Assembly: GCF_000328305.2 (NCBI RefSeq)
Contig: NZ_ANPE02000072.1
Location: 1 to 64,000, forward strand
Direction: 5' to 3'
DNA length: 64,000 nt
Origin: Arthrobacter crystallopoietes BAB-32
Lineage (GTDB): Bacteria; Actinomycetota; Actinomycetes; Actinomycetales; Micrococcaceae
Shown: one piece after another, positions 1 to 64,000 of the stretch
Layout of the letters: each line of letters opens with the position of its first letter
How positions within the stretch are numbered: the first letter of the stretch is position 1
Notes under the pieces: model-generated
Told to the model about the DNA's origin: nothing
The model's input: only the letters and a program-made list of their open reading frames with translations
The model's database searches: none
Program-made: the position numbers and the translations under genes

Positions 1-72
1 TCCGGGTGGCCCGCTCAGCTGCTGCCGGGGCTCTCTGGGTCACTGTGGAGGAAGCCATAGTCGCCTTGCCTG

Positions 73-109
73 CGCTGCCGAAGGCCCCGCCAGGGAACCT
101 TCGGCAGCG
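73..109 (-). terminator. Hairpin after siderophore-binding protein gene
   Basis: A 12-bp perfect inverted repeat (CGCTGCCGAAGG at 73-84, CCTTCGGCAGCG at 98-109) with a 13-nt loop lies just past the stop codon of the minus-strand lipoprotein gene. There is no strong U-tract, which is common for actinobacterial terminators. The 72 bases left of it hold nothing I recognise. Confidence 0.6.
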
Positions 110-117
110 GAAGCTGG

Positions 118-1062
118 TTACTCCGTGACGGCTTCCTGCACGGCGCCGATCATGGCGTCGACATTGTTGAGGCCGTAGCCGACCAGGTACCAGGAGGCGG
201 AGTCGAGGTAGGTGATGTTGCCGTTCTTCGCGGCGTCGGTGCCGTTGACCAGTTCGTTGTCCAGCGCGGCGGAAGCGGCCTGGCCGGCCTCGCCGGTGGC
301 GGCATCGCGGTCGATGACGAACAGGTGCGCCGGGTTCTTCTCGGCGATGTACTCGAAGGAGATGGCCTCGCCGTGCGAGCCTTCGGCCTTGACATCGGCT
401 GCGGTCTGGACGCCGAGGACGTCATGGACGAGGCCGAAGCGGGAGCCGGCGCCGTAAGCGGTCAGTTCGCCGCCGCTGGTCATCACGATCAGGCCGGTGC
501 CGGCGTCCGCTGCGGCAGCCTTGGTCTCTTCGATGCGGGTGTCGATGGCCGCCAGCTTCTCCTTGGCTTCGGCTTCCTTGCCGAAGATCCCGCCGAGCGT
601 GGCGGTGTTTTCCTTGAATGAAGCGATCGGGTCGGCCATGTCGACGCTCACATCGATGGTGGGCGCGATCTTGCTCAGCTCAGGGTACGCCTCTGCGGTG
701 CGGCCGGAGATGATGATCAGGTCCGGTGCGCCTTCGCTGATGGCCTCGAAGTCGGGTTCCTTCATGGAGCCGATCTTGGTCACCGAGTCCTCGCTGTACT
801 TGGCCAGGGATTCGGGGTAGACCGCCTGCGGGACTCCGTCGACCTCGACACCGAGGGCATCGAGCGTGTCGAGCGCACCCAGATCGAAGGTGTAGACGGT
901 CTCGGGGTTGGCGGGAACTTCGGTGGTGCCCTGCGCGTGCTCGACAGTGACGGTTTCGCCCTCCGTCCCGGTGGCGGAAGCGCCCTGGCCGCAGGCACTG
1001 AGTGCGAACAGTGACGCTGCGGCGGAGACCGCCAGTAGTCGGGACTTCACGGTCGAGTTCAT
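118..1062 (-). CDS. Iron-siderophore ABC transporter substrate-binding lipoprotein
   Basis: Extracytoplasmic binding protein of the FepB/FecB/YclQ type that captures ferric siderophores for an ABC importer. The N-terminus is basic, then hydrophobic, ending in a lipobox (LFALSACG), so the mature protein should be lipid-anchored at Cys. The rest fits the two-lobe TroA-like fold, with TYEVPANPETV-like and DLIIISGR segments. The ATG at 1062 was chosen because GGAG sits 7 nt upstream; a start further upstream would add 19 residues ahead of the signal peptide. An IdeR-like box overlaps its promoter, so expression is probably iron-repressed. No permease or ATPase partner is in the window. The exact siderophore cannot be read from sequence. 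Confidence 0.88.
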   Translation of the reverse strand: MNSTVKSRLLAVSAAASLFALSACGQGASATGTEGETVTVEHAQGTTEVPANPETVYTFDLGALDTLDALGVEVDGVPQAVYPESLAKYSEDSVTKIGSMKEPDFEAISEGAPDLIIISGRTAEAYPELSKIAPTIDVSVDMADPIASFKENTATLGGIFGKEAEAKEKLAAIDTRIEETKAAAADAGTGLIVMTSGGELTAYGAGSRFGLVHDVLGVQTAADVKAEGSHGEAISFEYIAEKNPAHLFVIDRDAATGEAGQAASAALDNELVNGTDAAKNGNITYLDSASWYLVGYGLNNVDAMIGAVQEAVTE

Positions 1063-1151
1063 ATCTGGCTCCAATATGATCGGATTCGGAGAGCCTGTCG
1101 CCCTCCGGCAATAGGCCACAAAAGCGTTAGCTAATTTCTGCGCGCCTTTGC

Positions 1152-1181
1152 AGACTAGCGGTTAGGTTAGCCTTACCGCAA
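1152..1181 (-). promoter_or_regulatory. Iron-regulated promoter with IdeR/DtxR-like box
   Basis: On the minus strand TTGCGG (1176-1181) and TAGTCT (1152-1157) form a -35/-10 pair with an 18-bp spacer. The spacer is largely covered by TTAGGTTAGCCTTACCGCA (1162-1180), which matches the 19-bp DtxR/IdeR consensus at about 16 positions. Iron-loaded repressor bound here would block the siderophore-binding protein gene. The box also lies about 50 bp upstream of the divergent hydrolase, which may share the control. Confidence 0.7.
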
Positions 1182-1230
1182 AACGGTCTGCCCGAAAAAG
1201 ACGTTGCGCGTCAGGGAAAGGGGGTAGAGC

Positions 1231-1977
1231 GTGCACATCGACCATGCAGGCGATCGAGGTGGTCACGTCCTGCTGCTGATTCATGGCGGCGGGGTGGCCG
1301 GCTGGATGTGGAAGCGGCAGGTGCAGCAGTTCTCCGGCCGGTTCCACGTTGTCGTCCCGGACCTGCCCGGGCACGGGACGAGCTCGGCTGAGGACTTCGC
1401 CAGCATCGGCCAGACGGCGGATGAACTCGCCGGGCTGCTCGCCGGACTGCGCACCGGCGGCGTGAAGATCACTGTCGTCGGGTTCTCGCTCGGAGCGCAG
1501 ATCGCCGTGGACCTGGTGTCGCGGTATCCCGGACTGGTGGACAGTGCGGTCATTGTGAGCGCCCTGGCTGTCCCATTGGCCTTAGGTACGGCGGCCGCGC
1601 GGGCGGCCGGATGGCTGATGCCGCTGGCCAGGAGGCGCTGGTTCGCGAGATTGCAGGCCCGTGCCCTGGCCATCCGGGACGACATGTTCGACGACTACTA
1701 CCGGACCACGGCAGCCATCGGCGGCCGAACCATGGAGGCTGTGCTGCGGGGGAACGCGGCCTTCGGTATCCCGGATGGCTGGCGCCGCACCGCAACACCG
1801 GCCCTCGTCGTCGTCGGCCAAAAGGAAAAGGCGGTCATGAAGCGCTCGGCTGCGCTCCTCGCGGAAGCCCACCCGTCAGGCCGGCTGCTCATCGTGGACG
1901 GGGCCGGACACGGCCTGCCATTGCAGGATCCGGAGCGTTTCCGGACGATTCTCGCTGCCGCTGCGGCCGACAGATGA
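1231..1977 (+). CDS. Alpha/beta hydrolase
   Basis: A 248-residue alpha/beta-hydrolase-fold enzyme. HGGG at residues 18-21 forms the oxyanion-hole loop. The nucleophile elbow is GFSLG (Ser86), and GAGHG near the C-terminus supplies the catalytic His; a cap region separates them. Length is normal for this family. The start is GTG, preceded by a purine-rich AGGGAAAGGGGG. It is divergent from the siderophore-binding protein gene and shares the intergenic region holding the IdeR-like box. A role as a ferric-siderophore esterase is therefore conceivable, but that is inference only. Its substrate is unknown. Confidence 0.75.
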   Translation: MHIDHAGDRGGHVLLLIHGGGVAGWMWKRQVQQFSGRFHVVVPDLPGHGTSSAEDFASIGQTADELAGLLAGLRTGGVKITVVGFSLGAQIAVDLVSRYPGLVDSAVIVSALAVPLALGTAAARAAGWLMPLARRRWFARLQARALAIRDDMFDDYYRTTAAIGGRTMEAVLRGNAAFGIPDGWRRTATPALVVVGQKEKAVMKRSAALLAEAHPSGRLLIVDGAGHGLPLQDPERFRTILAAAAADR

Positions 1978-1982
1978 CGCCG

Positions 1983-2009
1983 TTGGCACTCGCCTTGACC
2001 GAGTGCTAA
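1983..2009 (+). promoter_or_regulatory. CIRCE operator 1 (HrcA site) with groES promoter
   Basis: TTGGCACTC-N9-GAGTGCTAA matches the CIRCE consensus TTAGCACTC-N9-GAGTGCTAA with one mismatch. A TTGACC hexamer inside it (1995-2000) and TAGAGT at 2019-2024 form a likely sigma-70 promoter with an 18-bp spacer. HrcA binding would therefore occlude the -35. hrcA itself is not in the window. Confidence 0.85.
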
Positions 2010-2029
2010 TCCTGCGCATAGAGTCGGTG

Positions 2030-2056
2030 TTAGCACTCTCACCGTACGGGTGCCAA
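2030..2056 (+). promoter_or_regulatory. CIRCE operator 2 (HrcA site)
   Basis: TTAGCACTC-N9-GGGTGCCAA is a second CIRCE element, with a perfect left arm and a right arm differing at two positions. It starts 20 bp after the first element ends and lies near the predicted transcription start. This gives a tandem HrcA arrangement in front of groES. Confidence 0.75.
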
Positions 2057-2148
2057 CCCTTCAAGGAGCCTTCCGCCGGCACCGCGACGACGGCGGAAAA
2101 GTCCTTGGCCAAGTACCTATTCGTAGCTCATGCAAAGGAGAGAGCCGA

Positions 2149-4111
<1,963 letters not shown>

Positions 4112-4150
4112 CGGCAATGGCAGGACGTCCGCCTAGGTCGTCCAAACCTT

Positions 4151-4183
4151 GGAGGGGATCCGGCGTTCGTCCGGGTCCCCTCC
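4151..4183 (+). terminator. Terminator hairpin after groEL
   Basis: GGAGGGGA(t)CCGG / CCGG(g)TCCCCTCC forms a 13-bp stem with one wobble and a 7-nt loop, 40 bp past the groEL stop. No U-tract follows. Confidence 0.6.
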
Positions 4184-4258
4184 AGTGGTTCCCAAGGGTT
4201 ATCCACAGTCCGGCAGATCCTTATCGCGCAGCGGCGGCTGCTCCGCTTGACTGGCCGC

Positions 4259-5839
4259 ATGGGAATCACTCACAGATGCCTCGCGCTCGCCGTCCTGCCG
4301 CTAGCAGCGGCCATTGCCTTGTCGGCATGCACTGCTCCCGGCAATGCCGATGGCGGGACGTCGCCCGAAGCCAGCGCCCAGGCGGTCGAGGAGCCTGAAC
4401 GAGATCTCGGCCCAGCCCACCGGCTTTGGACGCAGGAGCTGGACGTCGTCGGCCAGCCTCAGGCGAAGGACGGAACGGCCATCGCCTTTGCCGCCAAGGA
4501 CCGCGGCCTGGAAATTGTGGCCCTGGATTCGGCCACCGGCAAGGTGAAGTGGCGCCACCCGGCGACGCCCGGACAGCGTTTCGCCGGGACGGCTCCGCGT
4601 GCGGCGTTCATCGAACTCGAAGATGGCAGGGAAGCAGTGGCTTTCGCTGCCCCCGGCGACTTCAGCTACGAATGGATCAAACCGGAGTGGTGGCCCTGGC
4701 TGGACCGCATTCGAATCGTCGACGCCGCCAGCGGGAAGACCATCAGCATGAGTGAAGGCGTGGTGGTCCACGCCGGCGTCTACTCCTGTAACGATGATGC
4801 GAAGGCAGTGTGTTTCGACGGCGAAGGGGTCTTCGGCGACCGGACCCGGATGAGGTACTCCGCGCAGAGCGGTGACTTCGAAGTAGATCCGATCATGCAG
4901 GGCATGCCACCTGAGGCGGATGCGGTCGGCGATGGTGGCCTTTACGCGTTCTCCGGATCCGGTGGCATGCGTTACGGGATCGGCCAGATGCAGGACGAAC
5001 GCATTGGCTGGGAACTCGGAGCGGTTTCCGCCTTCGGCCCGGGGATCAATAGACGGTCGTCCTTCCAGCATCAGTACCTCGACGAGCATGATCTGCTCCT
5101 CCTGGGATTCGACCTAACGTCACCTTCGGAGGAGGGCGGCCGGGTCGACTTGGCCCGCAACCGGATTACAGCTGTGAATGCCAAAACCGGACAGTTGATC
5201 TGGGACGCCCCGGCGCAGGATTGCAACAATCAACTGGATGTGGGGCCGTTCGCGCTGGACGACAAGTCCTACCGCGGAATCCGCTGCAAGACCACCGGAA
5301 CGATGATCGTTGACAAGGACGGGAACAAGACGTTCGAGAACGTCACGGTCGTGGTGGAAGGCTTTGACATGGTCACAGGAGAGGCCGTCTGGACCGTCGA
5401 CGCGGGGTCCGATGAGAAATTCCTGCATGGGCCGGCCCGGCAGGCACCGGGGGACGGGCTCAAGCAGCGGCTGAGCCTGAACGGTGAGGAAATGTGGCTG
5501 GACGCCGCCTCCGGTAAAACCAGCCCTATTGCAGAGGAAGAATACGACAGGGCAAGCCGACTGTGCCTCGTGGAACGGTCCTACGAATACTGGCGCGCGC
5601 AGAGACCTGAGGAGAAGGCGCCGAGCGAGCGGGGAGGCGGCTCTCTGGCAGCCACTTGCGGAGACGGCAGGAAATTGCCCCCTGCAGTTGCAGAAGTGGA
5701 TGGCGCGGGTACACGGGATGGGGGCGTCGTTATGGTCGCTTACGAAGGCAAGCTGGCCGGCTACGACATGCCGCAGGAACCGGAACCATCGGACGGCCCG
5801 TCCGGTGATGCCGCAGTGCAGGTGGAGGGCCAGGAGTAA
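4259..5839 (+). CDS. PQQ-binding-like beta-propeller lipoprotein
   Basis: A secreted lipoprotein of about 526 residues and unknown specific role. The N-terminus has a hydrophobic stretch ending in a lipobox (IALSACTA). Blade-type repeats of the PQQ/quinoprotein-like propeller recur, including DSATGKVKWRH, NAKTGQLIWD and DMVTGEAVWTVDAG. The mature part is acidic and has several Cys that could form disulfides. Residues needed for enzymatic quinoprotein activity cannot be identified, so a binding or scaffolding role is as likely as catalysis. The start could be the ATG at 4259 or a TTG at 4247; neither has a clear ribosome-binding site. It is a single gene between the groEL terminator and guaB. 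Confidence 0.7.
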   Translation: MGITHRCLALAVLPLAAAIALSACTAPGNADGGTSPEASAQAVEEPERDLGPAHRLWTQELDVVGQPQAKDGTAIAFAAKDRGLEIVALDSATGKVKWRHPATPGQRFAGTAPRAAFIELEDGREAVAFAAPGDFSYEWIKPEWWPWLDRIRIVDAASGKTISMSEGVVVHAGVYSCNDDAKAVCFDGEGVFGDRTRMRYSAQSGDFEVDPIMQGMPPEADAVGDGGLYAFSGSGGMRYGIGQMQDERIGWELGAVSAFGPGINRRSSFQHQYLDEHDLLLLGFDLTSPSEEGGRVDLARNRITAVNAKTGQLIWDAPAQDCNNQLDVGPFALDDKSYRGIRCKTTGTMIVDKDGNKTFENVTVVVEGFDMVTGEAVWTVDAGSDEKFLHGPARQAPGDGLKQRLSLNGEEMWLDAASGKTSPIAEEEYDRASRLCLVERSYEYWRAQRPEEKAPSERGGGSLAATCGDGRKLPPAVAEVDGAGTRDGGVVMVAYEGKLAGYDMPQEPEPSDGPSGDAAVQVEGQE

Positions 5840-5893
5840 CGTTGACCACATAACCATCCGCGGGAAATAGAGGCACAGGGCGAATGGTTCTAG

Positions 5894-7483
<1,590 letters not shown>

Positions 7484-7495
7484 CCGGGCCACATC

Positions 7496-7532
7496 GACGG
7501 CGCCGTTCCCCACACAGGGGAGCGGCGCCGTC
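7496..7532 (+). terminator. Terminator hairpin after guaB
   Basis: GACGGCGCCGTTCCCC / GGGGAGCGGCGCCGTC forms a 16-bp stem with one G-T wobble and a 5-nt ACACA loop, starting 13 nt past the guaB stop. Confidence 0.75.
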
Positions 7533-7678
7533 GTGCATTCGGGGCCGCAGCAGGTGCTTGGCGGACGCGCTGGAGCCCATCCTTGGGCGGAATGGGGTGC
7601 GGCCCCGCAAGCTCACGGCATCGGCTGCAGCGTAGGTTGCGGCAGGACACAGGTCCCGGATCCGCGCCGCCGTTGGGA

Positions 7679-7690
7679 TAACCTAGAGCC
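7679..7690 (+). promoter_or_regulatory. -10 element of leaderless guaB3 promoter
   Basis: TAACCT (7679-7684) is followed by six bases and then the GTG start. Transcription would therefore begin at or next to the start codon. No Shine-Dalgarno sequence precedes the gene. The block is nearly identical to that in front of guaA. Confidence 0.6.
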
Positions 7691-8827
7691 GTGACTTACG
7701 AGATTGAAATTGGCCGTGGCAAGCGTGGGCGCCGTGCCTACTCCCTCGACGATGTAGCCATCGTCCCGTCCCGGCGGACGCGCGACCCCAAGGACGTCTC
7801 GGTCAAGTGGCAGATCGACGCCTACCAGTTCGAGATGCCCGTCGTCGCCGCGCCGATGGACTCGGTCATGTCGCCGGCCACCGCGATCACCATGGGCAAG
7901 CTCGGGGGCTTGGGCGTGCTCAACCTCGAGGGCCTCTGGACCCGGTACGAGGACCCGCAGCCGCTGCTGGACGAAATCGCCGCCCTCAGCGAGGAGAACT
8001 TCAGCCCGGCAGCAACCCTGCGGATGCAGGAAATCTACAACGCCCCCATCCAGCCGGAACTCATCACCTCCCGGCTGGCCGAGATCCGCGAATCCGGCGT
8101 GACCGTAGCCGGTTCGCTCACGCCGCAGCGCACGCAGGAGTTCTACAAGACCGTCGTGGCCGCCGGCGTCGACATCTTCGTCATCCGCGGCACCACGGTC
8201 TCCGCCGAGCACGTCTCGCGCGAGCACGAACCGCTGAACCTCAAGCAGTTCATCTACGAACTCGATGTCCCGGTCATTGTCGGCGGCGCGGCGGGCTACA
8301 CCCCGGCGCTGCACCTGATGCGCACCGGTGCGGCCGGCGTCCTGGTCGGCTTCGGCGGCGGGGCAACAACGACGACGAGGCGGGCTTTGGGGATCCACTC
8401 GCCGTTGGCTTCGGCCATCTCCGATGTGGCTGCGGCGCGCCGGGACTACATGGACGAATCCGGCGGCCGCTATGTGCATGTGATTGCCGACGGCGGACTG
8501 GGCACCAGCGGCGACATCATCAAGGCCGTCGCCATGGGCGCCGACGCGGTCATGCTCGGCGCCGCCCTGGCCCGCGCCGAGGAAGCCCCGGGACAGGGGT
8601 GGCACTGGGGCCAGGAGGCCCACCACCACGAGCTGCCGCGCGGCGACCGCGTCAAGGTGGGCACCGTTGGTCCGCTGGAGGAAGTGCTGTACGGCCCGTC
8701 CCACCACACCAACGGCACCTCGAACCTGGTGGGTGCGCTGCGCCGTTCGATGGCGACCACCGGCTACTCTGACCTGAAGGAGTTCCAGCGGTGCGAGGTA
8801 GTCCTCGCCCCGTACCAGATCGACTGA
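7691..8827 (+). CDS. guaB3: GuaB3 family IMP dehydrogenase-related protein
   Basis: A 378-residue IMPDH-barrel protein without the CBS insertion. Actinobacteria normally carry it beside true GuaB. The family's AAPMDSVMSP is present, but the canonical GPGSxCTTR active-site loop is replaced by a Gly/Thr-rich GFGGGATTTTRR segment without the catalytic Cys. The C-terminal barrel has the phosphate-binding ADGGLGTSGD. Function is not settled for actinobacterial members, although some GuaB3 proteins from other phyla have been reported active. The GTG start follows a -10 box by six bases, indicating a leaderless mRNA. glpD begins 20 bp downstream. Confidence 0.93.
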   Translation: MTYEIEIGRGKRGRRAYSLDDVAIVPSRRTRDPKDVSVKWQIDAYQFEMPVVAAPMDSVMSPATAITMGKLGGLGVLNLEGLWTRYEDPQPLLDEIAALSEENFSPAATLRMQEIYNAPIQPELITSRLAEIRESGVTVAGSLTPQRTQEFYKTVVAAGVDIFVIRGTTVSAEHVSREHEPLNLKQFIYELDVPVIVGGAAGYTPALHLMRTGAAGVLVGFGGGATTTTRRALGIHSPLASAISDVAAARRDYMDESGGRYVHVIADGGLGTSGDIIKAVAMGADAVMLGAALARAEEAPGQGWHWGQEAHHHELPRGDRVKVGTVGPLEEVLYGPSHHTNGTSNLVGALRRSMATTGYSDLKEFQRCEVVLAPYQID

Positions 8828-8847
8828 CGACGCTCGGAGGTCCCACC

Positions 8848-10575
8848 GTGAGCACGACCGCTGCCCTTAGCCCGGAAAGCCGGAGCCGAGCCCTCTCGGC
8901 GCTGCGGGAAACCGGGCGGAGCGGACACGAACTGGACATCCTGATCGTCGGCGGCGGGGTGGTCGGTGCCGGTGCCGCGCTGGACGCGGTGACGCGCGGG
9001 CTGGACGTCGGAATCGTGGAGGCCCGTGACTGGTCTTCCGGAACGTCGTCGCGGTCCTCCAAGCTCATCCATGGCGGCCTGCGCTACCTGGAGATGCTCG
9101 ACTTCGGCCTGGTCCGCGAGGCGCTGCAGGAACGCGGCCTGCTGCTGCAGCGGATCGCTCCGCACCTGGTCCGGCCCGTCCCCTTCCTGTACCCGCTGAC
9201 CAAACGGTTCGTGGAACGCCCCTACGTAGGGGCTGGCGTCGCGCTTTACGATGCGCTCTCCGTCGCCACCGGACACGGCCGGGGGATGCCATTCCACAAG
9301 CACTTGTCCCGGCACAGCACGCTGCGGGCGGCGCCGAGCCTGAAGAAGGAGGCGCTGGTCGGGTCGGTGCGCTATTACGACGCACAGGTCGACGACGCGC
9401 GGCTGGTGGTGAACCTGGTGCGCACCGCTGCCGACTACGGGGCGCACGCAGCCAACCGGCTTAAGGTGGTCAATTTCCTGCGCGAGGGCGAACGCGTGGT
9501 CGGCGCCCGGGTGCAGGACCAGGAGGACGGCGCGGAATTCGACATCCGGGCCCGCCAGATCGTCAACGCCACCGGAGTCTGGACGGACGAGACCCAGGCC
9601 ATGGTGACGGGCCGCGGGCAGCTGAAGGTCCGGGTCTCCAAGGGCATCCACCTGGTGGTGCCGCGGGACCGCTTCCAGTCCACCGTGGGCCTCATCCTTC
9701 GCACTGAGAAGTCCGTGCTGTTCGTGATTCCGTGGGGACGGCACTGGATCATCGGCACCACCGACACCGACTGGAACCTGGACAAGGTGCACCCGGCGGC
9801 GACCGCGAAGGACATCGATTACCTGCTGGACCACGTCAACGAAGTGCTCACCACGCCGCTGACGCGCGAGGATGTCGAAGGGGTCTACGCCGGCCTGCGG
9901 CCGCTGCTGGCAGGGGAGAACGATTCCACCGCCAAACTCTCGCGCGAGCACGTTGTGGCGCACCCGGTGCCGGGGCTGGTGGTCGTCGCCGGCGGCAAGT
10001 ACACGACCTACCGGATTATGGCGCGGGACGCAGTGGACGAGGCCGTCCGGGCGCTGGACGAGCGTGTCCCGCCGAGCTGCACGGAATCGGTGCCGCTGCT
10101 CGGTGCCCCGGGGTTCAAGGCCAAGTGGAACAAGCGCAGCCGGCTCGCGTCGCGGGCGGGGGTCCACGTGGCGCGGGTGGAGCACCTGCTCAACCGGTAC
10201 GGCTCGCTGGCAGAGGAAGTGCTGGCCCTGATCGCCTCGGACCCGGAGCTTGCCGAACCGCTGCCGGGCGCCGATGACTACCTGCGCGCCGAGGTGGTGT
10301 ACGCCGTGACCCACGAGGGCGCCCGGCACGTGGACGACGTCCTGACCCGGCGCACGCGGATTTCGATCGAAGCCTGGGACCGCGGGGTCTCCGCCGCCCC
10401 GATCGTCGCGGATCTGATGGCCCCGCTGCTCGGCTGGAGCCCGGAGCAGCAGGAGCGCGAAACCAAGTACTACCTGGCCCGGGTCGAGGCCGAACGGCTC
10501 AGCCAGGAGCAGCCGGACGACGCGGCGGCGGACTCGGCACGGATGGCGGTGGAGGACATCGTCCCGCTGGCCTGA
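8848..10575 (+). CDS. glpD: FAD-dependent glycerol-3-phosphate dehydrogenase
   Basis: Oxidises glycerol-3-phosphate to dihydroxyacetone phosphate at the membrane and passes electrons to the quinone pool. The 575-residue protein opens with the FAD-binding dinucleotide fold (ILIVGGGVVGAG at about 31-42). GTSSRSSKLIHGGLRYLE, the FAD/substrate signature of GlpD, follows, and a helical C-terminal DAO-C domain closes it. GTG at 8848 is preceded by CGGAGG at 8 nt, and the protein then starts like its relatives; upstream in-frame codons overlap guaB3. It sits 20 bp behind guaB3 and may be partly cotranscribed. No glpF or glpK is in the window. Confidence 0.93.
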   Translation: MSTTAALSPESRSRALSALRETGRSGHELDILIVGGGVVGAGAALDAVTRGLDVGIVEARDWSSGTSSRSSKLIHGGLRYLEMLDFGLVREALQERGLLLQRIAPHLVRPVPFLYPLTKRFVERPYVGAGVALYDALSVATGHGRGMPFHKHLSRHSTLRAAPSLKKEALVGSVRYYDAQVDDARLVVNLVRTAADYGAHAANRLKVVNFLREGERVVGARVQDQEDGAEFDIRARQIVNATGVWTDETQAMVTGRGQLKVRVSKGIHLVVPRDRFQSTVGLILRTEKSVLFVIPWGRHWIIGTTDTDWNLDKVHPAATAKDIDYLLDHVNEVLTTPLTREDVEGVYAGLRPLLAGENDSTAKLSREHVVAHPVPGLVVVAGGKYTTYRIMARDAVDEAVRALDERVPPSCTESVPLLGAPGFKAKWNKRSRLASRAGVHVARVEHLLNRYGSLAEEVLALIASDPELAEPLPGADDYLRAEVVYAVTHEGARHVDDVLTRRTRISIEAWDRGVSAAPIVADLMAPLLGWSPEQQERETKYYLARVEAERLSQEQPDDAAADSARMAVEDIVPLA

Positions 10576-10626
10576 GCGAACAGCTTGGATTCGGTTTTCT
10601 ACAAAGGGACGAAGTAGGGTTAATGG

Positions 10627-11487
10627 GTGTTGAAAACTGCCCTCAAGCCCCGCTGGATCGCGGCGCTGGTGCTTGCGCTGGCCATCGCCACGGTCTTCGT
10701 GCTGCTGAGCCAGTGGCAGTTTTCGGCCTCCCGCAGCGAAGCACCGCCGCCGCCGTCGCAGACGGAAACCGTCCGGCCGCTGACCGAATCCTTCCAGCCC
10801 GGCACGCCGATGGCCGCCTCGGAAGCGGACCAGATGGTCTCCTTCAGCGGCCGGTTCCGGCCCCAGGACCAGGTCCTGGTACAGGACAGGCTGCACGAGG
10901 GTGACAACGGCTACTGGGTGGTGACCGGCTTCGCCGTCGACGGCGCGCCGCAGCTGGACGGCGAAGACGTCATGATTCCCGTGGTCCGCGGCTGGATCGC
11001 CGATCCTGCGGACGCCACCGCCGCACCGGAGGGCGAGGCCACCGTCGTCGGGCGTTTGCTGCCCACGGAAGCCCCGGCCGCGGAACGCCCGGTGCCCGGG
11101 CAGGTGCCCACGCTGTCCGTCGCCGAGCTGATCAACCTGTGGGATGCCCCGTCCTATTCGGGATTCGTCACCGCCACGGCACTGACCGTGGCCGGCGAGG
11201 ACCTCGGGGACGGAACCGCAGGCACCGACCTGCGCCCCGTCGTCGTTGGCGCCCAGCCGCAGGAAACGCCCATCAACTGGATGAACGTGTTCTACGCGGT
11301 CGAATGGGTGGTCTTTGCCGGTTTCGCCATCTTCCTCTGGTGGCGCCTGGTGGCCGACGACTACCGCCGCACGCTTGAGGACGAAGAATTCGCCGCCGCA
11401 GAGGCCCGGTACCAGGCCGGGCAGGACGCCGGCGATGAGCAGGACGGTGCATCCACGAATGCACCCAGGAACGAGGTATCCCCGTGA
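10627..11487 (+). CDS. SURF1 family cytochrome oxidase assembly protein
   Basis: A 286-residue membrane protein of the SURF1 family, which helps insert haem a into cytochrome c oxidase. The topology is as expected: one transmembrane helix at about residues 10-28 (ALVLALAIATVFVLLSQWQF, with the family's Q-W-Q), a large extracytoplasmic region containing FSGRFRP and VVRGWI, and a second helix near residues 218-238 just after the NWMNVFYAVEW stretch. The charged C-terminal tail is variable. TAGGGT lies six bases before the GTG start, so the mRNA may be leaderless. The stop overlaps the next gene's GTG by 4 nt, implying a two-gene operon. Confidence 0.88.
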   Translation: MLKTALKPRWIAALVLALAIATVFVLLSQWQFSASRSEAPPPPSQTETVRPLTESFQPGTPMAASEADQMVSFSGRFRPQDQVLVQDRLHEGDNGYWVVTGFAVDGAPQLDGEDVMIPVVRGWIADPADATAAPEGEATVVGRLLPTEAPAAERPVPGQVPTLSVAELINLWDAPSYSGFVTATALTVAGEDLGDGTAGTDLRPVVVGAQPQETPINWMNVFYAVEWVVFAGFAIFLWWRLVADDYRRTLEDEEFAAAEARYQAGQDAGDEQDGASTNAPRNEVSP

Positions 11488-11981
11488 CAGACAACAATCC
11501 GCAGCAGACCGGCCAGCGGCCCGCCCGGCCGGCGAAGCGGCGCTTCGGCGGCACGCACGCGCAGATCCGCTCCGCGCTGAAGTTCTACAAGGCCACCTCG
11601 TGGATCACCGGCGTGATGCTGCTGCTGCTCTGCCTCGAAATGATCCTGCGCTACGGGTTCAATCTCTTCCTGTTCGCCGGGACCACCAACACATTGACCG
11701 GCGAACCGCTGGCTTTCGGCCTGGCCCAGGCCGAGCCGTCCGTGATGGAAGGCGGCGTCAATCTCTCCATCGCCGTGCTGATCGCCCACGGCTGGCTGTA
11801 CGTGCTGTACCTGATTGCCGACTTCCGGCTGTGGTCGCTGATGCGCTGGCCGTTCACCCGCTTCATCCTGATCGCCCTCGGCGGCGTGATTCCCTTCCTG
11901 TCCGTCATCCTGGAGAAGAAGGTCCACCGCGAGGTCGAGCAGGACCTGGCCGCCCACCCCGAGGCCGCAAAGCGCTACTGA
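11484..11981 (+). CDS. DUF3817 domain-containing membrane protein
   Basis: A 165-residue integral membrane protein with the DUF3817 domain (function unknown). A basic N-terminus of about 25 residues precedes three or four predicted helices (TSWITGVMLLLLCLEMILRY, LSIAVLIAHGWLYVLYLIA, FTRFILIALGGVIPFLSVIL). The family's FYKATSWITG and AHGWLY segments are recognisable. Its GTG overlaps the SURF1 stop (GTGA), so the two should be translated together. Co-occurrence with SURF1 is frequent in related genomes and hints at a respiratory-membrane role, but nothing in the sequence proves it. Confidence 0.85.
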   Translation: MTDNNPQQTGQRPARPAKRRFGGTHAQIRSALKFYKATSWITGVMLLLLCLEMILRYGFNLFLFAGTTNTLTGEPLAFGLAQAEPSVMEGGVNLSIAVLIAHGWLYVLYLIADFRLWSLMRWPFTRFILIALGGVIPFLSVILEKKVHREVEQDLAAHPEAAKRY

Positions 11982-12011
11982 CGCCCCGCTCCGGTCTCCG
12001 GCGCAGTGGAC

Positions 12012-12057
12012 CCGTGCCGCCTCCGGGGTCCGGCGCACTCCGCCGTGCCGCCTCCGG
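12012..12057 (+). repeat. 15-bp direct repeat in intergenic spacer
   Basis: CCGTGCCGCCTCCGG occurs at 12012-12026 and again at 12043-12057, 31 bp apart, in the spacer between the DUF3817 gene and the hairpin ahead of guaA. No function is evident. Confidence 0.4.
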
Positions 12058-12078
12058 TGCACCCCTCGCCATGGTGAG

Positions 12079-12111
12079 CTAACGACGGCGGTCCCTGGCC
12101 GCCGTCGTTAG
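12079..12111 (+). terminator. Terminator hairpin upstream of guaA
   Basis: A perfect 13-bp inverted repeat, CTAACGACGGCGG / CCGCCGTCGTTAG, with a 7-nt loop ends the SURF1-DUF3817 transcription unit about 100 bp after its stop codon. Confidence 0.7.
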
Positions 12112-12157
12112 CCGTACCTGCAGGAGGTGCGATGTGCATGCAGCGATCGGCGCCGAC

Positions 12158-12169
12158 TATCCTAGACGG
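12158..12169 (+). promoter_or_regulatory. -10 element of leaderless guaA promoter
   Basis: TATCCT (12158-12163), then six bases, then the GTG of guaA. The stretch TAnCCTAGAnnnGTGACT is shared with guaB3, suggesting that both genes use matched leaderless promoters. Confidence 0.6.
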
Positions 12170-13758
<1,589 letters not shown>

Positions 13759-13878
13759 GATTCCCAGTCGCGGGTGGCTGCAGCGTGCACAGCGTGAAGC
13801 TGTGAACTGACGGGCAATTTATTCCGGTCAGTGTTGCGGTCACCCGTTTCCGCTTTTGAATCGGATAGCTTGAGTGGC

Positions 13879-16800
13879 ATGCCGATTTGGTCAAGGCTTG
13901 TGTCGAGTGAAGAGAAGAAGGTAGCCGTGTCTCGCAACCGCGCTGTCGAAGCGGACGGGGGGATCCTGGCCCACTGGCTGCAGCAGTTGGGCCAGCACGC
14001 AGGAACAGACACTCTGCTGTACTACGCGCCGACTCCGACCAACAGCATCGATCTGACGCACGCGCATCCCTCCGGGCTGGCCCAGCTGCTGACCGGCCGC
14101 CGCACCCGGATTTCCACACTGCTGCGGGACCCGGCACACTATGCCGCTGCCATGAAGACCGCCCGCTCGTTGCGGGCGAAGATTTTCGAACTCGGCAATG
14201 AACGGGGCATCGACGTCGGCTATTTGGCTGCCGGAACTGCGTCCTGGCGGGTTCCCGAGGTTGGCCGTTCCGAAGCGCTGTACGCTCCCGTGATGCTTGC
14301 GCCGGTGGCCCTCACCGTCCGGCCGAGCCAGGATGATTTCGAACTCCAGCTGACGGACCAGGCCAGGCTGAATCCGGCCATGGTCCGCCATCTGCGGCAT
14401 GAGCAGGGACTCGAGTTCGACGCCGACGCCGTGGCCCGGCTGGCCTACGGTACCGCCCGGTTCGATCCGCACCCGGTGCTGGAGCGGCTTCGGATCCTGA
14501 CGCAGGATGTGCGCAGCATGACAATCGAGCACCACCTGCTCGTCTCGACCTTCGCGGATGTGGCCCACGCGGTCGACCCGGCCACCGTGGATGCAGACCA
14601 TCCGGTCCTCAACGCCATGATGGCCGCTGAAATGGACCCCGAGAGCGACATCGACGTTCCCCTCCCGGAATCCGGCCTTCCGCCCCTGGACGAGCGTGCG
14701 CCGCAGGACGAGTTCCTGGTCCTGGACGCGGACGCCTCCCAGCAGGAAGTCCTGGACCTCGTACAGGAAGGCCACTCGCTGGTCGTCGCCGCCCCTCCGG
14801 GCACTGGGCAGACACAGACGGCCATCAACGCAGCCGCACTGCTGGCTTACGAGGGTAAGTCGGTGCTGGTCGTCGCCGAGCGGAGGGCGACGCTGAACCA
14901 GTTCGCCACCCAGCTCGATGAGCTCAAGCTCGGCTCCCTGGTCCTGCAGCTGAACCCGAACCTGACCGGCCAGCAGCTGAAGGACCAGCTGATCCGCGCC
15001 ATCGTGCGGAACGAAAAGGCCACGGCACCGCAGCTGGAGAAGCTGCACGCCACGCTGGCCGAGCACCGGCACCAGCTGCAGGACCACGTCAAGTCGCTGC
15101 ACAATGTGCGGAAGCGCTGGAATTGCTCGCCCTACCAGGCCATGCAGTCCCTGGCGAAACTTACCTCGCTGGATCCTGCGCCGGCGACCACCGTGCGGTT
15201 GAAGCGGTCCGTGCTGGACAGCATCACGGACCGCGCGGAGCTGACCGGCCGGCTCCGGCGGGCAGCCGAATTGGGCAGCTTCAGCAAGGCGTCCACAACC
15301 AGCCCCTGGTTCGGCGCCAAGCTGCACAACCGGAAAGAGACCGAGGACGCCCACGAGCTGGCGGCAAGCCTGGCCCGCGACCTCCCGGAGCTGCGTGCAC
15401 AAATGGAGCGGGCGGCCGAACACTCCAAGGTCGCTTTGGGCTCCACCTTCCGGGAGTGGGGCGAGCAGTTGCTCCTCCTCGTTTCCGTTCGCAGCAGCCT
15501 GGATAAGTTCACCCCGGATATCTTCGATCGTCCGGTGACCGACCTGATCTCGGCCACGGCATCTTCCGGCTGGCGCCGGGAGCGAGGCATCGAGATGAGC
15601 TCCATGACGCGCTCCAGGCTGCGTCGGGTGGCCAAGGAATATGTGCGGCCGGGAGTGCACATTTCGGATCTGCACGAGTCGCTGACCGAGGTGCAGGCGC
15701 AGCGCACCAAATGGGCCGAATACGCCACAACCCAGCGACACCCCTCTGTGCCGTCCGGCCTGGCGGAACTGAACGGTTTCTATCTGGACGTGCGCCAGCG
15801 GCTGGGCAAGCTCGGCGCCTTGCTCGCCGCGCCCGAGGACGGCGTCCAGCTGATGGAACTGGAGCTTGGCCTGCTGGGCAGCCGCCTCGAAGCGCTGGCT
15901 GCGGACCGCGAGACCCTGGTGCACTTGCCGGAACGGACGCTGCTGCTGGAACAGATGCGGGAACAGGGACTGGGCGAGCTGCTCGAGGACCTGGCCGACC
16001 GCGAAGTCGGTACCGCCAGCGTGGGCGCCGAACTGGACCTTGCCTGGTGGCAGTCCGCGCTGGAAGCGATGATCAGCGGCGATGACTACCTGGCCATGTC
16101 CGACGGCGACAACCTCCGCAAGGTTGAGGCCGTTTACCGCCTTGCCGACAACGCGCACGTGGCGTCCGGCCCGTCGCGGCTTCGCTGGGAGCTGGCGCAG
16201 AACTGGCGGCATGCCATCAAGAGCAAGCCGAAGGCTGCCGAGCGCCTGCGCGAGCTGCTCAAGTCCGGCGAACCCACGCTGGAAGCGCTGAACGAACAAT
16301 CGGACGCGCTGGTCTCGGCCTTGATGCCGGTCTGGGCCGCATCGCCGCTGGTGCTGCCCACGGTGCTGCCGGCCGCCCAAAACTTCGACGCCGTCATCAT
16401 CCTCGACGCGGAGGCGACCAGCCTGCAGTCGGCCGTAGGGGCCATTTGCCGCGCGTCGCAGATCCTTGCGTTCGGTGACGGACAGCTGGGAACCGCTGAG
16501 CCGTTCGAAACCAATGTGGACCGCCGTCCTGCAGCCGTTGAAGGGAAGCAGCCCGAGCCGCTGGTCAGTGCCTTCCACGCGCTGGAGCGGGTGCTGCCCG
16601 GGCTGCGGCTGACCACGGCCTACCGCGCGGTTGACCTGGGCCTGGCGGAATCCCTGAGCCGTAATTTCTACGGCGGCTCCTTGACCCGGCTGCCGTCCGC
16701 GGCGGAACTGACCGGCGGCGACGGGCTGACGGTCGAATACCTGCCGGACGGAACTGGTCTCCCCGGTGCCGGCCACGAGGGAGTCGAAAGCGTTCCGGCC

Positions 16801-17946
16801 GAAATCAACCGTGTCGTGGACCTGGTGTTCGAGCATGCCCGGTCGCGACCGGCAAGATCGCTGGCAGTTGTCACTGCCACGATGCGCCACGCCGCCCGGA
16901 TCGGCGAGGCCATCAGGCTCCAGATGCCGAACCATCCCGACACGGCGGAATTCTTCCGTTCCTCGGCCGAATCGTTCCGGGTCGTGCCGCTCCAGCGTGC
17001 CTCCGGACTGGTTCGCGACGACATCATTTTCTCCCTGGGCTACGGAAGGACCCCGCACGGCCGCGCCGTCCACAACTTCGGGCCTCTGTCGGAGCCGGAT
17101 GGCAGGAACAGGTTCGCCATGGCCATGACCCGGGCCCGGCACAACCTGCGCGTGCTGACCTGTTTCCGTCCCGAAGACCTCGACCCGGACAGGCTGAACT
17201 ACGGCGCGGCCGACTTCTACGAGCTGATTAGCCGCGCGCTGGGAACCGCGCCGACTGGCGTGCAGGCTTCGCCGGCAGGGATTGAGGATCCGCTGGTCGC
17301 CGATCTGGTCGAGCGTGTCCGAAGCCGCGGCGCGCGGGTGAAGGACCATTACCACGGCGTGCTGGACATCGTCGCGGCGGCGGAGCCCGGTCTGGTGCTC
17401 GACGGTGTCGAGCCGGGACTGCCGGTTGCGCTGGAATCCGACGGCACGGAACAATACCGGAACATGACGGTGCGCGAGCGGAGCCGGCTGCGCCCGCAGC
17501 TGCTCGAGCGCCTTGGCTGGCGGCCGCTGACCCTGTGGACGATCGAGGTCTTCACCGATCCCGAGAAGTGCGCCCAGCTGATCGGAGGATATTTGGGACT
17601 GAAAGAACCGGACGAAACGAAGCCGGGCAGGCACGCCGCTGCTCCCATGCCGGAAGAAGAGACAGCGGACGTCGCCGCACCCACGGGCGGCTCTGAAGCG
17701 GCGGTTGCGGCGCAGGGCACCGGACCGGAGGCGGAACCTGAGATGGAAGCCGGAGATGATCAGGCGCGGGAAGAAGCGCCTGCGGAGCAGCCAGCATCCG
17801 CGGAGCAGCCGCCCGCGACCCGAAAGGCCCTGCGCGAACGGGCCATACCCACCAAGGCAGCCGAGGATGAACCCCGGTCCTGGGGCGAACAGGATGCGGA
17901 CCGGGACGCCTGGCTGAAGGAGCAGCGCCCGCCGCACTGGGGCTAA
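13879..17946 (+). CDS. Very large SF1 helicase-like protein with degenerate ATPase motifs and C-terminal nuclease-fold domain
   Basis: About 1355 residues, resembling the DUF4011/DUF3320 type of superfamily-1 helicase-like proteins. Recognisable parts are an N-terminal DUF4011-like region, a P-loop region (VVAAPPGTGQTQTA, about residue 306-318), a coiled-coil-prone middle, a motif II/III region (about 836-860), IIFSLGYGRTPHG with the motif VI-like AMTRARHNLRVL (about 1078), and a C-terminal REase-like domain (ERLGWRPLTLWTIEVF) followed by a low-complexity acidic/proline tail. The Walker A lysine is Gln, the DEAS-type motif II reads LDAEAT, and GDPKQ is GDGQL. ATP hydrolysis is therefore doubtful. 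TAGCTT seven bases before the ATG at 13879 suggests a leaderless start; a GTG at 13927 with AGAAGG upstream is the alternative. The cellular role is unknown. Confidence 0.75.
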   Translation: MPIWSRLVSSEEKKVAVSRNRAVEADGGILAHWLQQLGQHAGTDTLLYYAPTPTNSIDLTHAHPSGLAQLLTGRRTRISTLLRDPAHYAAAMKTARSLRAKIFELGNERGIDVGYLAAGTASWRVPEVGRSEALYAPVMLAPVALTVRPSQDDFELQLTDQARLNPAMVRHLRHEQGLEFDADAVARLAYGTARFDPHPVLERLRILTQDVRSMTIEHHLLVSTFADVAHAVDPATVDADHPVLNAMMAAEMDPESDIDVPLPESGLPPLDERAPQDEFLVLDADASQQEVLDLVQEGHSLVVAAPPGTGQTQTAINAAALLAYEGKSVLVVAERRATLNQFATQLDELKLGSLVLQLNPNLTGQQLKDQLIRAIVRNEKATAPQLEKLHATLAEHRHQLQDHVKSLHNVRKRWNCSPYQAMQSLAKLTSLDPAPATTVRLKRSVLDSITDRAELTGRLRRAAELGSFSKASTTSPWFGAKLHNRKETEDAHELAASLARDLPELRAQMERAAEHSKVALGSTFREWGEQLLLLVSVRSSLDKFTPDIFDRPVTDLISATASSGWRRERGIEMSSMTRSRLRRVAKEYVRPGVHISDLHESLTEVQAQRTKWAEYATTQRHPSVPSGLAELNGFYLDVRQRLGKLGALLAAPEDGVQLMELELGLLGSRLEALAADRETLVHLPERTLLLEQMREQGLGELLEDLADREVGTASVGAELDLAWWQSALEAMISGDDYLAMSDGDNLRKVEAVYRLADNAHVASGPSRLRWELAQNWRHAIKSKPKAAERLRELLKSGEPTLEALNEQSDALVSALMPVWAASPLVLPTVLPAAQNFDAVIILDAEATSLQSAVGAICRASQILAFGDGQLGTAEPFETNVDRRPAAVEGKQPEPLVSAFHALERVLPGLRLTTAYRAVDLGLAESLSRNFYGGSLTRLPSAAELTGGDGLTVEYLPDGTGLPGAGHEGVESVPAEINRVVDLVFEHARSRPARSLAVVTATMRHAARIGEAIRLQMPNHPDTAEFFRSSAESFRVVPLQRASGLVRDDIIFSLGYGRTPHGRAVHNFGPLSEPDGRNRFAMAMTRARHNLRVLTCFRPEDLDPDRLNYGAADFYELISRALGTAPTGVQASPAGIEDPLVADLVERVRSRGARVKDHYHGVLDIVAAAEPGLVLDGVEPGLPVALESDGTEQYRNMTVRERSRLRPQLLERLGWRPLTLWTIEVFTDPEKCAQLIGGYLGLKEPDETKPGRHAAAPMPEEETADVAAPTGGSEAAVAAQGTGPEAEPEMEAGDDQAREEAPAEQPASAEQPPATRKALRERAIPTKAAEDEPRSWGEQDADRDAWLKEQRPPHWG

Positions 17947-17960
17947 GCCACCTGCCGCCA

Positions 17961-18620
17961 TTAGCCGACCAGGACCAGGAAGACCTTGCCGCGGCTGCTG
18001 GCGCTGGCCAATGCCGCAGCTTCGGACGGGGAAGCGGCCACGACAACCAGTCCATCGCTTTCCTGCGGACCGAGCAGGCCAGCGTCTGTCCCGCTGCTGT
18101 CGGCTTTCCACAGCACCGGGACACCGTCCGCGAGGACGGTGGTTTCCTCCGGATCCTCATAGCCGTTTCCGGTGCTGAGGACAATGTCCACCAATTGCCC
18201 CGGGGCCACCAGCTGAACAGTGGACTTGTCCGCAGGACGCACCGGAACAGCGGCGGTTCCCGGCGGTGCGCCGGCCAGCAGGCCGGGACCTATCACGGAT
18301 GTATCCAGTACGGGAGAGCCTCTACGCAGGGCAGTAGCCAGACGCTGGCCGGACAGATCGGTGGCAGCGGCGGAAGCTCCCGGCGGTACAGCGAACGCCG
18401 GCACGTCGACGACCTGCAGATCTGCATCTCCCAGCAGAGTGCCGGCGGGCAGATCTGCGGCCGCCGTGAGGACGGGCACGGTGTGTACCGGATCAGGCGT
18501 GAGGGCGTGGACGCCGACCCCGGCGGCCGCGCAAAAACAGGCCGCGGCGAGGAAACGGTAATGGCGCCGGACGATTCGCCGGAGCACGCGGAAGAGTCCG
18601 GCCGGAGAAATACGTTGCAT
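17961..18620 (-). CDS. SAF domain-containing protein (CpaB/RcpC-like)
   Basis: A 219-residue membrane-anchored protein. A basic N-terminus (RRIVRRHYR) leads into a hydrophobic segment at about residues 23-40, then an extracytoplasmic SAF domain with the usual PAGTLLGDADL, and a further beta-rich domain. The architecture resembles CpaB/RcpC proteins of Flp-type pilus machinery, but no pilus genes are nearby. Actinobacteria often have such a gene next to an fmdB homologue, as here. It lies convergent to the large helicase-like gene with 14 bp between stops. Confidence 0.75.
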   Translation of the reverse strand: MQRISPAGLFRVLRRIVRRHYRFLAAACFCAAAGVGVHALTPDPVHTVPVLTAAADLPAGTLLGDADLQVVDVPAFAVPPGASAAATDLSGQRLATALRRGSPVLDTSVIGPGLLAGAPPGTAAVPVRPADKSTVQLVAPGQLVDIVLSTGNGYEDPEETTVLADGVPVLWKADSSGTDAGLLGPQESDGLVVVAASPSEAAALASASSRGKVFLVLVG

Positions 18621-18658
18621 GCCGCAACGCTAGCGATGGCCCGGGACCGGAAAACAGA

Positions 18659-18694
18659 GCAGCCGTCCCGCTTGTGGGCAAGCGAAACGGCTGC
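18659..18694 (-). terminator. Terminator after fmdB-like gene
   Basis: On the minus strand GCAGCCGT-tt-CGCTTG / CAAGCG-gg-ACGGCTGC forms a long stem with a small internal loop and a 4-nt apical loop, followed by TCTGTTTT. It ends the fmdB transcript ahead of the SAF-domain gene. Confidence 0.65.
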
Positions 18695-18733
18695 GGAGGC
18701 TGTGGAGGAACAGCCAGCGTCAAGGCTGGCTGG

Positions 18734-19030
18734 TCAGCTGGCTGCAGGCACCGAAGCTGCGGGTGCAGGAGAGGGTGAGGACGTCGTCGACGGCGCGCCC
18801 GCCCCGCCTTCACTCTTGGTCGAGTTGGCCGGCACCGTGCTCGTGCTCTTGGAATCCCGGGAATCAGTCCGGTAGAAGCCGGAGCCTTTGAAGACGACGC
18901 CGACGCTGTTGAACTTCTTCCGCAACGCGCCCGAACACTCGGGGCAGACGGTCAACGAGTCGTCGCTAAAGGACTGCTGGATCTCGAATGCATGGCCGCA
19001 GTCTTTGCAGCCGTAGGCATAGGTAGGCAC
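18734..19030 (-). CDS. FmdB family zinc-ribbon protein
   Basis: A 98-residue protein starting MPTYAYGCKDCGHAFE with a second CPEC pair (about residues 29-32). The four Cys make the small zinc ribbon of the FmdB/CxxC-SSSS regulatory-protein family. A flexible Ser/Pro/Ala tail follows, as in many actinobacterial members. The GTG start gives the conserved N-terminus. The molecular role of the family is not firmly established; the name comes from a proposed regulator of formamidase. A perfect CIRCE element sits 53 bp upstream, implying heat-shock/HrcA control. Confidence 0.85.
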   Translation of the reverse strand: MPTYAYGCKDCGHAFEIQQSFSDDSLTVCPECSGALRKKFNSVGVVFKGSGFYRTDSRDSKSTSTVPANSTKSEGGAGAPSTTSSPSPAPAASVPAAS

Positions 19031-19082
19031 GGTGAATCCTCCTGAAGAAATCTCGGTCGGGCAACCCTCAAGCGCGCGGCGG

Positions 19083-19109
19083 TTGGCACTCGAAGGTTCC
19101 GAGTGCCAA
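19083..19109 (-). promoter_or_regulatory. CIRCE operator upstream of fmdB-like gene
   Basis: TTGGCACTC-N9-GAGTGCCAA is a perfectly symmetric CIRCE element (one substitution per arm from the consensus). It lies between the 5-formyl-THF cyclo-ligase stop and the fmdB-like start. On the minus strand TTGACT and TAGAAT hexamers precede it, though their 14-bp spacing is short. By position it should regulate the fmdB-like gene. Confidence 0.8.
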
Positions 19110-19114
19110 TTCTA

Positions 19115-19729
19115 CTACACTGTGCGAGAGTCAAACCACGTCCATCCCTCCGGGGAGACTGCCCCCTCCAGCGGAGCATCAAGGTTTGTGACTTCGAAAG
19201 TTCCGGACGGCACTACTTCGTGCGCGTAGAAGACGCCGGCCTGGCGCGGCTTCGACGGCAGCGTGTCCATGGCGGCCAGGAACCTGTCGTAGTAGCCGCC
19301 GCCCTGGCCCATTCGGTTCCCGTCCGTATCTACGGACAGGCCGGGGATCAGCAACAGGGCGACGTCGGTCATGACCTGGAGGGGAAGGCGTTCACCTACT
19401 GGCTCATAAACCCAGGCACGGGGACTGCGGGCGAGCTCCACGCCGTCGTACCAGCGCGTCCAGCTCAACTGGTATCCGGGTTCGCACACCGGAACGAGGA
19501 TCTTGTATCCGGCTTTCTCCAAGGCAGGCAGCAGCAGGTCGGTCGAAGGCTCAGGCCCGGTGGACAGGTAGGCGGCAACAATCTGGCCCGGCAGGAGGCC
19601 CAGAGGTTCCAGTCCTGCCATGACAACTGAACACAGTTGCTGGGCAGCTTCCCGGCGCTCGGCGTCCGTCATGTCGCGGCGCATGCTGCGGAAGTGGTTC
19701 CGGGCCGTTTCCTTGTCCATGGTCGTCAT
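19115..19729 (-). CDS. 5-formyltetrahydrofolate cyclo-ligase
   Basis: ATP-dependent conversion of 5-formyl-THF to 5,10-methenyl-THF, returning this storage folate to one-carbon metabolism. The 204-residue protein has the family's N-terminal KETARNHFRSMRRDM and the signature GNRMGQGGGYYDRFL near residues 140-155, which binds phosphate and folate. Length is standard. Two ATGs are possible at the N-terminus (MTT and MDK); the first is taken. It is divergent from galU, 100 bp away. The stop codon lies 6 bp from the CIRCE element of the next minus-strand gene. Confidence 0.92.
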   Translation of the reverse strand: MTTMDKETARNHFRSMRRDMTDAERREAAQQLCSVVMAGLEPLGLLPGQIVAAYLSTGPEPSTDLLLPALEKAGYKILVPVCEPGYQLSWTRWYDGVELARSPRAWVYEPVGERLPLQVMTDVALLLIPGLSVDTDGNRMGQGGGYYDRFLAAMDTLPSKPRQAGVFYAHEVVPSGTFEVTNLDAPLEGAVSPEGWTWFDSRTV

Positions 19730-19816
19730 GGCTCGATCCTGCCACAGCCTCCCGGTGGTGGCGCAGACAACAGCGGCCGACCGTCACGATTGTTCCTGAT
19801 TGTCAGGGCATTTATG

Positions 19817-19829
19817 TACTCTTAGGCTC
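19817..19829 (+). promoter_or_regulatory. -10 element of leaderless galU promoter
   Basis: TACTCT (19817-19822) followed by seven bases and the galU ATG. No ribosome-binding site is visible. A clear -35 hexamer at standard spacing was not found. Confidence 0.5.
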
Positions 19830-20732
19830 ATGAAGTCTCCGCGAACTGTACGCAAAGCCGTTATTCCAGCTGCCGGGCTCGGTACCAGATTCCTGCCCGC
19901 AACCAAGGCGATGCCCAAGGAAATGCTGCCGGTCGTGGACAAGCCGGCCATCCAGTACGTCGTCGAAGAAGCCGTGCGTGCCGGAATGACCGATGTCCTG
20001 ATGATCACCGGGCGGAACAAGCGTTCCCTGGAGGACCACTTTGACCGGGTGCCGTTCATCGAGCAGACGCTGGAGAACAAGGGCGACCTGGAAAAGCTTG
20101 CTGCTGTGCGCGAGGCATCCGAGCTTGGCGACATCCACTACGTGCGCCAGGGCGATCCCAAGGGACTGGGCCATGCCGTGCTCCGTTCGCGCCAGCATGT
20201 CGGAGACGAACCCTTCGCGGTCCTGCTCGGCGACGACCTGATCGACGAAAACGAAGCCCTGCTCAGCCGCATGATCGAGGTGCAGGAGCAGACCGGCGGT
20301 TCAGTCATTGCGCTGCTTGAGGTGGAGCCGTCCGAAATCAGTGCCTACGGGTGTGCCGATGTGACGGTTGTCGAGGGCGAAGACTTCGTCAAGATCAACC
20401 ACATGGTGGAGAAGCCCTCGCCGGAGGAAGCGCCCTCCAACCTGGCGGTGATCGGCCGCTATGTCCTGCATCCGGCCATCTTCGACGTGCTGGAAGAAAC
20501 TGCTCCCGGCCGCGGCGGCGAAATCCAGCTCACCGACGCCCTGCAGACCCTGGCCGCGCAGGACGGCGAAGGCGGTGGCGTCTACGGCGTCGTCTTCCGC
20601 GGCCGCCGCTATGACACCGGTGACAAGCTCAGCTATCTCAAGGCCGTCGTGACCATTGCCTCCGACCGTGCGGATATCGGCGAGGACCTGCGTTCCTGGC
20701 TGAAGCAGTTCACCGAGGGTTCCCAGGCCTGA
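19830..20732 (+). CDS. galU: UTP-glucose-1-phosphate uridylyltransferase GalU
   Basis: Makes UDP-glucose from UTP and glucose-1-phosphate for cell-envelope and trehalose synthesis. The 300-residue protein opens with the nucleotidyltransferase signature PAAGLGTRFLPATKAMPKE (residues about 14-32). It has VVDKPAIQY and the sugar-binding MVEKPSPEEAPSN segment. Length is normal. The ATG at 19830 gives the canonical N-terminus; an upstream in-frame start adds ten unrelated residues and would overlap the -10 box. A GNAT acetyltransferase gene follows after 16 bp. Confidence 0.95.
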   Translation: MKSPRTVRKAVIPAAGLGTRFLPATKAMPKEMLPVVDKPAIQYVVEEAVRAGMTDVLMITGRNKRSLEDHFDRVPFIEQTLENKGDLEKLAAVREASELGDIHYVRQGDPKGLGHAVLRSRQHVGDEPFAVLLGDDLIDENEALLSRMIEVQEQTGGSVIALLEVEPSEISAYGCADVTVVEGEDFVKINHMVEKPSPEEAPSNLAVIGRYVLHPAIFDVLEETAPGRGGEIQLTDALQTLAAQDGEGGGVYGVVFRGRRYDTGDKLSYLKAVVTIASDRADIGEDLRSWLKQFTEGSQA

Positions 20733-20748
20733 GGCTGCCGGTGCAGCG

Positions 20749-21378
20749 GTGGTGAGTTCAGCCATTTGGCCCGCAACGGTCGAGTGCGGGGATCTGCTGC
20801 TGCGGCCTATTTCGCACCGGGACAAGCGGGAGTGGCTCCAGTTGCGCCAGCGCAACGCTGCCTGGCTGGCCCCTTGGGAAGCCTCGAACCCGCAGCCCGG
20901 CGCCGCCTTGCCGGGGTTCGGCGAGATGGTGCGCTCGCTGAACCGGCAGGCAAAATTAGCGACGGCGTTGCCTTGGGTGATTGCCGAGCGCAAGGCCGGT
21001 GTTGGACGCGAGCCGGTGATCGTGGGGCAGCTGACCGTCTCAAGCATTGTTTGGGGCTCGGCGATGATGGCGACGCTGGGTTATTGGGTCGATCAGGCCT
21101 CGGCCGGCCGCGGTATCGCTCCGACCGCGGTTGCCATGGCGACGGACCACTGCTTCGGGGCCCTGGGACTGCACAGGATGGAAATCAACATCCGTCCGGA
21201 AAATGCCGCCAGCCTGCGGGTGGTGGAAAAGCTGGGATTCCGGGACGAAGGGCTCCGGCCACGGTACCTGCATATCAACGGCGCCTGGGCAGACCACCGC
21301 AGCTTCGCCCTGACAGCGGAAGAGGTACCGGAAGGGCTGCTGGCGCGCTGGCTCCAGGAGCGGGACGAGTCGCGCTGA
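20749..21378 (+). CDS. GNAT family N-acetyltransferase (RimJ-like)
   Basis: A 209-residue Gcn5-related acetyltransferase, closest in layout to RimJ/RimL ribosomal-protein N-acetyltransferases. It starts with LLLRPISHRDKREWLQLR, carries the acetyl-CoA binding region around GYWVDQASAGRGIAPTAVAM, and ends with the family's NIRPENAASLRVVEKLGFRDEG. The substrate is probably a protein N-terminus but cannot be fixed. It lies 16 bp downstream of galU, on the same strand, and probably shares its transcript. The start is the first of two GTG codons. Confidence 0.85.
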   Translation: MVSSAIWPATVECGDLLLRPISHRDKREWLQLRQRNAAWLAPWEASNPQPGAALPGFGEMVRSLNRQAKLATALPWVIAERKAGVGREPVIVGQLTVSSIVWGSAMMATLGYWVDQASAGRGIAPTAVAMATDHCFGALGLHRMEINIRPENAASLRVVEKLGFRDEGLRPRYLHINGAWADHRSFALTAEEVPEGLLARWLQERDESR

Positions 21379-21466
21379 CCTGCTGATTTGCCCGATTTCG
21401 GGCAGGTTTGCCGACACACCGCAATCAATGCGCCACGGTGCATGTTTTGGCTCCTACGGTGTGAGA

Positions 21467-22377
21467 ATGGACATTCAGAGTTCTGTGATCTTCGTGGTGA
21501 TCGTGGGGCTTTGGCTTGTCTGGGTAGGCCCCTACCTGCTCCGGTTCCACCGCGCCGGTGCTGTCGCCGAGGCGGTCGCCGCCCCGTCATTGACCTTTGA
21601 ACCAACACCCGCCATCGCCGCTGCGAGCGGTCCACAGGGGATCATCATGGAAAACAGTGCCCATACCGGAAACCCGCAACCTGCTCCGCAGCGGAGCCCG
21701 GCGCCGGTTCGCGCCGCGGGCCAGCCGGCCCAGGCGCCTTTCAGGATCCGTTACGGCCGGACGGCGCTGGCCTTGCTGGGCGTAGTGGGAATTGTGACCT
21801 CGTTGTGGGCGGCGTCCTGGCCATGTTCGGTGCCGTCTCCGGAAGCGTACCCGGCTATGCGCTGTTAACTGTCGCCGCCGCCGTCGTTATTTTGCGTTCG
21901 CTGGCCCGCAGGGACCGGAGGAGGCGGGCTGCGGAGCGCGTTGAACGCGCCTTCGAGGCGGCGATGGGTCCTCATATCCCGGAGGTGCGAACCGCGGTGC
22001 CGCGGCGCGAAACCGTGCTGTTCAATGCAGCCGAAGCTGTGGAGGAACCGGCAGCTCCCACTCCGCTGACGGCTGAGGAGCTGCGTGCTGCGGCACTCAA
22101 GGTGGCCGCGGAGGCAGAGGCGGCTCGTCCTGCAGAGCCGCAGACCGGCGCGCCGTGGCAGCCAGTGGAGGTGCCGAAGCCGACCTATACGCAGTCGGCC
22201 AAAGTGGAGCGGCCGGCACCACAGCCGCTTCCGGCGCCCGAGGAAAAGAAGCCCACGGTCAAGACCCCCATCAAGCAGGCCGCGGCTGCGCCCAAGGTCG
22301 AGCTGCCGGCTTCCTCCCGCGAGGACCGCGCCGGGCGGATCAATCTGGACGACGTGCTGCAGCGCCGCCGCGCGTGA
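21467..22377 (+). pseudogene. Membrane protein of unknown function, frame broken by apparent 1-nt deletion
   Basis: One protein is split between two frames. The first frame from ATG 21467 (MDIQSSVIFVVIVGLW) has one transmembrane helix, a Pro/Ala linker and the beginning of a second helix (LALLGVVGIVTS). At about 21805 it derails into LWAASWPCS, while the -1 frame continues naturally (GGVLAMFGAVSG, a third helix GYALLTVAAAVVILRSL, and a long charged/Ala-rich cytoplasmic tail to 22377). Restoring one G in TTGTGGGC rejoins them into about 303 residues. TACGGT six bases before the ATG suggests a leaderless start. No catalytic motif is seen and the function is unknown. Confidence 0.7.
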
Positions 22378-22433
22378 ACTTGGATCCTCCCGCGGGGCTG
22401 CCCGCCCGTGGTGGGAATGGTAAGACAGAACCT

Positions 22434-23663
22434 ATGGAAGTAATGGGCATGGGAGCCGTCGCCGACGAAGCCGCAGGGCTGGAACTGCTGGAGAGCGACG
22501 GCATGCGGGAGCCGCTGGAACTGGCTGTCAAAACCATCGGCGGATCCGTGCGCGAGTGGCGTCTGTCCAAGCTCCAGCACCGGCCGGGAGCCGGCGCCAC
22601 CGGCATCTTCAGCGTAGAGGTCGCCTTTGCCGACCGTCCGGACCGGACCGAGTATGTCTGCGTTACCAGCGCCAATGTGCCCGAATGCGGGCTGCCGATG
22701 GTTCGGCTGCAGGGCGGCGGCACCAACCTCACCGCCTGGCTGTATCCCGGCGATCCGGTGCTCGTCGGGCTCGCGGCCGCGTGCGATGCCGCGGCCGTCG
22801 CCCAGGTGGCGTTTGGCGGCGGAACCGCTGAGCTGCGGATGGTCAACTACCGTCCGCTCCGCCGCGCGGTTCTGACCGCGGTCCAAGGGGACAAGAGGGT
22901 TTTCGTCAAAGTTGTCCGTCCCGACCGCGCCGCCGCTCTGCTGCGCAGGCACCGAATGCTGATCGACGCCGGCATCCCGGCGCCGGAGGCGATGGCAGGT
23001 CCGGCAGACGGAGTGGTCGTCCTGCGCGAAGTGCCGGGCATCGCGTTGGCGGAGGCCCTGATGGACGACGGCGCCCGCGATCTGGATCCGCAAAGCCTCA
23101 TCAACCTGCTGCACCAACTGCCTGTCGATGCGCTGAAGCTGTCGCGCCGGCCGGCATGGGCGGAGCGTTCCACGGACTATGCCAAGGCGGCCGCTGCCGT
23201 ACTGCCTGGCGAACAGGAACGCATTTTCCGGCTCGCCGAACGCATTGCCCGTCTGGTCGCTGTTACCGAGGCCGGCCCGGTGGTGCCAACGCACGGCGAT
23301 TTCTACGAAGCCAATATCCTGGCCGACGGCGGCAGGATCACCGGACTCCTCGATGTCGACTCCCTCGGTCCGGGACACCTGGTGGACGACCTGGCCTGCT
23401 TCATTGGACATCTGGCCGTCCTGCCGGCGGTCCACAGCGCGTATGTGCATATTCCTCAAGCGATGGAACGGTTCCTGCAAGTGTTCGACCGGGAAGTCGA
23501 CCCAGCGGGTCTGCGCGGACGTGCCGCCGGGGTCGCTCTGTCGCTCGTGGCGGGCGCGAAAACCGCCGGCTCCCAGGACTGGGAGCCGGACGCATTGCAG
23601 CGATTGGCTGCGGCCGAGGAACTGGCAGCGGCGGCGGATCAGCTGTCTGAAGCGAGCCGGTAG
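22434..23663 (+). CDS. Phosphotransferase (APH/choline-kinase-like fold)
   Basis: A 409-residue protein with a kinase-like C-terminal half: THGDFYEANIL (the HxDxxxxN catalytic loop, with His-Gly-Asp) and LLDVDSLGPG (the metal-binding Asp of the DFG-like position). These are typical of aminoglycoside-phosphotransferase/fructosamine-kinase fold enzymes. The N-terminal 150 residues are a separate domain resembling a degenerate maltokinase-like region. The substrate is unknown. The ATG at 22434 was chosen because the longer open frame runs antisense-like through the preceding gene. Its last 25 bp overlap the convergent response-regulator gene. Confidence 0.75.
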   Translation: MEVMGMGAVADEAAGLELLESDGMREPLELAVKTIGGSVREWRLSKLQHRPGAGATGIFSVEVAFADRPDRTEYVCVTSANVPECGLPMVRLQGGGTNLTAWLYPGDPVLVGLAAACDAAAVAQVAFGGGTAELRMVNYRPLRRAVLTAVQGDKRVFVKVVRPDRAAALLRRHRMLIDAGIPAPEAMAGPADGVVVLREVPGIALAEALMDDGARDLDPQSLINLLHQLPVDALKLSRRPAWAERSTDYAKAAAAVLPGEQERIFRLAERIARLVAVTEAGPVVPTHGDFYEANILADGGRITGLLDVDSLGPGHLVDDLACFIGHLAVLPAVHSAYVHIPQAMERFLQVFDREVDPAGLRGRAAGVALSLVAGAKTAGSQDWEPDALQRLAAAEELAAAADQLSEASR

Positions 23664-24307
23664 CCCATGCCCCTGACCGTGGCAAACCGGTCCGCGCCGA
23701 GTTTGTTGCGAAGATAGCGGACGTAGACATCCACTACATTCGAACCGGGGTCGAAATCGTAGCCCCACACCCGGGAGAGCAGTTGCTCGCGGCTGAGGAC
23801 CTGGCCAGGGTTGCGCAGGAAGGCCTCGGCCAGGGCAAATTCCCGGGCCGAGAGATCCACCTCCTTGCCGTCGACTGTTGCCCGGCGGGTTCGCAGGTCC
23901 AGCTGGAGGTCCCCGCTGGTCAACAGGCTCATGTCGGCGGTGGGCGCGTCGGTGCGTAGGCGCAGTCGTACTCGGGCCAGCAGTTCTTCGAAGCGGAAAG
24001 GCTTGGCCATATAGTCATCGGCGCCGTTTTCCAGGCCGGCCACGGTATCGTCCACGGAACTGCGGGCGGTCAGGATGATCACGGGCGTGTCGTTGCGGGC
24101 CTCCCGGATCCTGCGCAGCACGGTGAAGCCGTCCTGGTCTGGCAGGCCCAGGTCCAGCACGATGAGCTCGAAGTCGCCGGTCATGGCCAAGTGGTAGCCT
24201 TCCCGCCCGGTGGCGGCCACCGTGGGCACGTATCCGGCCGATTTCAGTCCCTTGGCGACAAAGGAGCTGATCCGCTCCTCGTCCTCGATCACCAGGATCT
24301 GGCTCAT
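23639..24307 (-). CDS. OmpR-family response regulator
   Basis: A 222-residue transcription factor. The receiver domain has acidic residues DEE at 9-11, the phospho-acceptor Asp52 in VLDLGLPDQDG, and the conserved Lys in YMAKPF. The C-terminal winged helix shows EFALAEAFLRNPGQVLSREQLL and VDVYVRYLRNKLG. It is the cognate partner of the sensor kinase whose stop overlaps its ATG by 4 nt. Its 3' end overlaps the convergent phosphotransferase gene. Confidence 0.92.
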   Translation of the reverse strand: MSQILVIEDEERISSFVAKGLKSAGYVPTVAATGREGYHLAMTGDFELIVLDLGLPDQDGFTVLRRIREARNDTPVIILTARSSVDDTVAGLENGADDYMAKPFRFEELLARVRLRLRTDAPTADMSLLTSGDLQLDLRTRRATVDGKEVDLSAREFALAEAFLRNPGQVLSREQLLSRVWGYDFDPGSNVVDVYVRYLRNKLGADRFATVRGMGYRLASDS

Positions 24308-25740
24308 ATTGCATCCTCCTGCTCCGGCTGCTGGTCTGTTATGACGATGGTGAAGGTGGAACCGTGCCCCGGTGCCGAGGCCAATTCCACTTGCCCGCCG
24401 TGCGCGGCCGCGATGGCGCTCACGATCGGCAGGCCCAGGCCGGAGCCCTCCGCGCGCGTGCTGTTGGAGCCCCGGCGGAAGCGCTCGAAGATCCGCTGCT
24501 GGTCTTCAGGCGCAATACCGGCGCCTTCGTCACGGACCCACAAACGCAGCTGGCCGTGCGCAGCCCGCGACCCCAACGCGATCTGCGACCCGGGGGCTGA
24601 GAATTTTACCGCGTTGGCGGCCAGTTGGAGCCATGCTTGCGTAATCCGCTTCGGGTCCAGCAGCCAGCCTTCTTCCGCCCGGGCGTCCACAGTCCAGCAA
24701 CGGTCGCCGAGCGTGCGGGCCTTGTCGAGCACATCGTCGGTCAGCTGTCCTACTTCCAGCGGGCGCAGCCGGGCGAACTCCGGGCGGTCCGCTGCAGCCA
24801 AGGTCACCAGGTCGTCGACCAGCAAGCGCATCCGGTCCAGCTCGTCCATGGCAATGGACCGCGCCGATTCAACGTCCTGCGGATCCTGGACGTCCTGCAG
24901 CTCAAGGTGGCCTTGGACGATGGTGATTGGCGTACGCAGCTCATGTCCGACGTCGTCAAGGAGCTGCCGCTGGGCGGTAATGGACGACTGGAGCCGGTCG
25001 AGCATTTCGTTGAAGGTACGCGAGAGTTCCGACAGATCGTCATTGCCGGTAACGGGGATGCGGCGGGACAGATCCGTTTCGGTGATGTTCTGCGCCGTTT
25101 CGCGCAGCAGCCGGACCGGCGCCAGGAGGCGGCCCGCAACGAGCCAGCCGACGCCGGCGATGAGCACGAGTGCTGCCAGGCCGATGAGCATGTAAGCGCG
25201 GAAAATGCCGCCCAGCTGCGCCATTTCGGCGTCGTAGTCGAAGGCGAGCACGAACGTGCTCTGGGCCGGGTCGGAGGACAGCTGTACCGGCACGGCCACG
25301 ACCCGGTACATCCGTTGTTCTGTCTCGACTGAGGTCAGCACAATCCGGTCGGTCTGCGGCATCGAAAGAATCCGGTCAATGAGCTCGTGGTCCTGCTCCA
25401 AACGCAGCGGGACCGAGGAGTTGGCTGCCAGCTGGACGCGTCCATCCACGATGCCGACCATGCCTTCGTTGACGGCCGGGGCAGTCCGCGCCATGGCCGT
25501 TCGCACCAGCTGGGCGGCCTCGGTGAACTCCCGGCCGGTTTCAGGGTCGATCCCAATCTCCGCCAGCGTGTTGAATTCTTCCACTGACCGGCGCAGCGAA
25601 TCGTCGATGTTCTGGCTGATTTCGCCGCGCTGCAGTCCGAAAGCCACGCCTCCTGCCACGGCCAGCCCGAGGGCAGAAAGGGAAACGACGGCGGCCAGGA
25701 CGCGGGTCCGGACGGACAAGGCCCCTGGTCGTCTAATCAT
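24304..25740 (-). CDS. Sensor histidine kinase
   Basis: A 478-residue membrane kinase. Transmembrane helix 1 is at about residues 13-35, followed by an extracytoplasmic sensor region of about 145 residues, helix 2 at about 182-203, and a HAMP linker (GRLLAPVRLLRETAQNITETDL). The dimerisation/phosphoacceptor helix carries His266 in DDVGHELRTP. The ATPase domain has the N box (QLAANAVKFS), DEGAGIAPED and GSGLGLPIV. Phosphotransfer is to the adjacent response regulator. The gene is preceded by a small exported acidic protein, giving a three-gene unit. The signal is unknown. Confidence 0.92.
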   Translation of the reverse strand: MIRRPGALSVRTRVLAAVVSLSALGLAVAGGVAFGLQRGEISQNIDDSLRRSVEEFNTLAEIGIDPETGREFTEAAQLVRTAMARTAPAVNEGMVGIVDGRVQLAANSSVPLRLEQDHELIDRILSMPQTDRIVLTSVETEQRMYRVVAVPVQLSSDPAQSTFVLAFDYDAEMAQLGGIFRAYMLIGLAALVLIAGVGWLVAGRLLAPVRLLRETAQNITETDLSRRIPVTGNDDLSELSRTFNEMLDRLQSSITAQRQLLDDVGHELRTPITIVQGHLELQDVQDPQDVESARSIAMDELDRMRLLVDDLVTLAAADRPEFARLRPLEVGQLTDDVLDKARTLGDRCWTVDARAEEGWLLDPKRITQAWLQLAANAVKFSAPGSQIALGSRAAHGQLRLWVRDEGAGIAPEDQQRIFERFRRGSNSTRAEGSGLGLPIVSAIAAAHGGQVELASAPGHGSTFTIVITDQQPEQEDAI

Positions 25741-25766
25741 TCGTACCGGACTCCATCGAGGCGAGC

Positions 25767-26154
25767 TTAATTGTCGTCGCCATCTTCGCCTTCGAAGCCG
25801 TCATCGTCGAAATCGTCATCGAAGTCGTCGTCGTACTCCACGGGGGGAGCGGGCTGGACGGGGACGGGAGCCGGGGCGGGCGGCGGGGCGAGGCGGGGCA
25901 GGCTTCGGCTCCGGCTCTGGTGCCTTCTTCGCCGTTTTCTTGCCCGGAGTGGAAGATGGCGTGGGTTTGGTGGTGTTTTTGGGGGCCGGCTCTGGCGTTG
26001 CGGTGGCCGCGGGGGAAGGCGTGAACACTATAGAGGGACCCAGATCGGACGACTCGGGCTCACGCAAAGTGCTCGCCACGGCATAGCCGGCCAGGCCCAT
26101 GCCCAGCACGATGGCCACGCCGATCAACAGGTATCGGAGGAGGGCGCGCTGCAT
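25767..26154 (-). pseudogene. Small membrane-anchored protein with Pro-rich linker and acidic tail, apparently frameshifted
   Basis: Starts MQRALLRYLLIGVAIVLGMG, a single N-terminal transmembrane helix, then a Thr/Pro/Lys linker. In the given frame it runs into Arg/Pro-rich sequence and stops at 25816. Another minus-strand frame instead reads APVPVQPAPPVEY, then acidic DDDF units, ending GEDGDDN and a stop at 25769, 26 bp before the kinase gene. The composition strongly suggests that the acidic reading is the true C-terminus and that one base has been gained, or two lost, in the G/C run around 25875-25905. By position it is likely an accessory component of the two-component system. No family assigned. 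Confidence 0.6.
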
Positions 26155-26200
26155 AATTCGATTATCCAGCCCCAAGATGAGATGAAGATGAGAGCGGCGG

Positions 26201-27916
26201 TCAGTCCTCGGCAGCGTCTTCGGCCGCCTGCCGGGCCTGCTTGGCCTCGTCCTTGCGGCCCAGGGTTTCCAACGCGCCCGCGAGCCCCAGGTTTGCCGCG
26301 ACAAGCAGCACCCGGCTGACTCCGGGCTGGTCCAGCACCATGCGGTACATCGGAACGGCATCGGCAGGGCGGTCCAGTTCAGCCAGGACATGGGCGGCGA
26401 ACAGCTCGGCGTTGCCGGCAGAGGCAGCGTCATCGGCAGCCGAATACAAGTCCGCGGCCTGCAAGGCGGCGGACACCGCTGCCGGGCCATGATCCAGCGC
26501 CCACAACCCGCGTGCACGAGTATCGCTGTAATCCGCCTCATACCAGCGGGCGCCGTAGTCGCGCGCCAACCGGATGGCCTCGTCCAACTGCGTGATGCCG
26601 TCCGGATCGCCCGCCTCGCACAGCGCATGGCCCAGCGAGTGGAGGGCCTGCGGCAGAACCGCCGCGTCTTCGGCTTCCTTGCGGGCCGCGGCGACGGCGG
26701 CTTCGAAGCAGACGATCGCGTCTGCGTCACGGTCCTCGCGGGAAAGCAGCGTGCCAATGGCCAGCAGCGACCGCGCTGCTTCACCGAACTCCCCGGCCCG
26801 GTTGAATGCGGCGACCGCTTTGCGCCAGCTCGCCAGCGCATCAGCAGTCCGGTCGGCGTGCCGGTGCGCGTGCCCGAGGCTCATCAGCGTCCTGGCCACT
26901 TCAGAGGGCGGCGCCGCGGCCAACCGCTGCCGCTGGAGCAGCTTGTCCAGCACCTGGGCAGCGAGCTCGTATTCCTCGGCCTCCAGCAGCTGGTTGCCCA
27001 AGGCCAGCCGGAGGGTCGGTTCCTCGCGCACCTCGCCGCGTTCGGCCTGCTGGACGGCGGCTCGCCACGCCAGGACAGAGCCCTCGTCGTCGCCCACCGC
27101 AGCGCAAAGCTGCGCCATCACCACCGCAGCGGAGACGGCGCCCTTGCGCACGCCGCAGGCGGCGTAGAGTTCCAGCGCGGTCAGGGCGTACTCGATGGCG
27201 TCGGCAACATGCTCGCCCGTGCTGGCCAGGTTGGCCTTCAGCAGCCACATCGACGCGGCCAGCGCGCGGTTGGCAGGCAGCGCCAGCAGACGGTCGGCGG
27301 CGGCGATCGCCCGGCGGGGATGGTCGGCCTGCAGGTGCGTGTGCGCGAGGTACATCAGTGCGCCGGCCATGCTGTCGGTCCGGTCTCCGGCCGCGTAACC
27401 GTCCACCGCTTCCTCCAGCAGTTCCAGTGCGCGCGGCCGCGTACCCTGCTGCGAAAGTGCGACGGCGACTGCAAGTTTGACGTCTGCGATCACCCCGTGC
27501 GGGGCCTTCTCGGCAACCAGTTCTTCCAGCGCCGCTTCCAGGACCGGAAGCTCTGCTTCGGTGGCTTCGCGGAAGAGCACGGTTCCGAGGTCTGCTTCCA
27601 CCGAGGCCTGGACGGTGCGGCCGGTGCGGCGCAGTATGTCGATCCGCTCGCGAAGATATTCTTCGGCTTTGGGCATGTCTTCCTGGATCTGCGCCACGGC
27701 GATCATGACCGAGTACAACGCCAGCACGATGTCCGTTTCGGAGTCTCCGGCCTGCTCCAAGCCCAGCCGGGCGAGCAGCATGGCCCCGTGGTGGTCCTCG
27801 GCATAGGCGGCTTCGTAGGAGCGGTCCAGGCAGTCACGGGCGCTGGCAGGAACCGCCGCCGGATCCGGTCCCGACCCGGCCAGGACGTCCAGGAGGCGGC
27901 GCTCGGTCGCGGGCAT
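26201..27916 (-). CDS. Tetratricopeptide-repeat protein
   Basis: A protein of about 571 residues built almost wholly of TPR-like helical pairs, with Ala/Leu-rich repeats such as AAQVLDKLLQRQRL, ALASWRKAVAAFNRAGEFGEAARSLLAIG and CFEAAVAAARKEAEDAAVL. It has no signal peptide or transmembrane segment, so it is probably a cytoplasmic scaffold. The start at 27916 places GGAG seven bases upstream; the open frame continues to a TTG at 28012 with atypical residues. It lies 46 bp upstream of the membrane-anchored partner of the two-component system, on the same strand. The partner proteins are unknown. Confidence 0.75.
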   Translation of the reverse strand: MPATERRLLDVLAGSGPDPAAVPASARDCLDRSYEAAYAEDHHGAMLLARLGLEQAGDSETDIVLALYSVMIAVAQIQEDMPKAEEYLRERIDILRRTGRTVQASVEADLGTVLFREATEAELPVLEAALEELVAEKAPHGVIADVKLAVAVALSQQGTRPRALELLEEAVDGYAAGDRTDSMAGALMYLAHTHLQADHPRRAIAAADRLLALPANRALAASMWLLKANLASTGEHVADAIEYALTALELYAACGVRKGAVSAAVVMAQLCAAVGDDEGSVLAWRAAVQQAERGEVREEPTLRLALGNQLLEAEEYELAAQVLDKLLQRQRLAAAPPSEVARTLMSLGHAHRHADRTADALASWRKAVAAFNRAGEFGEAARSLLAIGTLLSREDRDADAIVCFEAAVAAARKEAEDAAVLPQALHSLGHALCEAGDPDGITQLDEAIRLARDYGARWYEADYSDTRARGLWALDHGPAAVSAALQAADLYSAADDAASAGNAELFAAHVLAELDRPADAVPMYRMVLDQPGVSRVLLVAANLGLAGALETLGRKDEAKQARQAAEDAAED

Positions 27917-28043
27917 CGCCATGCTCCAAGCCGGCGGGACAGGGTCCGCACGGTGCCTTGCTGGCCTGATCCCCATGGTTCCAGTTGTAGTCGCCGCGGC
28001 ACGGAGGCGCAATGCAATTCAGGGCCGGCCCTAAACTGGGCGG

Positions 28044-28475
28044 ATGGACTTCGATACCCGCGTCGGTGCCTACGGCGTCATTGTCCGGGACGGCGCGATA
28101 CTGCTCGCACGCTGGACGGATTCCGGCGTCCCCCGCTGGACCTTGCCCGGCGGAGGACTGGAGCTGGGGGAGGATGCGCCGTCGGCCGCTGTCCGCGAGA
28201 TTGCCGAGGAGACCGGTTACACGGCGGAGCTTGACGGCCTGCTCGGCGTGGACAGCAAATTCATCCCGGCCGAGCGCCGGCTGCACGGGCGCGGACGGCC
28301 GCTGCACGCATTGCGGATTATCTATGCCGCCACCATCATCGGCGGGGAACTCACCCATGAAACGGCTGGCTCGACCGACCAGGCATGCTGGTTCGGCCTG
28401 GACGAGGTGCCCGCGCTCGATCGGGTCGACCTCGTCGATGCCGGGCTGCGGCTCTATAGCCCGCAGCAGGCCTGA
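28044..28475 (+). CDS. NUDIX hydrolase
   Basis: A 143-residue pyrophosphohydrolase with a perfect Nudix box at residues 37-59 (G-x5-E-x7-REIAEETGY). The Glu residues of REIAEE bind the catalytic metal. Substrate choice (nucleotide, sugar-nucleotide or damaged dNTP) is not evident. TAAACT lies six bases before the ATG, pointing to a leaderless transcript. It is divergent from the TPR gene. Confidence 0.88.
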   Translation: MDFDTRVGAYGVIVRDGAILLARWTDSGVPRWTLPGGGLELGEDAPSAAVREIAEETGYTAELDGLLGVDSKFIPAERRLHGRGRPLHALRIIYAATIIGGELTHETAGSTDQACWFGLDEVPALDRVDLVDAGLRLYSPQQA

Positions 28476-28647
28476 GGCCGGCCGGAGGAAGGCAAAGACG
28501 GCCGCAGATGGCGGAGCTGGGCGGCAGAATTGTGTTGCGGCCGTGGCGATGTGATTAGACTCGGTCCAAGAGTTCCATCGGCCCAGCGCCGGTGCAGAGT
28601 GGATCATGAGGCAGCAGCGCCCGCGACCGAGCCCGGAGGGAGCCCCC

Positions 28648-29763
28648 ATGGAACAGCCCCACCGGACGGCTGCCCCTGTCCAGGGAGCGGAACCGATGGT
28701 CAGTTTCCGCAACGTGACCAAGAGTTACGCCGCGGGACATCCCGCCGTCGACAATCTGAGCCTGGACCTGGACCGCGGCGCCATCACGGTCTTCGTCGGT
28801 CCCTCCGGCTGCGGCAAGACCACTTCGCTGCGCATGATCAACCGCATGGTCGAACCCAGCTCCGGAACCGTGCTCGTGGACGGCAAGGACATCGCGGGCC
28901 AGGCCCCGGCGGCCCTCCGCCGCTCCATGGGCTATGTGCTGCAGTCCGCAGGGCTGCTGCCGCACCGCACCGTGCTGGACAACATCGGCACGGTTCCGCG
29001 GCTCAACGGGGTATCCCGGCGCCAGGCGCGCACCCGCGCACGGGAGCTGCTCGACGTCGTCGGACTTCCCGCGTCCCTGGCCACGCGGTACCCTTCCCAG
29101 CTTTCCGGCGGCCAGCAGCAGCGCGTCGGGGTGGCGCGCGCGCTCGCCGCGGACCCGCCGATCCTGCTGATGGACGAGCCGTTCAGCGCCGTGGATCCGG
29201 TGGTCCGGGCCGAATTGCAGCAGGAGCTGCTCCGCCTCCAGCAGGAGCTGGCCAAGACCATCGTGTTCGTCACCCACGACATCGACGAGGCAACGCTGAT
29301 CGGGGACAAGGTGGCCGTCTTCGCCACCGGCGGCCGGCTGGCGCAGTTCGCGCCGCCGGAGGAACTGCTGCGGGCCCCCGTGGACGATTTCGTCGCCGGC
29401 TTCGTGGGCCGCGACCGCGGGTTCCGGTCGCTGTCGTTCCGGCCCGCGGACGCGCTGCCGCTGCATTCGGCCGCCACGGCCACGTTGGGATCACTGGCGG
29501 ATGCGCCGGCCGCCGGGTGGCTGCTGGTTATTGACGACGGCGGTGCCCCGGTGGGGTGGCTGCCTCCCGGGGAGCGGTCCACGGCGGGGCTGCTGGTCGG
29601 CGGGTCGCTGTTCAGGCTCGGCTCGACGCTGCGGCTGGCGCTGGATGCGGCCTTGTCTTCCCCGTCCGGGCGCGGTGTGGCCGTCGACGACGCCGGCCGG
29701 GTCGCCGGGCTGGTGGACGCCGAGGACGTCCTCAAGCGGCTGGAAACGGGCAGGGCCGGCTGA
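28648..29763 (+). CDS. Osmoprotectant (betaine/choline-type) ABC transporter ATP-binding protein
   Basis: Energy-coupling subunit of an OpuC/ProU-like importer for glycine betaine, choline or related solutes. About 371 residues. It has Walker A GPSGCGKTT, the Q-loop (GYVLQSAGLLPHRTV), the signature LSGGQQQRVGVARAL and Walker B ILLMDEPFSAVDP. The C-terminal 100 residues hold a CBS-like regulatory region, usual for this subfamily and linked in relatives to ionic-strength sensing. The ATG at 28648 has GGAGGGA six bases upstream. It is followed at 1 bp by the first permease gene in a four-gene operon. Confidence 0.9.
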   Translation: MEQPHRTAAPVQGAEPMVSFRNVTKSYAAGHPAVDNLSLDLDRGAITVFVGPSGCGKTTSLRMINRMVEPSSGTVLVDGKDIAGQAPAALRRSMGYVLQSAGLLPHRTVLDNIGTVPRLNGVSRRQARTRARELLDVVGLPASLATRYPSQLSGGQQQRVGVARALAADPPILLMDEPFSAVDPVVRAELQQELLRLQQELAKTIVFVTHDIDEATLIGDKVAVFATGGRLAQFAPPEELLRAPVDDFVAGFVGRDRGFRSLSFRPADALPLHSAATATLGSLADAPAAGWLLVIDDGGAPVGWLPPGERSTAGLLVGGSLFRLGSTLRLALDAALSSPSGRGVAVDDAGRVAGLVDAEDVLKRLETGRAG

Positions 29764-29764
29764 G

Positions 29765-30493
29765 ATGGAGTGGTTCCTGGCCAACCTGGGCTTTGTCCTG
29801 GACCTGACCTGGCTGCACCTGGTTCAGTCGGTGCTGCCGCTGCTGTTTGGACTGCTGCTCTCGCTCCCGCTGGGCTACACGGCCTGGCGGCTGCGGCCAA
29901 TCCGCACGGCCGTGCTCTCCGTCAGCTCGATGCTCTACACGATTCCGTCGCTGGCGCTCTTTGTGCTGCTGCCCTTCGTCCTGGGCACGAGCATCCTCGA
30001 CCCCATGAACCTGGTGGCCGCGCTGACCATCTACGCCGTCGCGCTGCTGGTGCGGTCCGTGGTCGATGCGCTGGAGTCGATTGACGACGGCGTGCGGCAG
30101 GCTGCCGTGGCCATGGGGTACCGGCCGTTCCGGCGCTTCTTCGCGGTGGACCTGCCGCTGGCCGTGCCCGTGCTCTTCGCCGGCCTGCGCGTGGTCTCGG
30201 TGAGCAATATCTCCCTGGCCAGCGTCGGCGCGCTGATCGGCGTCCGGAACCTGGGCACGCTCTTCACCGACGGTCTGCTGCGGTTCTTCCTCACGGAAAT
30301 CGTGGTCGGCATTGTGCTGACCCTGCTCCTGGCCGTCCTCATGGATTTGCTCCTGGTGGCGGCGGAACAACTTTTGACACCCTGGCACAGGGCCGGAGGC
30401 AAGCGGCACGTTGCCGGGACGGACCAGGGGAGGCAAACGCGCGCTTCCGCCGGGGAGCGGCCGGATCCGGCCGAGGCGGCCGTGCTGCCATGA
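29765..30493 (+). CDS. Osmoprotectant ABC transporter permease 1
   Basis: A 242-residue BPD-type permease with about five to six transmembrane helices (starting WLHLVQSVLPLLFGLLLSLP). The EAA-like cytoplasmic loop that docks the ATPase is AAVAMGYRPFRRFFAVDLP. It resembles OpuCB/YehW-type subunits. The true start is the ATG at 29765, directly after the ATPase stop; the longer open frame upstream is a shadow of the ATPase gene. It overlaps the second permease by 4 nt (ATGA). Confidence 0.9.
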   Translation: MEWFLANLGFVLDLTWLHLVQSVLPLLFGLLLSLPLGYTAWRLRPIRTAVLSVSSMLYTIPSLALFVLLPFVLGTSILDPMNLVAALTIYAVALLVRSVVDALESIDDGVRQAAVAMGYRPFRRFFAVDLPLAVPVLFAGLRVVSVSNISLASVGALIGVRNLGTLFTDGLLRFFLTEIVVGIVLTLLLAVLMDLLLVAAEQLLTPWHRAGGKRHVAGTDQGRQTRASAGERPDPAEAAVLP

Positions 30494-31209
30494 ACATCAT
30501 CGAACTCGTGGCACAGTGGTTCGCGGACCCGGCCCAGTGGAGCGGACCGGCCGGGATTCCGGTGCGGCTGGCAGAGCATCTGGCCTACACAGGCCTGACG
30601 CTGCTGATCGCAGGGGCTATTGCCGTGCCGATCGGGATGTACGTCGGCCATACCGGAAAAGGACGCATCGCCGTCGTTGGTGCTGCCAGCGCCCTGCGCG
30701 CCTTGCCCACACTGGGGCTGCTCACCCTCTTTGTGCTCCTGATGGGCCTCGGACTCATGCCGCCGATCTGGGCGCTGGTCATCCTCACCATTCCACCGCT
30801 GCTGGCCGGCGCGTACTCCGGTATCGCAGCCGTGGACCCCACGCTCGTGGACGCCGCGCGCGGCCTTGGGATGACCGAATGGCAGGTGCTGGCCAAGGTC
30901 GAACTGCCGAACGCGCTGCCCGTCCTGCTCGGCGGCCTCCGCGCCGCGGTGCTCCAGGTGATTGCCACGGTCGCCGTCGTTGCCTACATCAATTTGGGCG
31001 GCCTTGGCCGGTACCTGATCGACGGACTGGCCATCAGCGACCCGGTGCGGATGTTCGGCGGCGCCATCCTGATTGCGCTGCTGGCCCTGGTCGTGGACGG
31101 CATCCTCGCCGTCGTCCAAAAATTCGCCGTCTCGCCCGGCCTGGCTGACCGCCGGCGCCGGAAGCGGCGTGAAACCCCCACTGTTGGCGCCGTCCAAGGC
31201 GGCATGTAA
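30490..31209 (+). CDS. Osmoprotectant ABC transporter permease 2
   Basis: A 239-residue permease of the same family, with helices at LAYTGLTLLIAGAIAVPIGM, the docking loop AARGLGMTEWQVLAKVELP and a basic C-terminal tail. With permease 1 it forms the heterodimeric membrane channel of the importer. The ATG overlaps the stop of permease 1, and the binding-protein gene starts 8 bp later behind AAGGAGAG. Confidence 0.9.
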   Translation: MNIIELVAQWFADPAQWSGPAGIPVRLAEHLAYTGLTLLIAGAIAVPIGMYVGHTGKGRIAVVGAASALRALPTLGLLTLFVLLMGLGLMPPIWALVILTIPPLLAGAYSGIAAVDPTLVDAARGLGMTEWQVLAKVELPNALPVLLGGLRAAVLQVIATVAVVAYINLGGLGRYLIDGLAISDPVRMFGGAILIALLALVVDGILAVVQKFAVSPGLADRRRRKRRETPTVGAVQGGM

Positions 31210-31217
31210 GGAGAGAG

Positions 31218-32171
31218 ATGAAGAACCTGTCACCGGCCCGCCGGAGCATCATCACAGCGGCGGCTGCATCCGCTCTGGCCCTGGGACTGAGCGCCTGCGG
31301 CGCCAACTCCAACCCGCTGGAAGAGGACACGGCCGGCCCCGCTGCCAGCCCGGGAGTCTCGGGTCCGCTGGTGGTCGGGTCCGCCAACTTCCCGGAAAGC
31401 CAGGTCATCGGCGAAATCTACGCCGGAGCCCTCAACGCGGCGGGCATCGAAGCGACGACCAAGCCCGGCATCGGCTCGCGCGAGGTCTACGTCAAGGCGG
31501 TGGAGGAAGGCTCCGTGGACGTCATTCCGGACTACAGCGGCAACCTGCTGCTGTTCCTGGACCCGGAGGCGACGGCCGCCTCCGCGGACGAGATCATGGA
31601 GGCCCTGCCCGCGGCCCTGCCGGAAGGACTGAGTGTCCTGGAACCGTCGCCGGCCGAGAACAAGGATGCCATGGTAGTCACCAAGGCCACGGCGGAAAAA
31701 TACCAGCTGTCCTCGATCGAGGACATGGGGCCGGTGTGCGACGAGCTGGTGCTCGGAGCCAACCCGGAATTCGCCGAGCGCGGGTACGGGCTGCCGGGGC
31801 TGAAGGAGAACTACGGCTGCGAACCGAAGTCCTTCGAGCCCATCAACGACGCCGGCGGTCCCGCGACCTTGAAGGCGCTGATCACCGACCAGATCCAGGT
31901 GGCCGATATCTACACGACAACGCCTTCCATCGAGGACAACGACCTGGTCGTGCTGGAGGATCCCAAGAACAACTTCATTGCCCAGCAGGTGCTGCCGCTC
32001 GTGTCGTCCGCCTCGGTCGGGGAGGAGGCCACGCAGGTGCTCAACGAGGTCTCGGCGGCGCTGACCACGGAGGATCTGATCGACCTGAACCGACAGGTCA
32101 GCGGCGACGAAAAGCGCAACCCGGCAGACGCTGCCGCCGACTGGCTGAAGGAGAAGGGCCTGGCCGAGTAG
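31218..32171 (+). CDS. Osmoprotectant-binding lipoprotein (OpuAC/OpuCC-like)
   Basis: A 317-residue extracytoplasmic solute-binding protein. It has a signal peptide with lipobox (ALGLSACGA), then the family's VVGSANFPESQVIGEIYAGAL, IGSREVYVKA and DVIPDYSGNLLLF segments, which place it with the glycine betaine/choline/carnitine OsmoX-type proteins. It is last in the ATPase-permease-permease-SBP operon. Exact ligand preference depends on binding-box aromatics that cannot be modelled here. Confidence 0.9.
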   Translation: MKNLSPARRSIITAAAASALALGLSACGANSNPLEEDTAGPAASPGVSGPLVVGSANFPESQVIGEIYAGALNAAGIEATTKPGIGSREVYVKAVEEGSVDVIPDYSGNLLLFLDPEATAASADEIMEALPAALPEGLSVLEPSPAENKDAMVVTKATAEKYQLSSIEDMGPVCDELVLGANPEFAERGYGLPGLKENYGCEPKSFEPINDAGGPATLKALITDQIQVADIYTTTPSIEDNDLVVLEDPKNNFIAQQVLPLVSSASVGEEATQVLNEVSAALTTEDLIDLNRQVSGDEKRNPADAAADWLKEKGLAE

Positions 32172-32198
32172 CTTTCGGTCGTGTGCGAAGATCAGTAA

Positions 32199-33413
32199 AT
32201 GGCCGAGTTCAAGCAGTCCAACAAGCTCCACAACGTCCTCTACGACATCCGCGGTCCGCTGCTCGAGCATGCCCAGCGGATGGAGGCCGAGGGCCATCGG
32301 ATCCTGAAGCTCAATATCGGCAATCCCGCGCCGTTCGGGTTTGAGGCCCCGGACGCGATCCTGGTGGATATGATCCGCAACCTGCCGAACGCGCAGGGCT
32401 ATAGCGATTCGCGAGGCATCTTCTCCGCCCGGACCGCGGTGTCGCAGTACTACCAGACGCGCGGGATCCAGGAGATCGGCGTCGACGATGTCTACCTGGG
32501 TAATGGCGTCAGCGAGCTGATCACCCTGAGCCTGCAAGCGCTGCTGAACAACGGCGACGAGGTCCTGATACCGGCACCGGACTACCCGCTCTGGACCGCC
32601 TCGGTCAGCCTGGCCGGCGGCCATCCCGTCCACTACCTTTGCGTTGAGGAAGAGGGATGGCTGCCGGACCTCGAGGACCTGGAACGGAAGATCACGCCCA
32701 ACACCAAGGGCCTGGTCATTATCAATCCGAACAACCCCACCGGCGCCGTCTACCCGCGCCGGATCCTCGAGGGAATGCTGGAACTGGCCCGCCGGCACGA
32801 CCTCGTCGTCTTCTCGGACGAGATCTACGAGAAGATCCTCTACGACGGCGAGGAGCACACCAATACGGCCCTCCTGGCCGACGACGTGCTCATCCTGACC
32901 TTCAGCGGGCTGTCCAAGGCGTACCGGGTCTGCGGCTTCCGCAGCGGCTGGATGGCGATCTCCGGCCCCAAGCATCTGGCCGGCGACTACATCGAGGGCA
33001 TCAACCTGCTCACGAATATGCGCCTGTGCGCCAACGTACCGGCCCAACACGCCATCCAGACGGCTCTGGGCGGGTACCAGAGCATCAATGATCTGATCCT
33101 GCCCGGCGGCAGGCTGCTGGAACAGCGGGACAAGGCTTACGAGATGCTCAACGCCATTCCGGGCGTGAGCACGCAGCAAGCCAAGGGAGCGCTCTACCTG
33201 TTTCCCAAACTGGACCCCGAGGTCTATCCGATCGAGGACGACGAAGCCTTCGCCCTCGATTTGCTCAAGCAGCAGAAGATCCTGGTCTCGCACGGCAGGG
33301 CCTTCAACTGGATCAAACCGGACCACTTCCGGCTGGTCACGCTGCCCAACGTCGGAATCCTCGAAGAAGCCGTGGGCCGCATCGGCGAATTCCTGAGCAC
33401 CTACCGGCCGTGA
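32199..33413 (+). CDS. Pyridoxal phosphate-dependent aminotransferase (AlaA-like)
   Basis: A 404-residue fold-type I class I/II aminotransferase. The PLP-binding lysine is Lys240 in FSGLSKAYRVCG. NPNNPTGAVYP and the conserved SDEIYEKILYDG are the cofactor-contacting segments, and RSGWMAISG follows the lysine. The N-terminal KQSNKLHNVLYDIRGP and overall pattern match AlaA/YfdZ-type glutamate-pyruvate transaminases. Its stop overlaps a GTG that could serve the next gene (GTGA). Confidence 0.88.
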   Translation: MAEFKQSNKLHNVLYDIRGPLLEHAQRMEAEGHRILKLNIGNPAPFGFEAPDAILVDMIRNLPNAQGYSDSRGIFSARTAVSQYYQTRGIQEIGVDDVYLGNGVSELITLSLQALLNNGDEVLIPAPDYPLWTASVSLAGGHPVHYLCVEEEGWLPDLEDLERKITPNTKGLVIINPNNPTGAVYPRRILEGMLELARRHDLVVFSDEIYEKILYDGEEHTNTALLADDVLILTFSGLSKAYRVCGFRSGWMAISGPKHLAGDYIEGINLLTNMRLCANVPAQHAIQTALGGYQSINDLILPGGRLLEQRDKAYEMLNAIPGVSTQQAKGALYLFPKLDPEVYPIEDDEAFALDLLKQQKILVSHGRAFNWIKPDHFRLVTLPNVGILEEAVGRIGEFLSTYRP

Positions 33414-33424
33414 AAAGGGACGAA

Positions 33425-34288
33425 ATGGCGGCCGCGCCGGCCCCTCCGCTGCCGGACTTCGAACCGGCCGGCCTGCTGCGTGTACGGCAAGGCTTCGACC
33501 TGGCTGCCGTGGACCCTCGGTCGACTCCGGGCTTCGACGGCGGCAAGGACGAGGGTGAACGGCTCCTGGCAGCTGAAGACGAGGAACTGTCCGACCTGCA
33601 GGAAAGGCTATTTGCACAAAGCCGTTCCGGGGCGCGGGACGCGGTCCTGCTGGTGCTGCAGGCGATGGATACCGCTGGCAAGGGCGGCATCGTCCGGCAC
33701 GTCATCGGTTCTGTCGAACCCCAAGGCGTGCACCACAAGGCCTTCAAGGCGCCCACGGCGGAGGAACGGTCGCACGGCTTCCTCTGGCGCATTGAAAAGG
33801 AGCTCCCGGGGCCCGGAATGATCGGCGTCTTCGACCGCTCCCACTACGAGGATGTCCTGGTCCAGCGTGTACGCGGGCTCACGCCGCCAGCGGAAATAGA
33901 GCAGCGCTATGGGCTCATCAACGAGTTCGAGGCGAAGATCGCTGCTGGAGGAACGCGCATCCTCAAGGTGATGCTCCACATCAGCAAGCAGGAGCAGAAA
34001 GAGCGGCTGCAGGAGCGGCTCGACCGCGCCGACAAGCACTGGAAATACAATCCGGGCGATGTCAACGACAGGGCTTATTGGGACGATTACCAGCACGCCT
34101 ACCAGATCGCGCTGGAGCGGACCAGCACCGACGCAGCCCCATGGTTCGTCGTGCCGGCAGACCGCAAATGGTATGCCCGGATAGCCGTGCAGCAGTTGCT
34201 GATCGGCGTGCTCGCCGACATCGATCCGCAGTGGCCGGTGGCGGATTTCGACGTCGAGCGGGAGAAGCTGCGCCTGGCCGCGAGCTAA
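33425..34288 (+). CDS. Polyphosphate kinase 2 family protein
   Basis: A PPK2-type enzyme that transfers phosphate between polyphosphate and nucleotides. The 287-residue protein shows the P-loop variant LQAMDTAGKGG (residues 79-88), FKAPTAEERSHGFLWRIEKELP, the lid motif FDRSHYEDVLVQRV, and WKYNPGDVNDRAYWDDY. This set matches the polyphosphate:AMP/ADP phosphotransferase subgroup. ATG 33425 is preferred because AAAAGGGA precedes it; a GTG at 33410 overlaps the aminotransferase stop. It is convergent with xseB, overlapping by 4 bp. Confidence 0.9.
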   Translation: MAAAPAPPLPDFEPAGLLRVRQGFDLAAVDPRSTPGFDGGKDEGERLLAAEDEELSDLQERLFAQSRSGARDAVLLVLQAMDTAGKGGIVRHVIGSVEPQGVHHKAFKAPTAEERSHGFLWRIEKELPGPGMIGVFDRSHYEDVLVQRVRGLTPPAEIEQRYGLINEFEAKIAAGGTRILKVMLHISKQEQKERLQERLDRADKHWKYNPGDVNDRAYWDDYQHAYQIALERTSTDAAPWFVVPADRKWYARIAVQQLLIGVLADIDPQWPVADFDVEREKLRLAAS

Positions 34289-34548
34289 TTGCCGCCGTTT
34301 GTATTGGCGGCGGTGCCGCTGTCCGTGGCAGCTCGCGCGGCATCCAGCCGCTGCCGGGCGCCTTCGAGCCACGTTTCGCACCGCGCTGCCAGCGCTTCGC
34401 CCCGCTCCCACAGGGCGAGGGACTGTTCCAGACTGATGTTGCCTGCTTCCAGCTGGTGGACTACGGCGACCAGTTCCTCGCGGGCCTGCTCGTAGCTCAT
34501 GGCTGCGATATCGGTGTTCTCGGCGTTGGCCGTAGGGTTCTCGGTCAT
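34285..34548 (-). CDS. xseB: Exodeoxyribonuclease VII small subunit
   Basis: An 87-residue helical subunit of exonuclease VII. It contains the family core SYEQAREELVAVVHQLEAGNISLEQSLALWERGEALAARCE. Several XseB bind one XseA to give the ATP-independent single-strand exonuclease. The ATG at 34548 was chosen from the family's usual length; the open frame upstream is unrelated. It lies 58 bp downstream of xseA on the same strand. Confidence 0.95.
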   Translation of the reverse strand: MTENPTANAENTDIAAMSYEQAREELVAVVHQLEAGNISLEQSLALWERGEALAARCETWLEGARQRLDAARAATDSGTAANTNGGN

Positions 34549-34606
34549 ACGATCGGTCTCTCTCTGGACGGAATGGGAATGAGCGCTGGCAGCCCGGCGG
34601 ATGTGT

Positions 34607-35875
34607 TCAGAGCACCTTGGCGGCAAGTTCGCCGGCGGCCAGGCGGACGCGGAGCCGGGTTTCGGCCGGTGCGTCCGCGCTGTCGCGCAGGACACTGCCA
34701 TCAGGCAGCTGAACGACGGCGTACCCCCGGTCCAGCGTGTTCTGGGGCGACAGCGCCCGGACCTGTGCCTTCAGGTGCGACACTCGGTCCGCATCCCGGT
34801 GGATCGCCGCGCCGATGCAGTTGCGTGCCCGGGCCGTCAAGCGCTCCACATCTTCCGCCCGGGAATCAACCATGCTGGCAGGCGAGGCCAGCACCGGGCG
34901 GCTGCGCAGGGCGGCCAGCCGTTCTGCCTCGACCCGGATCAGCTGGTCAACCCGGCGGTCCAGCATCTGGCGCGCCCGGCCAATCCGGGTCAACTCCTCG
35001 TTGACGTCCGGCACGATCCTCTTGGCGGCATCTGTCGGCGTCGAGGCACGCAGGTCCGCTACGTCGTCGAGCAGCGGCCGGTCCGCTTCGTGGCCGATCG
35101 CACTCACAACCGGAGTTTCAGCTGCTGCAACGGACCGGACCAGCTCCTCGCTGCTGAACGGGAGCAGGTCTTCCAGCGAGCCGCCGCCGCGGGCGATGAC
35201 GATCACGTCGACCTCGTGGTGCCTGTCGAGCTCAGCCAGCGCCTGCATGACCTGGGCTACGGCGTTGACGCCTTGGACTGCGACCTCGCGGACTTCGAAC
35301 GCCACCGCCGGCCAGCGCAGCGAGGCGTTGCGGATAACGTCTTTCTTGGCATCGGAATCCCGCCCGGTGATGAGGCCGATCCGGTGCGGCAGCATCGGCA
35401 GGGGCTTCTTCCGGGCTTCGTCGAAGAGCCCCTCGCGGGCCAGCGCCTGGCGCAGGCGCTCCAGCCGGGCCAGCAGGTCACCGAGCCCCACCGGACGGAG
35501 GTCGCGGGTCTGCATGGAGAGCCTGCCCGTCTTGACGTACAGTTCCGGCCTGATCTGGGCCACGACTCGGGAGCCGGGCTCGAGGGGCAGGTCCAGCCGC
35601 GACATAACGCTGTTGAACGCCATCAGACTGAAGGAGGCTTCGGCTTCTGTGTCGCGCAGAGTCAGGTAAGTGACGTTGTTGCGCCGGTTCAACTCGATCA
35701 CCTGGCCCTCGACCCAGGTGGGAGGAACCCGCTCTATATGGGTCTTCAGCTTCTGGGAGAGCAGCCGCAGCGGCCAGGGATTCTCTGCCGTCGTCTCCAT
35801 GGCTGTCGCCGGCAAGGTGGACTTGGGGACGGGGGAGCTCACCTCGCCGTGGACAAGTCCATGGTTGTGGTTCAC
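34607..35875 (-). CDS. xseA: Exodeoxyribonuclease VII large subunit
   Basis: Catalytic subunit of exonuclease VII, about 422 residues. The N-terminal OB fold ([14 protein letters not shown]...YLTLRD) binds single-stranded DNA. The catalytic domain includes [33 protein letters not shown] and [27 protein letters not shown], followed by a coiled-coil region and the terminal DRGYAVVQ. The start is uncertain: GTG 35875 (taken) or ATG 35800 both lack a strong ribosome-binding site, while the open frame continues unrealistically to 36133. It is divergent from ispH and followed by xseB. Confidence 0.93.
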
Positions 35876-36082
35876 GTCAGGAGCCCCTCTCGGCCCAAGC
35901 AGGCCACGCGAATTGGTAGAGCAAGTTCTTACATTCTTACAGTTATCACCGACAGCATTGGCCCCTGCCCTGCTTATGCACAGGCGCAGCCGGTTCCTGG
36001 CAGGCGCCGGGAAGCAGCGGACCCAAGGCACTGGTGACAGGCCTAACGGCGCCCCGGCTCTCGGGCTGCAGGCGGTAGAGGC

Positions 36083-36095
36083 TAGCATGGATGGC
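36083..36095 (+). promoter_or_regulatory. -10 element of leaderless ispH promoter
   Basis: TAGCAT (36083-36088), then seven bases, then the ATG at 36096. This favours that ATG over one nine bases upstream, which lies within the -10 element itself. Confidence 0.5.
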
Positions 36096-37181
36096 ATGAC
36101 GAGCACCGCTGTCTCTGTTCCGATGCCCAGCATTCCCCGTAAGCGCCGCAGCCCTGAAGAAATCGCCGCCGCGGCCGATGTGAACGGCCCGCGCCGGGTT
36201 CTGCTGGCCGCGCCGCGCGGATACTGCGCCGGAGTGGACCGCGCCGTGATCGCCGTCGAAAAGGCACTCGAACACTACGGGCCGCCGGTCTATGTGCGCA
36301 AGCAGATTGTGCACAACGTCCACGTAGTTTCCACACTGGAGGAGAAGGGCGCGATCTTCGTCGAGGAAACCGACGAGGTGCCCGAGGGCGAACTCGTGGT
36401 CTTCTCGGCGCACGGGGTCAGCCCGGCCGTCGTGCAGTCCGCCGCGGACCGCCAGTTGCGCACCATCGATGCCACCTGCCCGCTGGTCACCAAGGTCCAC
36501 CGGGAAGCCGTCCGCTTCGCCCGGGACGACAACGAGATCCTGCTGATCGGGCACGAGGGCCATGAGGAGGTCGAGGGCACCTACGGCGAGGCCCCTGAGC
36601 ATACGACGATCGTCAACAACCCGGCCGAGGCGCGGACTGTGCAGGTCCGCGACCCGGACAAGTTGATCTGGCTGTCGCAGACCACGCTGTCGGTCGACGA
36701 GACCATGGAGATCGTATCCATCCTGCGCGAACGGTTCCCCAATCTGCAGGATCCGCCTAGCGACGACATTTGCTATGCAACATCCAACCGGCAGGCCGCG
36801 ATCAAGAAGATCGCCCCCCAGGCTGATCTGGTGATCGTTGTCGGTTCGGCGAATTCGTCGAACTCAGTGCGACTGGTGGAGGTCGCACTGGAATACGGCG
36901 CCAAGGCATCCCACCGCGTGGACTTTGCCAATCAGGTGGATGAATCCTGGTTTGAGGGCGTTTCCACCATCGGCGTGACGTCCGGTGCCTCCGTTCCCGA
37001 GGTCCTGGTCCGTGAAGTCCTGAGCCTGCTCGCGGAGTACGGCTATGGCGATGTCGAAGAGGTCGTGACAGCAGAAGAAGACATTCTCTTCTCGCTTCCG
37101 AAGGAATTGCGTGCCACGCTGAAGGAGAAGGGCGATCTGTCCCGCGGCCTCGGCGGCCGCGGAGCCCGTCCCACCCAGTAG
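36096..37181 (+). CDS. ispH: 4-hydroxy-3-methylbut-2-enyl diphosphate reductase IspH
   Basis: Last enzyme of the MEP isoprenoid pathway, converting HMBPP to IPP and DMAPP with a [4Fe-4S] cluster. The 361-residue protein has the three cluster Cys: Cys44 in [11 protein letters not shown], Cys128 in DATCPLVTK, and the Cys of [10 protein letters not shown]. The catalytic [11 protein letters not shown] and SANSSNS substrate loop are also present. Length is slightly above average owing to N- and C-terminal extensions. It is divergent from xseA; a bidirectional hairpin overlaps its stop codon. Confidence 0.96.
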
Positions 37182-37193
37182 CGGACGGGCTCC
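37161..37193 (+). terminator. Bidirectional terminator between ispH and rmuC
   Basis: GGAGCCCGTCC / GGACGGGCTCC, a perfect 11-bp stem with an 11-nt loop, spans the ispH stop codon. It ends 8 bp before the rmuC stop and can serve both convergent genes. Confidence 0.6.
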
Positions 37194-37201
37194 GGCTGGA
37201 C

Positions 37202-38413
37202 CTAGGCGCTGCGTTCCTGTCCGGCGATCAACTCCGGCGCAGACAGCAGCCGGGGCGTGCTTTCCAGAGCTGTTGGCCCGGCGGGCGGCTCCAGTGCCCC
37301 AGGATCGAAGGCAGTGATTTTGCGTGCCGTCGGCAGGACCCTCGACTCGAGCGTGCCGACGAAGGAGTTGTACTTCTCAACTGAGCTCTTCAACGACGAG
37401 CCCAGCCGGGTGACATGGTCCCCGAGCGTCCCCAGCCGTTCGTAGAGCTGGCGCGAGAGCTCGAAGATTTCGCGGGCGTTTTCGGTCAGCACTTCCTGCC
37501 GCCAGCTGAAAGCCACCGACTTCAGCGAGGCCAGCAATGAGACGGGGGAGACGAGGCCGACGTTGCGGGAGAACGCGTAGTCCAGCAGCTCCGGGTCGCT
37601 GTGCAGCGCGGCCGACAGGACTGACTCGGCCGGCAGGAAACACAGCACCAATTCCGGAGAAGCCTGCACGCCCTCCCAGTACTTCTTCCCCGCGAGGGCA
37701 TCGACGTGCGCCTTGACTGCCTTGGCATGGGCGGCAAGCAGTTCGGCCCGTTCCCGCTCCACGCCGGCATCGCCCTGTGCAGGCAGCTCCTGCGCTTCCA
37801 GATAGGCCCGCAGCGGAACCTTGGCATCCACAACCAGCGACTTGTCCCCGGGCAGCCGGACCATCATGTCCGGCCGCAGTGTACGGTCCGCGATGGTCAG
37901 ATGGACCTGTTCGGAAAAATCCACGTGGGGCAGCATGCCGGCGGCTTCCACGACCCGCCGCAACTGGACCTCGCCCCACTGTCCGCGCGCAGAGTTCGAC
38001 TGCAGCGCCGCAGTCAGCGTCTGGGTCGAACGCAGCAGCTGCTCATCACTACGCCGCGCCGCCCGCAGCTGCTCCTGGAGCTGGCCGAAATGTTCCACCC
38101 GGTCCCGCTCCAGCAGGCTCACCTGCTGCTGGACGGTGCGCAGCTTCTCGCCAACCGGCGCCAGCGCGCGGAGCACCGCGTTGTCCTGTTCGCCCTGGGT
38201 GGCCAGCTGCCGGTTGTGCTGGCCCAAGATCCGGTTCTCCGCCTGAGCCGCAGCCAAATCCGCAGCCGCGGCACCCAAGCGGGCACCGGCGTCGTCAATT
38301 TCCTCCGTAAGCTCCCGCACCCTGCGCCGATACGGCATGGCCACGGCGTACGCCCCGCCCGCAGCCCCGACCAACAAGGCCAGCAGCATCAGTACTACCT
38401 GTAAAGCATCCAT
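37202..38413 (-). CDS. rmuC: DNA recombination protein RmuC
   Basis: A 403-residue RmuC-family protein. A short N-terminal transmembrane segment (ALQVVLMLLALLVGAAGGAY) leads into a long coiled coil and then the RmuC nuclease-like domain, with SARGQWGEVQLRRVVEAAGM, DMMVRLPGDKSLVVDAKVPL and the conserved YAFSRNVGLVSPVSLLA. The family limits inversions and is thought to cleave DNA at structured repeats. The ATG at 38413 follows GGTGGAG; the frame upstream is an ychF-side shadow. It is divergent from ychF. Confidence 0.93.
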   Translation of the reverse strand: MDALQVVLMLLALLVGAAGGAYAVAMPYRRRVRELTEEIDDAGARLGAAAADLAAAQAENRILGQHNRQLATQGEQDNAVLRALAPVGEKLRTVQQQVSLLERDRVEHFGQLQEQLRAARRSDEQLLRSTQTLTAALQSNSARGQWGEVQLRRVVEAAGMLPHVDFSEQVHLTIADRTLRPDMMVRLPGDKSLVVDAKVPLRAYLEAQELPAQGDAGVERERAELLAAHAKAVKAHVDALAGKKYWEGVQASPELVLCFLPAESVLSAALHSDPELLDYAFSRNVGLVSPVSLLASLKSVAFSWRQEVLTENAREIFELSRQLYERLGTLGDHVTRLGSSLKSSVEKYNSFVGTLESRVLPTARKITAFDPGALEPPAGPTALESTPRLLSAPELIAGQERSA

Positions 38414-38493
38414 GGCTCCACCTTGCCAGCGGGGTAGGACAGTTTTGGCCAACCCGGACGGGGCACGAATCGCGCCGCGTGCCGCAGGGCCGG

Positions 38494-38507
38494 TATTCTT
38501 GACTACC
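38494..38507 (+). promoter_or_regulatory. -10 element of leaderless ychF promoter
   Basis: TATTCT (38494-38499) lies eight bases before the GTG of ychF, and no ribosome-binding site is present. Confidence 0.5.
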
Positions 38508-39593
38508 GTGGCTCTAACTATTGGCATCGTCGGACTGCCCAACGTCGGCAAATCAACCCTTTTCAACGCGCTGACCCGCAACCAGGTGCTGGCCGCGAAC
38601 TATCCGTTCGCGACTATCGAACCGAATGTCGGCGTCGTCCCGCTGCCGGACGAGCGGCTGGACAAGCTCGCTGAAATCTTCGGCTCCGCACGCATCCTGC
38701 CGGCCACCGTCTCCTTCGTCGATATCGCAGGCATCGTTCGCGGCGCGTCGGAAGGTGAAGGCCTGGGCAACCAGTTCCTGGCCAACATCCGCGAAGCACA
38801 GGCCATTGCGCAGGTCGTCCGCGTCTTCGATGACCCGGACGTTGTGCACGTCGAAGGCAAGGTGGATCCCCATTCCGACATGGAGACCATCAACACGGAA
38901 CTGATCCTGGCGGACCTGCAGACGATCGAAAAGGCGCTGCCCCGCGTGGAAAAGGAAGTGAAGATCAAGAAGCGCGAAGCGGCCGAGCTTACCGCCCTGG
39001 AGGCGGCGCGCAAGGTCCTTGAACGCGGCGACACGATCTTTTCATCAGTCGACAGCGACAAGCTGGACCTGGAGCATCTGCGCGAACTCAGCCTGCTGAC
39101 GGCCAAGCCGTTCATTTTCGTATTCAATGTTGACGACCAGATCCTCGCGAGCCCGGAGCGGCAGGAGGAGCTGCGCAAGCTCGTGGCGCCGGCGGACTGT
39201 GTCTTCCTCGATGCCAAGCTCGAAGCGGACCTGGTGGAACTGGAGCCGGAAGAAGCACGCGAAATGCTGGAGATGAACGGCCAGGAAGAGTCCGGCCTGG
39301 ACCAGCTGGCACGCGTCGGCTTCCACACCCTGGGCCTGCAGACCTACCTCACCGCCGGGCCCAAGGAGGCGCGGGCGTGGACCATCAACCGGGGCGACAC
39401 CGCGCCGCAGGCTGCCGGCGTGATCCACTCCGATTTCCAGCGCGGCTTCATCAAGGCCGAGGTCGTTTCCTTCGCAGACCTGGTCGAGGCGGGGTCCATG
39501 GCCGAAGCCAAGGCGCGCGGCAAGGTCCGCATCGAAGGCAAGGACTATGTCATGTCCGACGGCGACGTGGTGGAGTTCCGCTTCAACGTCTGA
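38508..39593 (+). CDS. ychF: Redox-regulated ATPase YchF
   Basis: A 361-residue Obg-related P-loop ATPase that binds ribosomes and is linked in other bacteria to oxidative-stress responses. G1 is GLPNVGKSTLFNALT (residues 9-23) and G3 is DIAGIVRGA. The NKXD position is replaced by FNVDDQ, typical of the ATP-preferring YchF subgroup. The C-terminal TGS domain ends in the conserved IEGKDYVMSDGDVVEFRFNV. GTG 38508 gives the canonical MALTIGIVGLPNVG start. Confidence 0.96.
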   Translation: MALTIGIVGLPNVGKSTLFNALTRNQVLAANYPFATIEPNVGVVPLPDERLDKLAEIFGSARILPATVSFVDIAGIVRGASEGEGLGNQFLANIREAQAIAQVVRVFDDPDVVHVEGKVDPHSDMETINTELILADLQTIEKALPRVEKEVKIKKREAAELTALEAARKVLERGDTIFSSVDSDKLDLEHLRELSLLTAKPFIFVFNVDDQILASPERQEELRKLVAPADCVFLDAKLEADLVELEPEEAREMLEMNGQEESGLDQLARVGFHTLGLQTYLTAGPKEARAWTINRGDTAPQAAGVIHSDFQRGFIKAEVVSFADLVEAGSMAEAKARGKVRIEGKDYVMSDGDVVEFRFNV

Positions 39594-39657
39594 CGTCCAG
39601 TGGCACGGCGCGATTACGGAGCAACACGACTGACCCCTCGACAGCGATTCGCCTCGC

Positions 39658-39887
39658 ATGACGATTGTCGCCGAGTTCTCTGCCGCGTGGGCGGCAGGAG
39701 ATCTAGGCGCGGTCGCCGAGTGCCTTGCCGACGGCGCCCAATGGGCAAGTTTGCGAGCTGTGACGGCTACGCGACACGCGACGCCCAGCGTGTCGACTTC
39801 TGCCATGTGGTCCGTTTCGCGGGAGCCGCCAAGACGGCGCGGATCGCCGAGATTCGCACCTACCTCGTCGACGGGAGTGATAGGTAG
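39658..39887 (+). pseudogene. NTF2-like (SnoaL-type) protein remnant
   Basis: MTIVAEFSAAWAAGDLGAVA reads like the first helices of an NTF2-like protein. After GAQWA the similarity moves to another frame, DGYATRDAQRVDFCHVVRF and TARIAEIRTYLV, the family's C-terminal strands. The whole is only about 75 codons, against roughly 120 expected. It therefore seems both frameshifted and internally deleted. It marks the start of the eroded stretch after ychF. Confidence 0.5.
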
Positions 39888-39959
39888 ACCCGCCACTCCC
39901 GTCCGAGCAGGAGGAGAGCCCTTTATTGCAAAGTGTGAGATGCCATGGCGACGCGCATA

Positions 39960-39977
39960 GTGATATCATGATGTCAC
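39960..39977 (+). promoter_or_regulatory. Palindromic operator candidate of vapBC
   Basis: GTGATATCATGATGTCAC is an 18-bp inverted repeat with eight of nine arm pairs matching, 21 bp upstream of the antitoxin start. It contains a TATCAT that could be the -10. Its position fits autoregulation by the VapB-VapC complex. Confidence 0.5.
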
Positions 39978-39998
39978 CGACCTGTGGAGGTGGTTGCG

Positions 39999-40220
39999 GT
40001 GCCGAACGTGCTGATTCGTGGACTCAGCGACGAGGCTGTCGCGCGAATCGACCGGAGTGCTGAAGAGCTGGGCCTGTCTCGTAATGAATACCTGCGTCGC
40101 CAGCTGGAGGGTGATGCGCCCCGACCGGCGGCGAAAGTCACCGAAGAGAGCTGGAAGAGGTCGGCGGAGATCCTCGCTGACCTCGCCGATCCCGACGTCA
40201 TGGCCGACGCATGGCGGTGA
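39999..40220 (+). CDS. vapB: VapB-type antitoxin (ribbon-helix-helix)
   Basis: A 73-residue protein. The N-terminus [36 protein letters not shown] is a ribbon-helix-helix DNA-binding fold. The C-terminal part around [20 protein letters not shown] would wrap the toxin. The GTG at 39999 was chosen for the GGAGG upstream and the fold start. It overlaps vapC by 10 bp, the usual translational coupling of toxin-antitoxin pairs. Confidence 0.85.
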
Positions 40221-40630
40221 CGGGTTGGCTCATCGACAAGTCCGCGTACGTGCGCATGCAGTTGGGGCAGACATCGGATTCAAAGATGTGGAACTCGCGT
40301 ATCGAGCGCGGTCTCGTACGGGTCTCGACAATCACGAGGCTTGAGATCGGATTCTCGGTGCGCACGGGGGAGGACGGGCGGATGATCTTCGCAGTGCCAC
40401 CGTTGTCGCTCATGCCGATCCAACGGTTGACACCCTCGATGGAGGATCGTGCGTGGGAGGTACAGATGCTGCTCGCAGATCGTGGGCAGCACCGAGCGCC
40501 GTCCATCCCGGACCTCCTGATCGCCGCAATTGCGGAGAAGGCCGGGCTGACAGTTTTGGCCGTGGACAAGGACTTCGACCTGATCGCCGAGATCACCGGG
40601 CAGCCTGTGGAGACGCTCGCGCTGCGCTGA
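40211..40630 (+). CDS. vapC: VapC-type PIN-domain ribonuclease toxin
   Basis: A 139-residue PIN-domain toxin. The acidic metal-binding residues are in place: Asp9 in WLIDKSAY, Glu in ITRLEIGF, Asp in PDLLIAA and Asp in [12 protein letters not shown]. Members cleave tRNA or rRNA when released from VapB. Length is typical and the active site is complete, so the pair looks functional even though the surrounding genes are decayed. Confidence 0.88.
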
Positions 40631-40674
40631 CCACGCAGGAGATCGTGCTCCAGATGTTCCTAGCCGCGGGCAGA

Positions 40675-40803
40675 TGATGCGCCTGCCCAAGCCCCTCGCC
40701 CTCAGGGATCCTTGTAGTTGAGCGGTGGTGACAGGCGGTCCGCATCCGAGTGGGTGATTACAGGGTCGTCTACGATGTAATCGACAGCGAGTTCATGAAC
40801 TTG
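40675..40803 (+). pseudogene. RelE/ParE-type toxin fragments
   Basis: Two short pieces in different frames. MRLPKPLALRD resembles the central helix region of RelE toxins. AVRIRVGDYRVVYDVID (ending near 40788) is very like the RelE core strand RIRVGDYRVVY. The intervening part is missing and no complete frame exists. It sits directly after the intact VapBC. Confidence 0.4.
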
Positions 40804-41017
40804 TTCTACGGCAGGGGCACAGCCGCGAGATTTACCGGCAGTGCGCGGTGGTGCTCAGTGCTGTAGTCGTCGGGGCGTGGCGGCGGGCGAATGAGGGCTC
40901 CGGCGAAGGCCGCCATAGCGGCTACCGTGAATGTTGGGGACTGAACCGATGGACGAACCGACTGTCTCTTGATGGAAAGCCGCTGCCTGCAGTTCTGCCG
41001 ATCTCTTCGCGAACAGC

Positions 41018-41223
41018 TCATGCGTGGACGTGCGAGACCAGGTTGGCGGCCACCTCCCGATGAGCCAGGGGCCGCGGGGGAAAAACCACAGTGGACTTTC
41101 GCCTGCTATCGGCTTATAGACGACCAGCAGGTCGCCGATGCTGCCCAGAAATGTTGCGCTTGAAGCCGTCGTGATGCGGACGGTGAGCGTCAGCTCGGCG
41201 GTCACCAGGTCCAGCGCTGGCAT
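41018..41223 (-). pseudogene. SCO1664 family protein, 5' fragment with frameshift
   Basis: The N-terminal region reads ELTLTVRITTASSATFLG, then LLVVYKPIAGESPLWFFPRG, a strong match to my knowledge of the SCO1664 family (kinase-like nucleotide-binding start). The next conserved part, LAHREVAANLVSHVHA, is in another frame and stops at 41018. The remaining two thirds of the gene are absent. The ATG overlaps the DUF3090 stop (ATGA), the usual arrangement of this conserved actinobacterial operon. The 210 bp below it hold nothing I recognise. Confidence 0.6.
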
Positions 41224-41771
41224 CAGGTCCCGGGAAGGGTGCAGACGTGCCCGTCAGTGTCTATTGGGGAACCGCAGAGAGGGCACGTTGGGCGCCCGGC
41301 GTCCACGATCTCACGGGTGCGCTTCGCGAAAGCGCGGGCGGTGCCGACCGGCATCCGCACCAGCAGCATCTCGTCCGCGTCAGCCCCGCCCTCATCACGC
41401 GATTCGTCGTCGGGAGCGACATCGGGGATGGCGTAGGCCTCTATCACGACCTGCGCCGTCGTCGGGTCCCAACCTAAGCTCATGGAGCCGGTACGAAACT
41501 GCTCCTGAACGGCCTCGAGTTGGTCGTTGTCGACAAGTTCAATCGGGGTGTTCGTGGGCACGCTGAAGGGATTGCCCTCGACGGCGATGAGTTGGTCGAG
41601 AATTTCGTCGATCTTCTCCGCGAGCAGAGCCGACTGCTGCTTCTCCAGGGCAATACTCACGATTTGCGTCCCCGCACGCACCTGCAGATAGAACGTGCGC
41701 GCCCCCGGAAGGCCAATGGTGCCAACGACGACCCGATCAGGCCAGGCGAACTCGTGAACACGTGTAGGCAT
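41223..41771 (-). CDS. DUF3090 family protein
   Basis: A 182-residue protein of the actinobacterial DUF3090 family (function unknown). Family hallmarks are the start PTRVHEFAWPDRVVVGTIG, then GARTFYLQVR, LEKQQSALLAEKIDE, MSLGWD, and a C-terminal zinc-ribbon-like CPLCGSPIDTDGHVC. It usually lies between a histidine-phosphatase-like gene and a SCO1664 gene, as here. Both neighbours are damaged in this window while this gene is intact. Confidence 0.9.
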   Translation of the reverse strand: MPTRVHEFAWPDRVVVGTIGLPGARTFYLQVRAGTQIVSIALEKQQSALLAEKIDEILDQLIAVEGNPFSVPTNTPIELVDNDQLEAVQEQFRTGSMSLGWDPTTAQVVIEAYAIPDVAPDDESRDEGGADADEMLLVRMPVGTARAFAKRTREIVDAGRPTCPLCGSPIDTDGHVCTLPGT

Positions 41772-41795
41772 GTCAGTACTTTAGGCCCATGAGGT

Positions 41796-42446
41796 TCAGG
41801 ACGCTTGCTGCCCTGAACCGCCGCCCACCGGCGCATCGGCAGGGCGGATGCCGTTCGACAGCCACGACAGATCGCCGACGTCGTGTTGGTCGCGTAGACG
41901 CTGACTAACGCCGTAGCCCACGATCGATACGGACCCTGGGCCCACGTTGATACGCTGGAAAAGGTCAAGGTGCATGTCAAGCGCGTCGGCAAGGATTGAC
42001 TTCATGACGTCGCCGTGACTTACCGCTGCCCACACGGCCCCTGACCCGTGCTCCGTCTCGAAGGCCGCATCGTGGCGTCGGATCGCTGCCACCGACCGGC
42101 CCTGCATCGCGGCCAGGGATTCACCGCAGGGAAAGACGACGGCGGACGGTTGCGACTGCACAACCGGCCACAAATCCTCGGTCGCGAGATCACTGATGGC
42201 GCGGTCCTGCCACTCGCCGTAATCGCACTCGGTGCGATCAAGTTCGATCGGCGCGTCCGGCGAGCCAGCCTGGCGATCGAGGATGAACTGGGCGGTCTCC
42301 CGACAACGCTCCAAAGCACTCGACACCACCCCGACGACGGGCACGGCCGCGAGCCTGTCTCCGGTCAGGGCCGCCTGGTCGCGCCCGATCTGGTCCTGCA
42401 CGCGAGCAGCGCACCGGGAGCCCCGGCGATGGTCTTCCACCAAAGC
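41796..42446 (-). pseudogene. MSMEG_4193-type phosphomutase/histidine phosphatase, 5'-truncated
   Basis: The recognisable part runs from DQIGRDQAALTGDRLAAVP through VVSSALERCRETAQ, ECDYGEWQ and FPCGESLAAM to AAVSHGDVMKSILADAL, matching the histidine-phosphatase relative that precedes DUF3090 in actinobacteria. The N-terminal strand with the essential VRHG catalytic histidine is not visible. Upstream of about 42420 the open frame (to 42560) continues into unrelated sequence. The start of the gene has therefore been lost and the enzyme should be inactive. It is followed by DUF3090 after 24 bp. Confidence 0.6.
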
Positions 42447-42617
42447 GCTTTTAAAGAGCTCGCTTCGGGAACCCGCTCCGCCTGATCCTTGCCGGCAGCA
42501 CTTTGGCGCCAGCGGCGTGTTGCGGGCGGTCGGGCCCTGCACCGGTGATGCACGGAACATAGTGTCCCGGTGCCAGCCTCGTGGTGGTGTTCCGGGTGGC
42601 GGGCTATCGTGGGCGGC

Positions 42618-43298
42618 ATGGATCTACAGTTGGCAGGACGTGTGGTGCTCGTCGTCGGGGGGACCGGGTTGGTTGGCACGGCGGTGGTCGACCGTCTTCG
42701 CGCGGAAGGCGCCACTGCGGTGGCGGCCTCGCGCAGCGGGCGCGGAGGGTTGGTCCTGGATGCGCGGGACAAGGCCTCCGTCGCCGCGGGGATCTCCACC
42801 GTGATCGAAGAACACGGGCAACTGGACGGTGTGGTCGTCGCCGCTGCCCCCAGCGCCCAGACCCTGGATTCGGCGCGGAATTCCGACCCGGAGCAAGTGC
42901 TTGAGGCCGTGGACGCCAAGGCGTCGGGTTTTCTCAGGCTGGCGAACGCGGCGCTCGATGTCATGAGCAGGGCAGGTTACGGACGCATCGTCGGGGTGGC
43001 CGGACAGAATGCGTTCCTGACCGGAAATGTGGCGGGTTCGGTGCGCAACGCGGCGCTCATTATCGCCGCAAAAAACCTTGCCGACTCGGTCGCCGGCACG
43101 GGGGTCACGGTCAATACGGTTAGTCCCGGAGTCGTTCGCGACGACGCCCATACTGATGTCGTGGCCAGCAAGGCGGGGGAGGTCCGGCCCTCCGAGGTTG
43201 CCGATCTCATAGCATTCCTGGTGTCTCCGGTTGCCAGCGCCATCTCTGGTGAATCGATCGCCGTCGGGCACCGCGTTCGCGGCGTCACCTCCATGTGA
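42618..43298 (+). CDS. SDR family oxidoreductase (atypical active site)
   Basis: A 226-residue Rossmann-fold protein of the short-chain dehydrogenase family. VVLVVGGTGLVG (about residues 9-20) is the nucleotide-binding turn, and VNTVSPGVVRDD is the family's C-terminal NxxxPG segment. The catalytic YxxxK is not present: the expected position reads VRNAALIIAAK. The Ser of the triad is likewise unclear (VGVAGQN). It may be a non-catalytic or divergent SDR. TATCGT seven bases before the ATG suggests a leaderless mRNA. Confidence 0.75.
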   Translation: MDLQLAGRVVLVVGGTGLVGTAVVDRLRAEGATAVAASRSGRGGLVLDARDKASVAAGISTVIEEHGQLDGVVVAAAPSAQTLDSARNSDPEQVLEAVDAKASGFLRLANAALDVMSRAGYGRIVGVAGQNAFLTGNVAGSVRNAALIIAAKNLADSVAGTGVTVNTVSPGVVRDDAHTDVVASKAGEVRPSEVADLIAFLVSPVASAISGESIAVGHRVRGVTSM

Positions 43299-43559
43299 GC
43301 ATCTCAACGCGCCGCGTTGCGACAGGCGCGGTCATCCGATCCGTTACACGTTCGCACAGCGGCGCAGGCGCATCGCGGGTTTGCGATGTCGTGCTCGGGT
43401 CTCGTTGAGAGAGCAGAAGATCGTAGGGATTCTGATCCAGCAGGTCCCCTACATCCGCTTCCCGCGCATCCTCAATGCCCTCAAGATCTTGCGGCAGGTG
43501 CTGGCCGAGCGCGTGATTCCAGTACGGAGGCGTAAGTCTGGCCGATCGGCTTCGTTCGG

Positions 43560-43661
43560 CCCGCCGGCTCGGCAACAGCTCGTGGTCAGGGCGGTGATCA
43601 CGGCGTTGTGGCCGATGAGGCATCCATCGCCGATTTCGATGCCGCCTTGGTCCTGAAACCG
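43560..43661 (-). pseudogene. Maltose/galactoside O-acetyltransferase-like fragment
   Basis: The minus strand encodes RFQDQGGIEIGDGCLIGHN followed by AVITAL, a left-handed beta-helix hexapeptide segment typical of LacA/Maa acetyltransferases. It then shifts frame to HELLPSRRA, consistent with the next conserved loop. Nothing of the enzyme remains on either side. The rest of 43299-43713 shows no recognisable coding. Confidence 0.5.
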
Positions 43662-43713
43662 GCAGCCGTGCCTTCTCCTGCAGAGAACCCAGCGTTTGGC
43701 GCAGCCCTCAGTG

Positions 43714-44154
43714 TCATTCGGGCTCTGGGCGCCTGCGGTTCCGCTTGGTCTCGGAACGTAACCGTTTTCCTTGAAGCCGACGACGCCGGGAGCCACTCGT
43801 GGGACGGCTGGGCCGCCGGACAACAGGCGGAGCCAGTGCGTCACGCAGGACTGCGACGAGGCGCTGCCTTGCCGCAGTCCTGTTGAGCCGCTGGGAGCGG
43901 TGCTCGGCGGCGCTGATGGTCAATACGGTGCCCGAGACTCTTCCGGAGAGCCGGTCGAGGAGGCGTTCGCGCTGGACCTCGCTCAGCGCAGTTGTCGTGC
44001 CGAGATCGAGGCTGAGCTGCACACGTGAGTCGGCAGTATTGACGCTCTGGCCGCCAGGACGGGAGGCGCGGGAGAACTGTTCGACCAGCTCTCCCGCCGG
44101 TACCCGAAGGCCGCGGGGCGCGCCGGGTCCCGGAGGCACATGCAGGTCGTCCAC
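43714..44154 (-). CDS. arfB: Alternative ribosome-rescue peptidyl-tRNA hydrolase ArfB
   Basis: A 146-residue release-factor-like protein that frees stalled ribosomes without a stop codon. GGQ (34-36) in RASRPGGQSVNTADSRVQL is the catalytic peptidyl-tRNA hydrolysis motif. The basic C-terminal tail (RRRRLQGKRLRSETKRNRR) fits the part that enters the empty mRNA channel. The codon-recognition domains of RF1/RF2 are absent, as expected for ArfB. The start is a GTG; length is normal. It appears intact amid gene fragments. Confidence 0.9.
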   Translation of the reverse strand: MDDLHVPPGPGAPRGLRVPAGELVEQFSRASRPGGQSVNTADSRVQLSLDLGTTTALSEVQRERLLDRLSGRVSGTVLTISAAEHRSQRLNRTAARQRLVAVLRDALAPPVVRRPSRPTSGSRRRRLQGKRLRSETKRNRRRPEPE

Positions 44155-44237
44155 ACGATGATTGTCCCGCGCCTCCGCCCGAATTGCCGCAACCCGAGGC
44201 TTCTTTTCTGTGTTGTGGGCTCGTTAGCATGTGGCGC

Positions 44238-44507
44238 ATGGCCATCAAACTTGAGAACATCGGTATCGCCGTTCGCGACCTCGAAGCAACGACCGCGTTT
44301 TTCAGGACCTTGGTCTCACTGTTATCGGCCGCGACACCGGTCAGCGGTGAGTGAACCGACACCGCCGTCGAACTTGAAGGCAACCACGCCAACATCGCGA
44401 TGCTCCAGATCCCGCACGGTCACGGTCGTCTTGAGCTCTTTGAATACATTCACCCCGAGGCGATCGAACCTGCAACGAATCGTGGAGCGTGCGAAGGGTT
44501 TGGTTGA
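44238..44507 (+). pseudogene. VOC (glyoxalase/bleomycin-resistance fold) family protein remnant
   Basis: MAIKLENIGIAVRDLEATTAFF is a typical VOC start. A frameshift follows (DLGLTVIGRDT continues in another frame), then SGE-TGA-TDTAVELEGNHANIAML and GRLELFEYIHPEAIE in a third frame. The TGA replaces what should be a Trp codon. The end is also cut short (stop at 44505-44507). TAGCAT lies seven bases before the ATG, so even the promoter is still visible. Confidence 0.65.
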
Positions 44508-44775
44508 GATTTTCGGGCCCACGGTTGCAGCAGACGCGATCCGGGCAGGCCTGGTTTAGGACTTCCGCTTATCTGCGATGCGTGCCTCGCTGATTCCAGC
44601 CGGGCCGTGGGGGTCGGGCATCCCGGTGGACAAGTTTGCCCGCGAGCCGATCCTGAGACAGGACACGGTGGAGCCTGGGTTAAACAGCCCGACGACAGTC
44701 GACTGTTGGCGGCAAGATATCCACAAATGGCAAGAAGCTGGCTTGGGGAGCACATTGCTGCCCAAGAATCGTCGT

Positions 44776-45300
44776 ATGGGAATCAGATATTACGCATACG
44801 CATTCGACAAGGATCAGGCAGAGAAGGCGCTCGCCGACCCACTCACTGTGATCGGCTCCGACCCGCTCGCGGATGCGTGGGGCCTCCTGCCGGCCTCCAT
44901 ACAGGGCGTCACAGAGGGTCGACAACCTTTGCCGGAGCATGACTTCCTCTACCTCGACAAGGCATGGCCGTACCTGCAGCGGCTGACTGCTCCGCCCACT
45001 CCAAGTGCGGGCGCCAGACCCGCTTACCTGATGTTCGAAGGGGACGTGACGTACACCGACTGTGGTCTCTCGTGGCATCCCTGGCTGCGCACGCTCCTGC
45101 CTCCTGAAGTCGCCTTGATCGCGCGGGACCTGGAGGCGATCAGCGACCACGAGATCGAAGCGGGCCTGGGAGAGATCTCTTCGCCTCATCAGTCTCTGAA
45201 GTCCGAAGTAGCCTATGCCACCGACTTTTTCCATCGAGCCAAGGCCTTCGTCCATGCCGTGGCCTCGGAGGGGCGGGGATTCGCCTACATGATCGGTTGA
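44776..45300 (+). CDS. DUF1877 family protein
   Basis: A 174-residue protein beginning MGIRYYAYAFDKDQAEKAL, similar to the YfbM/DUF1877 family of unknown function. It continues with LDKAWPYLQRLT, GDVTYTDCGLSWHPWLRTL and a C-terminal helical part (ATDFFHRAKAFVHAV). ATG 44776 is chosen for the family-like start; the open frame extends to 44578 without similarity. No obvious ribosome-binding site. The 270 bp upstream (44508-44775) hold nothing recognisable. Confidence 0.7.
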   Translation: MGIRYYAYAFDKDQAEKALADPLTVIGSDPLADAWGLLPASIQGVTEGRQPLPEHDFLYLDKAWPYLQRLTAPPTPSAGARPAYLMFEGDVTYTDCGLSWHPWLRTLLPPEVALIARDLEAISDHEIEAGLGEISSPHQSLKSEVAYATDFFHRAKAFVHAVASEGRGFAYMIG

Positions 45301-45399
45301 CCACAGTACAGCGGTAACGTACCGCGATGGGCAGCTTGGGGAAGTGCTCCGGCCGCAGTTGCGGTGTCTCTGCCCCTGTTGCCAGGGAGGGTGATGGGT

Positions 45400-45411
45400 T
45401 ATGGTGGGCCC
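45400..45411 (+). promoter_or_regulatory. -10 element of leaderless formate dehydrogenase promoter
   Basis: TATGGT (45400-45405), then six bases, then the ATG at 45412. No Shine-Dalgarno sequence at suitable spacing. Confidence 0.5.
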
Positions 45412-48400
45412 ATGTCGCGGTTCAGCTTTCTGGGGTGGCCGGTTGTCCGGCAATTCGGGTCGGGTGATCCACTCGGCCGCGGCGAAGCCGTAACATCTCC
45501 GAAGACCCGCGTGATCTCGCCGCGGACCTCGACTGCCGACCGGGTTGTTCAAAGCGTGTGCCCCTACTGCGCCGTCGGATGCGGCCAGCGCGTCTTCGTG
45601 AAAGACGAGAAGGTAGTCCAGATCGAAGGGGATCCGGATTCACCCATTTCCCGTGGGCGGCTCTGCCCGAAAGGATCAGCCAGCGAGCAACTGGTCAACG
45701 CGCCCGGCAGGCAGACAAAGGTGCTCTATCGGGCCCCCCACGCCAAGGACTGGCAGCAGTTGGACCTGGAGTCCGCCATCGAGATGGTGGCGGACAGATT
45801 CCTTGAAGCGCGTCGGAACAACTGGCAGCAGAACGATGAGCACGGCCGGCCGCTGCGCCGCACGATGGGCATTGCCGGCCTCGGCGGGGCCACGCTGGAC
45901 AATGAAGAGAACTACCTGATCAAGAAGCTCTTCACCGCTGCAGGAGCCATCCAACTGGAGAACCAGGCCCGCATTTGACACTCCGCCACGGTTCCCAGTC
46001 TGGGAACCTCGTTTGGGCGGGGCGGCGCCACACAATCGCTCCAGGACATGGCCAATGCCGACTGTATCGTCATCCAGGGCTCGAACATGGCCGAATGCCA
46101 CCCAGTCGGCTACCAGTGGGTGACGGAGGCGAAGGCACGGGGCGCGAAGGTCATCCATGTGGACCCGCGGTTCACCCGAACCAGCGCGGTGGCTGACAAA
46201 CACGTGCCGATCCGCGCGGGATCGGACGTCGTGCTGCTCGGTGCCCTGATCAACTATGTGATCAGCAACGAGTTGTGGTTCAAGGAGTACGTCCTTGCCT
46301 ACACCAACGCATCGACGTTGGTCGGCGAAGACTTCCGGGACACCGAGGACCTGGACGGCCTGTTCTCCGGATTCGATCCCGAGACCGGGCAGTACGACCT
46401 GTCTTCCTGGGCCTATGAGCGGAAGAGCGGGGCGGAAGCGCCCGGCGGACACGAGCACGGTGCTGATACTTCTGCACGGGCGGCCGGGCACCAATACGGT
46501 AGCGGCGGCCCGCCGCTGGGAAACCCTAAGTTTGAGCAGGACCCGACGCTGGAGCACCCGCGGACCGTCTTCCAGATTCTCAAGCGGCACTATGCCCGTT
46601 ACACGCCCGAGATGGTCGGCGAGGCCTGCGGCATTTCCCCCGAGGATTTCGACTATCTGGCCCGGGCCGTCACGGAGAATTCCGGACGGGACCGGACCAC
46701 GTGCTTCGCGTACGCCGTTGGGTGGACGCAACATACTCTGGGTGCCCAATTCATCCGAACGGCAGCGATCCTGCAGTTGCTGCTGGGCAATATAGGACGG
46801 CCTGGCGGCGGAGTCATGGCGCTGCGCGGCCATGCCAGCATCCAGGGTTCCACCGACATCCCGACCCTGTTCAATTTGCTGCCGGGCTACCTCCCGATGC
46901 CCAAGGCCGAGATGGAAACACTGCAGCAATACCTGGACGGCATTGCCTCGCCAACCCAGAAGGGATACTGGGCGGCTGCCGACACCTACACCGTCAGTCT
47001 GCTCAAAGCCTGGTGGGGCGATGCGGCCAACGAGGACTCGGAATGGGGCTACCAGTACCTGCCCCGGATCAACGGACCCCACGGTACATATGAGACGGTC
47101 ATGAGCATGCTCAACGACGACGTCGAGGGCTACTTCCTCTTCGGCCAAAACCCTGCCGTCGGTTCGGCCCATGGACGCATGCAGCGGCTGGGCATGTCAC
47201 ATTTGAAGTGGCTGGTGGTGCGGGACCTGAGCCTGATCGAATCGGCTACCTGGTGGAAGGACGGTCCGGAAATTGCTTCGGGTGAACTCAAGACCGAAGA
47301 CATAGCTACCGAAGTCTTCTTCATGCCTGCAGCCACCCATGTGGAGAAGGCCGGTTCCTTCACCCAGACGCAACGGATGCTCCAATGGCGCCACCAAGCT
47401 GTCCGGCCACCGGGCGATTGCCAGAGCGAACTGGAGTTCTTCTATGAACTGGGCAAGCGGATTCGGGCGAAGCTGGCGGATTCGTCCGATGAACGGGACC
47501 GGCCACTGCTGGACCTGACCTGGGACTATCCCGTCGATGAACACGGCGAGCCCGACGGCGAAGCGGTGCTCGCGGAAATCAACGGCAGGCATCTCACCGG
47601 GCCGCAGGCCGGCAGGCCCCTCTCGTCCTACACCGAGATGCGCGCCGACGGCTCGACATCGGGCGGATGCTGGATCTACACCGGAGTCTACGCGGACGGT
47701 ATCAACCATGCCGCCGACCGGAAGCCTGGCCGGGAACAAGGCCCAGTCGCGCCCGAATGGGGCTGGGTATGGCCCGCGAACCGGAGGATTCTCTACAACC
47801 GGGCTTCCGCGGATCCCGATGGCAAACCATGGAGCGAACGCAAGAAGTACATTTGGTGGGACCCGGAGCAGAGCCGGTGGACCGGAGAGGACGTGCCGGA
47901 CTTCCCTGTGGACCGCGCACCGGGGACTACCCCGAATCCCGGGGCGGGCGGGGCCGCGGCGCTCGCAGGCGACGATCCCTTCATCATGCAATCGGACGGC
48001 AAGGGATGGCTGTTCGCGCCTAAGGGCATGGTGGACGGACCCCTGCCGACGCACTACGAGCCCCAGGAGTCTCCGATCGCCAACCCGCTTTACCGACAGC
48101 AGCAGAACCCTGCCCGGTTAACCTATCCGCGCGCGGACAACCTCAGCGCGCCCAGTGCAGGTGAGCCAGGCTCCGAGGTCTATCCGTATGTCTTCACCAC
48201 GTACCGGCTGACGGAGCATCACACTGCCGGTGGGATGAGCCGGTGGCTACCCTATCTCTCCGAACTCCAACCGGAAATGTTCTGCGAAGTGTCCCCGGAA
48301 CTGGCAGCCGAACGGGGACTGGAACCGTACGGCTGGGCCACCATCATCTCGCCCCGTTCGGCGATCGAGGCGCGAGTTCTGGTGACCGAACGAGTGAAGC

Positions 48401-48711
48401 CGCTGAACGTTAGTGGACGGACCTTCCACCAGATCGGCTTGCCCTACCACTGGGGCATCGGGCAGGACGCCGTGGTTTCCGGCGACGCCGCCAACGATCT
48501 GCTCGGCGTGACGCTCGATCCCAACGTGCAGATCCAGGAGTCCAAGGCCGGCTCGTGTGACATCGTCCCGGGGCGGCGGCCACGTGGCGCCGCACTCCTC
48601 TCGCTGATCGCTGAATATCAGACCCGTGCGGGGGTGACACCGGAGACCGGCAACCAGAAGCTCACCGGTCCCGGCCGGGCAACGGGCCACGAGACGAAGG
48701 AGGAGTACTGA
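45412..48711 (+). CDS. fdhA: Formate dehydrogenase alpha subunit, selenocysteine-containing (TGA at 45976 read as Sec189)
   Basis: Catalytic molybdenum/tungsten-bis-MGD subunit oxidising formate to CO2, 1099 residues when the in-frame TGA at 45976-45978 is read through. The N-terminal [4Fe-4S] site is CPYCAVGCGQ...RLCPKG. The sequence around the TGA, ENQARI-U-HSATVPSLGTSFGRGG, matches the active-site Sec of FdnG/FdhA enzymes. Downstream the same frame stays open for 910 codons with MGD-binding GSNMAECHPVG, HVDPRFTRTSA and QNPAVGSAHGRMQ. A hairpin follows the TGA. No clear twin-arginine signal is visible. fdhB follows at once, and SelA/SelB/SelD/tRNA-Sec lie 2-6 kb downstream. Conventional gene callers will split it in two. 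Confidence 0.93.
45976..46008 (+). promoter_or_regulatory. SECIS element of fdhA mRNA
   Basis: Eleven bases after the TGA, GGTTCCC / GGGAACC forms a perfect 7-bp stem with a five-base AGTCT loop (45997-46001). Loop and distance are close to the known E. coli fdhF SECIS (GGUCU loop), which recruits SelB with Sec-tRNA. It is embedded in coding sequence. Confidence 0.8.
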
Positions 48712-49716
48712 ATGAACCGGCTGACCGAATTTCCGGACCACGTCAGGCAAACGGGCCATCCCCGGAAGGGCTTCTTCACTGACACGTCGATCTGCATCGG
48801 GTGCAAGGCATGCGAGGTCGCGTGCAAGGAGTGGAACCGCAATCCCCACGACTCAAAAGACTCAGGATACGAGCTGCTCGAGTCTTCCTACGACAACACC
48901 GGGTCTCTAGGAGCGGACACTTGGCGGCACGTCGCGTTCATCGAGCAGGACCAGGAGCAAATCGTCCGGGCCCGCGAATCCGGCCGGGCGCTTGTCAGTC
49001 TCGGCATGCCCGGCTTCGGCCCACCGCGGCAGGACCAGGCGCCCAACCTTGCCGGCGCGGACACGAGGCCGCCGGACACCCCGGACTTCCGGTGGCTGAT
49101 GTCCTCCGACGTATGCAAGCACTGCACCAACGCCGGGTGCCTCGACGTCTGCCCCACCGGTGCCCTGTTTCGCACAGAGCATGGAACCGTCGTCGTACAG
49201 GACGACGTGTGCAACGGCTGTGGAACCTGCGTGGCAGGGTGCCCGTTCGGGGTGATCGAGCGGCGCAGCGACGGGACGGCAGGACCGAAGACCGAACGCG
49301 ACTTCACCCCAGGGGAACAGGCCCCGACGCGCAACGTCGGCGTCGCCCAGAAGTGCACCTTGTGCTACGACCGCATGGTCGATGGTCAGACTCCCGCGTG
49401 CGCCCAAGCCTGCCCTACGACGTCGATCAAGTATGGCGAGCGTGAGGAGCTGGTGGCCACCGCGAAGGAACGGGTGGCGGAACTGCACGCGCAGGGGCTG
49501 ACGGAGGCCCGGCTCTACGGAGCCAATGATTCCGACGGCGTGGGCGGCACGGGGTCTGTCTTCCTGCTGCTGGACGAACCGGAGGTGTACGGGCTGCCGC
49601 CGGATCCGCGGGTGCCTACGGCGGACCTTCCGCGCATGTTCAAGCGGGCAGGCATTGCCGCCGCCGGCATGCTGGCCGCCGCCACCGCGGCCTTCCTCGT
49701 GGGAGGCCGGGTTTGA
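48712..49716 (+). CDS. fdhB: Formate dehydrogenase beta subunit (4Fe-4S ferredoxin type)
   Basis: A 334-residue electron-transfer subunit. Four Cys clusters are visible: CIGCKACEVACKEW near residue 28, CKHCTNAGCLDVCPTGAL, CNGCGTCVAGCPFGV, and CTLCYDRM...CAQACPTTSI. These are enough for four [4Fe-4S] clusters linking the catalytic subunit to the membrane. A C-terminal hydrophobic segment (AGIAAAGMLAAATAAFLVGG) anchors it. The ATG directly follows the fdhA stop, and the next gene overlaps its stop (TTGA). Confidence 0.93.
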   Translation: MNRLTEFPDHVRQTGHPRKGFFTDTSICIGCKACEVACKEWNRNPHDSKDSGYELLESSYDNTGSLGADTWRHVAFIEQDQEQIVRARESGRALVSLGMPGFGPPRQDQAPNLAGADTRPPDTPDFRWLMSSDVCKHCTNAGCLDVCPTGALFRTEHGTVVVQDDVCNGCGTCVAGCPFGVIERRSDGTAGPKTERDFTPGEQAPTRNVGVAQKCTLCYDRMVDGQTPACAQACPTTSIKYGEREELVATAKERVAELHAQGLTEARLYGANDSDGVGGTGSVFLLLDEPEVYGLPPDPRVPTADLPRMFKRAGIAAAGMLAAATAAFLVGGRV

Positions 49717-50795
49717 CGGTTTCCGACTTCGACGAATACCGCCCGCCCGAACCGCCTCGCTGGCGCAAGCGGGGCGGCAAGCGCCGCCGCGCTGGGATGG
49801 GCGGGGACCGCGGGGAAGTGCCGATGGTTCCCGAGGCCGGGTTCACTTCCTACTACGGACGGCCGGTCGTCAAGCCGCCGCCGTGGGGAGACCCGATAGC
49901 CGTTTACCTCTTCCTGGGGGGAGTGGCCGGCGGCTCGGCGCTGCTCGGCGTCGGTGGGCAGCTGACTGGCAACCCGATACTGTGCCGCAACAGCCGCCTG
50001 GCCGCGCTCGCCGCCGTCGGGATGGGAGCCGCGGCGCTGGTGGAGGACCTGGGCCGTCCCGAGCGGTTCCTCAACATGCTTCGCACCATCAAGCTCACAT
50101 CGCCGATGAGCCTGGGCTCGTGGATTCTGACGGCTTTCAGTGCCGGCGTCGGAGTCTCAGCCGTTTCCGAAATCGATCGGATGACCGGTTCGCGGCTGCC
50201 GCTCGGGCCGCTGCGCCGGCTGCTTCGTGGGCTCGAGGGGCCGGCTGGAGTGGAAGCTGCGGTGTTCGCAGCCCCGCTGTCCGCCTACACCGCTGTCCTG
50301 CTCTCGGACACCGCGAATCCGACTTGGAATGCCGCCCGGGAGGATTTGCCCTTCGTCTTCGTCAGTTCTGCCAGTCTCGCCGCGGCGGGCCTCGCCATGA
50401 TCACCACCCCGGCCAAGGAGGCCGCACCAGCTCGGGCGCTCGCCGTGCTCGGAGTCGCCGGCGAGCTGATCGCCACCCGACGCATGGAGAAAAATATGGA
50501 CCCGGTCGCGGCCGAGCCTCTGCACTTGGACGGGCCTGGACGGATGCTGGCCTGGAGCGAGCGGCTGGCCGTCGCCGGAGGTGTCGGCGCGCTTTTCGGA
50601 GCCCGGCACAGGCTTATCGCGGCACTGTCGGGGGTAGCGCTGCTCGGTGCCTCGGCCCTAACCCGGTTCGGGATCCTGCGCGCGGGCATCCGCTCCACAG
50701 ACGATCCCCGCTACACGATCGAACCGCAGAAGAACCGGCTCGCGGCACGCCGCCGAGCGGGCGTCATCCACGATTCGATCACTACCGCCGAATGA
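49713..50795 (+). CDS. NrfD-family membrane subunit of formate dehydrogenase
   Basis: A 360-residue integral membrane protein of the NrfD/polysulfide-reductase PsrC type, likely passing electrons from the Fe-S subunit to menaquinone. An extended basic cytoplasmic N-terminus (about 60 residues) precedes roughly eight hydrophobic segments (AVYLFLGGVAGGSALLGVGG, LAALAAVGMGAAALVEDLG). VEDLGRPERFLNMLR is a family hallmark. It replaces the haem b gamma subunit of FDH-N enzymes. The start is TTG overlapping the fdhB stop, with GGGAGG upstream. Confidence 0.88.
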   Translation: MTVSDFDEYRPPEPPRWRKRGGKRRRAGMGGDRGEVPMVPEAGFTSYYGRPVVKPPPWGDPIAVYLFLGGVAGGSALLGVGGQLTGNPILCRNSRLAALAAVGMGAAALVEDLGRPERFLNMLRTIKLTSPMSLGSWILTAFSAGVGVSAVSEIDRMTGSRLPLGPLRRLLRGLEGPAGVEAAVFAAPLSAYTAVLLSDTANPTWNAAREDLPFVFVSSASLAAAGLAMITTPAKEAAPARALAVLGVAGELIATRRMEKNMDPVAAEPLHLDGPGRMLAWSERLAVAGGVGALFGARHRLIAALSGVALLGASALTRFGILRAGIRSTDDPRYTIEPQKNRLAARRRAGVIHDSITTAE

Positions 50796-50860
50796 GCTTC
50801 GCCGGCGGCCGGCCGGCTGGCGCCGAGGCACAGGCCGCGAACGGGGGAAGGCGTGACGCG

Positions 50861-51874
50861 CTAGCGGACCTCGATTCCGGGGCCCGCCGTCGTGTGTCCC
50901 ACGATGGGGTGCCCGGGCAGTTCGCCTACGACGAGCAAGCCGCCGGAGGTCTGGGCGTCGGCAAGCATCAGCAAGTCCTCTTCGGAGATTCCCGGTCCAG
51001 GCCGCAGATGGGGACGGACCCACTCCAGATTTCGCCGGGTTCCACCCGAGATGAAGCCGTCCCGAAGCGCTTCACGTGCGCCGGAGACCAGTGGGACTGC
51101 TTTTCGGTCGATGACTGCACCCACGCCGGAGGCCCGGCACATCTTGAAGAGGTGGCCCAGCAGGCCGAACCCAGTGACATCCGTTGCGGCCCGGAGACCG
51201 CACTGCACGGCTGCCTCGGAGGCCTCTCGGTTCAACTGCACCATCGTGGCGATGGCCTCGGCGAATACCTCGCCGGTCTGCTTGTGCCGATTGTTGAGCA
51301 GGCCCAGGCCGATCGGCTTGGTTAGCGTGAGCGGCAGCCCGGGCGTGGCAGCATCGTTGCGAAGCAACTTATCCGGGTCGGCGACGCCGGTTACCGCCAT
51401 TCCGTATTTGGGTTCCAGGTCATCGACTGAGTGCCCTCCCGTCACCGGGCAATCAGCCTCTGAGGCAACTGCCAGTCCGCCGCGCAGAACCTCGGCCAGC
51501 AGCTCCATCGGCAGCACGTCCCGCGGCCAGCCGACAAGATTGATGGCGCTGACGGGGCGCCCGCCCATGGCATAGATGTCGGAAATAGCGTTCGCCGCTG
51601 CGATGCGTCCCCAGTCGTAGGCGTCATCGACCACTGGAGTGAAGAAATCCGCCGTCGAGAGTATTGCGAGGTTGTCGCCGACCAGCACCGCCGAGGCATC
51701 ATCGCCGCCGTCGAGCCCGACCAGAACGTCGGGGTGGCTCTGTCCTGCCAGGCCACCGACAACATCCTCGAGCTCCCCGGGGGGAATCTTGCAGGCGCAC
51801 CCGCCGCCATGGGCGTGGCTGGTGAGCCGGACTGCTCCGGACTGTTCCTGATCTGGGGCCATGATCCCGTCCAT
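50861..51874 (-). CDS. selD: Selenide, water dikinase SelD
   Basis: Makes selenophosphate from selenide and ATP, the Se donor for Sec-tRNA synthesis. The 337-residue protein has the active-site loop GGGCACKI with Cys26 and Lys29 aligned to Cys17/Lys20 of the E. coli enzyme, so this SelD uses Cys, not Sec. GLDGGDDASAVLVGD and TADFFTPVVDD are the ATP/metal-binding segments, and GGHSVDD the conserved mid-region. It is encoded opposite to the other sel genes, convergent with the NrfD gene and divergent from tRNA-Sec (43 bp apart). Confidence 0.95.
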   Translation of the reverse strand: MDGIMAPDQEQSGAVRLTSHAHGGGCACKIPPGELEDVVGGLAGQSHPDVLVGLDGGDDASAVLVGDNLAILSTADFFTPVVDDAYDWGRIAAANAISDIYAMGGRPVSAINLVGWPRDVLPMELLAEVLRGGLAVASEADCPVTGGHSVDDLEPKYGMAVTGVADPDKLLRNDAATPGLPLTLTKPIGLGLLNNRHKQTGEVFAEAIATMVQLNREASEAAVQCGLRAATDVTGFGLLGHLFKMCRASGVGAVIDRKAVPLVSGAREALRDGFISGGTRRNLEWVRPHLRPGPGISEEDLLMLADAQTSGGLLVVGELPGHPIVGHTTAGPGIEVR

Positions 51875-51905
51875 GAGCCCTCAGTGTAGGAGAGTCGGGC
51901 AGTGT

Positions 51906-51917
51906 TAGCATCCTCAT
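51906..51917 (+). promoter_or_regulatory. -10 element of tRNA-Sec gene
   Basis: TAGCAT (51906-51911) is followed by six bases and then the first nucleotide of the mature tRNA-Sec. Transcription would begin at or next to the tRNA 5' end. Confidence 0.5.
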
Positions 51918-52012
51918 GGAGGCGTCCGGGTCCTGGTGGGTCCCCCGGTCTTCAAAACCGGTGAGGCCGAGTAGCTCGGCCTGGCGGGTTCGATTCCCGT
52001 CCGCCTCCGCCA
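51918..52012 (+). tRNA. selC: tRNA-Sec (anticodon TCA)
   Basis: A 95-nt tRNA including encoded CCA. The acceptor arms GGAGGCG and CGCCTCC pair, followed by discriminator G. The anticodon loop holds TCA (CTTCAAA), reading UGA. A long variable arm (GGCCGAG / CTCGGCC) and T arm GCGGGTTCGATTCCCGT are present. The extended acceptor and large variable arm are typical of bacterial tRNA-Sec. It lies between divergent selD and selA. Confidence 0.95.
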
Positions 52013-52048
52013 ACTGCCGCAGTTGTAGGGCGACCTCGAAGGAGGGCC

Positions 52049-53380
52049 GTGGGCAAGGACGACACGCGTCGGCTTATTCCGCGCACCGACCGGCTGCTCG
52101 CGCACCCGGAGCTCCAGGGCCTCCGGGGACGCCTCGGCGAAACTGTGATCCGTTCCATCATTCAGGAGATCCAGGACCAGGCGCGCTCCGGGGAGCTTGC
52201 GCCCGAGGACGTCGAACCAGAGATCCTGGCCGCCGTGGCATCCCGCGAGGCCACGTCCTTACGACCGGTGCTCAATGCCACCGGCGTCATCGTGCACACG
52301 AACCTGGGACGCGCCCCGCTGTCGAAGTCCGCGCGAGAAGCTTTGCTCACGGCCGCCGGTTATGTCGACGTCGAAATGGACCTGCCATCCGGAATGCGCT
52401 CACGTCGCGGCGCCGGGGTGCGTCAGGCACTGTTGCGAGCGTGTCCCTCTGCCGAGGACGCGCTGGCGGTGAACAACGGAGCGGCCGCCCTGCTGCTGGC
52501 CACCAGCGTCCTGGCCGGCACCCGCGAAGTGGTCATCAGCCGCGGGGAGCTCGTCGAAATCGGCGCCGGCTTCAGGCTTCCCGAACTAATCGAATCGGCT
52601 GGTGCCCGTTTGCGGGAAGTGGGTGCCACCAACCGGACTCATGTGGGCGATTACAAGTCGGCTATGGGGGAGCAGACTGGCTGCCTGCTCAAGGTCCACC
52701 CGAGCAATTTCCAGATCACTGGTTTCACCTCCGGCGTCAGCGTCAGCGAACTCCGGTCTCTGGCCGATGAACATCATGTCCCCTTGGTGGTGGATCTCGG
52801 CAGCGGTCTGCTCAGTCCGGACCCCGTGCTGCCTGTGGAGCCCGATGTCGCTAGTGCGCTGACAGCCGGTGCCGACGTCGTCATCGTGAGCGGTGACAAA
52901 CTCTTGGGCGGCCCGCAATCAGGAATCCTGCTCGGCCGCGCCGAAATCATTGCCAGGATGGCACGCCATCCGCTGGCCCGGGCGCTTCGGATGGACAAAC
53001 TGGCACTGGCCGCCCTGGAAGCGACCGTTTCCGGGGAAGTGACGCCGGTGACTGCCGCCCTGCACGCCGACCCGGGGCGCCTCCGTGAGCGCACCGAGGC
53101 CCTCGCGGAGGCTGTAGCCTGTGTCGTCGTTGAGCACGACGGCAGGGTCGGCGGCGGGGGAGCACCCGGCGTGCTGCTGCCCGGCTGGGCAGTCCGGCTC
53201 CCCGAGAGTGCGGCCCGGTCGCTGCGCACGGGCAGTCCGGCTGTGCTGCCCCGGGTCCACCGCGGTGCCTGCCTGGTGGACCTACGGTGCATCCCTGAGG
53301 ACGACGATGAACGCCTGGCAGCCGCGGTGCGAGCAGCCCTGGCGCAGGCTGGCGAGGCGCTCGGGACCGGAGGCAGCTGA
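52049..53380 (+). CDS. selA: L-seryl-tRNA(Sec) selenium transferase SelA
   Basis: Converts Ser-tRNA(Sec) to Sec-tRNA(Sec) with selenophosphate. The 443-residue PLP enzyme has an N-terminal tRNA-binding helical region, NATGVIVHTNLGRAPLS, NNGAAALLLA, and the PLP lysine at about residue 284 in VSGDKLLGGPQSG. The GTG start follows AAGGAGGG. selB begins 2 bp after the stop, so the pair is cotranscribed. Confidence 0.96.
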   Translation: MGKDDTRRLIPRTDRLLAHPELQGLRGRLGETVIRSIIQEIQDQARSGELAPEDVEPEILAAVASREATSLRPVLNATGVIVHTNLGRAPLSKSAREALLTAAGYVDVEMDLPSGMRSRRGAGVRQALLRACPSAEDALAVNNGAAALLLATSVLAGTREVVISRGELVEIGAGFRLPELIESAGARLREVGATNRTHVGDYKSAMGEQTGCLLKVHPSNFQITGFTSGVSVSELRSLADEHHVPLVVDLGSGLLSPDPVLPVEPDVASALTAGADVVIVSGDKLLGGPQSGILLGRAEIIARMARHPLARALRMDKLALAALEATVSGEVTPVTAALHADPGRLRERTEALAEAVACVVVEHDGRVGGGGAPGVLLPGWAVRLPESAARSLRTGSPAVLPRVHRGACLVDLRCIPEDDDERLAAAVRAALAQAGEALGTGGS

Positions 53381-53382
53381 AG

Positions 53383-55170
53383 ATGTTCGTGGTGGCCACT
53401 GCCGGGCATGTCGATCATGGCAAGAGCACTCTGGTGCGTGCACTGACCGGAATGGAGCCTGACCGGTGGGCCGAGGAGCGCCGCCGCGGACTGACGATTG
53501 ACCTGGGATTTGCATGGACCAGGCTGGCGTCGGGCAGGGATGTCGCGTTCGTGGACGTCCCCGGGCACGAGCGATTCCTCGGTAATATGCTGGCCGGGCT
53601 GGGGCCGGCGCCCGCCGTGTGTTTCGTCGTCGCCGCTGACGAAGGCTGGCAGGCCCAGTCCAGCGACCATCGCGATGCCATCGCTGCCTTGGGGATCAGC
53701 CATGGGATCGTGGTGCTGACCCGCAGCGACCGCGCACCCGGCGGCACAGACGAGGTACTCGCGCGAGTGCGCGCCGAACTCGACGGTACCGGGCTGCGCG
53801 ATGCGCCGGCGGTGACTGTGTCCGCGGTCGACGGGAGCGGGCTCGACGAGCTGCGCAACGCACTGGATGACATGGTGGCGTCATTGCCCGAACCGGAGCC
53901 AGACGCCCGAGTCCGGTTGTGGATCGATCGATCGTTCAGCATCAGTGGCGCCGGCACGGTCGTGACCGGAACCTTGACGGCTGGCACACTCACCGAGGGC
54001 AATCGATTATTGCTCGTCCGCCACAACGACGCCGGACAAGTTTCGGTGAGGGCCCTGCACAGCTGCAACTTGGCCGTTGGCTCCGTCGGTCCTACCAGCC
54101 GCGTCGCGGTGAACTTCCGGTCCGGGCCGTCCGCAGACGCCATCCATCGGGGCGACGTTCTTATTACCGGGGATAGCTGGCCGGTGGTGGATACCGTCGA
54201 CGTCCGGCGCACGATGGGTGCCTCCTTCACAGACGTGCCGACCCAACTGCTCGTCCATATCGGCACCGCAGCCGTGCCGTGCCGAATGCGCCCCTTGGGT
54301 GCAGGCCACGCCCGCCTGACCCTCGGCCGCCGGGTTCCTCTCGAACTGGGCGATCGCATGGTGCTGCGGGCCGCTGGTAGCCGATCGGTCCTCGCCGGAG
54401 CGCAGATCCTCGACGTCGAACCGCCCGCGCTCGGTCGCCGCGGCGATAGCCGCCGGCGCGCCGACGTCCTCGCTGCTATGTCACCTAATGGGAACGGGTT
54501 GACGGAAGTGGCCCGCCGGGGCGCGGTCCGCGTCGAGCAATTGCGCCGGATGGGGGTTTCCGGCCTGGCCCGGGTGCCCGACGGAGTCAAGGCCTTCGGC
54601 GAGTGGTGGGTGCATGCACCGGTCTTCGACACATGGGCACGCCGACTGCGCAGCGCAGTGGAGCAACTCGTCGAGAAGGACCCTTTGGCGGCCGGGCTCT
54701 CCCGCGGAGCGGCCCAGGACCTCCTCGGACCGGCGGGTAGCGCGCTGCTGGAAGCGGTTGTCCGGGAAGCGGGACTGACGTATCGGGCTGGCTTCGTCAA
54801 TTTGCCAAGGCCGCCCCAGAACCTCGGTGCGGCCGAGGCCGGGATCCGCGTGCTGGAGAATCGGCTGAAAATTGCGCCGTTCGCTGCTGCCGAGGCCCAC
54901 GAGCTGAAGGACCTCGGCTTGGGCACCCGCGAACTGGCGGCGGCTGAGCGCAGCGGCCGCCTGCTGAGGCTTGATGACGGCGTCGTCCTGCTGCCAGGGG
55001 CACCTGCCCTGGCCATGCGCGAGATCGCCGCCTTGCCACAGCCGTTCACGACCAGCGAGGCACGCAAGGCGTTGGGCACCACCCGGCGGGTCGTGATCCC
55101 GCTCCTCGAGTACCTCGACGGCCGCGGCTGGACTCGGCGACTCGATGCCACTAGACGCACCGTCACCTGA
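53383..55170 (+). CDS. selB: Selenocysteine-specific translation elongation factor SelB
   Basis: A 595-residue GTPase that delivers Sec-tRNA to UGA codons marked by a SECIS hairpin. G1 is GHVDHGKST (8-16), the switch region GLTIDLGFAW, and G3 DVPGHERF. NKXD is represented by TRSD. EF-Tu-like domains 2 and 3 follow, and the C-terminal third is the winged-helix array that binds SECIS RNA (ending ARKALGTTRRVVIPLLEYLDGRGWTRR). It partners the fdhA SECIS in this window. Confidence 0.96.
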   Translation: MFVVATAGHVDHGKSTLVRALTGMEPDRWAEERRRGLTIDLGFAWTRLASGRDVAFVDVPGHERFLGNMLAGLGPAPAVCFVVAADEGWQAQSSDHRDAIAALGISHGIVVLTRSDRAPGGTDEVLARVRAELDGTGLRDAPAVTVSAVDGSGLDELRNALDDMVASLPEPEPDARVRLWIDRSFSISGAGTVVTGTLTAGTLTEGNRLLLVRHNDAGQVSVRALHSCNLAVGSVGPTSRVAVNFRSGPSADAIHRGDVLITGDSWPVVDTVDVRRTMGASFTDVPTQLLVHIGTAAVPCRMRPLGAGHARLTLGRRVPLELGDRMVLRAAGSRSVLAGAQILDVEPPALGRRGDSRRRADVLAAMSPNGNGLTEVARRGAVRVEQLRRMGVSGLARVPDGVKAFGEWWVHAPVFDTWARRLRSAVEQLVEKDPLAAGLSRGAAQDLLGPAGSALLEAVVREAGLTYRAGFVNLPRPPQNLGAAEAGIRVLENRLKIAPFAAAEAHELKDLGLGTRELAAAERSGRLLRLDDGVVLLPGAPALAMREIAALPQPFTTSEARKALGTTRRVVIPLLEYLDGRGWTRRLDATRRTVT

Positions 55171-55626
55171 ATCGGAAGCGGGGGCGGGTGGACTCGCGTG
55201 ACGCGTTAGTGAGTGGCCGGGCGGGTCTGCCGATCGGCCCTCGTGGACGGGCACGGCAATGGCAATTCCAGTTAAGCGCCAATAACTGATATGTGCTGCA
55301 GAAGCCGGTCGAGCTGCCTCTGGGGCCGGCGGTTTTCACTCTTAGCGTCGGGTTTGCCGCTTATTCCCAAGGGATTCCGGGCTCCATCGTCCGCAGGCCA
55401 TCGAAGGGTCCGGGTACCTGTTACCGGTGCAGTCTTGATTGCATATCCATAACATCTGAGTTGTGAAGCAAAATTTTTATACCCAATTTGCGGACGCAGG
55501 ATTACGCTCTTATCCATGTGAGATGAGTCACGGCTGTCGGTGGTACCTAAATCGTTCAATCCGACCCGTGGGAGTCTCCGGATGACCTCGCAGAGGCATC
55601 TTCATCATGAGATACAAGGAGGCGGA
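55171..55626 (+). other. Intergenic region between selB and the oligopeptide operon
   Basis: 456 bp without a convincing gene. The first part is GC-rich like its neighbours. From about 55430 to 55520 it is notably A/T-rich (AAATTTTTAT at 55471-55480, TTGATT at 55435, TATACC at 55478), so the promoter of the downstream binding-protein gene is probably here. No -35/-10 pair with good spacing could be fixed. AAGGAGGCGGA, just before 55627, is the ribosome-binding site. Confidence 0.5.
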
Positions 55627-57426
55627 ATGCGTTTCGGACGTTATTCCAAGGCAATCGGAGTTGCAGCAGTCGCGGCTCTGGCACTGAGCGCCTGCGCATC
55701 GGCAGGCGGCGGGGCCGAATCCACGGGGGAAGCCAACGCCACAGGCGGAACCATCAGCGTTGCCGAAGTCAACGCTTTCAGTTCGTTCAACTCCGACACT
55801 GCCGCAGGCAACGTCGATATCAACGGCAAGATCGCCTACATGACACGCGGCGGCTTCTACCACATCGACAATGAGCTCAATGTTGTCCGGAACGAGGAAT
55901 TCGGAACCTACGAAAAGATCTCCGACGACCCGCTGGTCGTGAAGTACACAGTCAATGAGGGCGTCACCTGGTCCGACGGCGAGCCCGTCGACGCCGGCGA
56001 CCTGATGCTCAACTGGGTCGCAGAATCGGGCTACGCGAACGACGCCACAAGCAACGAAGAGGGCGAAGTCACCTCCGGCACCAACTACTTCGACTACGCC
56101 GGCGACACCAGCGGCCTGGGCCTGACCGAAATCCCGGAAGTGGGCGATGACGGCCGCTCGATCACGCTGACCTACTCGAAGCCCTATGCGGACTGGGAGA
56201 TTGCTTTCGGCGGCCTGACTGACGGCGGCATCGGCATGCCGGCGCATGTTGTCGCCGAAAAGGCCGGCTTGGCTGACGAACAGGCACTGATCGATCTGAT
56301 CCAGGGCCTGGAACGCGGCGACGCGGAGAGTCCGGCGGAACCCAACGCAGAGCTGAAGGCTGTCGCGGACTTCTGGAATACCGGCTTCGACAGCAAGCAG
56401 CTGCCCAGTGATACCTCCCTGTACCTCTCAAGCGGGCCGTTCGTCGTGGACAGCGTAACGCCGGACCAGTCCATCACGCTTGTACGGAACGAGTCCTACA
56501 ACTGGGGTCCGACACCCAACGTGGACGAGATCACCGTGCGCTTCATCGGTGCCGCCCCGGACCAGGTCCAGGCGCTCGAGAACGGCGAAGTCGACATCAT
56601 CGCCCCGCAGCCGTCTGCCGATACCGTGGAGCTTTTGGAAGCCATCGACGGTGTCAAGGTTGAGATCGATGACCAGCTGTCATACGACCACATCGACCTT
56701 AACTACTCGGGTGTCTTTGAAGACGCGAACGTGCGCGAAGCGTTCATGAAGGCCGTTCCCCGGCAGGCGATCGTGGACCGCATCGTCAAGCCGATCAAGG
56801 AAGATGCCAAGCCGTTGAACTCCCAGTTCTTCGTTCCAGCGCAGGATGCCTACACCACGTCCGCTGAAAACAACGGATCCTCGGCCTACGGGGAAGCGGA
56901 CATCGAAGGCGCGAAGGAGCTGCTGGGTGGCGAGACTCCGGAAGTGCGCATCATGTACAACAAGGACAATCCGAACCGTGCTGACGCCTTCTCCCTGATC
57001 CAGGAGTCCGCCGAACAGGCCGGATTCAAAGTTGTCGACGGCGGACTCGGGGCATCCGACTGGGGAGCCGCCCTTGGCAAGGGAGGCTATGACGCCACGA
57101 TCTTCGGGTGGATCAACTCCGGTGTCGGAGTCTCCGGCGTGCCGCAGATCTTCCGCACCGGAAGCGGCTCGAACTACAACGGATTTTCCGATCCTGAGGC
57201 CGACGCCCTCATGGATGAGCTGATGGTCACCATCGACCCTGCAGAGCAGGACAAGCTGATCACGCAGATCGACAAGATCGTGTGGGACTCCTTCTACGGC
57301 CTGCCCTTGTTCCAGGCAGTTGGTTTGGACGCCTACAACAGCGACCGGATCGAAGGCATTGTGTACCAGCCGAACCAGACCGGCGTGTTCTGGAACTTCT
57401 GGGACTGGAAGGTCAAGGGCGAATAA
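55627..57426 (+). CDS. Oligopeptide/dipeptide ABC transporter substrate-binding lipoprotein
   Basis: A 599-residue family 5 solute-binding protein (OppA/DppA type). A signal peptide with lipobox (ALALSACAS) leads into the typical domains: VKYTVNEGVTWSDGEPVDAGDL near the start, SSGPFVVDSVTPDQSITLVRNESY, DHIDLNYSGVFEDANVREAF, and a C-terminal part with DVALDPxx-like FWNFWDWK. ATG 55627 has AAGGAGG directly upstream. It is first gene of a transporter operon; a hairpin separates it from the permease genes. Confidence 0.9.
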   Translation: MRFGRYSKAIGVAAVAALALSACASAGGGAESTGEANATGGTISVAEVNAFSSFNSDTAAGNVDINGKIAYMTRGGFYHIDNELNVVRNEEFGTYEKISDDPLVVKYTVNEGVTWSDGEPVDAGDLMLNWVAESGYANDATSNEEGEVTSGTNYFDYAGDTSGLGLTEIPEVGDDGRSITLTYSKPYADWEIAFGGLTDGGIGMPAHVVAEKAGLADEQALIDLIQGLERGDAESPAEPNAELKAVADFWNTGFDSKQLPSDTSLYLSSGPFVVDSVTPDQSITLVRNESYNWGPTPNVDEITVRFIGAAPDQVQALENGEVDIIAPQPSADTVELLEAIDGVKVEIDDQLSYDHIDLNYSGVFEDANVREAFMKAVPRQAIVDRIVKPIKEDAKPLNSQFFVPAQDAYTTSAENNGSSAYGEADIEGAKELLGGETPEVRIMYNKDNPNRADAFSLIQESAEQAGFKVVDGGLGASDWGAALGKGGYDATIFGWINSGVGVSGVPQIFRTGSGSNYNGFSDPEADALMDELMVTIDPAEQDKLITQIDKIVWDSFYGLPLFQAVGLDAYNSDRIEGIVYQPNQTGVFWNFWDWKVKGE

Positions 57427-57459
57427 TTCCCTGGCGTTCTGATGCATGACTAAGCGAAG

Positions 57460-57492
57460 GCGCCGGGACCACGAGCACCACGGTCCCGGCGC
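57460..57492 (+). terminator. Hairpin between substrate-binding and permease genes
   Basis: GCGCCGGGACC / GGTCCCGGCGC, a perfect 11-bp stem with an 11-nt loop, lies in the 107-bp gap after the binding-protein gene. Such hairpins often give partial termination or 3' stabilisation so that the binding protein exceeds the permeases. Confidence 0.55.
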
Positions 57493-57533
57493 TTGGCATT
57501 CCCCAGAAGTGAAAAACGAGGTCTTTCAACACC

Positions 57534-59075
57534 ATGGTGACGTACATTGTGCGGCGGCTCTTCACAGCCGTACTTATTCTCCTAGGGGCTTCCTTCCTGG
57601 TGTACCAGCTGACCGCACTGTCGGGTGACCCCCTGGCGGACTTGCGGGAAAGCAACCAGCCGAACAAGGAACAGCTCATCCAGCAGCGCATCGAACTGCT
57701 CGACCTGAACGTTCCCGCACCGGTCCGATACTTCCACTGGCTCGGTGGAGTCGCCCAGTGCCTGGTGCCGTTCGTGGGCCAATGCGACCTTGGCTATGCG
57801 ATCAACGGCCAGCCCGTGACCGAAGCCCTCGGCCGGGCGATGGGCATGACCATCCTGCTGGTGACGGGTGCGGCGGTGCTGGCCATCATTCTCGGCGTCT
57901 GCCTGGGCATCGTCACTGCGCTCCGCCAATACAGCACGCTGGACTACGGCGTGACGTTCATGGCCTTCCTCTTCTTCTCGCTGCCCGTGTTCTGGGTGGC
58001 TGTTTTGCTCAAGGAATATGCGGCGATTGGCTTCAACAACTTCCTGCGCGAGCCGCATATCCCGATCGCGACGATAGCGGTCATCGCTTTTGTCAGCGGA
58101 GTGCTGTGGTTCATTTGCTCCCGTGGGACGGTTCAGCGCCGGTTGTTGGCTGCGGCTGTCGGCTTTGTCCTGGCTGGTGCCATTCTGTGGGTGCTGTCGG
58201 TAACGCGCTGGTTCAGTACACCGGGCTTGGGTCTTGCCGTGATCCTGATAGCAGGGGTCGCCATTGCCTTCGGCACAACGGCCCTCGCTGCCGGGCTGAA
58301 GAACCGCAGGGCGCTCTATTCCGCCCTGGCAACAGTGGCCATCGGCCTCGTGCTGTATTTCCCGATCCAGCCGCTGCTGGCCCAGGCCACGACCCTGATG
58401 ATCGCCCTGCTGGCCGTGGCGACGGTGCTCGTCGGTATCGCCGTCGGCTATTTCATGGGCGGCTATGATCGCCGCCAGAACATCAACGCGGCGACAATTA
58501 CAGCCGTTCTTGTCGCCGGGATGGTCTTGCTGGACCGGTACATGCAAGCCTGGCCCGCTTATTTCGGCAATTCGCGGATCAACGGCCGTCCAATTGCAAC
58601 GATCGGCTCTGAAACGCCGAACTTGAGAGGCGACTACTGGGTGCAGGGCCTGGACACCTTCACGCACCTGCTGCTGCCCACCACCGCCCTGCTGTTGATT
58701 TCGTTGGCCTCGTACAGCCGCTATGCACGCTCCTCGATGCTGGAAATCATGAACATGGACTACATCCGCACGGCCCGCGCCAAAGGGTTGGGGGAACGGA
58801 CGGTCGTGATGCGCCATGCCTTCCGGAACGCCCTGATTCCCATCGCCACGATTGTGGCGTTCGACATCGGCGGCCTGATTGGCGGCGCGGTGATCACCGA
58901 GAGAGTCTTCGCCTTCGCAGGCATGGGCCAGCTCTTCATCGAGGCGCTGCTGCGCGTGGATCCGAATCCCGTCATGGGCGTCTTCCTAGTCACCGGCATC
59001 ATGGCATTGGTATTCAATCTGATCGCCGATCTGGTCTACTCAGCATTGGATCCGCGAGTGAGGGTAAAGGCATGA
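57534..59075 (+). CDS. Oligopeptide ABC transporter permease (DppB/OppB-like, enlarged)
   Basis: A 513-residue permease, against about 310-340 for ordinary DppB. The N-terminal YIVRRLFTAVLILLGASFLVYQL and the first helices are standard. After KEYAAIGFNNFL an insertion of roughly 170 residues carries about five extra hydrophobic segments (IPIATIAVIAFVSGVLWFIC through ATITAVLVAGMVLLDRYMQ). The core then resumes with LDTFTHLLLPTTALLLISLASYSRYARSSMLE and the ATPase-docking loop IRTARAKGLGERTVV. It overlaps the next permease by 4 nt. Confidence 0.88.
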   Translation: MVTYIVRRLFTAVLILLGASFLVYQLTALSGDPLADLRESNQPNKEQLIQQRIELLDLNVPAPVRYFHWLGGVAQCLVPFVGQCDLGYAINGQPVTEALGRAMGMTILLVTGAAVLAIILGVCLGIVTALRQYSTLDYGVTFMAFLFFSLPVFWVAVLLKEYAAIGFNNFLREPHIPIATIAVIAFVSGVLWFICSRGTVQRRLLAAAVGFVLAGAILWVLSVTRWFSTPGLGLAVILIAGVAIAFGTTALAAGLKNRRALYSALATVAIGLVLYFPIQPLLAQATTLMIALLAVATVLVGIAVGYFMGGYDRRQNINAATITAVLVAGMVLLDRYMQAWPAYFGNSRINGRPIATIGSETPNLRGDYWVQGLDTFTHLLLPTTALLLISLASYSRYARSSMLEIMNMDYIRTARAKGLGERTVVMRHAFRNALIPIATIVAFDIGGLIGGAVITERVFAFAGMGQLFIEALLRVDPNPVMGVFLVTGIMALVFNLIADLVYSALDPRVRVKA

Positions 59076-60100
59076 CGACGACGACATCCGCTCCCACGGT
59101 GCACGGCTCGGGAGAGGAAAAACCAGGCCTGAGCCAAGGCCAGATCGTCCGGAAGCGGTTCATCGGCAACACAGCCGCTGTCACCAGCCTGGTGGTTTTC
59201 GTACTGATCCTGGCGCTGGCCTACACCGCCGGTGGGTTCTTCGGTATCCCCGGCTGGTGGAAGTACAGCCACAACGAAGTCAACGACTTGCTGAACGGTG
59301 GCAGGCCGACGCTGCAGCTCTTCCCGTTCAGCCTGGGCGAACACCCCTTCGGCCAGGATCGTCTGGGTCGCGATACCTTTGCGCAGACCATGCGCGGCGT
59401 GCAGATCTCCGTGACCGTCATGTTCATCATCGGCATCGTCGGTGGAACCATCGGCGTAGTCGTCGGGGCGTTGGCCGGCTATTTCCGCGGCTGGGTGGAC
59501 AATGCCCTCATGCGCATGACGGACGTGGTCATCGTGATCCCGCTGATCATCCTCGCCGCAGTCTTGGGCCAAGTGGCCAGCCGGTCTGTCGCCGCAAACC
59601 TGCAGCCGCTGGTCCTTGGACTCATGGTGGGCCTGATCGCCTGGACGGGGCTCGCGCGCCTGGTCCGCGCTGAATTCCTGTCCCTGCGTGAGAGGGAGTT
59701 CGTCGACGCGGCGCGAATCGCGGGCGCTTCCAGCTCCCGGATCATTTTCCGGCACATCCTGCCCAATGCGGTCGGTGTGATCATCGTCTTCGTAACGTTG
59801 AGCATGTCCTCGGCGATTCTGCTGGAGACATCGCTGTCCTACATCGGTATGGGCGTCAAAGCGCCAGACGTTTCGCTCGGACTCTTGATCAGCCAGAACC
59901 AAGAGGCCTTCTCAACCCGCCCCTGGCTGTTTTGGTGGCCGGGAATGTTTATTGTGGCCATCTGCCTGTGTATCAACTTCATAGGCGATGGGCTTCGTGA
60001 CGCCTTCGATCCACGCCAGAAGAAGTTCAACGCGAAGAAGGCGCGAGACACGACCGCAGGCCCTCGCAAGTCCGCCGGTCCCCAGGCGAAGGAGCAGTGA
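59072..60100 (+). CDS. Oligopeptide ABC transporter permease (DppC/OppC-like)
   Basis: A 342-residue permease. The cytoplasmic N-terminal tail contains KPGLSQGQIVRKRFIGNTAA, then helix 1. The family's HPFGQDRLGRDTFAQTMRG segment follows, and the EAA docking loop is EFVDAARIAGASSSRIIFRHILPN. It forms the channel with the preceding permease. The ATPase gene that should follow is separated by an oppositely oriented gene and lies 737 bp downstream. Confidence 0.92.
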   Translation: MTTTTSAPTVHGSGEEKPGLSQGQIVRKRFIGNTAAVTSLVVFVLILALAYTAGGFFGIPGWWKYSHNEVNDLLNGGRPTLQLFPFSLGEHPFGQDRLGRDTFAQTMRGVQISVTVMFIIGIVGGTIGVVVGALAGYFRGWVDNALMRMTDVVIVIPLIILAAVLGQVASRSVAANLQPLVLGLMVGLIAWTGLARLVRAEFLSLREREFVDAARIAGASSSRIIFRHILPNAVGVIIVFVTLSMSSAILLETSLSYIGMGVKAPDVSLGLLISQNQEAFSTRPWLFWWPGMFIVAICLCINFIGDGLRDAFDPRQKKFNAKKARDTTAGPRKSAGPQAKEQ

Positions 60101-60131
60101 GATGGTTTCTGCTGCTGGTGGTCGTTACCGT

Positions 60132-60752
60132 CTAGGAACTGGCCGCCAGCACTCCGGCTGCGACCAGGGAAAGCCCGATGGCGAGAACAGCCAAATTCAC
60201 TTTGGAACGAACGGGCACCACGTCAGCCATGCCGGGTTCGACGGCCCCCGTGGCCAGCAGGGCAGCCCAGCGCTCGCGGACATGGTACGCAGCTGTGCCG
60301 GAATCCGAGTTGGCCAAGTCGCCAGGCCTGACCGAACCGCCGGGACCGTAGGTCGTCTCAGGCAGTCCGCGGATGTGGTCAGGTTGTGCCCGCTGGACAC
60401 TGAAGAGTCCCGGCGCCGGCGCCGACCAAGCACTGTAGCGGCCGCTTGCGGTGACGAGGGTCAGGGCATATTTGGTTTCCACGGTGATCAGCGTCGGCCA
60501 CGGAACCTGGATGGTCCGCAGCGGATTGCGAAGCGTGACACCTTGCTCGGAAACGACGACGGCCGGATACCACGCGAACCACCAGGCAACATAGGCAATC
60601 GCTGCCAGGGGCAACGACTGCAGCAGCCCGGCCGCGCCGTGGCTCGCCCATGCGGAACCGGCGCCCACAGCTGCAACCGCCCAGCTCATACCGGTCAGCC
60701 AGAGGGCGCTTCTGGCTCTGAGGACAACGGGAGCGGCGCTTGGGCGGGACAT
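60132..60752 (-). CDS. PH domain-like (bacterial PH/DUF) membrane protein
   Basis: A 206-residue protein. Two N-terminal hydrophobic segments (ALWLTGMSWAVAAVGAGSAW; LPLAAIAYVAWWFAWYPAVVV) lead into a PH-like stretch: VSEQGVTLRNPLRTIQVPWPTLITVETKYALTLVTASGRYSAW. A third hydrophobic helix closes it. This matches the small actinobacterial membrane proteins with a bacterial PH domain (function unknown). ATG 60752 is chosen with GATGAAG upstream. It lies antisense inside the peptide-transporter operon. Confidence 0.75.
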   Translation of the reverse strand: MSRPSAAPVVLRARSALWLTGMSWAVAAVGAGSAWASHGAAGLLQSLPLAAIAYVAWWFAWYPAVVVSEQGVTLRNPLRTIQVPWPTLITVETKYALTLVTASGRYSAWSAPAPGLFSVQRAQPDHIRGLPETTYGPGGSVRPGDLANSDSGTAAYHVRERWAALLATGAVEPGMADVVPVRSKVNLAVLAIGLSLVAAGVLAASS

Positions 60753-60837
60753 AGCTTCATCTTTCCAGCCGCCGGCTGCGGTACCAACGAGACGGGCCAA
60801 CGATCCGCCCGGGAAGTGTTAAGAGGACCTATCTGCC

Positions 60838-62667
60838 ATGACTGAAATGATCGACCCGGCTATCCCCGCACCTGTCGAAGACCTCGCCGGCGAGCCTGGA
60901 ACCCCGGTGCTGCGGGTCACGGACTTGAGTGTCGACTTCGGCGTTGACAAGGAATGGGTGCCGGCAGCAATCGGCCTCAACTATGAAGTCCACGCCGGCG
61001 AAGTGCTCGCGCTAGTAGGCGAGTCCGGATCCGGCAAGAGCGCCAGCTCCATGGCCTTGCTTGGATTGTTGCCCGCAAACAGCCGTACCAGCGGACGCGT
61101 GGAACTGAACGGCCGGGAGATACTTGGACTCCCTCCGGCCAAGCTTCGGCAGGTCCGGGGCAACGACGTGGCCGTGATTTTCCAGGAACCGATGACGGCG
61201 ATGAACCCCGTGTACACCATTGGCTTCCAGATCGTTGAGACGCTTCGGCTGCACAACGCCATTTCTCCGGAGGAAGCGCGCCAGCGGGCCTTGCGTTTGT
61301 TGGAGATGGTGGAACTGCCGGACCCGGAAAAGGCGTTCAAGTCCTATCCGCACCAGCTGTCGGGTGGCCAGCGCCAGCGGGCTATGATCGCGCAGTCGCT
61401 CTCCTGCGATCCGAAGCTGCTGATTGCCGACGAACCTACGACGGCGCTCGATGTGACGGTGCAGGCAGAGATCCTGGACTTAATGCGCAGCCTCAGGAAC
61501 AAGCTGGACAGCGCCATTGTCCTGATCACGCATGACATGGGTGTCGTGGCCGACCTCGCAGACCGGATTGCGGTGATGCGGCATGGGCGGATCGTCGAGA
61601 CCGGGACATCGCAGGAGATCTTTGGCAATCCCCGGCACGAATACACTCAGCAGCTCTTGGCTTCCGTGCCCCGGTTGGGGGGCAGCCACGACCGCGGCGA
61701 AGCGGAAGTCGATGTCACGGCAGCGCTTGCGGCAGCAACCGGAGTGACGCTCGATATTGTCGATAATGATGAGCTCGCAAGGCGCGAGGCGCAGAATGAG
61801 GCGGCACTGGCCAAGGCCGCTGACGGCTCCATACAGGGAAGCCCGGTGCTGGAACTGGCCAACGTTGCAATTGAATACCCCAAGCAAGGCAGGGTTCCGG
61901 CCTTCCGGGCGGTGGAAGGCGCCAACCTGAAAATCTATCCAGGCCAGGTAGTTGGGCTGGTAGGCGAGTCCGGGTCTGGCAAGACCACCATTGGGCGGGC
62001 CGCAGTCGGTCTGCTTCCGGTCGCTGAAGGATCGCTTAAGGTGGCCGGCCAAGAGATAGCCGGGGCCGGTCGACGGCAACTGCAGTCGCTGCGCCGGAGC
62101 GTAGGCATGGTCTTCCAGGATCCGTCGTCGTCGTTGAATCCCCGGCTGCCGATCGGCGAAAGCATTGGTGAACCCATGTACCTTGCCGGCGTGGCCAAGG
62201 GAGCTGAGCTCCAAAAACGCATCGAAGTGTTGCTGGACCAAGTGGAGCTGCCACGCGGTTACCGCAACCGTTATCCGCACGAGCTCTCAGGCGGGCAGAA
62301 GCAACGTGTCGGCATAGCCCGCGCCTTGGCGCTGCAGCCCAAACTGATGGTTGCCGACGAGCCGACGTCCGCGTTGGATGTTTCCGTCCAAGCCAAGGTC
62401 CTGGAGTTGTTCCGAGACCTGCAGGAGCAACTGGGGTTTGCCTGTCTGTTCGTGACCCACGATCTTGCGGTGATTGATGTGCTCGCGGACCGGATCTGCG
62501 TCATGCGCCGCGGAAGTATTGTCGAGCAAGGAACTCGGGACGAAATCCTCCGCAATCCCCAGGAAGCCTATACGCAGCGGCTGCTCGCTGCTGTTCCGCT
62601 GCCGGACCCAATCCAGCAGCGGGAGCGTCGGGAGCTTCGCGAGCAATTGCTGGGCTCAGGGCAGTAG
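60838..62667 (+). CDS. Fused oligopeptide ABC transporter ATP-binding protein (DppD-DppF)
   Basis: 609 residues with two complete ABC ATPase domains in one chain. Domain 1 has Walker [10 protein letters not shown], signature [14 protein letters not shown] and Walker [13 protein letters not shown]. Domain 2 has Walker [10 protein letters not shown], signature [15 protein letters not shown] and Walker [13 protein letters not shown]. The linker around residue 280-330 is acidic/Ala-rich. It powers the permease pair upstream and replaces separate DppD and DppF. The ATG at 60838 is 85 bp from the start of the antisense PH-like gene. Confidence 0.93.
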
Positions 62668-62771
62668 CCCGATCTGCCCAACGGGGCGAAGTCTAGACTT
62701 GGTCGGGGCAAGCGAATTCAGCTGCCCCGGCCTTGCCGGGTGCGCCGGTGACCTGAGCAGAAGGAGGGCAT

Positions 62772-63308
62772 GTGGTCCGCACGATGAATGTGTCGGCGAT
62801 TGAACAGGGGATTGGCCGCAGCTGGTCTGAGGTCGAGGACTTTCTCTCGGGCATCAATGCGCCGGACCTGGAACACAAGGAGATTGCGGCAGCCCTGCAC
62901 GATGCCGGGTTAGCCACTGGCTGGTGGGCACAGTCAGCCACCGTGGCCTATGAGCAGCAGATCGGCCGGCGCGTTCCGGGGCAGGACTGCGACGGGCGGT
63001 TCCAAACGTCGGTGAGCAGGACTGTTGCCGGCAGCATGGACGAAGTCCGGCAGAAGTGGATAACACTGCTGGACGGCGCCGAAGAGTTCTCCGGCATTCC
63101 GGTCAGCAGCGGACCCGAACTAAGCGACACTCCGAAATGGCGCTACTGGCGCTGCGGGCTGGCCGATGGCTCCCGCCTGAACATCAACGTGTATGAAAAG
63201 GCAACAGGGAAATCGGTGCTGTCCCTTCAGCACGAAAAGCTGGAGAGCCAGGAACAGTTGCAGCATTGGAAAGCCTATTGGAAGGACCTGCTGGCCAAAC
63301 TGGGCTAA
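62772..63308 (+). CDS. Conserved protein with DUF4287-like helical domain and SRPBCC-like C-terminus
   Basis: A 178-residue protein. The first half (GIGRSWSEVEDFL, LEHKEIAAALHDAGLATGWWAQSATVAYEQQIG) matches the small helical module often found before START/SRPBCC-like domains in actinobacteria. The second half (GRFQTSVSRTVAGSMDEVRQKW onward, SRLNINVYEK, KSVLSLQHEKLESQEQLQHWKAYWKDLL) is consistent with such a domain. AAGGAGG precedes the GTG at 62772 closely; ATG 62784 is the alternative start. Function unknown. Confidence 0.65.
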   Translation: MVRTMNVSAIEQGIGRSWSEVEDFLSGINAPDLEHKEIAAALHDAGLATGWWAQSATVAYEQQIGRRVPGQDCDGRFQTSVSRTVAGSMDEVRQKWITLLDGAEEFSGIPVSSGPELSDTPKWRYWRCGLADGSRLNINVYEKATGKSVLSLQHEKLESQEQLQHWKAYWKDLLAKLG

Positions 63309-63375
63309 TGGACGCGCGCGGCGGGGCATTGCTGTTGCACGGCCGTTTCTGGGCTGCCAGCGGCAACGGGCGGGC

Positions 63376-63690
63376 TGCGAAGGCCAGATCGGTCGCGACA
63401 GGGACTCCGGGCTGGCGGCAGCTGGCCTCGATTGCTTCCTGAAAGCGATCTCCCGGCTGCTCGATCTTGCCGAGCAGAACGGGTGCCGTTCCGTGACGAT
63501 CGAGCACCTCGGCTTCGAGGACGCCCGCGCCACCATCCGGGACACCAGGGGACGCGGACAATGTGGCAGGAAGCTCCGAGGCACAGTCCACGGCATCCCG
63601 ACCGTGAAGTTCCGCACCCGGATGGCCTCCATGGCCTTCACCCGCGGCCTGTCGGCGGTGGCGGTGGACCGGCCTGAACCTTCAGCTGGA
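63376..63690 (+). pseudogene. TnpB-like transposase/accessory remnant
   Basis: The frame reading LLDLAEQNGCRSVTIEHLGFEDAR, then GRGQCGRKLRGTVHGIPTVKF, MASMAFTRGLSAVAVD resembles the central part of actinobacterial IS605/TnpB-like transposases (IENLDFADAR, GIPTAKFRDRL, IAVVAVDPAYTS). The N-terminal half is absent. After AVAVD the expected PAYTSRWG is lost, and the open frame to 63906 is unrelated. No terminal repeats or zinc-ribbon Cys were found. The last 94 bp of the window show nothing. Confidence 0.5.
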
Positions 63691-64000
63691 GCGGCCAGCA
63701 CCGGCCAAGCCGCTACAGCAAAAGAGTTCCGGGGCGACGCGGAACTCGCCGCCCCGGGACGACGCGGTTCGGCCCGCTGGAAAGGGACGGCCACCTCCAA
63801 CACCGTTCGGGAGCGAAATCTGCTCTGCAAGCCAGAGTGGCAAGAGAGGAACGGTTACACTGATCCCAGACCCGGAAGGGTGAGTTGGCCATTGACGAAG
63901 GGCTGATCTAGATGTCCGCTTTCCAGCACAAACGGGTGGCAGCCGCCTCGACACCCACCTTGTTACAGGCCTAGGGCCCGCCATGCAGTTTTCAGCCTCC

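Follow-up and report, generated by a model that had tools for sequence, protein, structure and literature searches.

In the fdhF gene of E. coli, the stem of the SECIS element has a bulged U and its loop is GGUC. No bacterial selenoproteins are more widespread than FdhA and SelD, and the selenocysteine (Sec) trait of Arthrobacter crystallopoietes BAB-32 has been listed as a case of horizontal transfer (PMC5029168). A fdnG-selABCD region with a UGA codon was described in Corynebacterium aurimucosum (PMC2830990). In A. chiangmaiensis DSM 45062, selenite was needed for formate removal, and a homologous formate dehydrogenase (FDH) was detected at the protein level along with SelA, SelB, and SelD (PMC7176365). 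Both the Sec trait in Arthrobacter and the dependence of formate oxidation on selenium, in an actinobacterium whose enzyme is homologous, are, then, already in the literature.

Here, we analyzed a 64,000 nt stretch of the BAB-32 genome ("the window"), where an FDH gene interrupted by an in-frame TGA lies next to genes of Sec decoding. Our main reading, which we give a probability of about 0.97, is that the product would be a membrane-associated Sec formate dehydrogenase of the actinobacterial FdhABC type, encoded beside a complete selD-selC-selA-selB set, with the UGA read as Sec189.

The reading frame of fdhA

The gene fdhA, coding for the FDH alpha subunit, occupies positions 45412-48711 of the forward strand and, when read through, yields a protein of 1,099 amino acids. 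Among its 1,099 codons the TGA at 45976-45978, codon 189 of 1,100, is the sole internal stop and is in frame with both halves of the gene; the terminal stop, at the start of fdhB (48709-48711), is likewise a TGA. The DNA at the site reads CAGGCCCGCATT-TGA-CACTCCGCCAC-GGTTCCC-AGTCT-GGGAACC, and the translation around the TGA is QARI-U-HSATVPS. Over residues 6-1071, the read-through protein matched the NCBIfam family NF041513 (actinobacterial formate dehydrogenase) with 1947.7 bits, where the cut-off is 1400; with 926.9 bits, it was above the cut-off of TIGR01553 (formate dehydrogenase-N alpha; 814.2) as well. Thus, a full-length match to an FDH alpha family spans the in-frame UGA, as was expected from the original prediction that the identical frames on the two sides of the TGA make up one FdhA.

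The best relatives with solved structures found by phmmer were 1h0h (3e-208) and 1kqf, the E. coli FdnG (5e-206). In both alignments the TGA residue stands opposite X, i.e., selenocysteine, the catalytic metal-ligand position that is taken by either Sec or Cys. The alignment to FdnG/FdhA that had been proposed as a check has, therefore, placed the TGA exactly where the active-site Sec had been predicted. By homology, FdhA would carry a Mo/W-bis-MGD cofactor and is likely to be an active enzyme.

A mechanical list of open reading frames cuts fdhA in two (45364-45978 and 46048-48711). It had been anticipated that standard annotation would report two such broken pieces. For current RefSeq this remark fails, since the ortholog on the plasmid pYA7-1a is annotated as one CDS of 3,333 nt across the UGA, and the Tsukamurella ortholog is likewise a single full-length CDS.

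The fdh and sel genes

All the genes of the cluster are on the forward strand, except for selD. The alpha subunit gene is followed by fdhB (48712-49716), the gene of a 4Fe-4S beta subunit with Fer4 domains, whose best match was TIGR01582 FDH-beta at 165 bits, below the family cut-off of 334.7, and by fdhC (49713-50795), coding for an NrfD-like membrane subunit (PF03916, 68.7 bits). On the opposite strand, selD (50861-51874; TIGR00476, 376 bits) codes for the Cys form of selenophosphate synthetase, with the Cys located within a GGGCAC motif. The tRNA-Sec gene selC, with anticodon UCA, was detected at 51918-52012 by ARAGORN and by RF01852 (79.3 bits). It is followed by selA (52049-53380), the gene of L-seryl-tRNA(Sec) selenium transferase (TIGR00474, 421 bits), and selB (53383-55170), the gene of the Sec-specific elongation factor (TIGR00475, 263.5 bits, over the cut-off), which includes the SECIS-binding winged helix (PF09107, SelB-wing_3). 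All four components of bacterial Sec decoding that had been claimed for the window were thus located. FdhD, which takes part in the maturation of such enzymes, is encoded elsewhere in the genome.

With these components, the UGA could be decoded as follows. SelD would make selenophosphate, and SelA would convert Ser-tRNA-Sec to Sec-tRNA-Sec. SelB, bound to a hairpin that begins 11 nt past UGA 45976, would bring Sec-tRNA-Sec to the ribosome, and the codon would be decoded to give Sec189, the ligand of the catalytic metal. Translation would terminate at the last UGA (48709-48711), which lies outside the hairpin's cover.

One could suppose instead that UGA 45976 is a programmed stop, or a leaky one read through with a standard amino acid, and that the two halves are separate proteins. 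The context UGA-C, generally known as weak for termination, would suit such a scheme, but the catalytic residue falls at the TGA itself, the next open reading frame starts only at 46048, 23 codons downstream and within a conserved domain, and a complete Sec machinery lies next to the gene and is inherited with it. We consider this explanation very unlikely.

Several other features of the window were observed. A 240-aa open reading frame just upstream of fdhA (44578-45300, forward strand) matched nothing in Pfam or NCBIfam; in the set of 80 relatives, its homolog was found beside fdhA in A. mangrovi only (69%). Directly after selB, the forward strand codes for a substrate-binding protein of an Opp/nickel-type ABC transporter (55540-57426) and, judging from the sequence, for a putative permease of such a transporter (57534-59075); transporter genes of this type are also situated 3' of selB in the loci L050 (A. 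mangrovi), L051, L053, and L111. Two very long open reading frames, 13831-17946 on the forward strand (1,371 aa) and 13891-18111 on the reverse strand (1,406 aa), overlap in antisense; the latter had no Pfam match at 1e-6.

The hairpin downstream of the UGA codon

The hairpin GGTTCCC-AGTCT-GGGAACC (45990-46008, forward strand) can be read directly in the DNA in the form originally described, with a 7-bp stem, an AGTCT loop, and a start 11 nt past the TGA; its arm 45990-45996 pairs with 46002-46008. Among all the TGA triplets of the window (750 on the forward and 679 on the reverse strand), the fdhA TGA is the only one followed by a perfect hairpin of 7 bp and 5 nt at the same spacing. A search for a bacterial SECIS, proposed along with the original prediction, was successful in part. 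The Rfam model SECIS_3 (RF01989) matched 45973-46033, over the UGA and the hairpin, which is the correct placement; still, this weak match of 30.4 bits (E-value 2.3e-4) is below the gathering threshold of 63 bits, and the site is not filed as a member of the family. The site does have the features expected of a bacterial SECIS: the hairpin is conserved, its spacing from the UGA is constant, and its apical loop contains G/U.

Homologs were collected in a phylum-wide draw of 296 genomes and in a scan of named genomes. The active-site motif was shared by 110 loci, among them that of the window itself. The codon at the Sec position was TGA in 109 loci and TGC (Cys) in one. Additional internal TGAs seen in four loci (L017, L018, L019, and L035) were rejected as natural gene ends.

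We observed that the two inner pairs of the stem which join third codon positions (17-29 and 20-26, counted from the TGA) were paired in all 72 distinct UGA-bearing sequences. One of these pairs was T-A in 45 sequences, C-G in 22, T-G in four, and G-C in one, while the other was C-G in 68 and G-C in four. For a set of 30 sequences the covariation score was 0.270, compared to 0.117 ± 0.016 after shuffling, and it was lower in every slid register of the hairpin; the outermost pair was open in 10 of the 30. The loop codon was AGT or GGT in 109 of 109 UGA genes, while elsewhere in these genes 13% of Gly residues were encoded by GGT and 4% of Ser residues by AGT.

The single locus with TGC, L014 of genome G038, is a natural Cys counterpart. 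Its hairpin is destroyed (CGTTGTC-GGGCT-GGGCAGT), and neither a SelB above the family cut-off nor a tRNA-Sec above the gathering score was detected in G038, as one would expect of a genome that has no need of Sec. In the UGA genomes that we tested, tRNA-Sec was always above the gathering score, and SelB was above the cut-off in all but G074 and G096, where it was just under.

The hairpin might be thought of as a by-product of protein conservation or of high GC content, particularly as several stem positions are fixed by the Val-Pro and Leu-Gly codons. Compensatory changes among T-A, C-G, and G-C at third codon positions leave, however, the pairing unexplained by protein constraint, and neither the loss of the hairpin in the Cys homolog nor the invariance of an uncommon T-ending loop codon in the Sec genes agrees with such an origin, which we find extremely improbable. 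The substitution patterns show that the hairpin is an RNA signal; Sec would be inserted into FdhA at the UGA.

When the whole genome was searched with a model built here (R1), the fdhA site scored 70.6 bits, and the next best site had 21.6 bits with E-value 0.3. No second significant SECIS site was found in the genome with R1, so a further selenoprotein of the same SECIS type is not evident.

Selection downstream of the TGA

The FdhA of A. mangrovi is 94% identical to that of the window. Between these two genes, 254 of the 325 base differences downstream of the TGA, as well as 39 of the 48 upstream, are at third codon positions. Such a concentration on both sides of the TGA in comparison with close relatives shows that the downstream part is translated in the fdhA frame and indicates that purifying selection continues past the TGA. 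The two pieces in the mechanical list could also be produced by a sequencing error at 45976 or by a recent nonsense mutation in a pseudogene of a Cys-type FDH, but this is hardly credible given that in homologs from independent genomes the same place is taken by TGA, not by a Cys codon, and the hairpin is conserved, that selection persists downstream, and that the 1,099 codons have no other stop.

Distribution and mobility

The fdhABC-selD-selA-selB block was syntenic in most of the 80 named relatives, either in the gene order of the window or with fdhA preceded by the sel genes. A tRNA-Sec was present in 15 of 16 relatives examined. Within the genus, FdhA was found in six of ten genomes, and SelA in exactly those six.

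The same block is located at 8001-17874 of pYA7-1a (NZ_CP110115.1, Arthrobacter sp. YA7-1). This plasmid was assigned to the conjugative type, and the block on it is flanked by the genes of an integrase (upstream) and a Tn3-family transposase (downstream). On this plasmid the block is possibly a mobile module of Sec decoding together with its client enzyme. In our view, the chances are even that in Micrococcaceae fdhABC-selDCAB, present also on this conjugative Arthrobacter plasmid, behaves as a Sec-coding module that is self-contained and moves horizontally, client enzyme and decoding machinery traveling together.

Comparison with known systems

The Sec-FDH arrangement described here is real, ordinary, and already known, being common to many actinobacteria and annotated in public databases. 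The original interpretation was right, as all tests at the level of sequence favored it; the exception is its remark on annotation. It is a textbook case of a stop codon re-read as Sec, in which compensatory changes at silent sites keep up a hairpin that is lost in the Cys homolog. Mechanistically it adds nothing new. In practice it serves as a reminder of how simple ORF callers break up Sec genes, while RefSeq does not do so for close relatives.

In comparison with E. coli FdnG and FdhF, the Sec is at the same position, and a hairpin with GU in its loop follows soon after the UGA. On the other hand, FdhA has only ~38% identity to the FdnG type, no FdnG-like twin-arginine signal was seen at its N-terminus, and, with respect to the fdhF SECIS, the stem is unbroken and the loop is [A/G]GU[C/U]U. 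The likeness to actinobacterial Sec FDHs is much closer. The active-site UGA is common to the NF041513 family (formate_DH_Act), pYA7-1a, A. chiangmaiensis FDH1, and C. aurimucosum fdnG; with the last three, the SECIS or Sec machinery and the FdhABC subunits or gene cluster are shared as well. In pYA7-1a the gene order with selD, selA, and selB is the same, and FdhA is 81% identical. From the actinobacterial Sec FDHs of NF041513, the locus shows no difference of substance.
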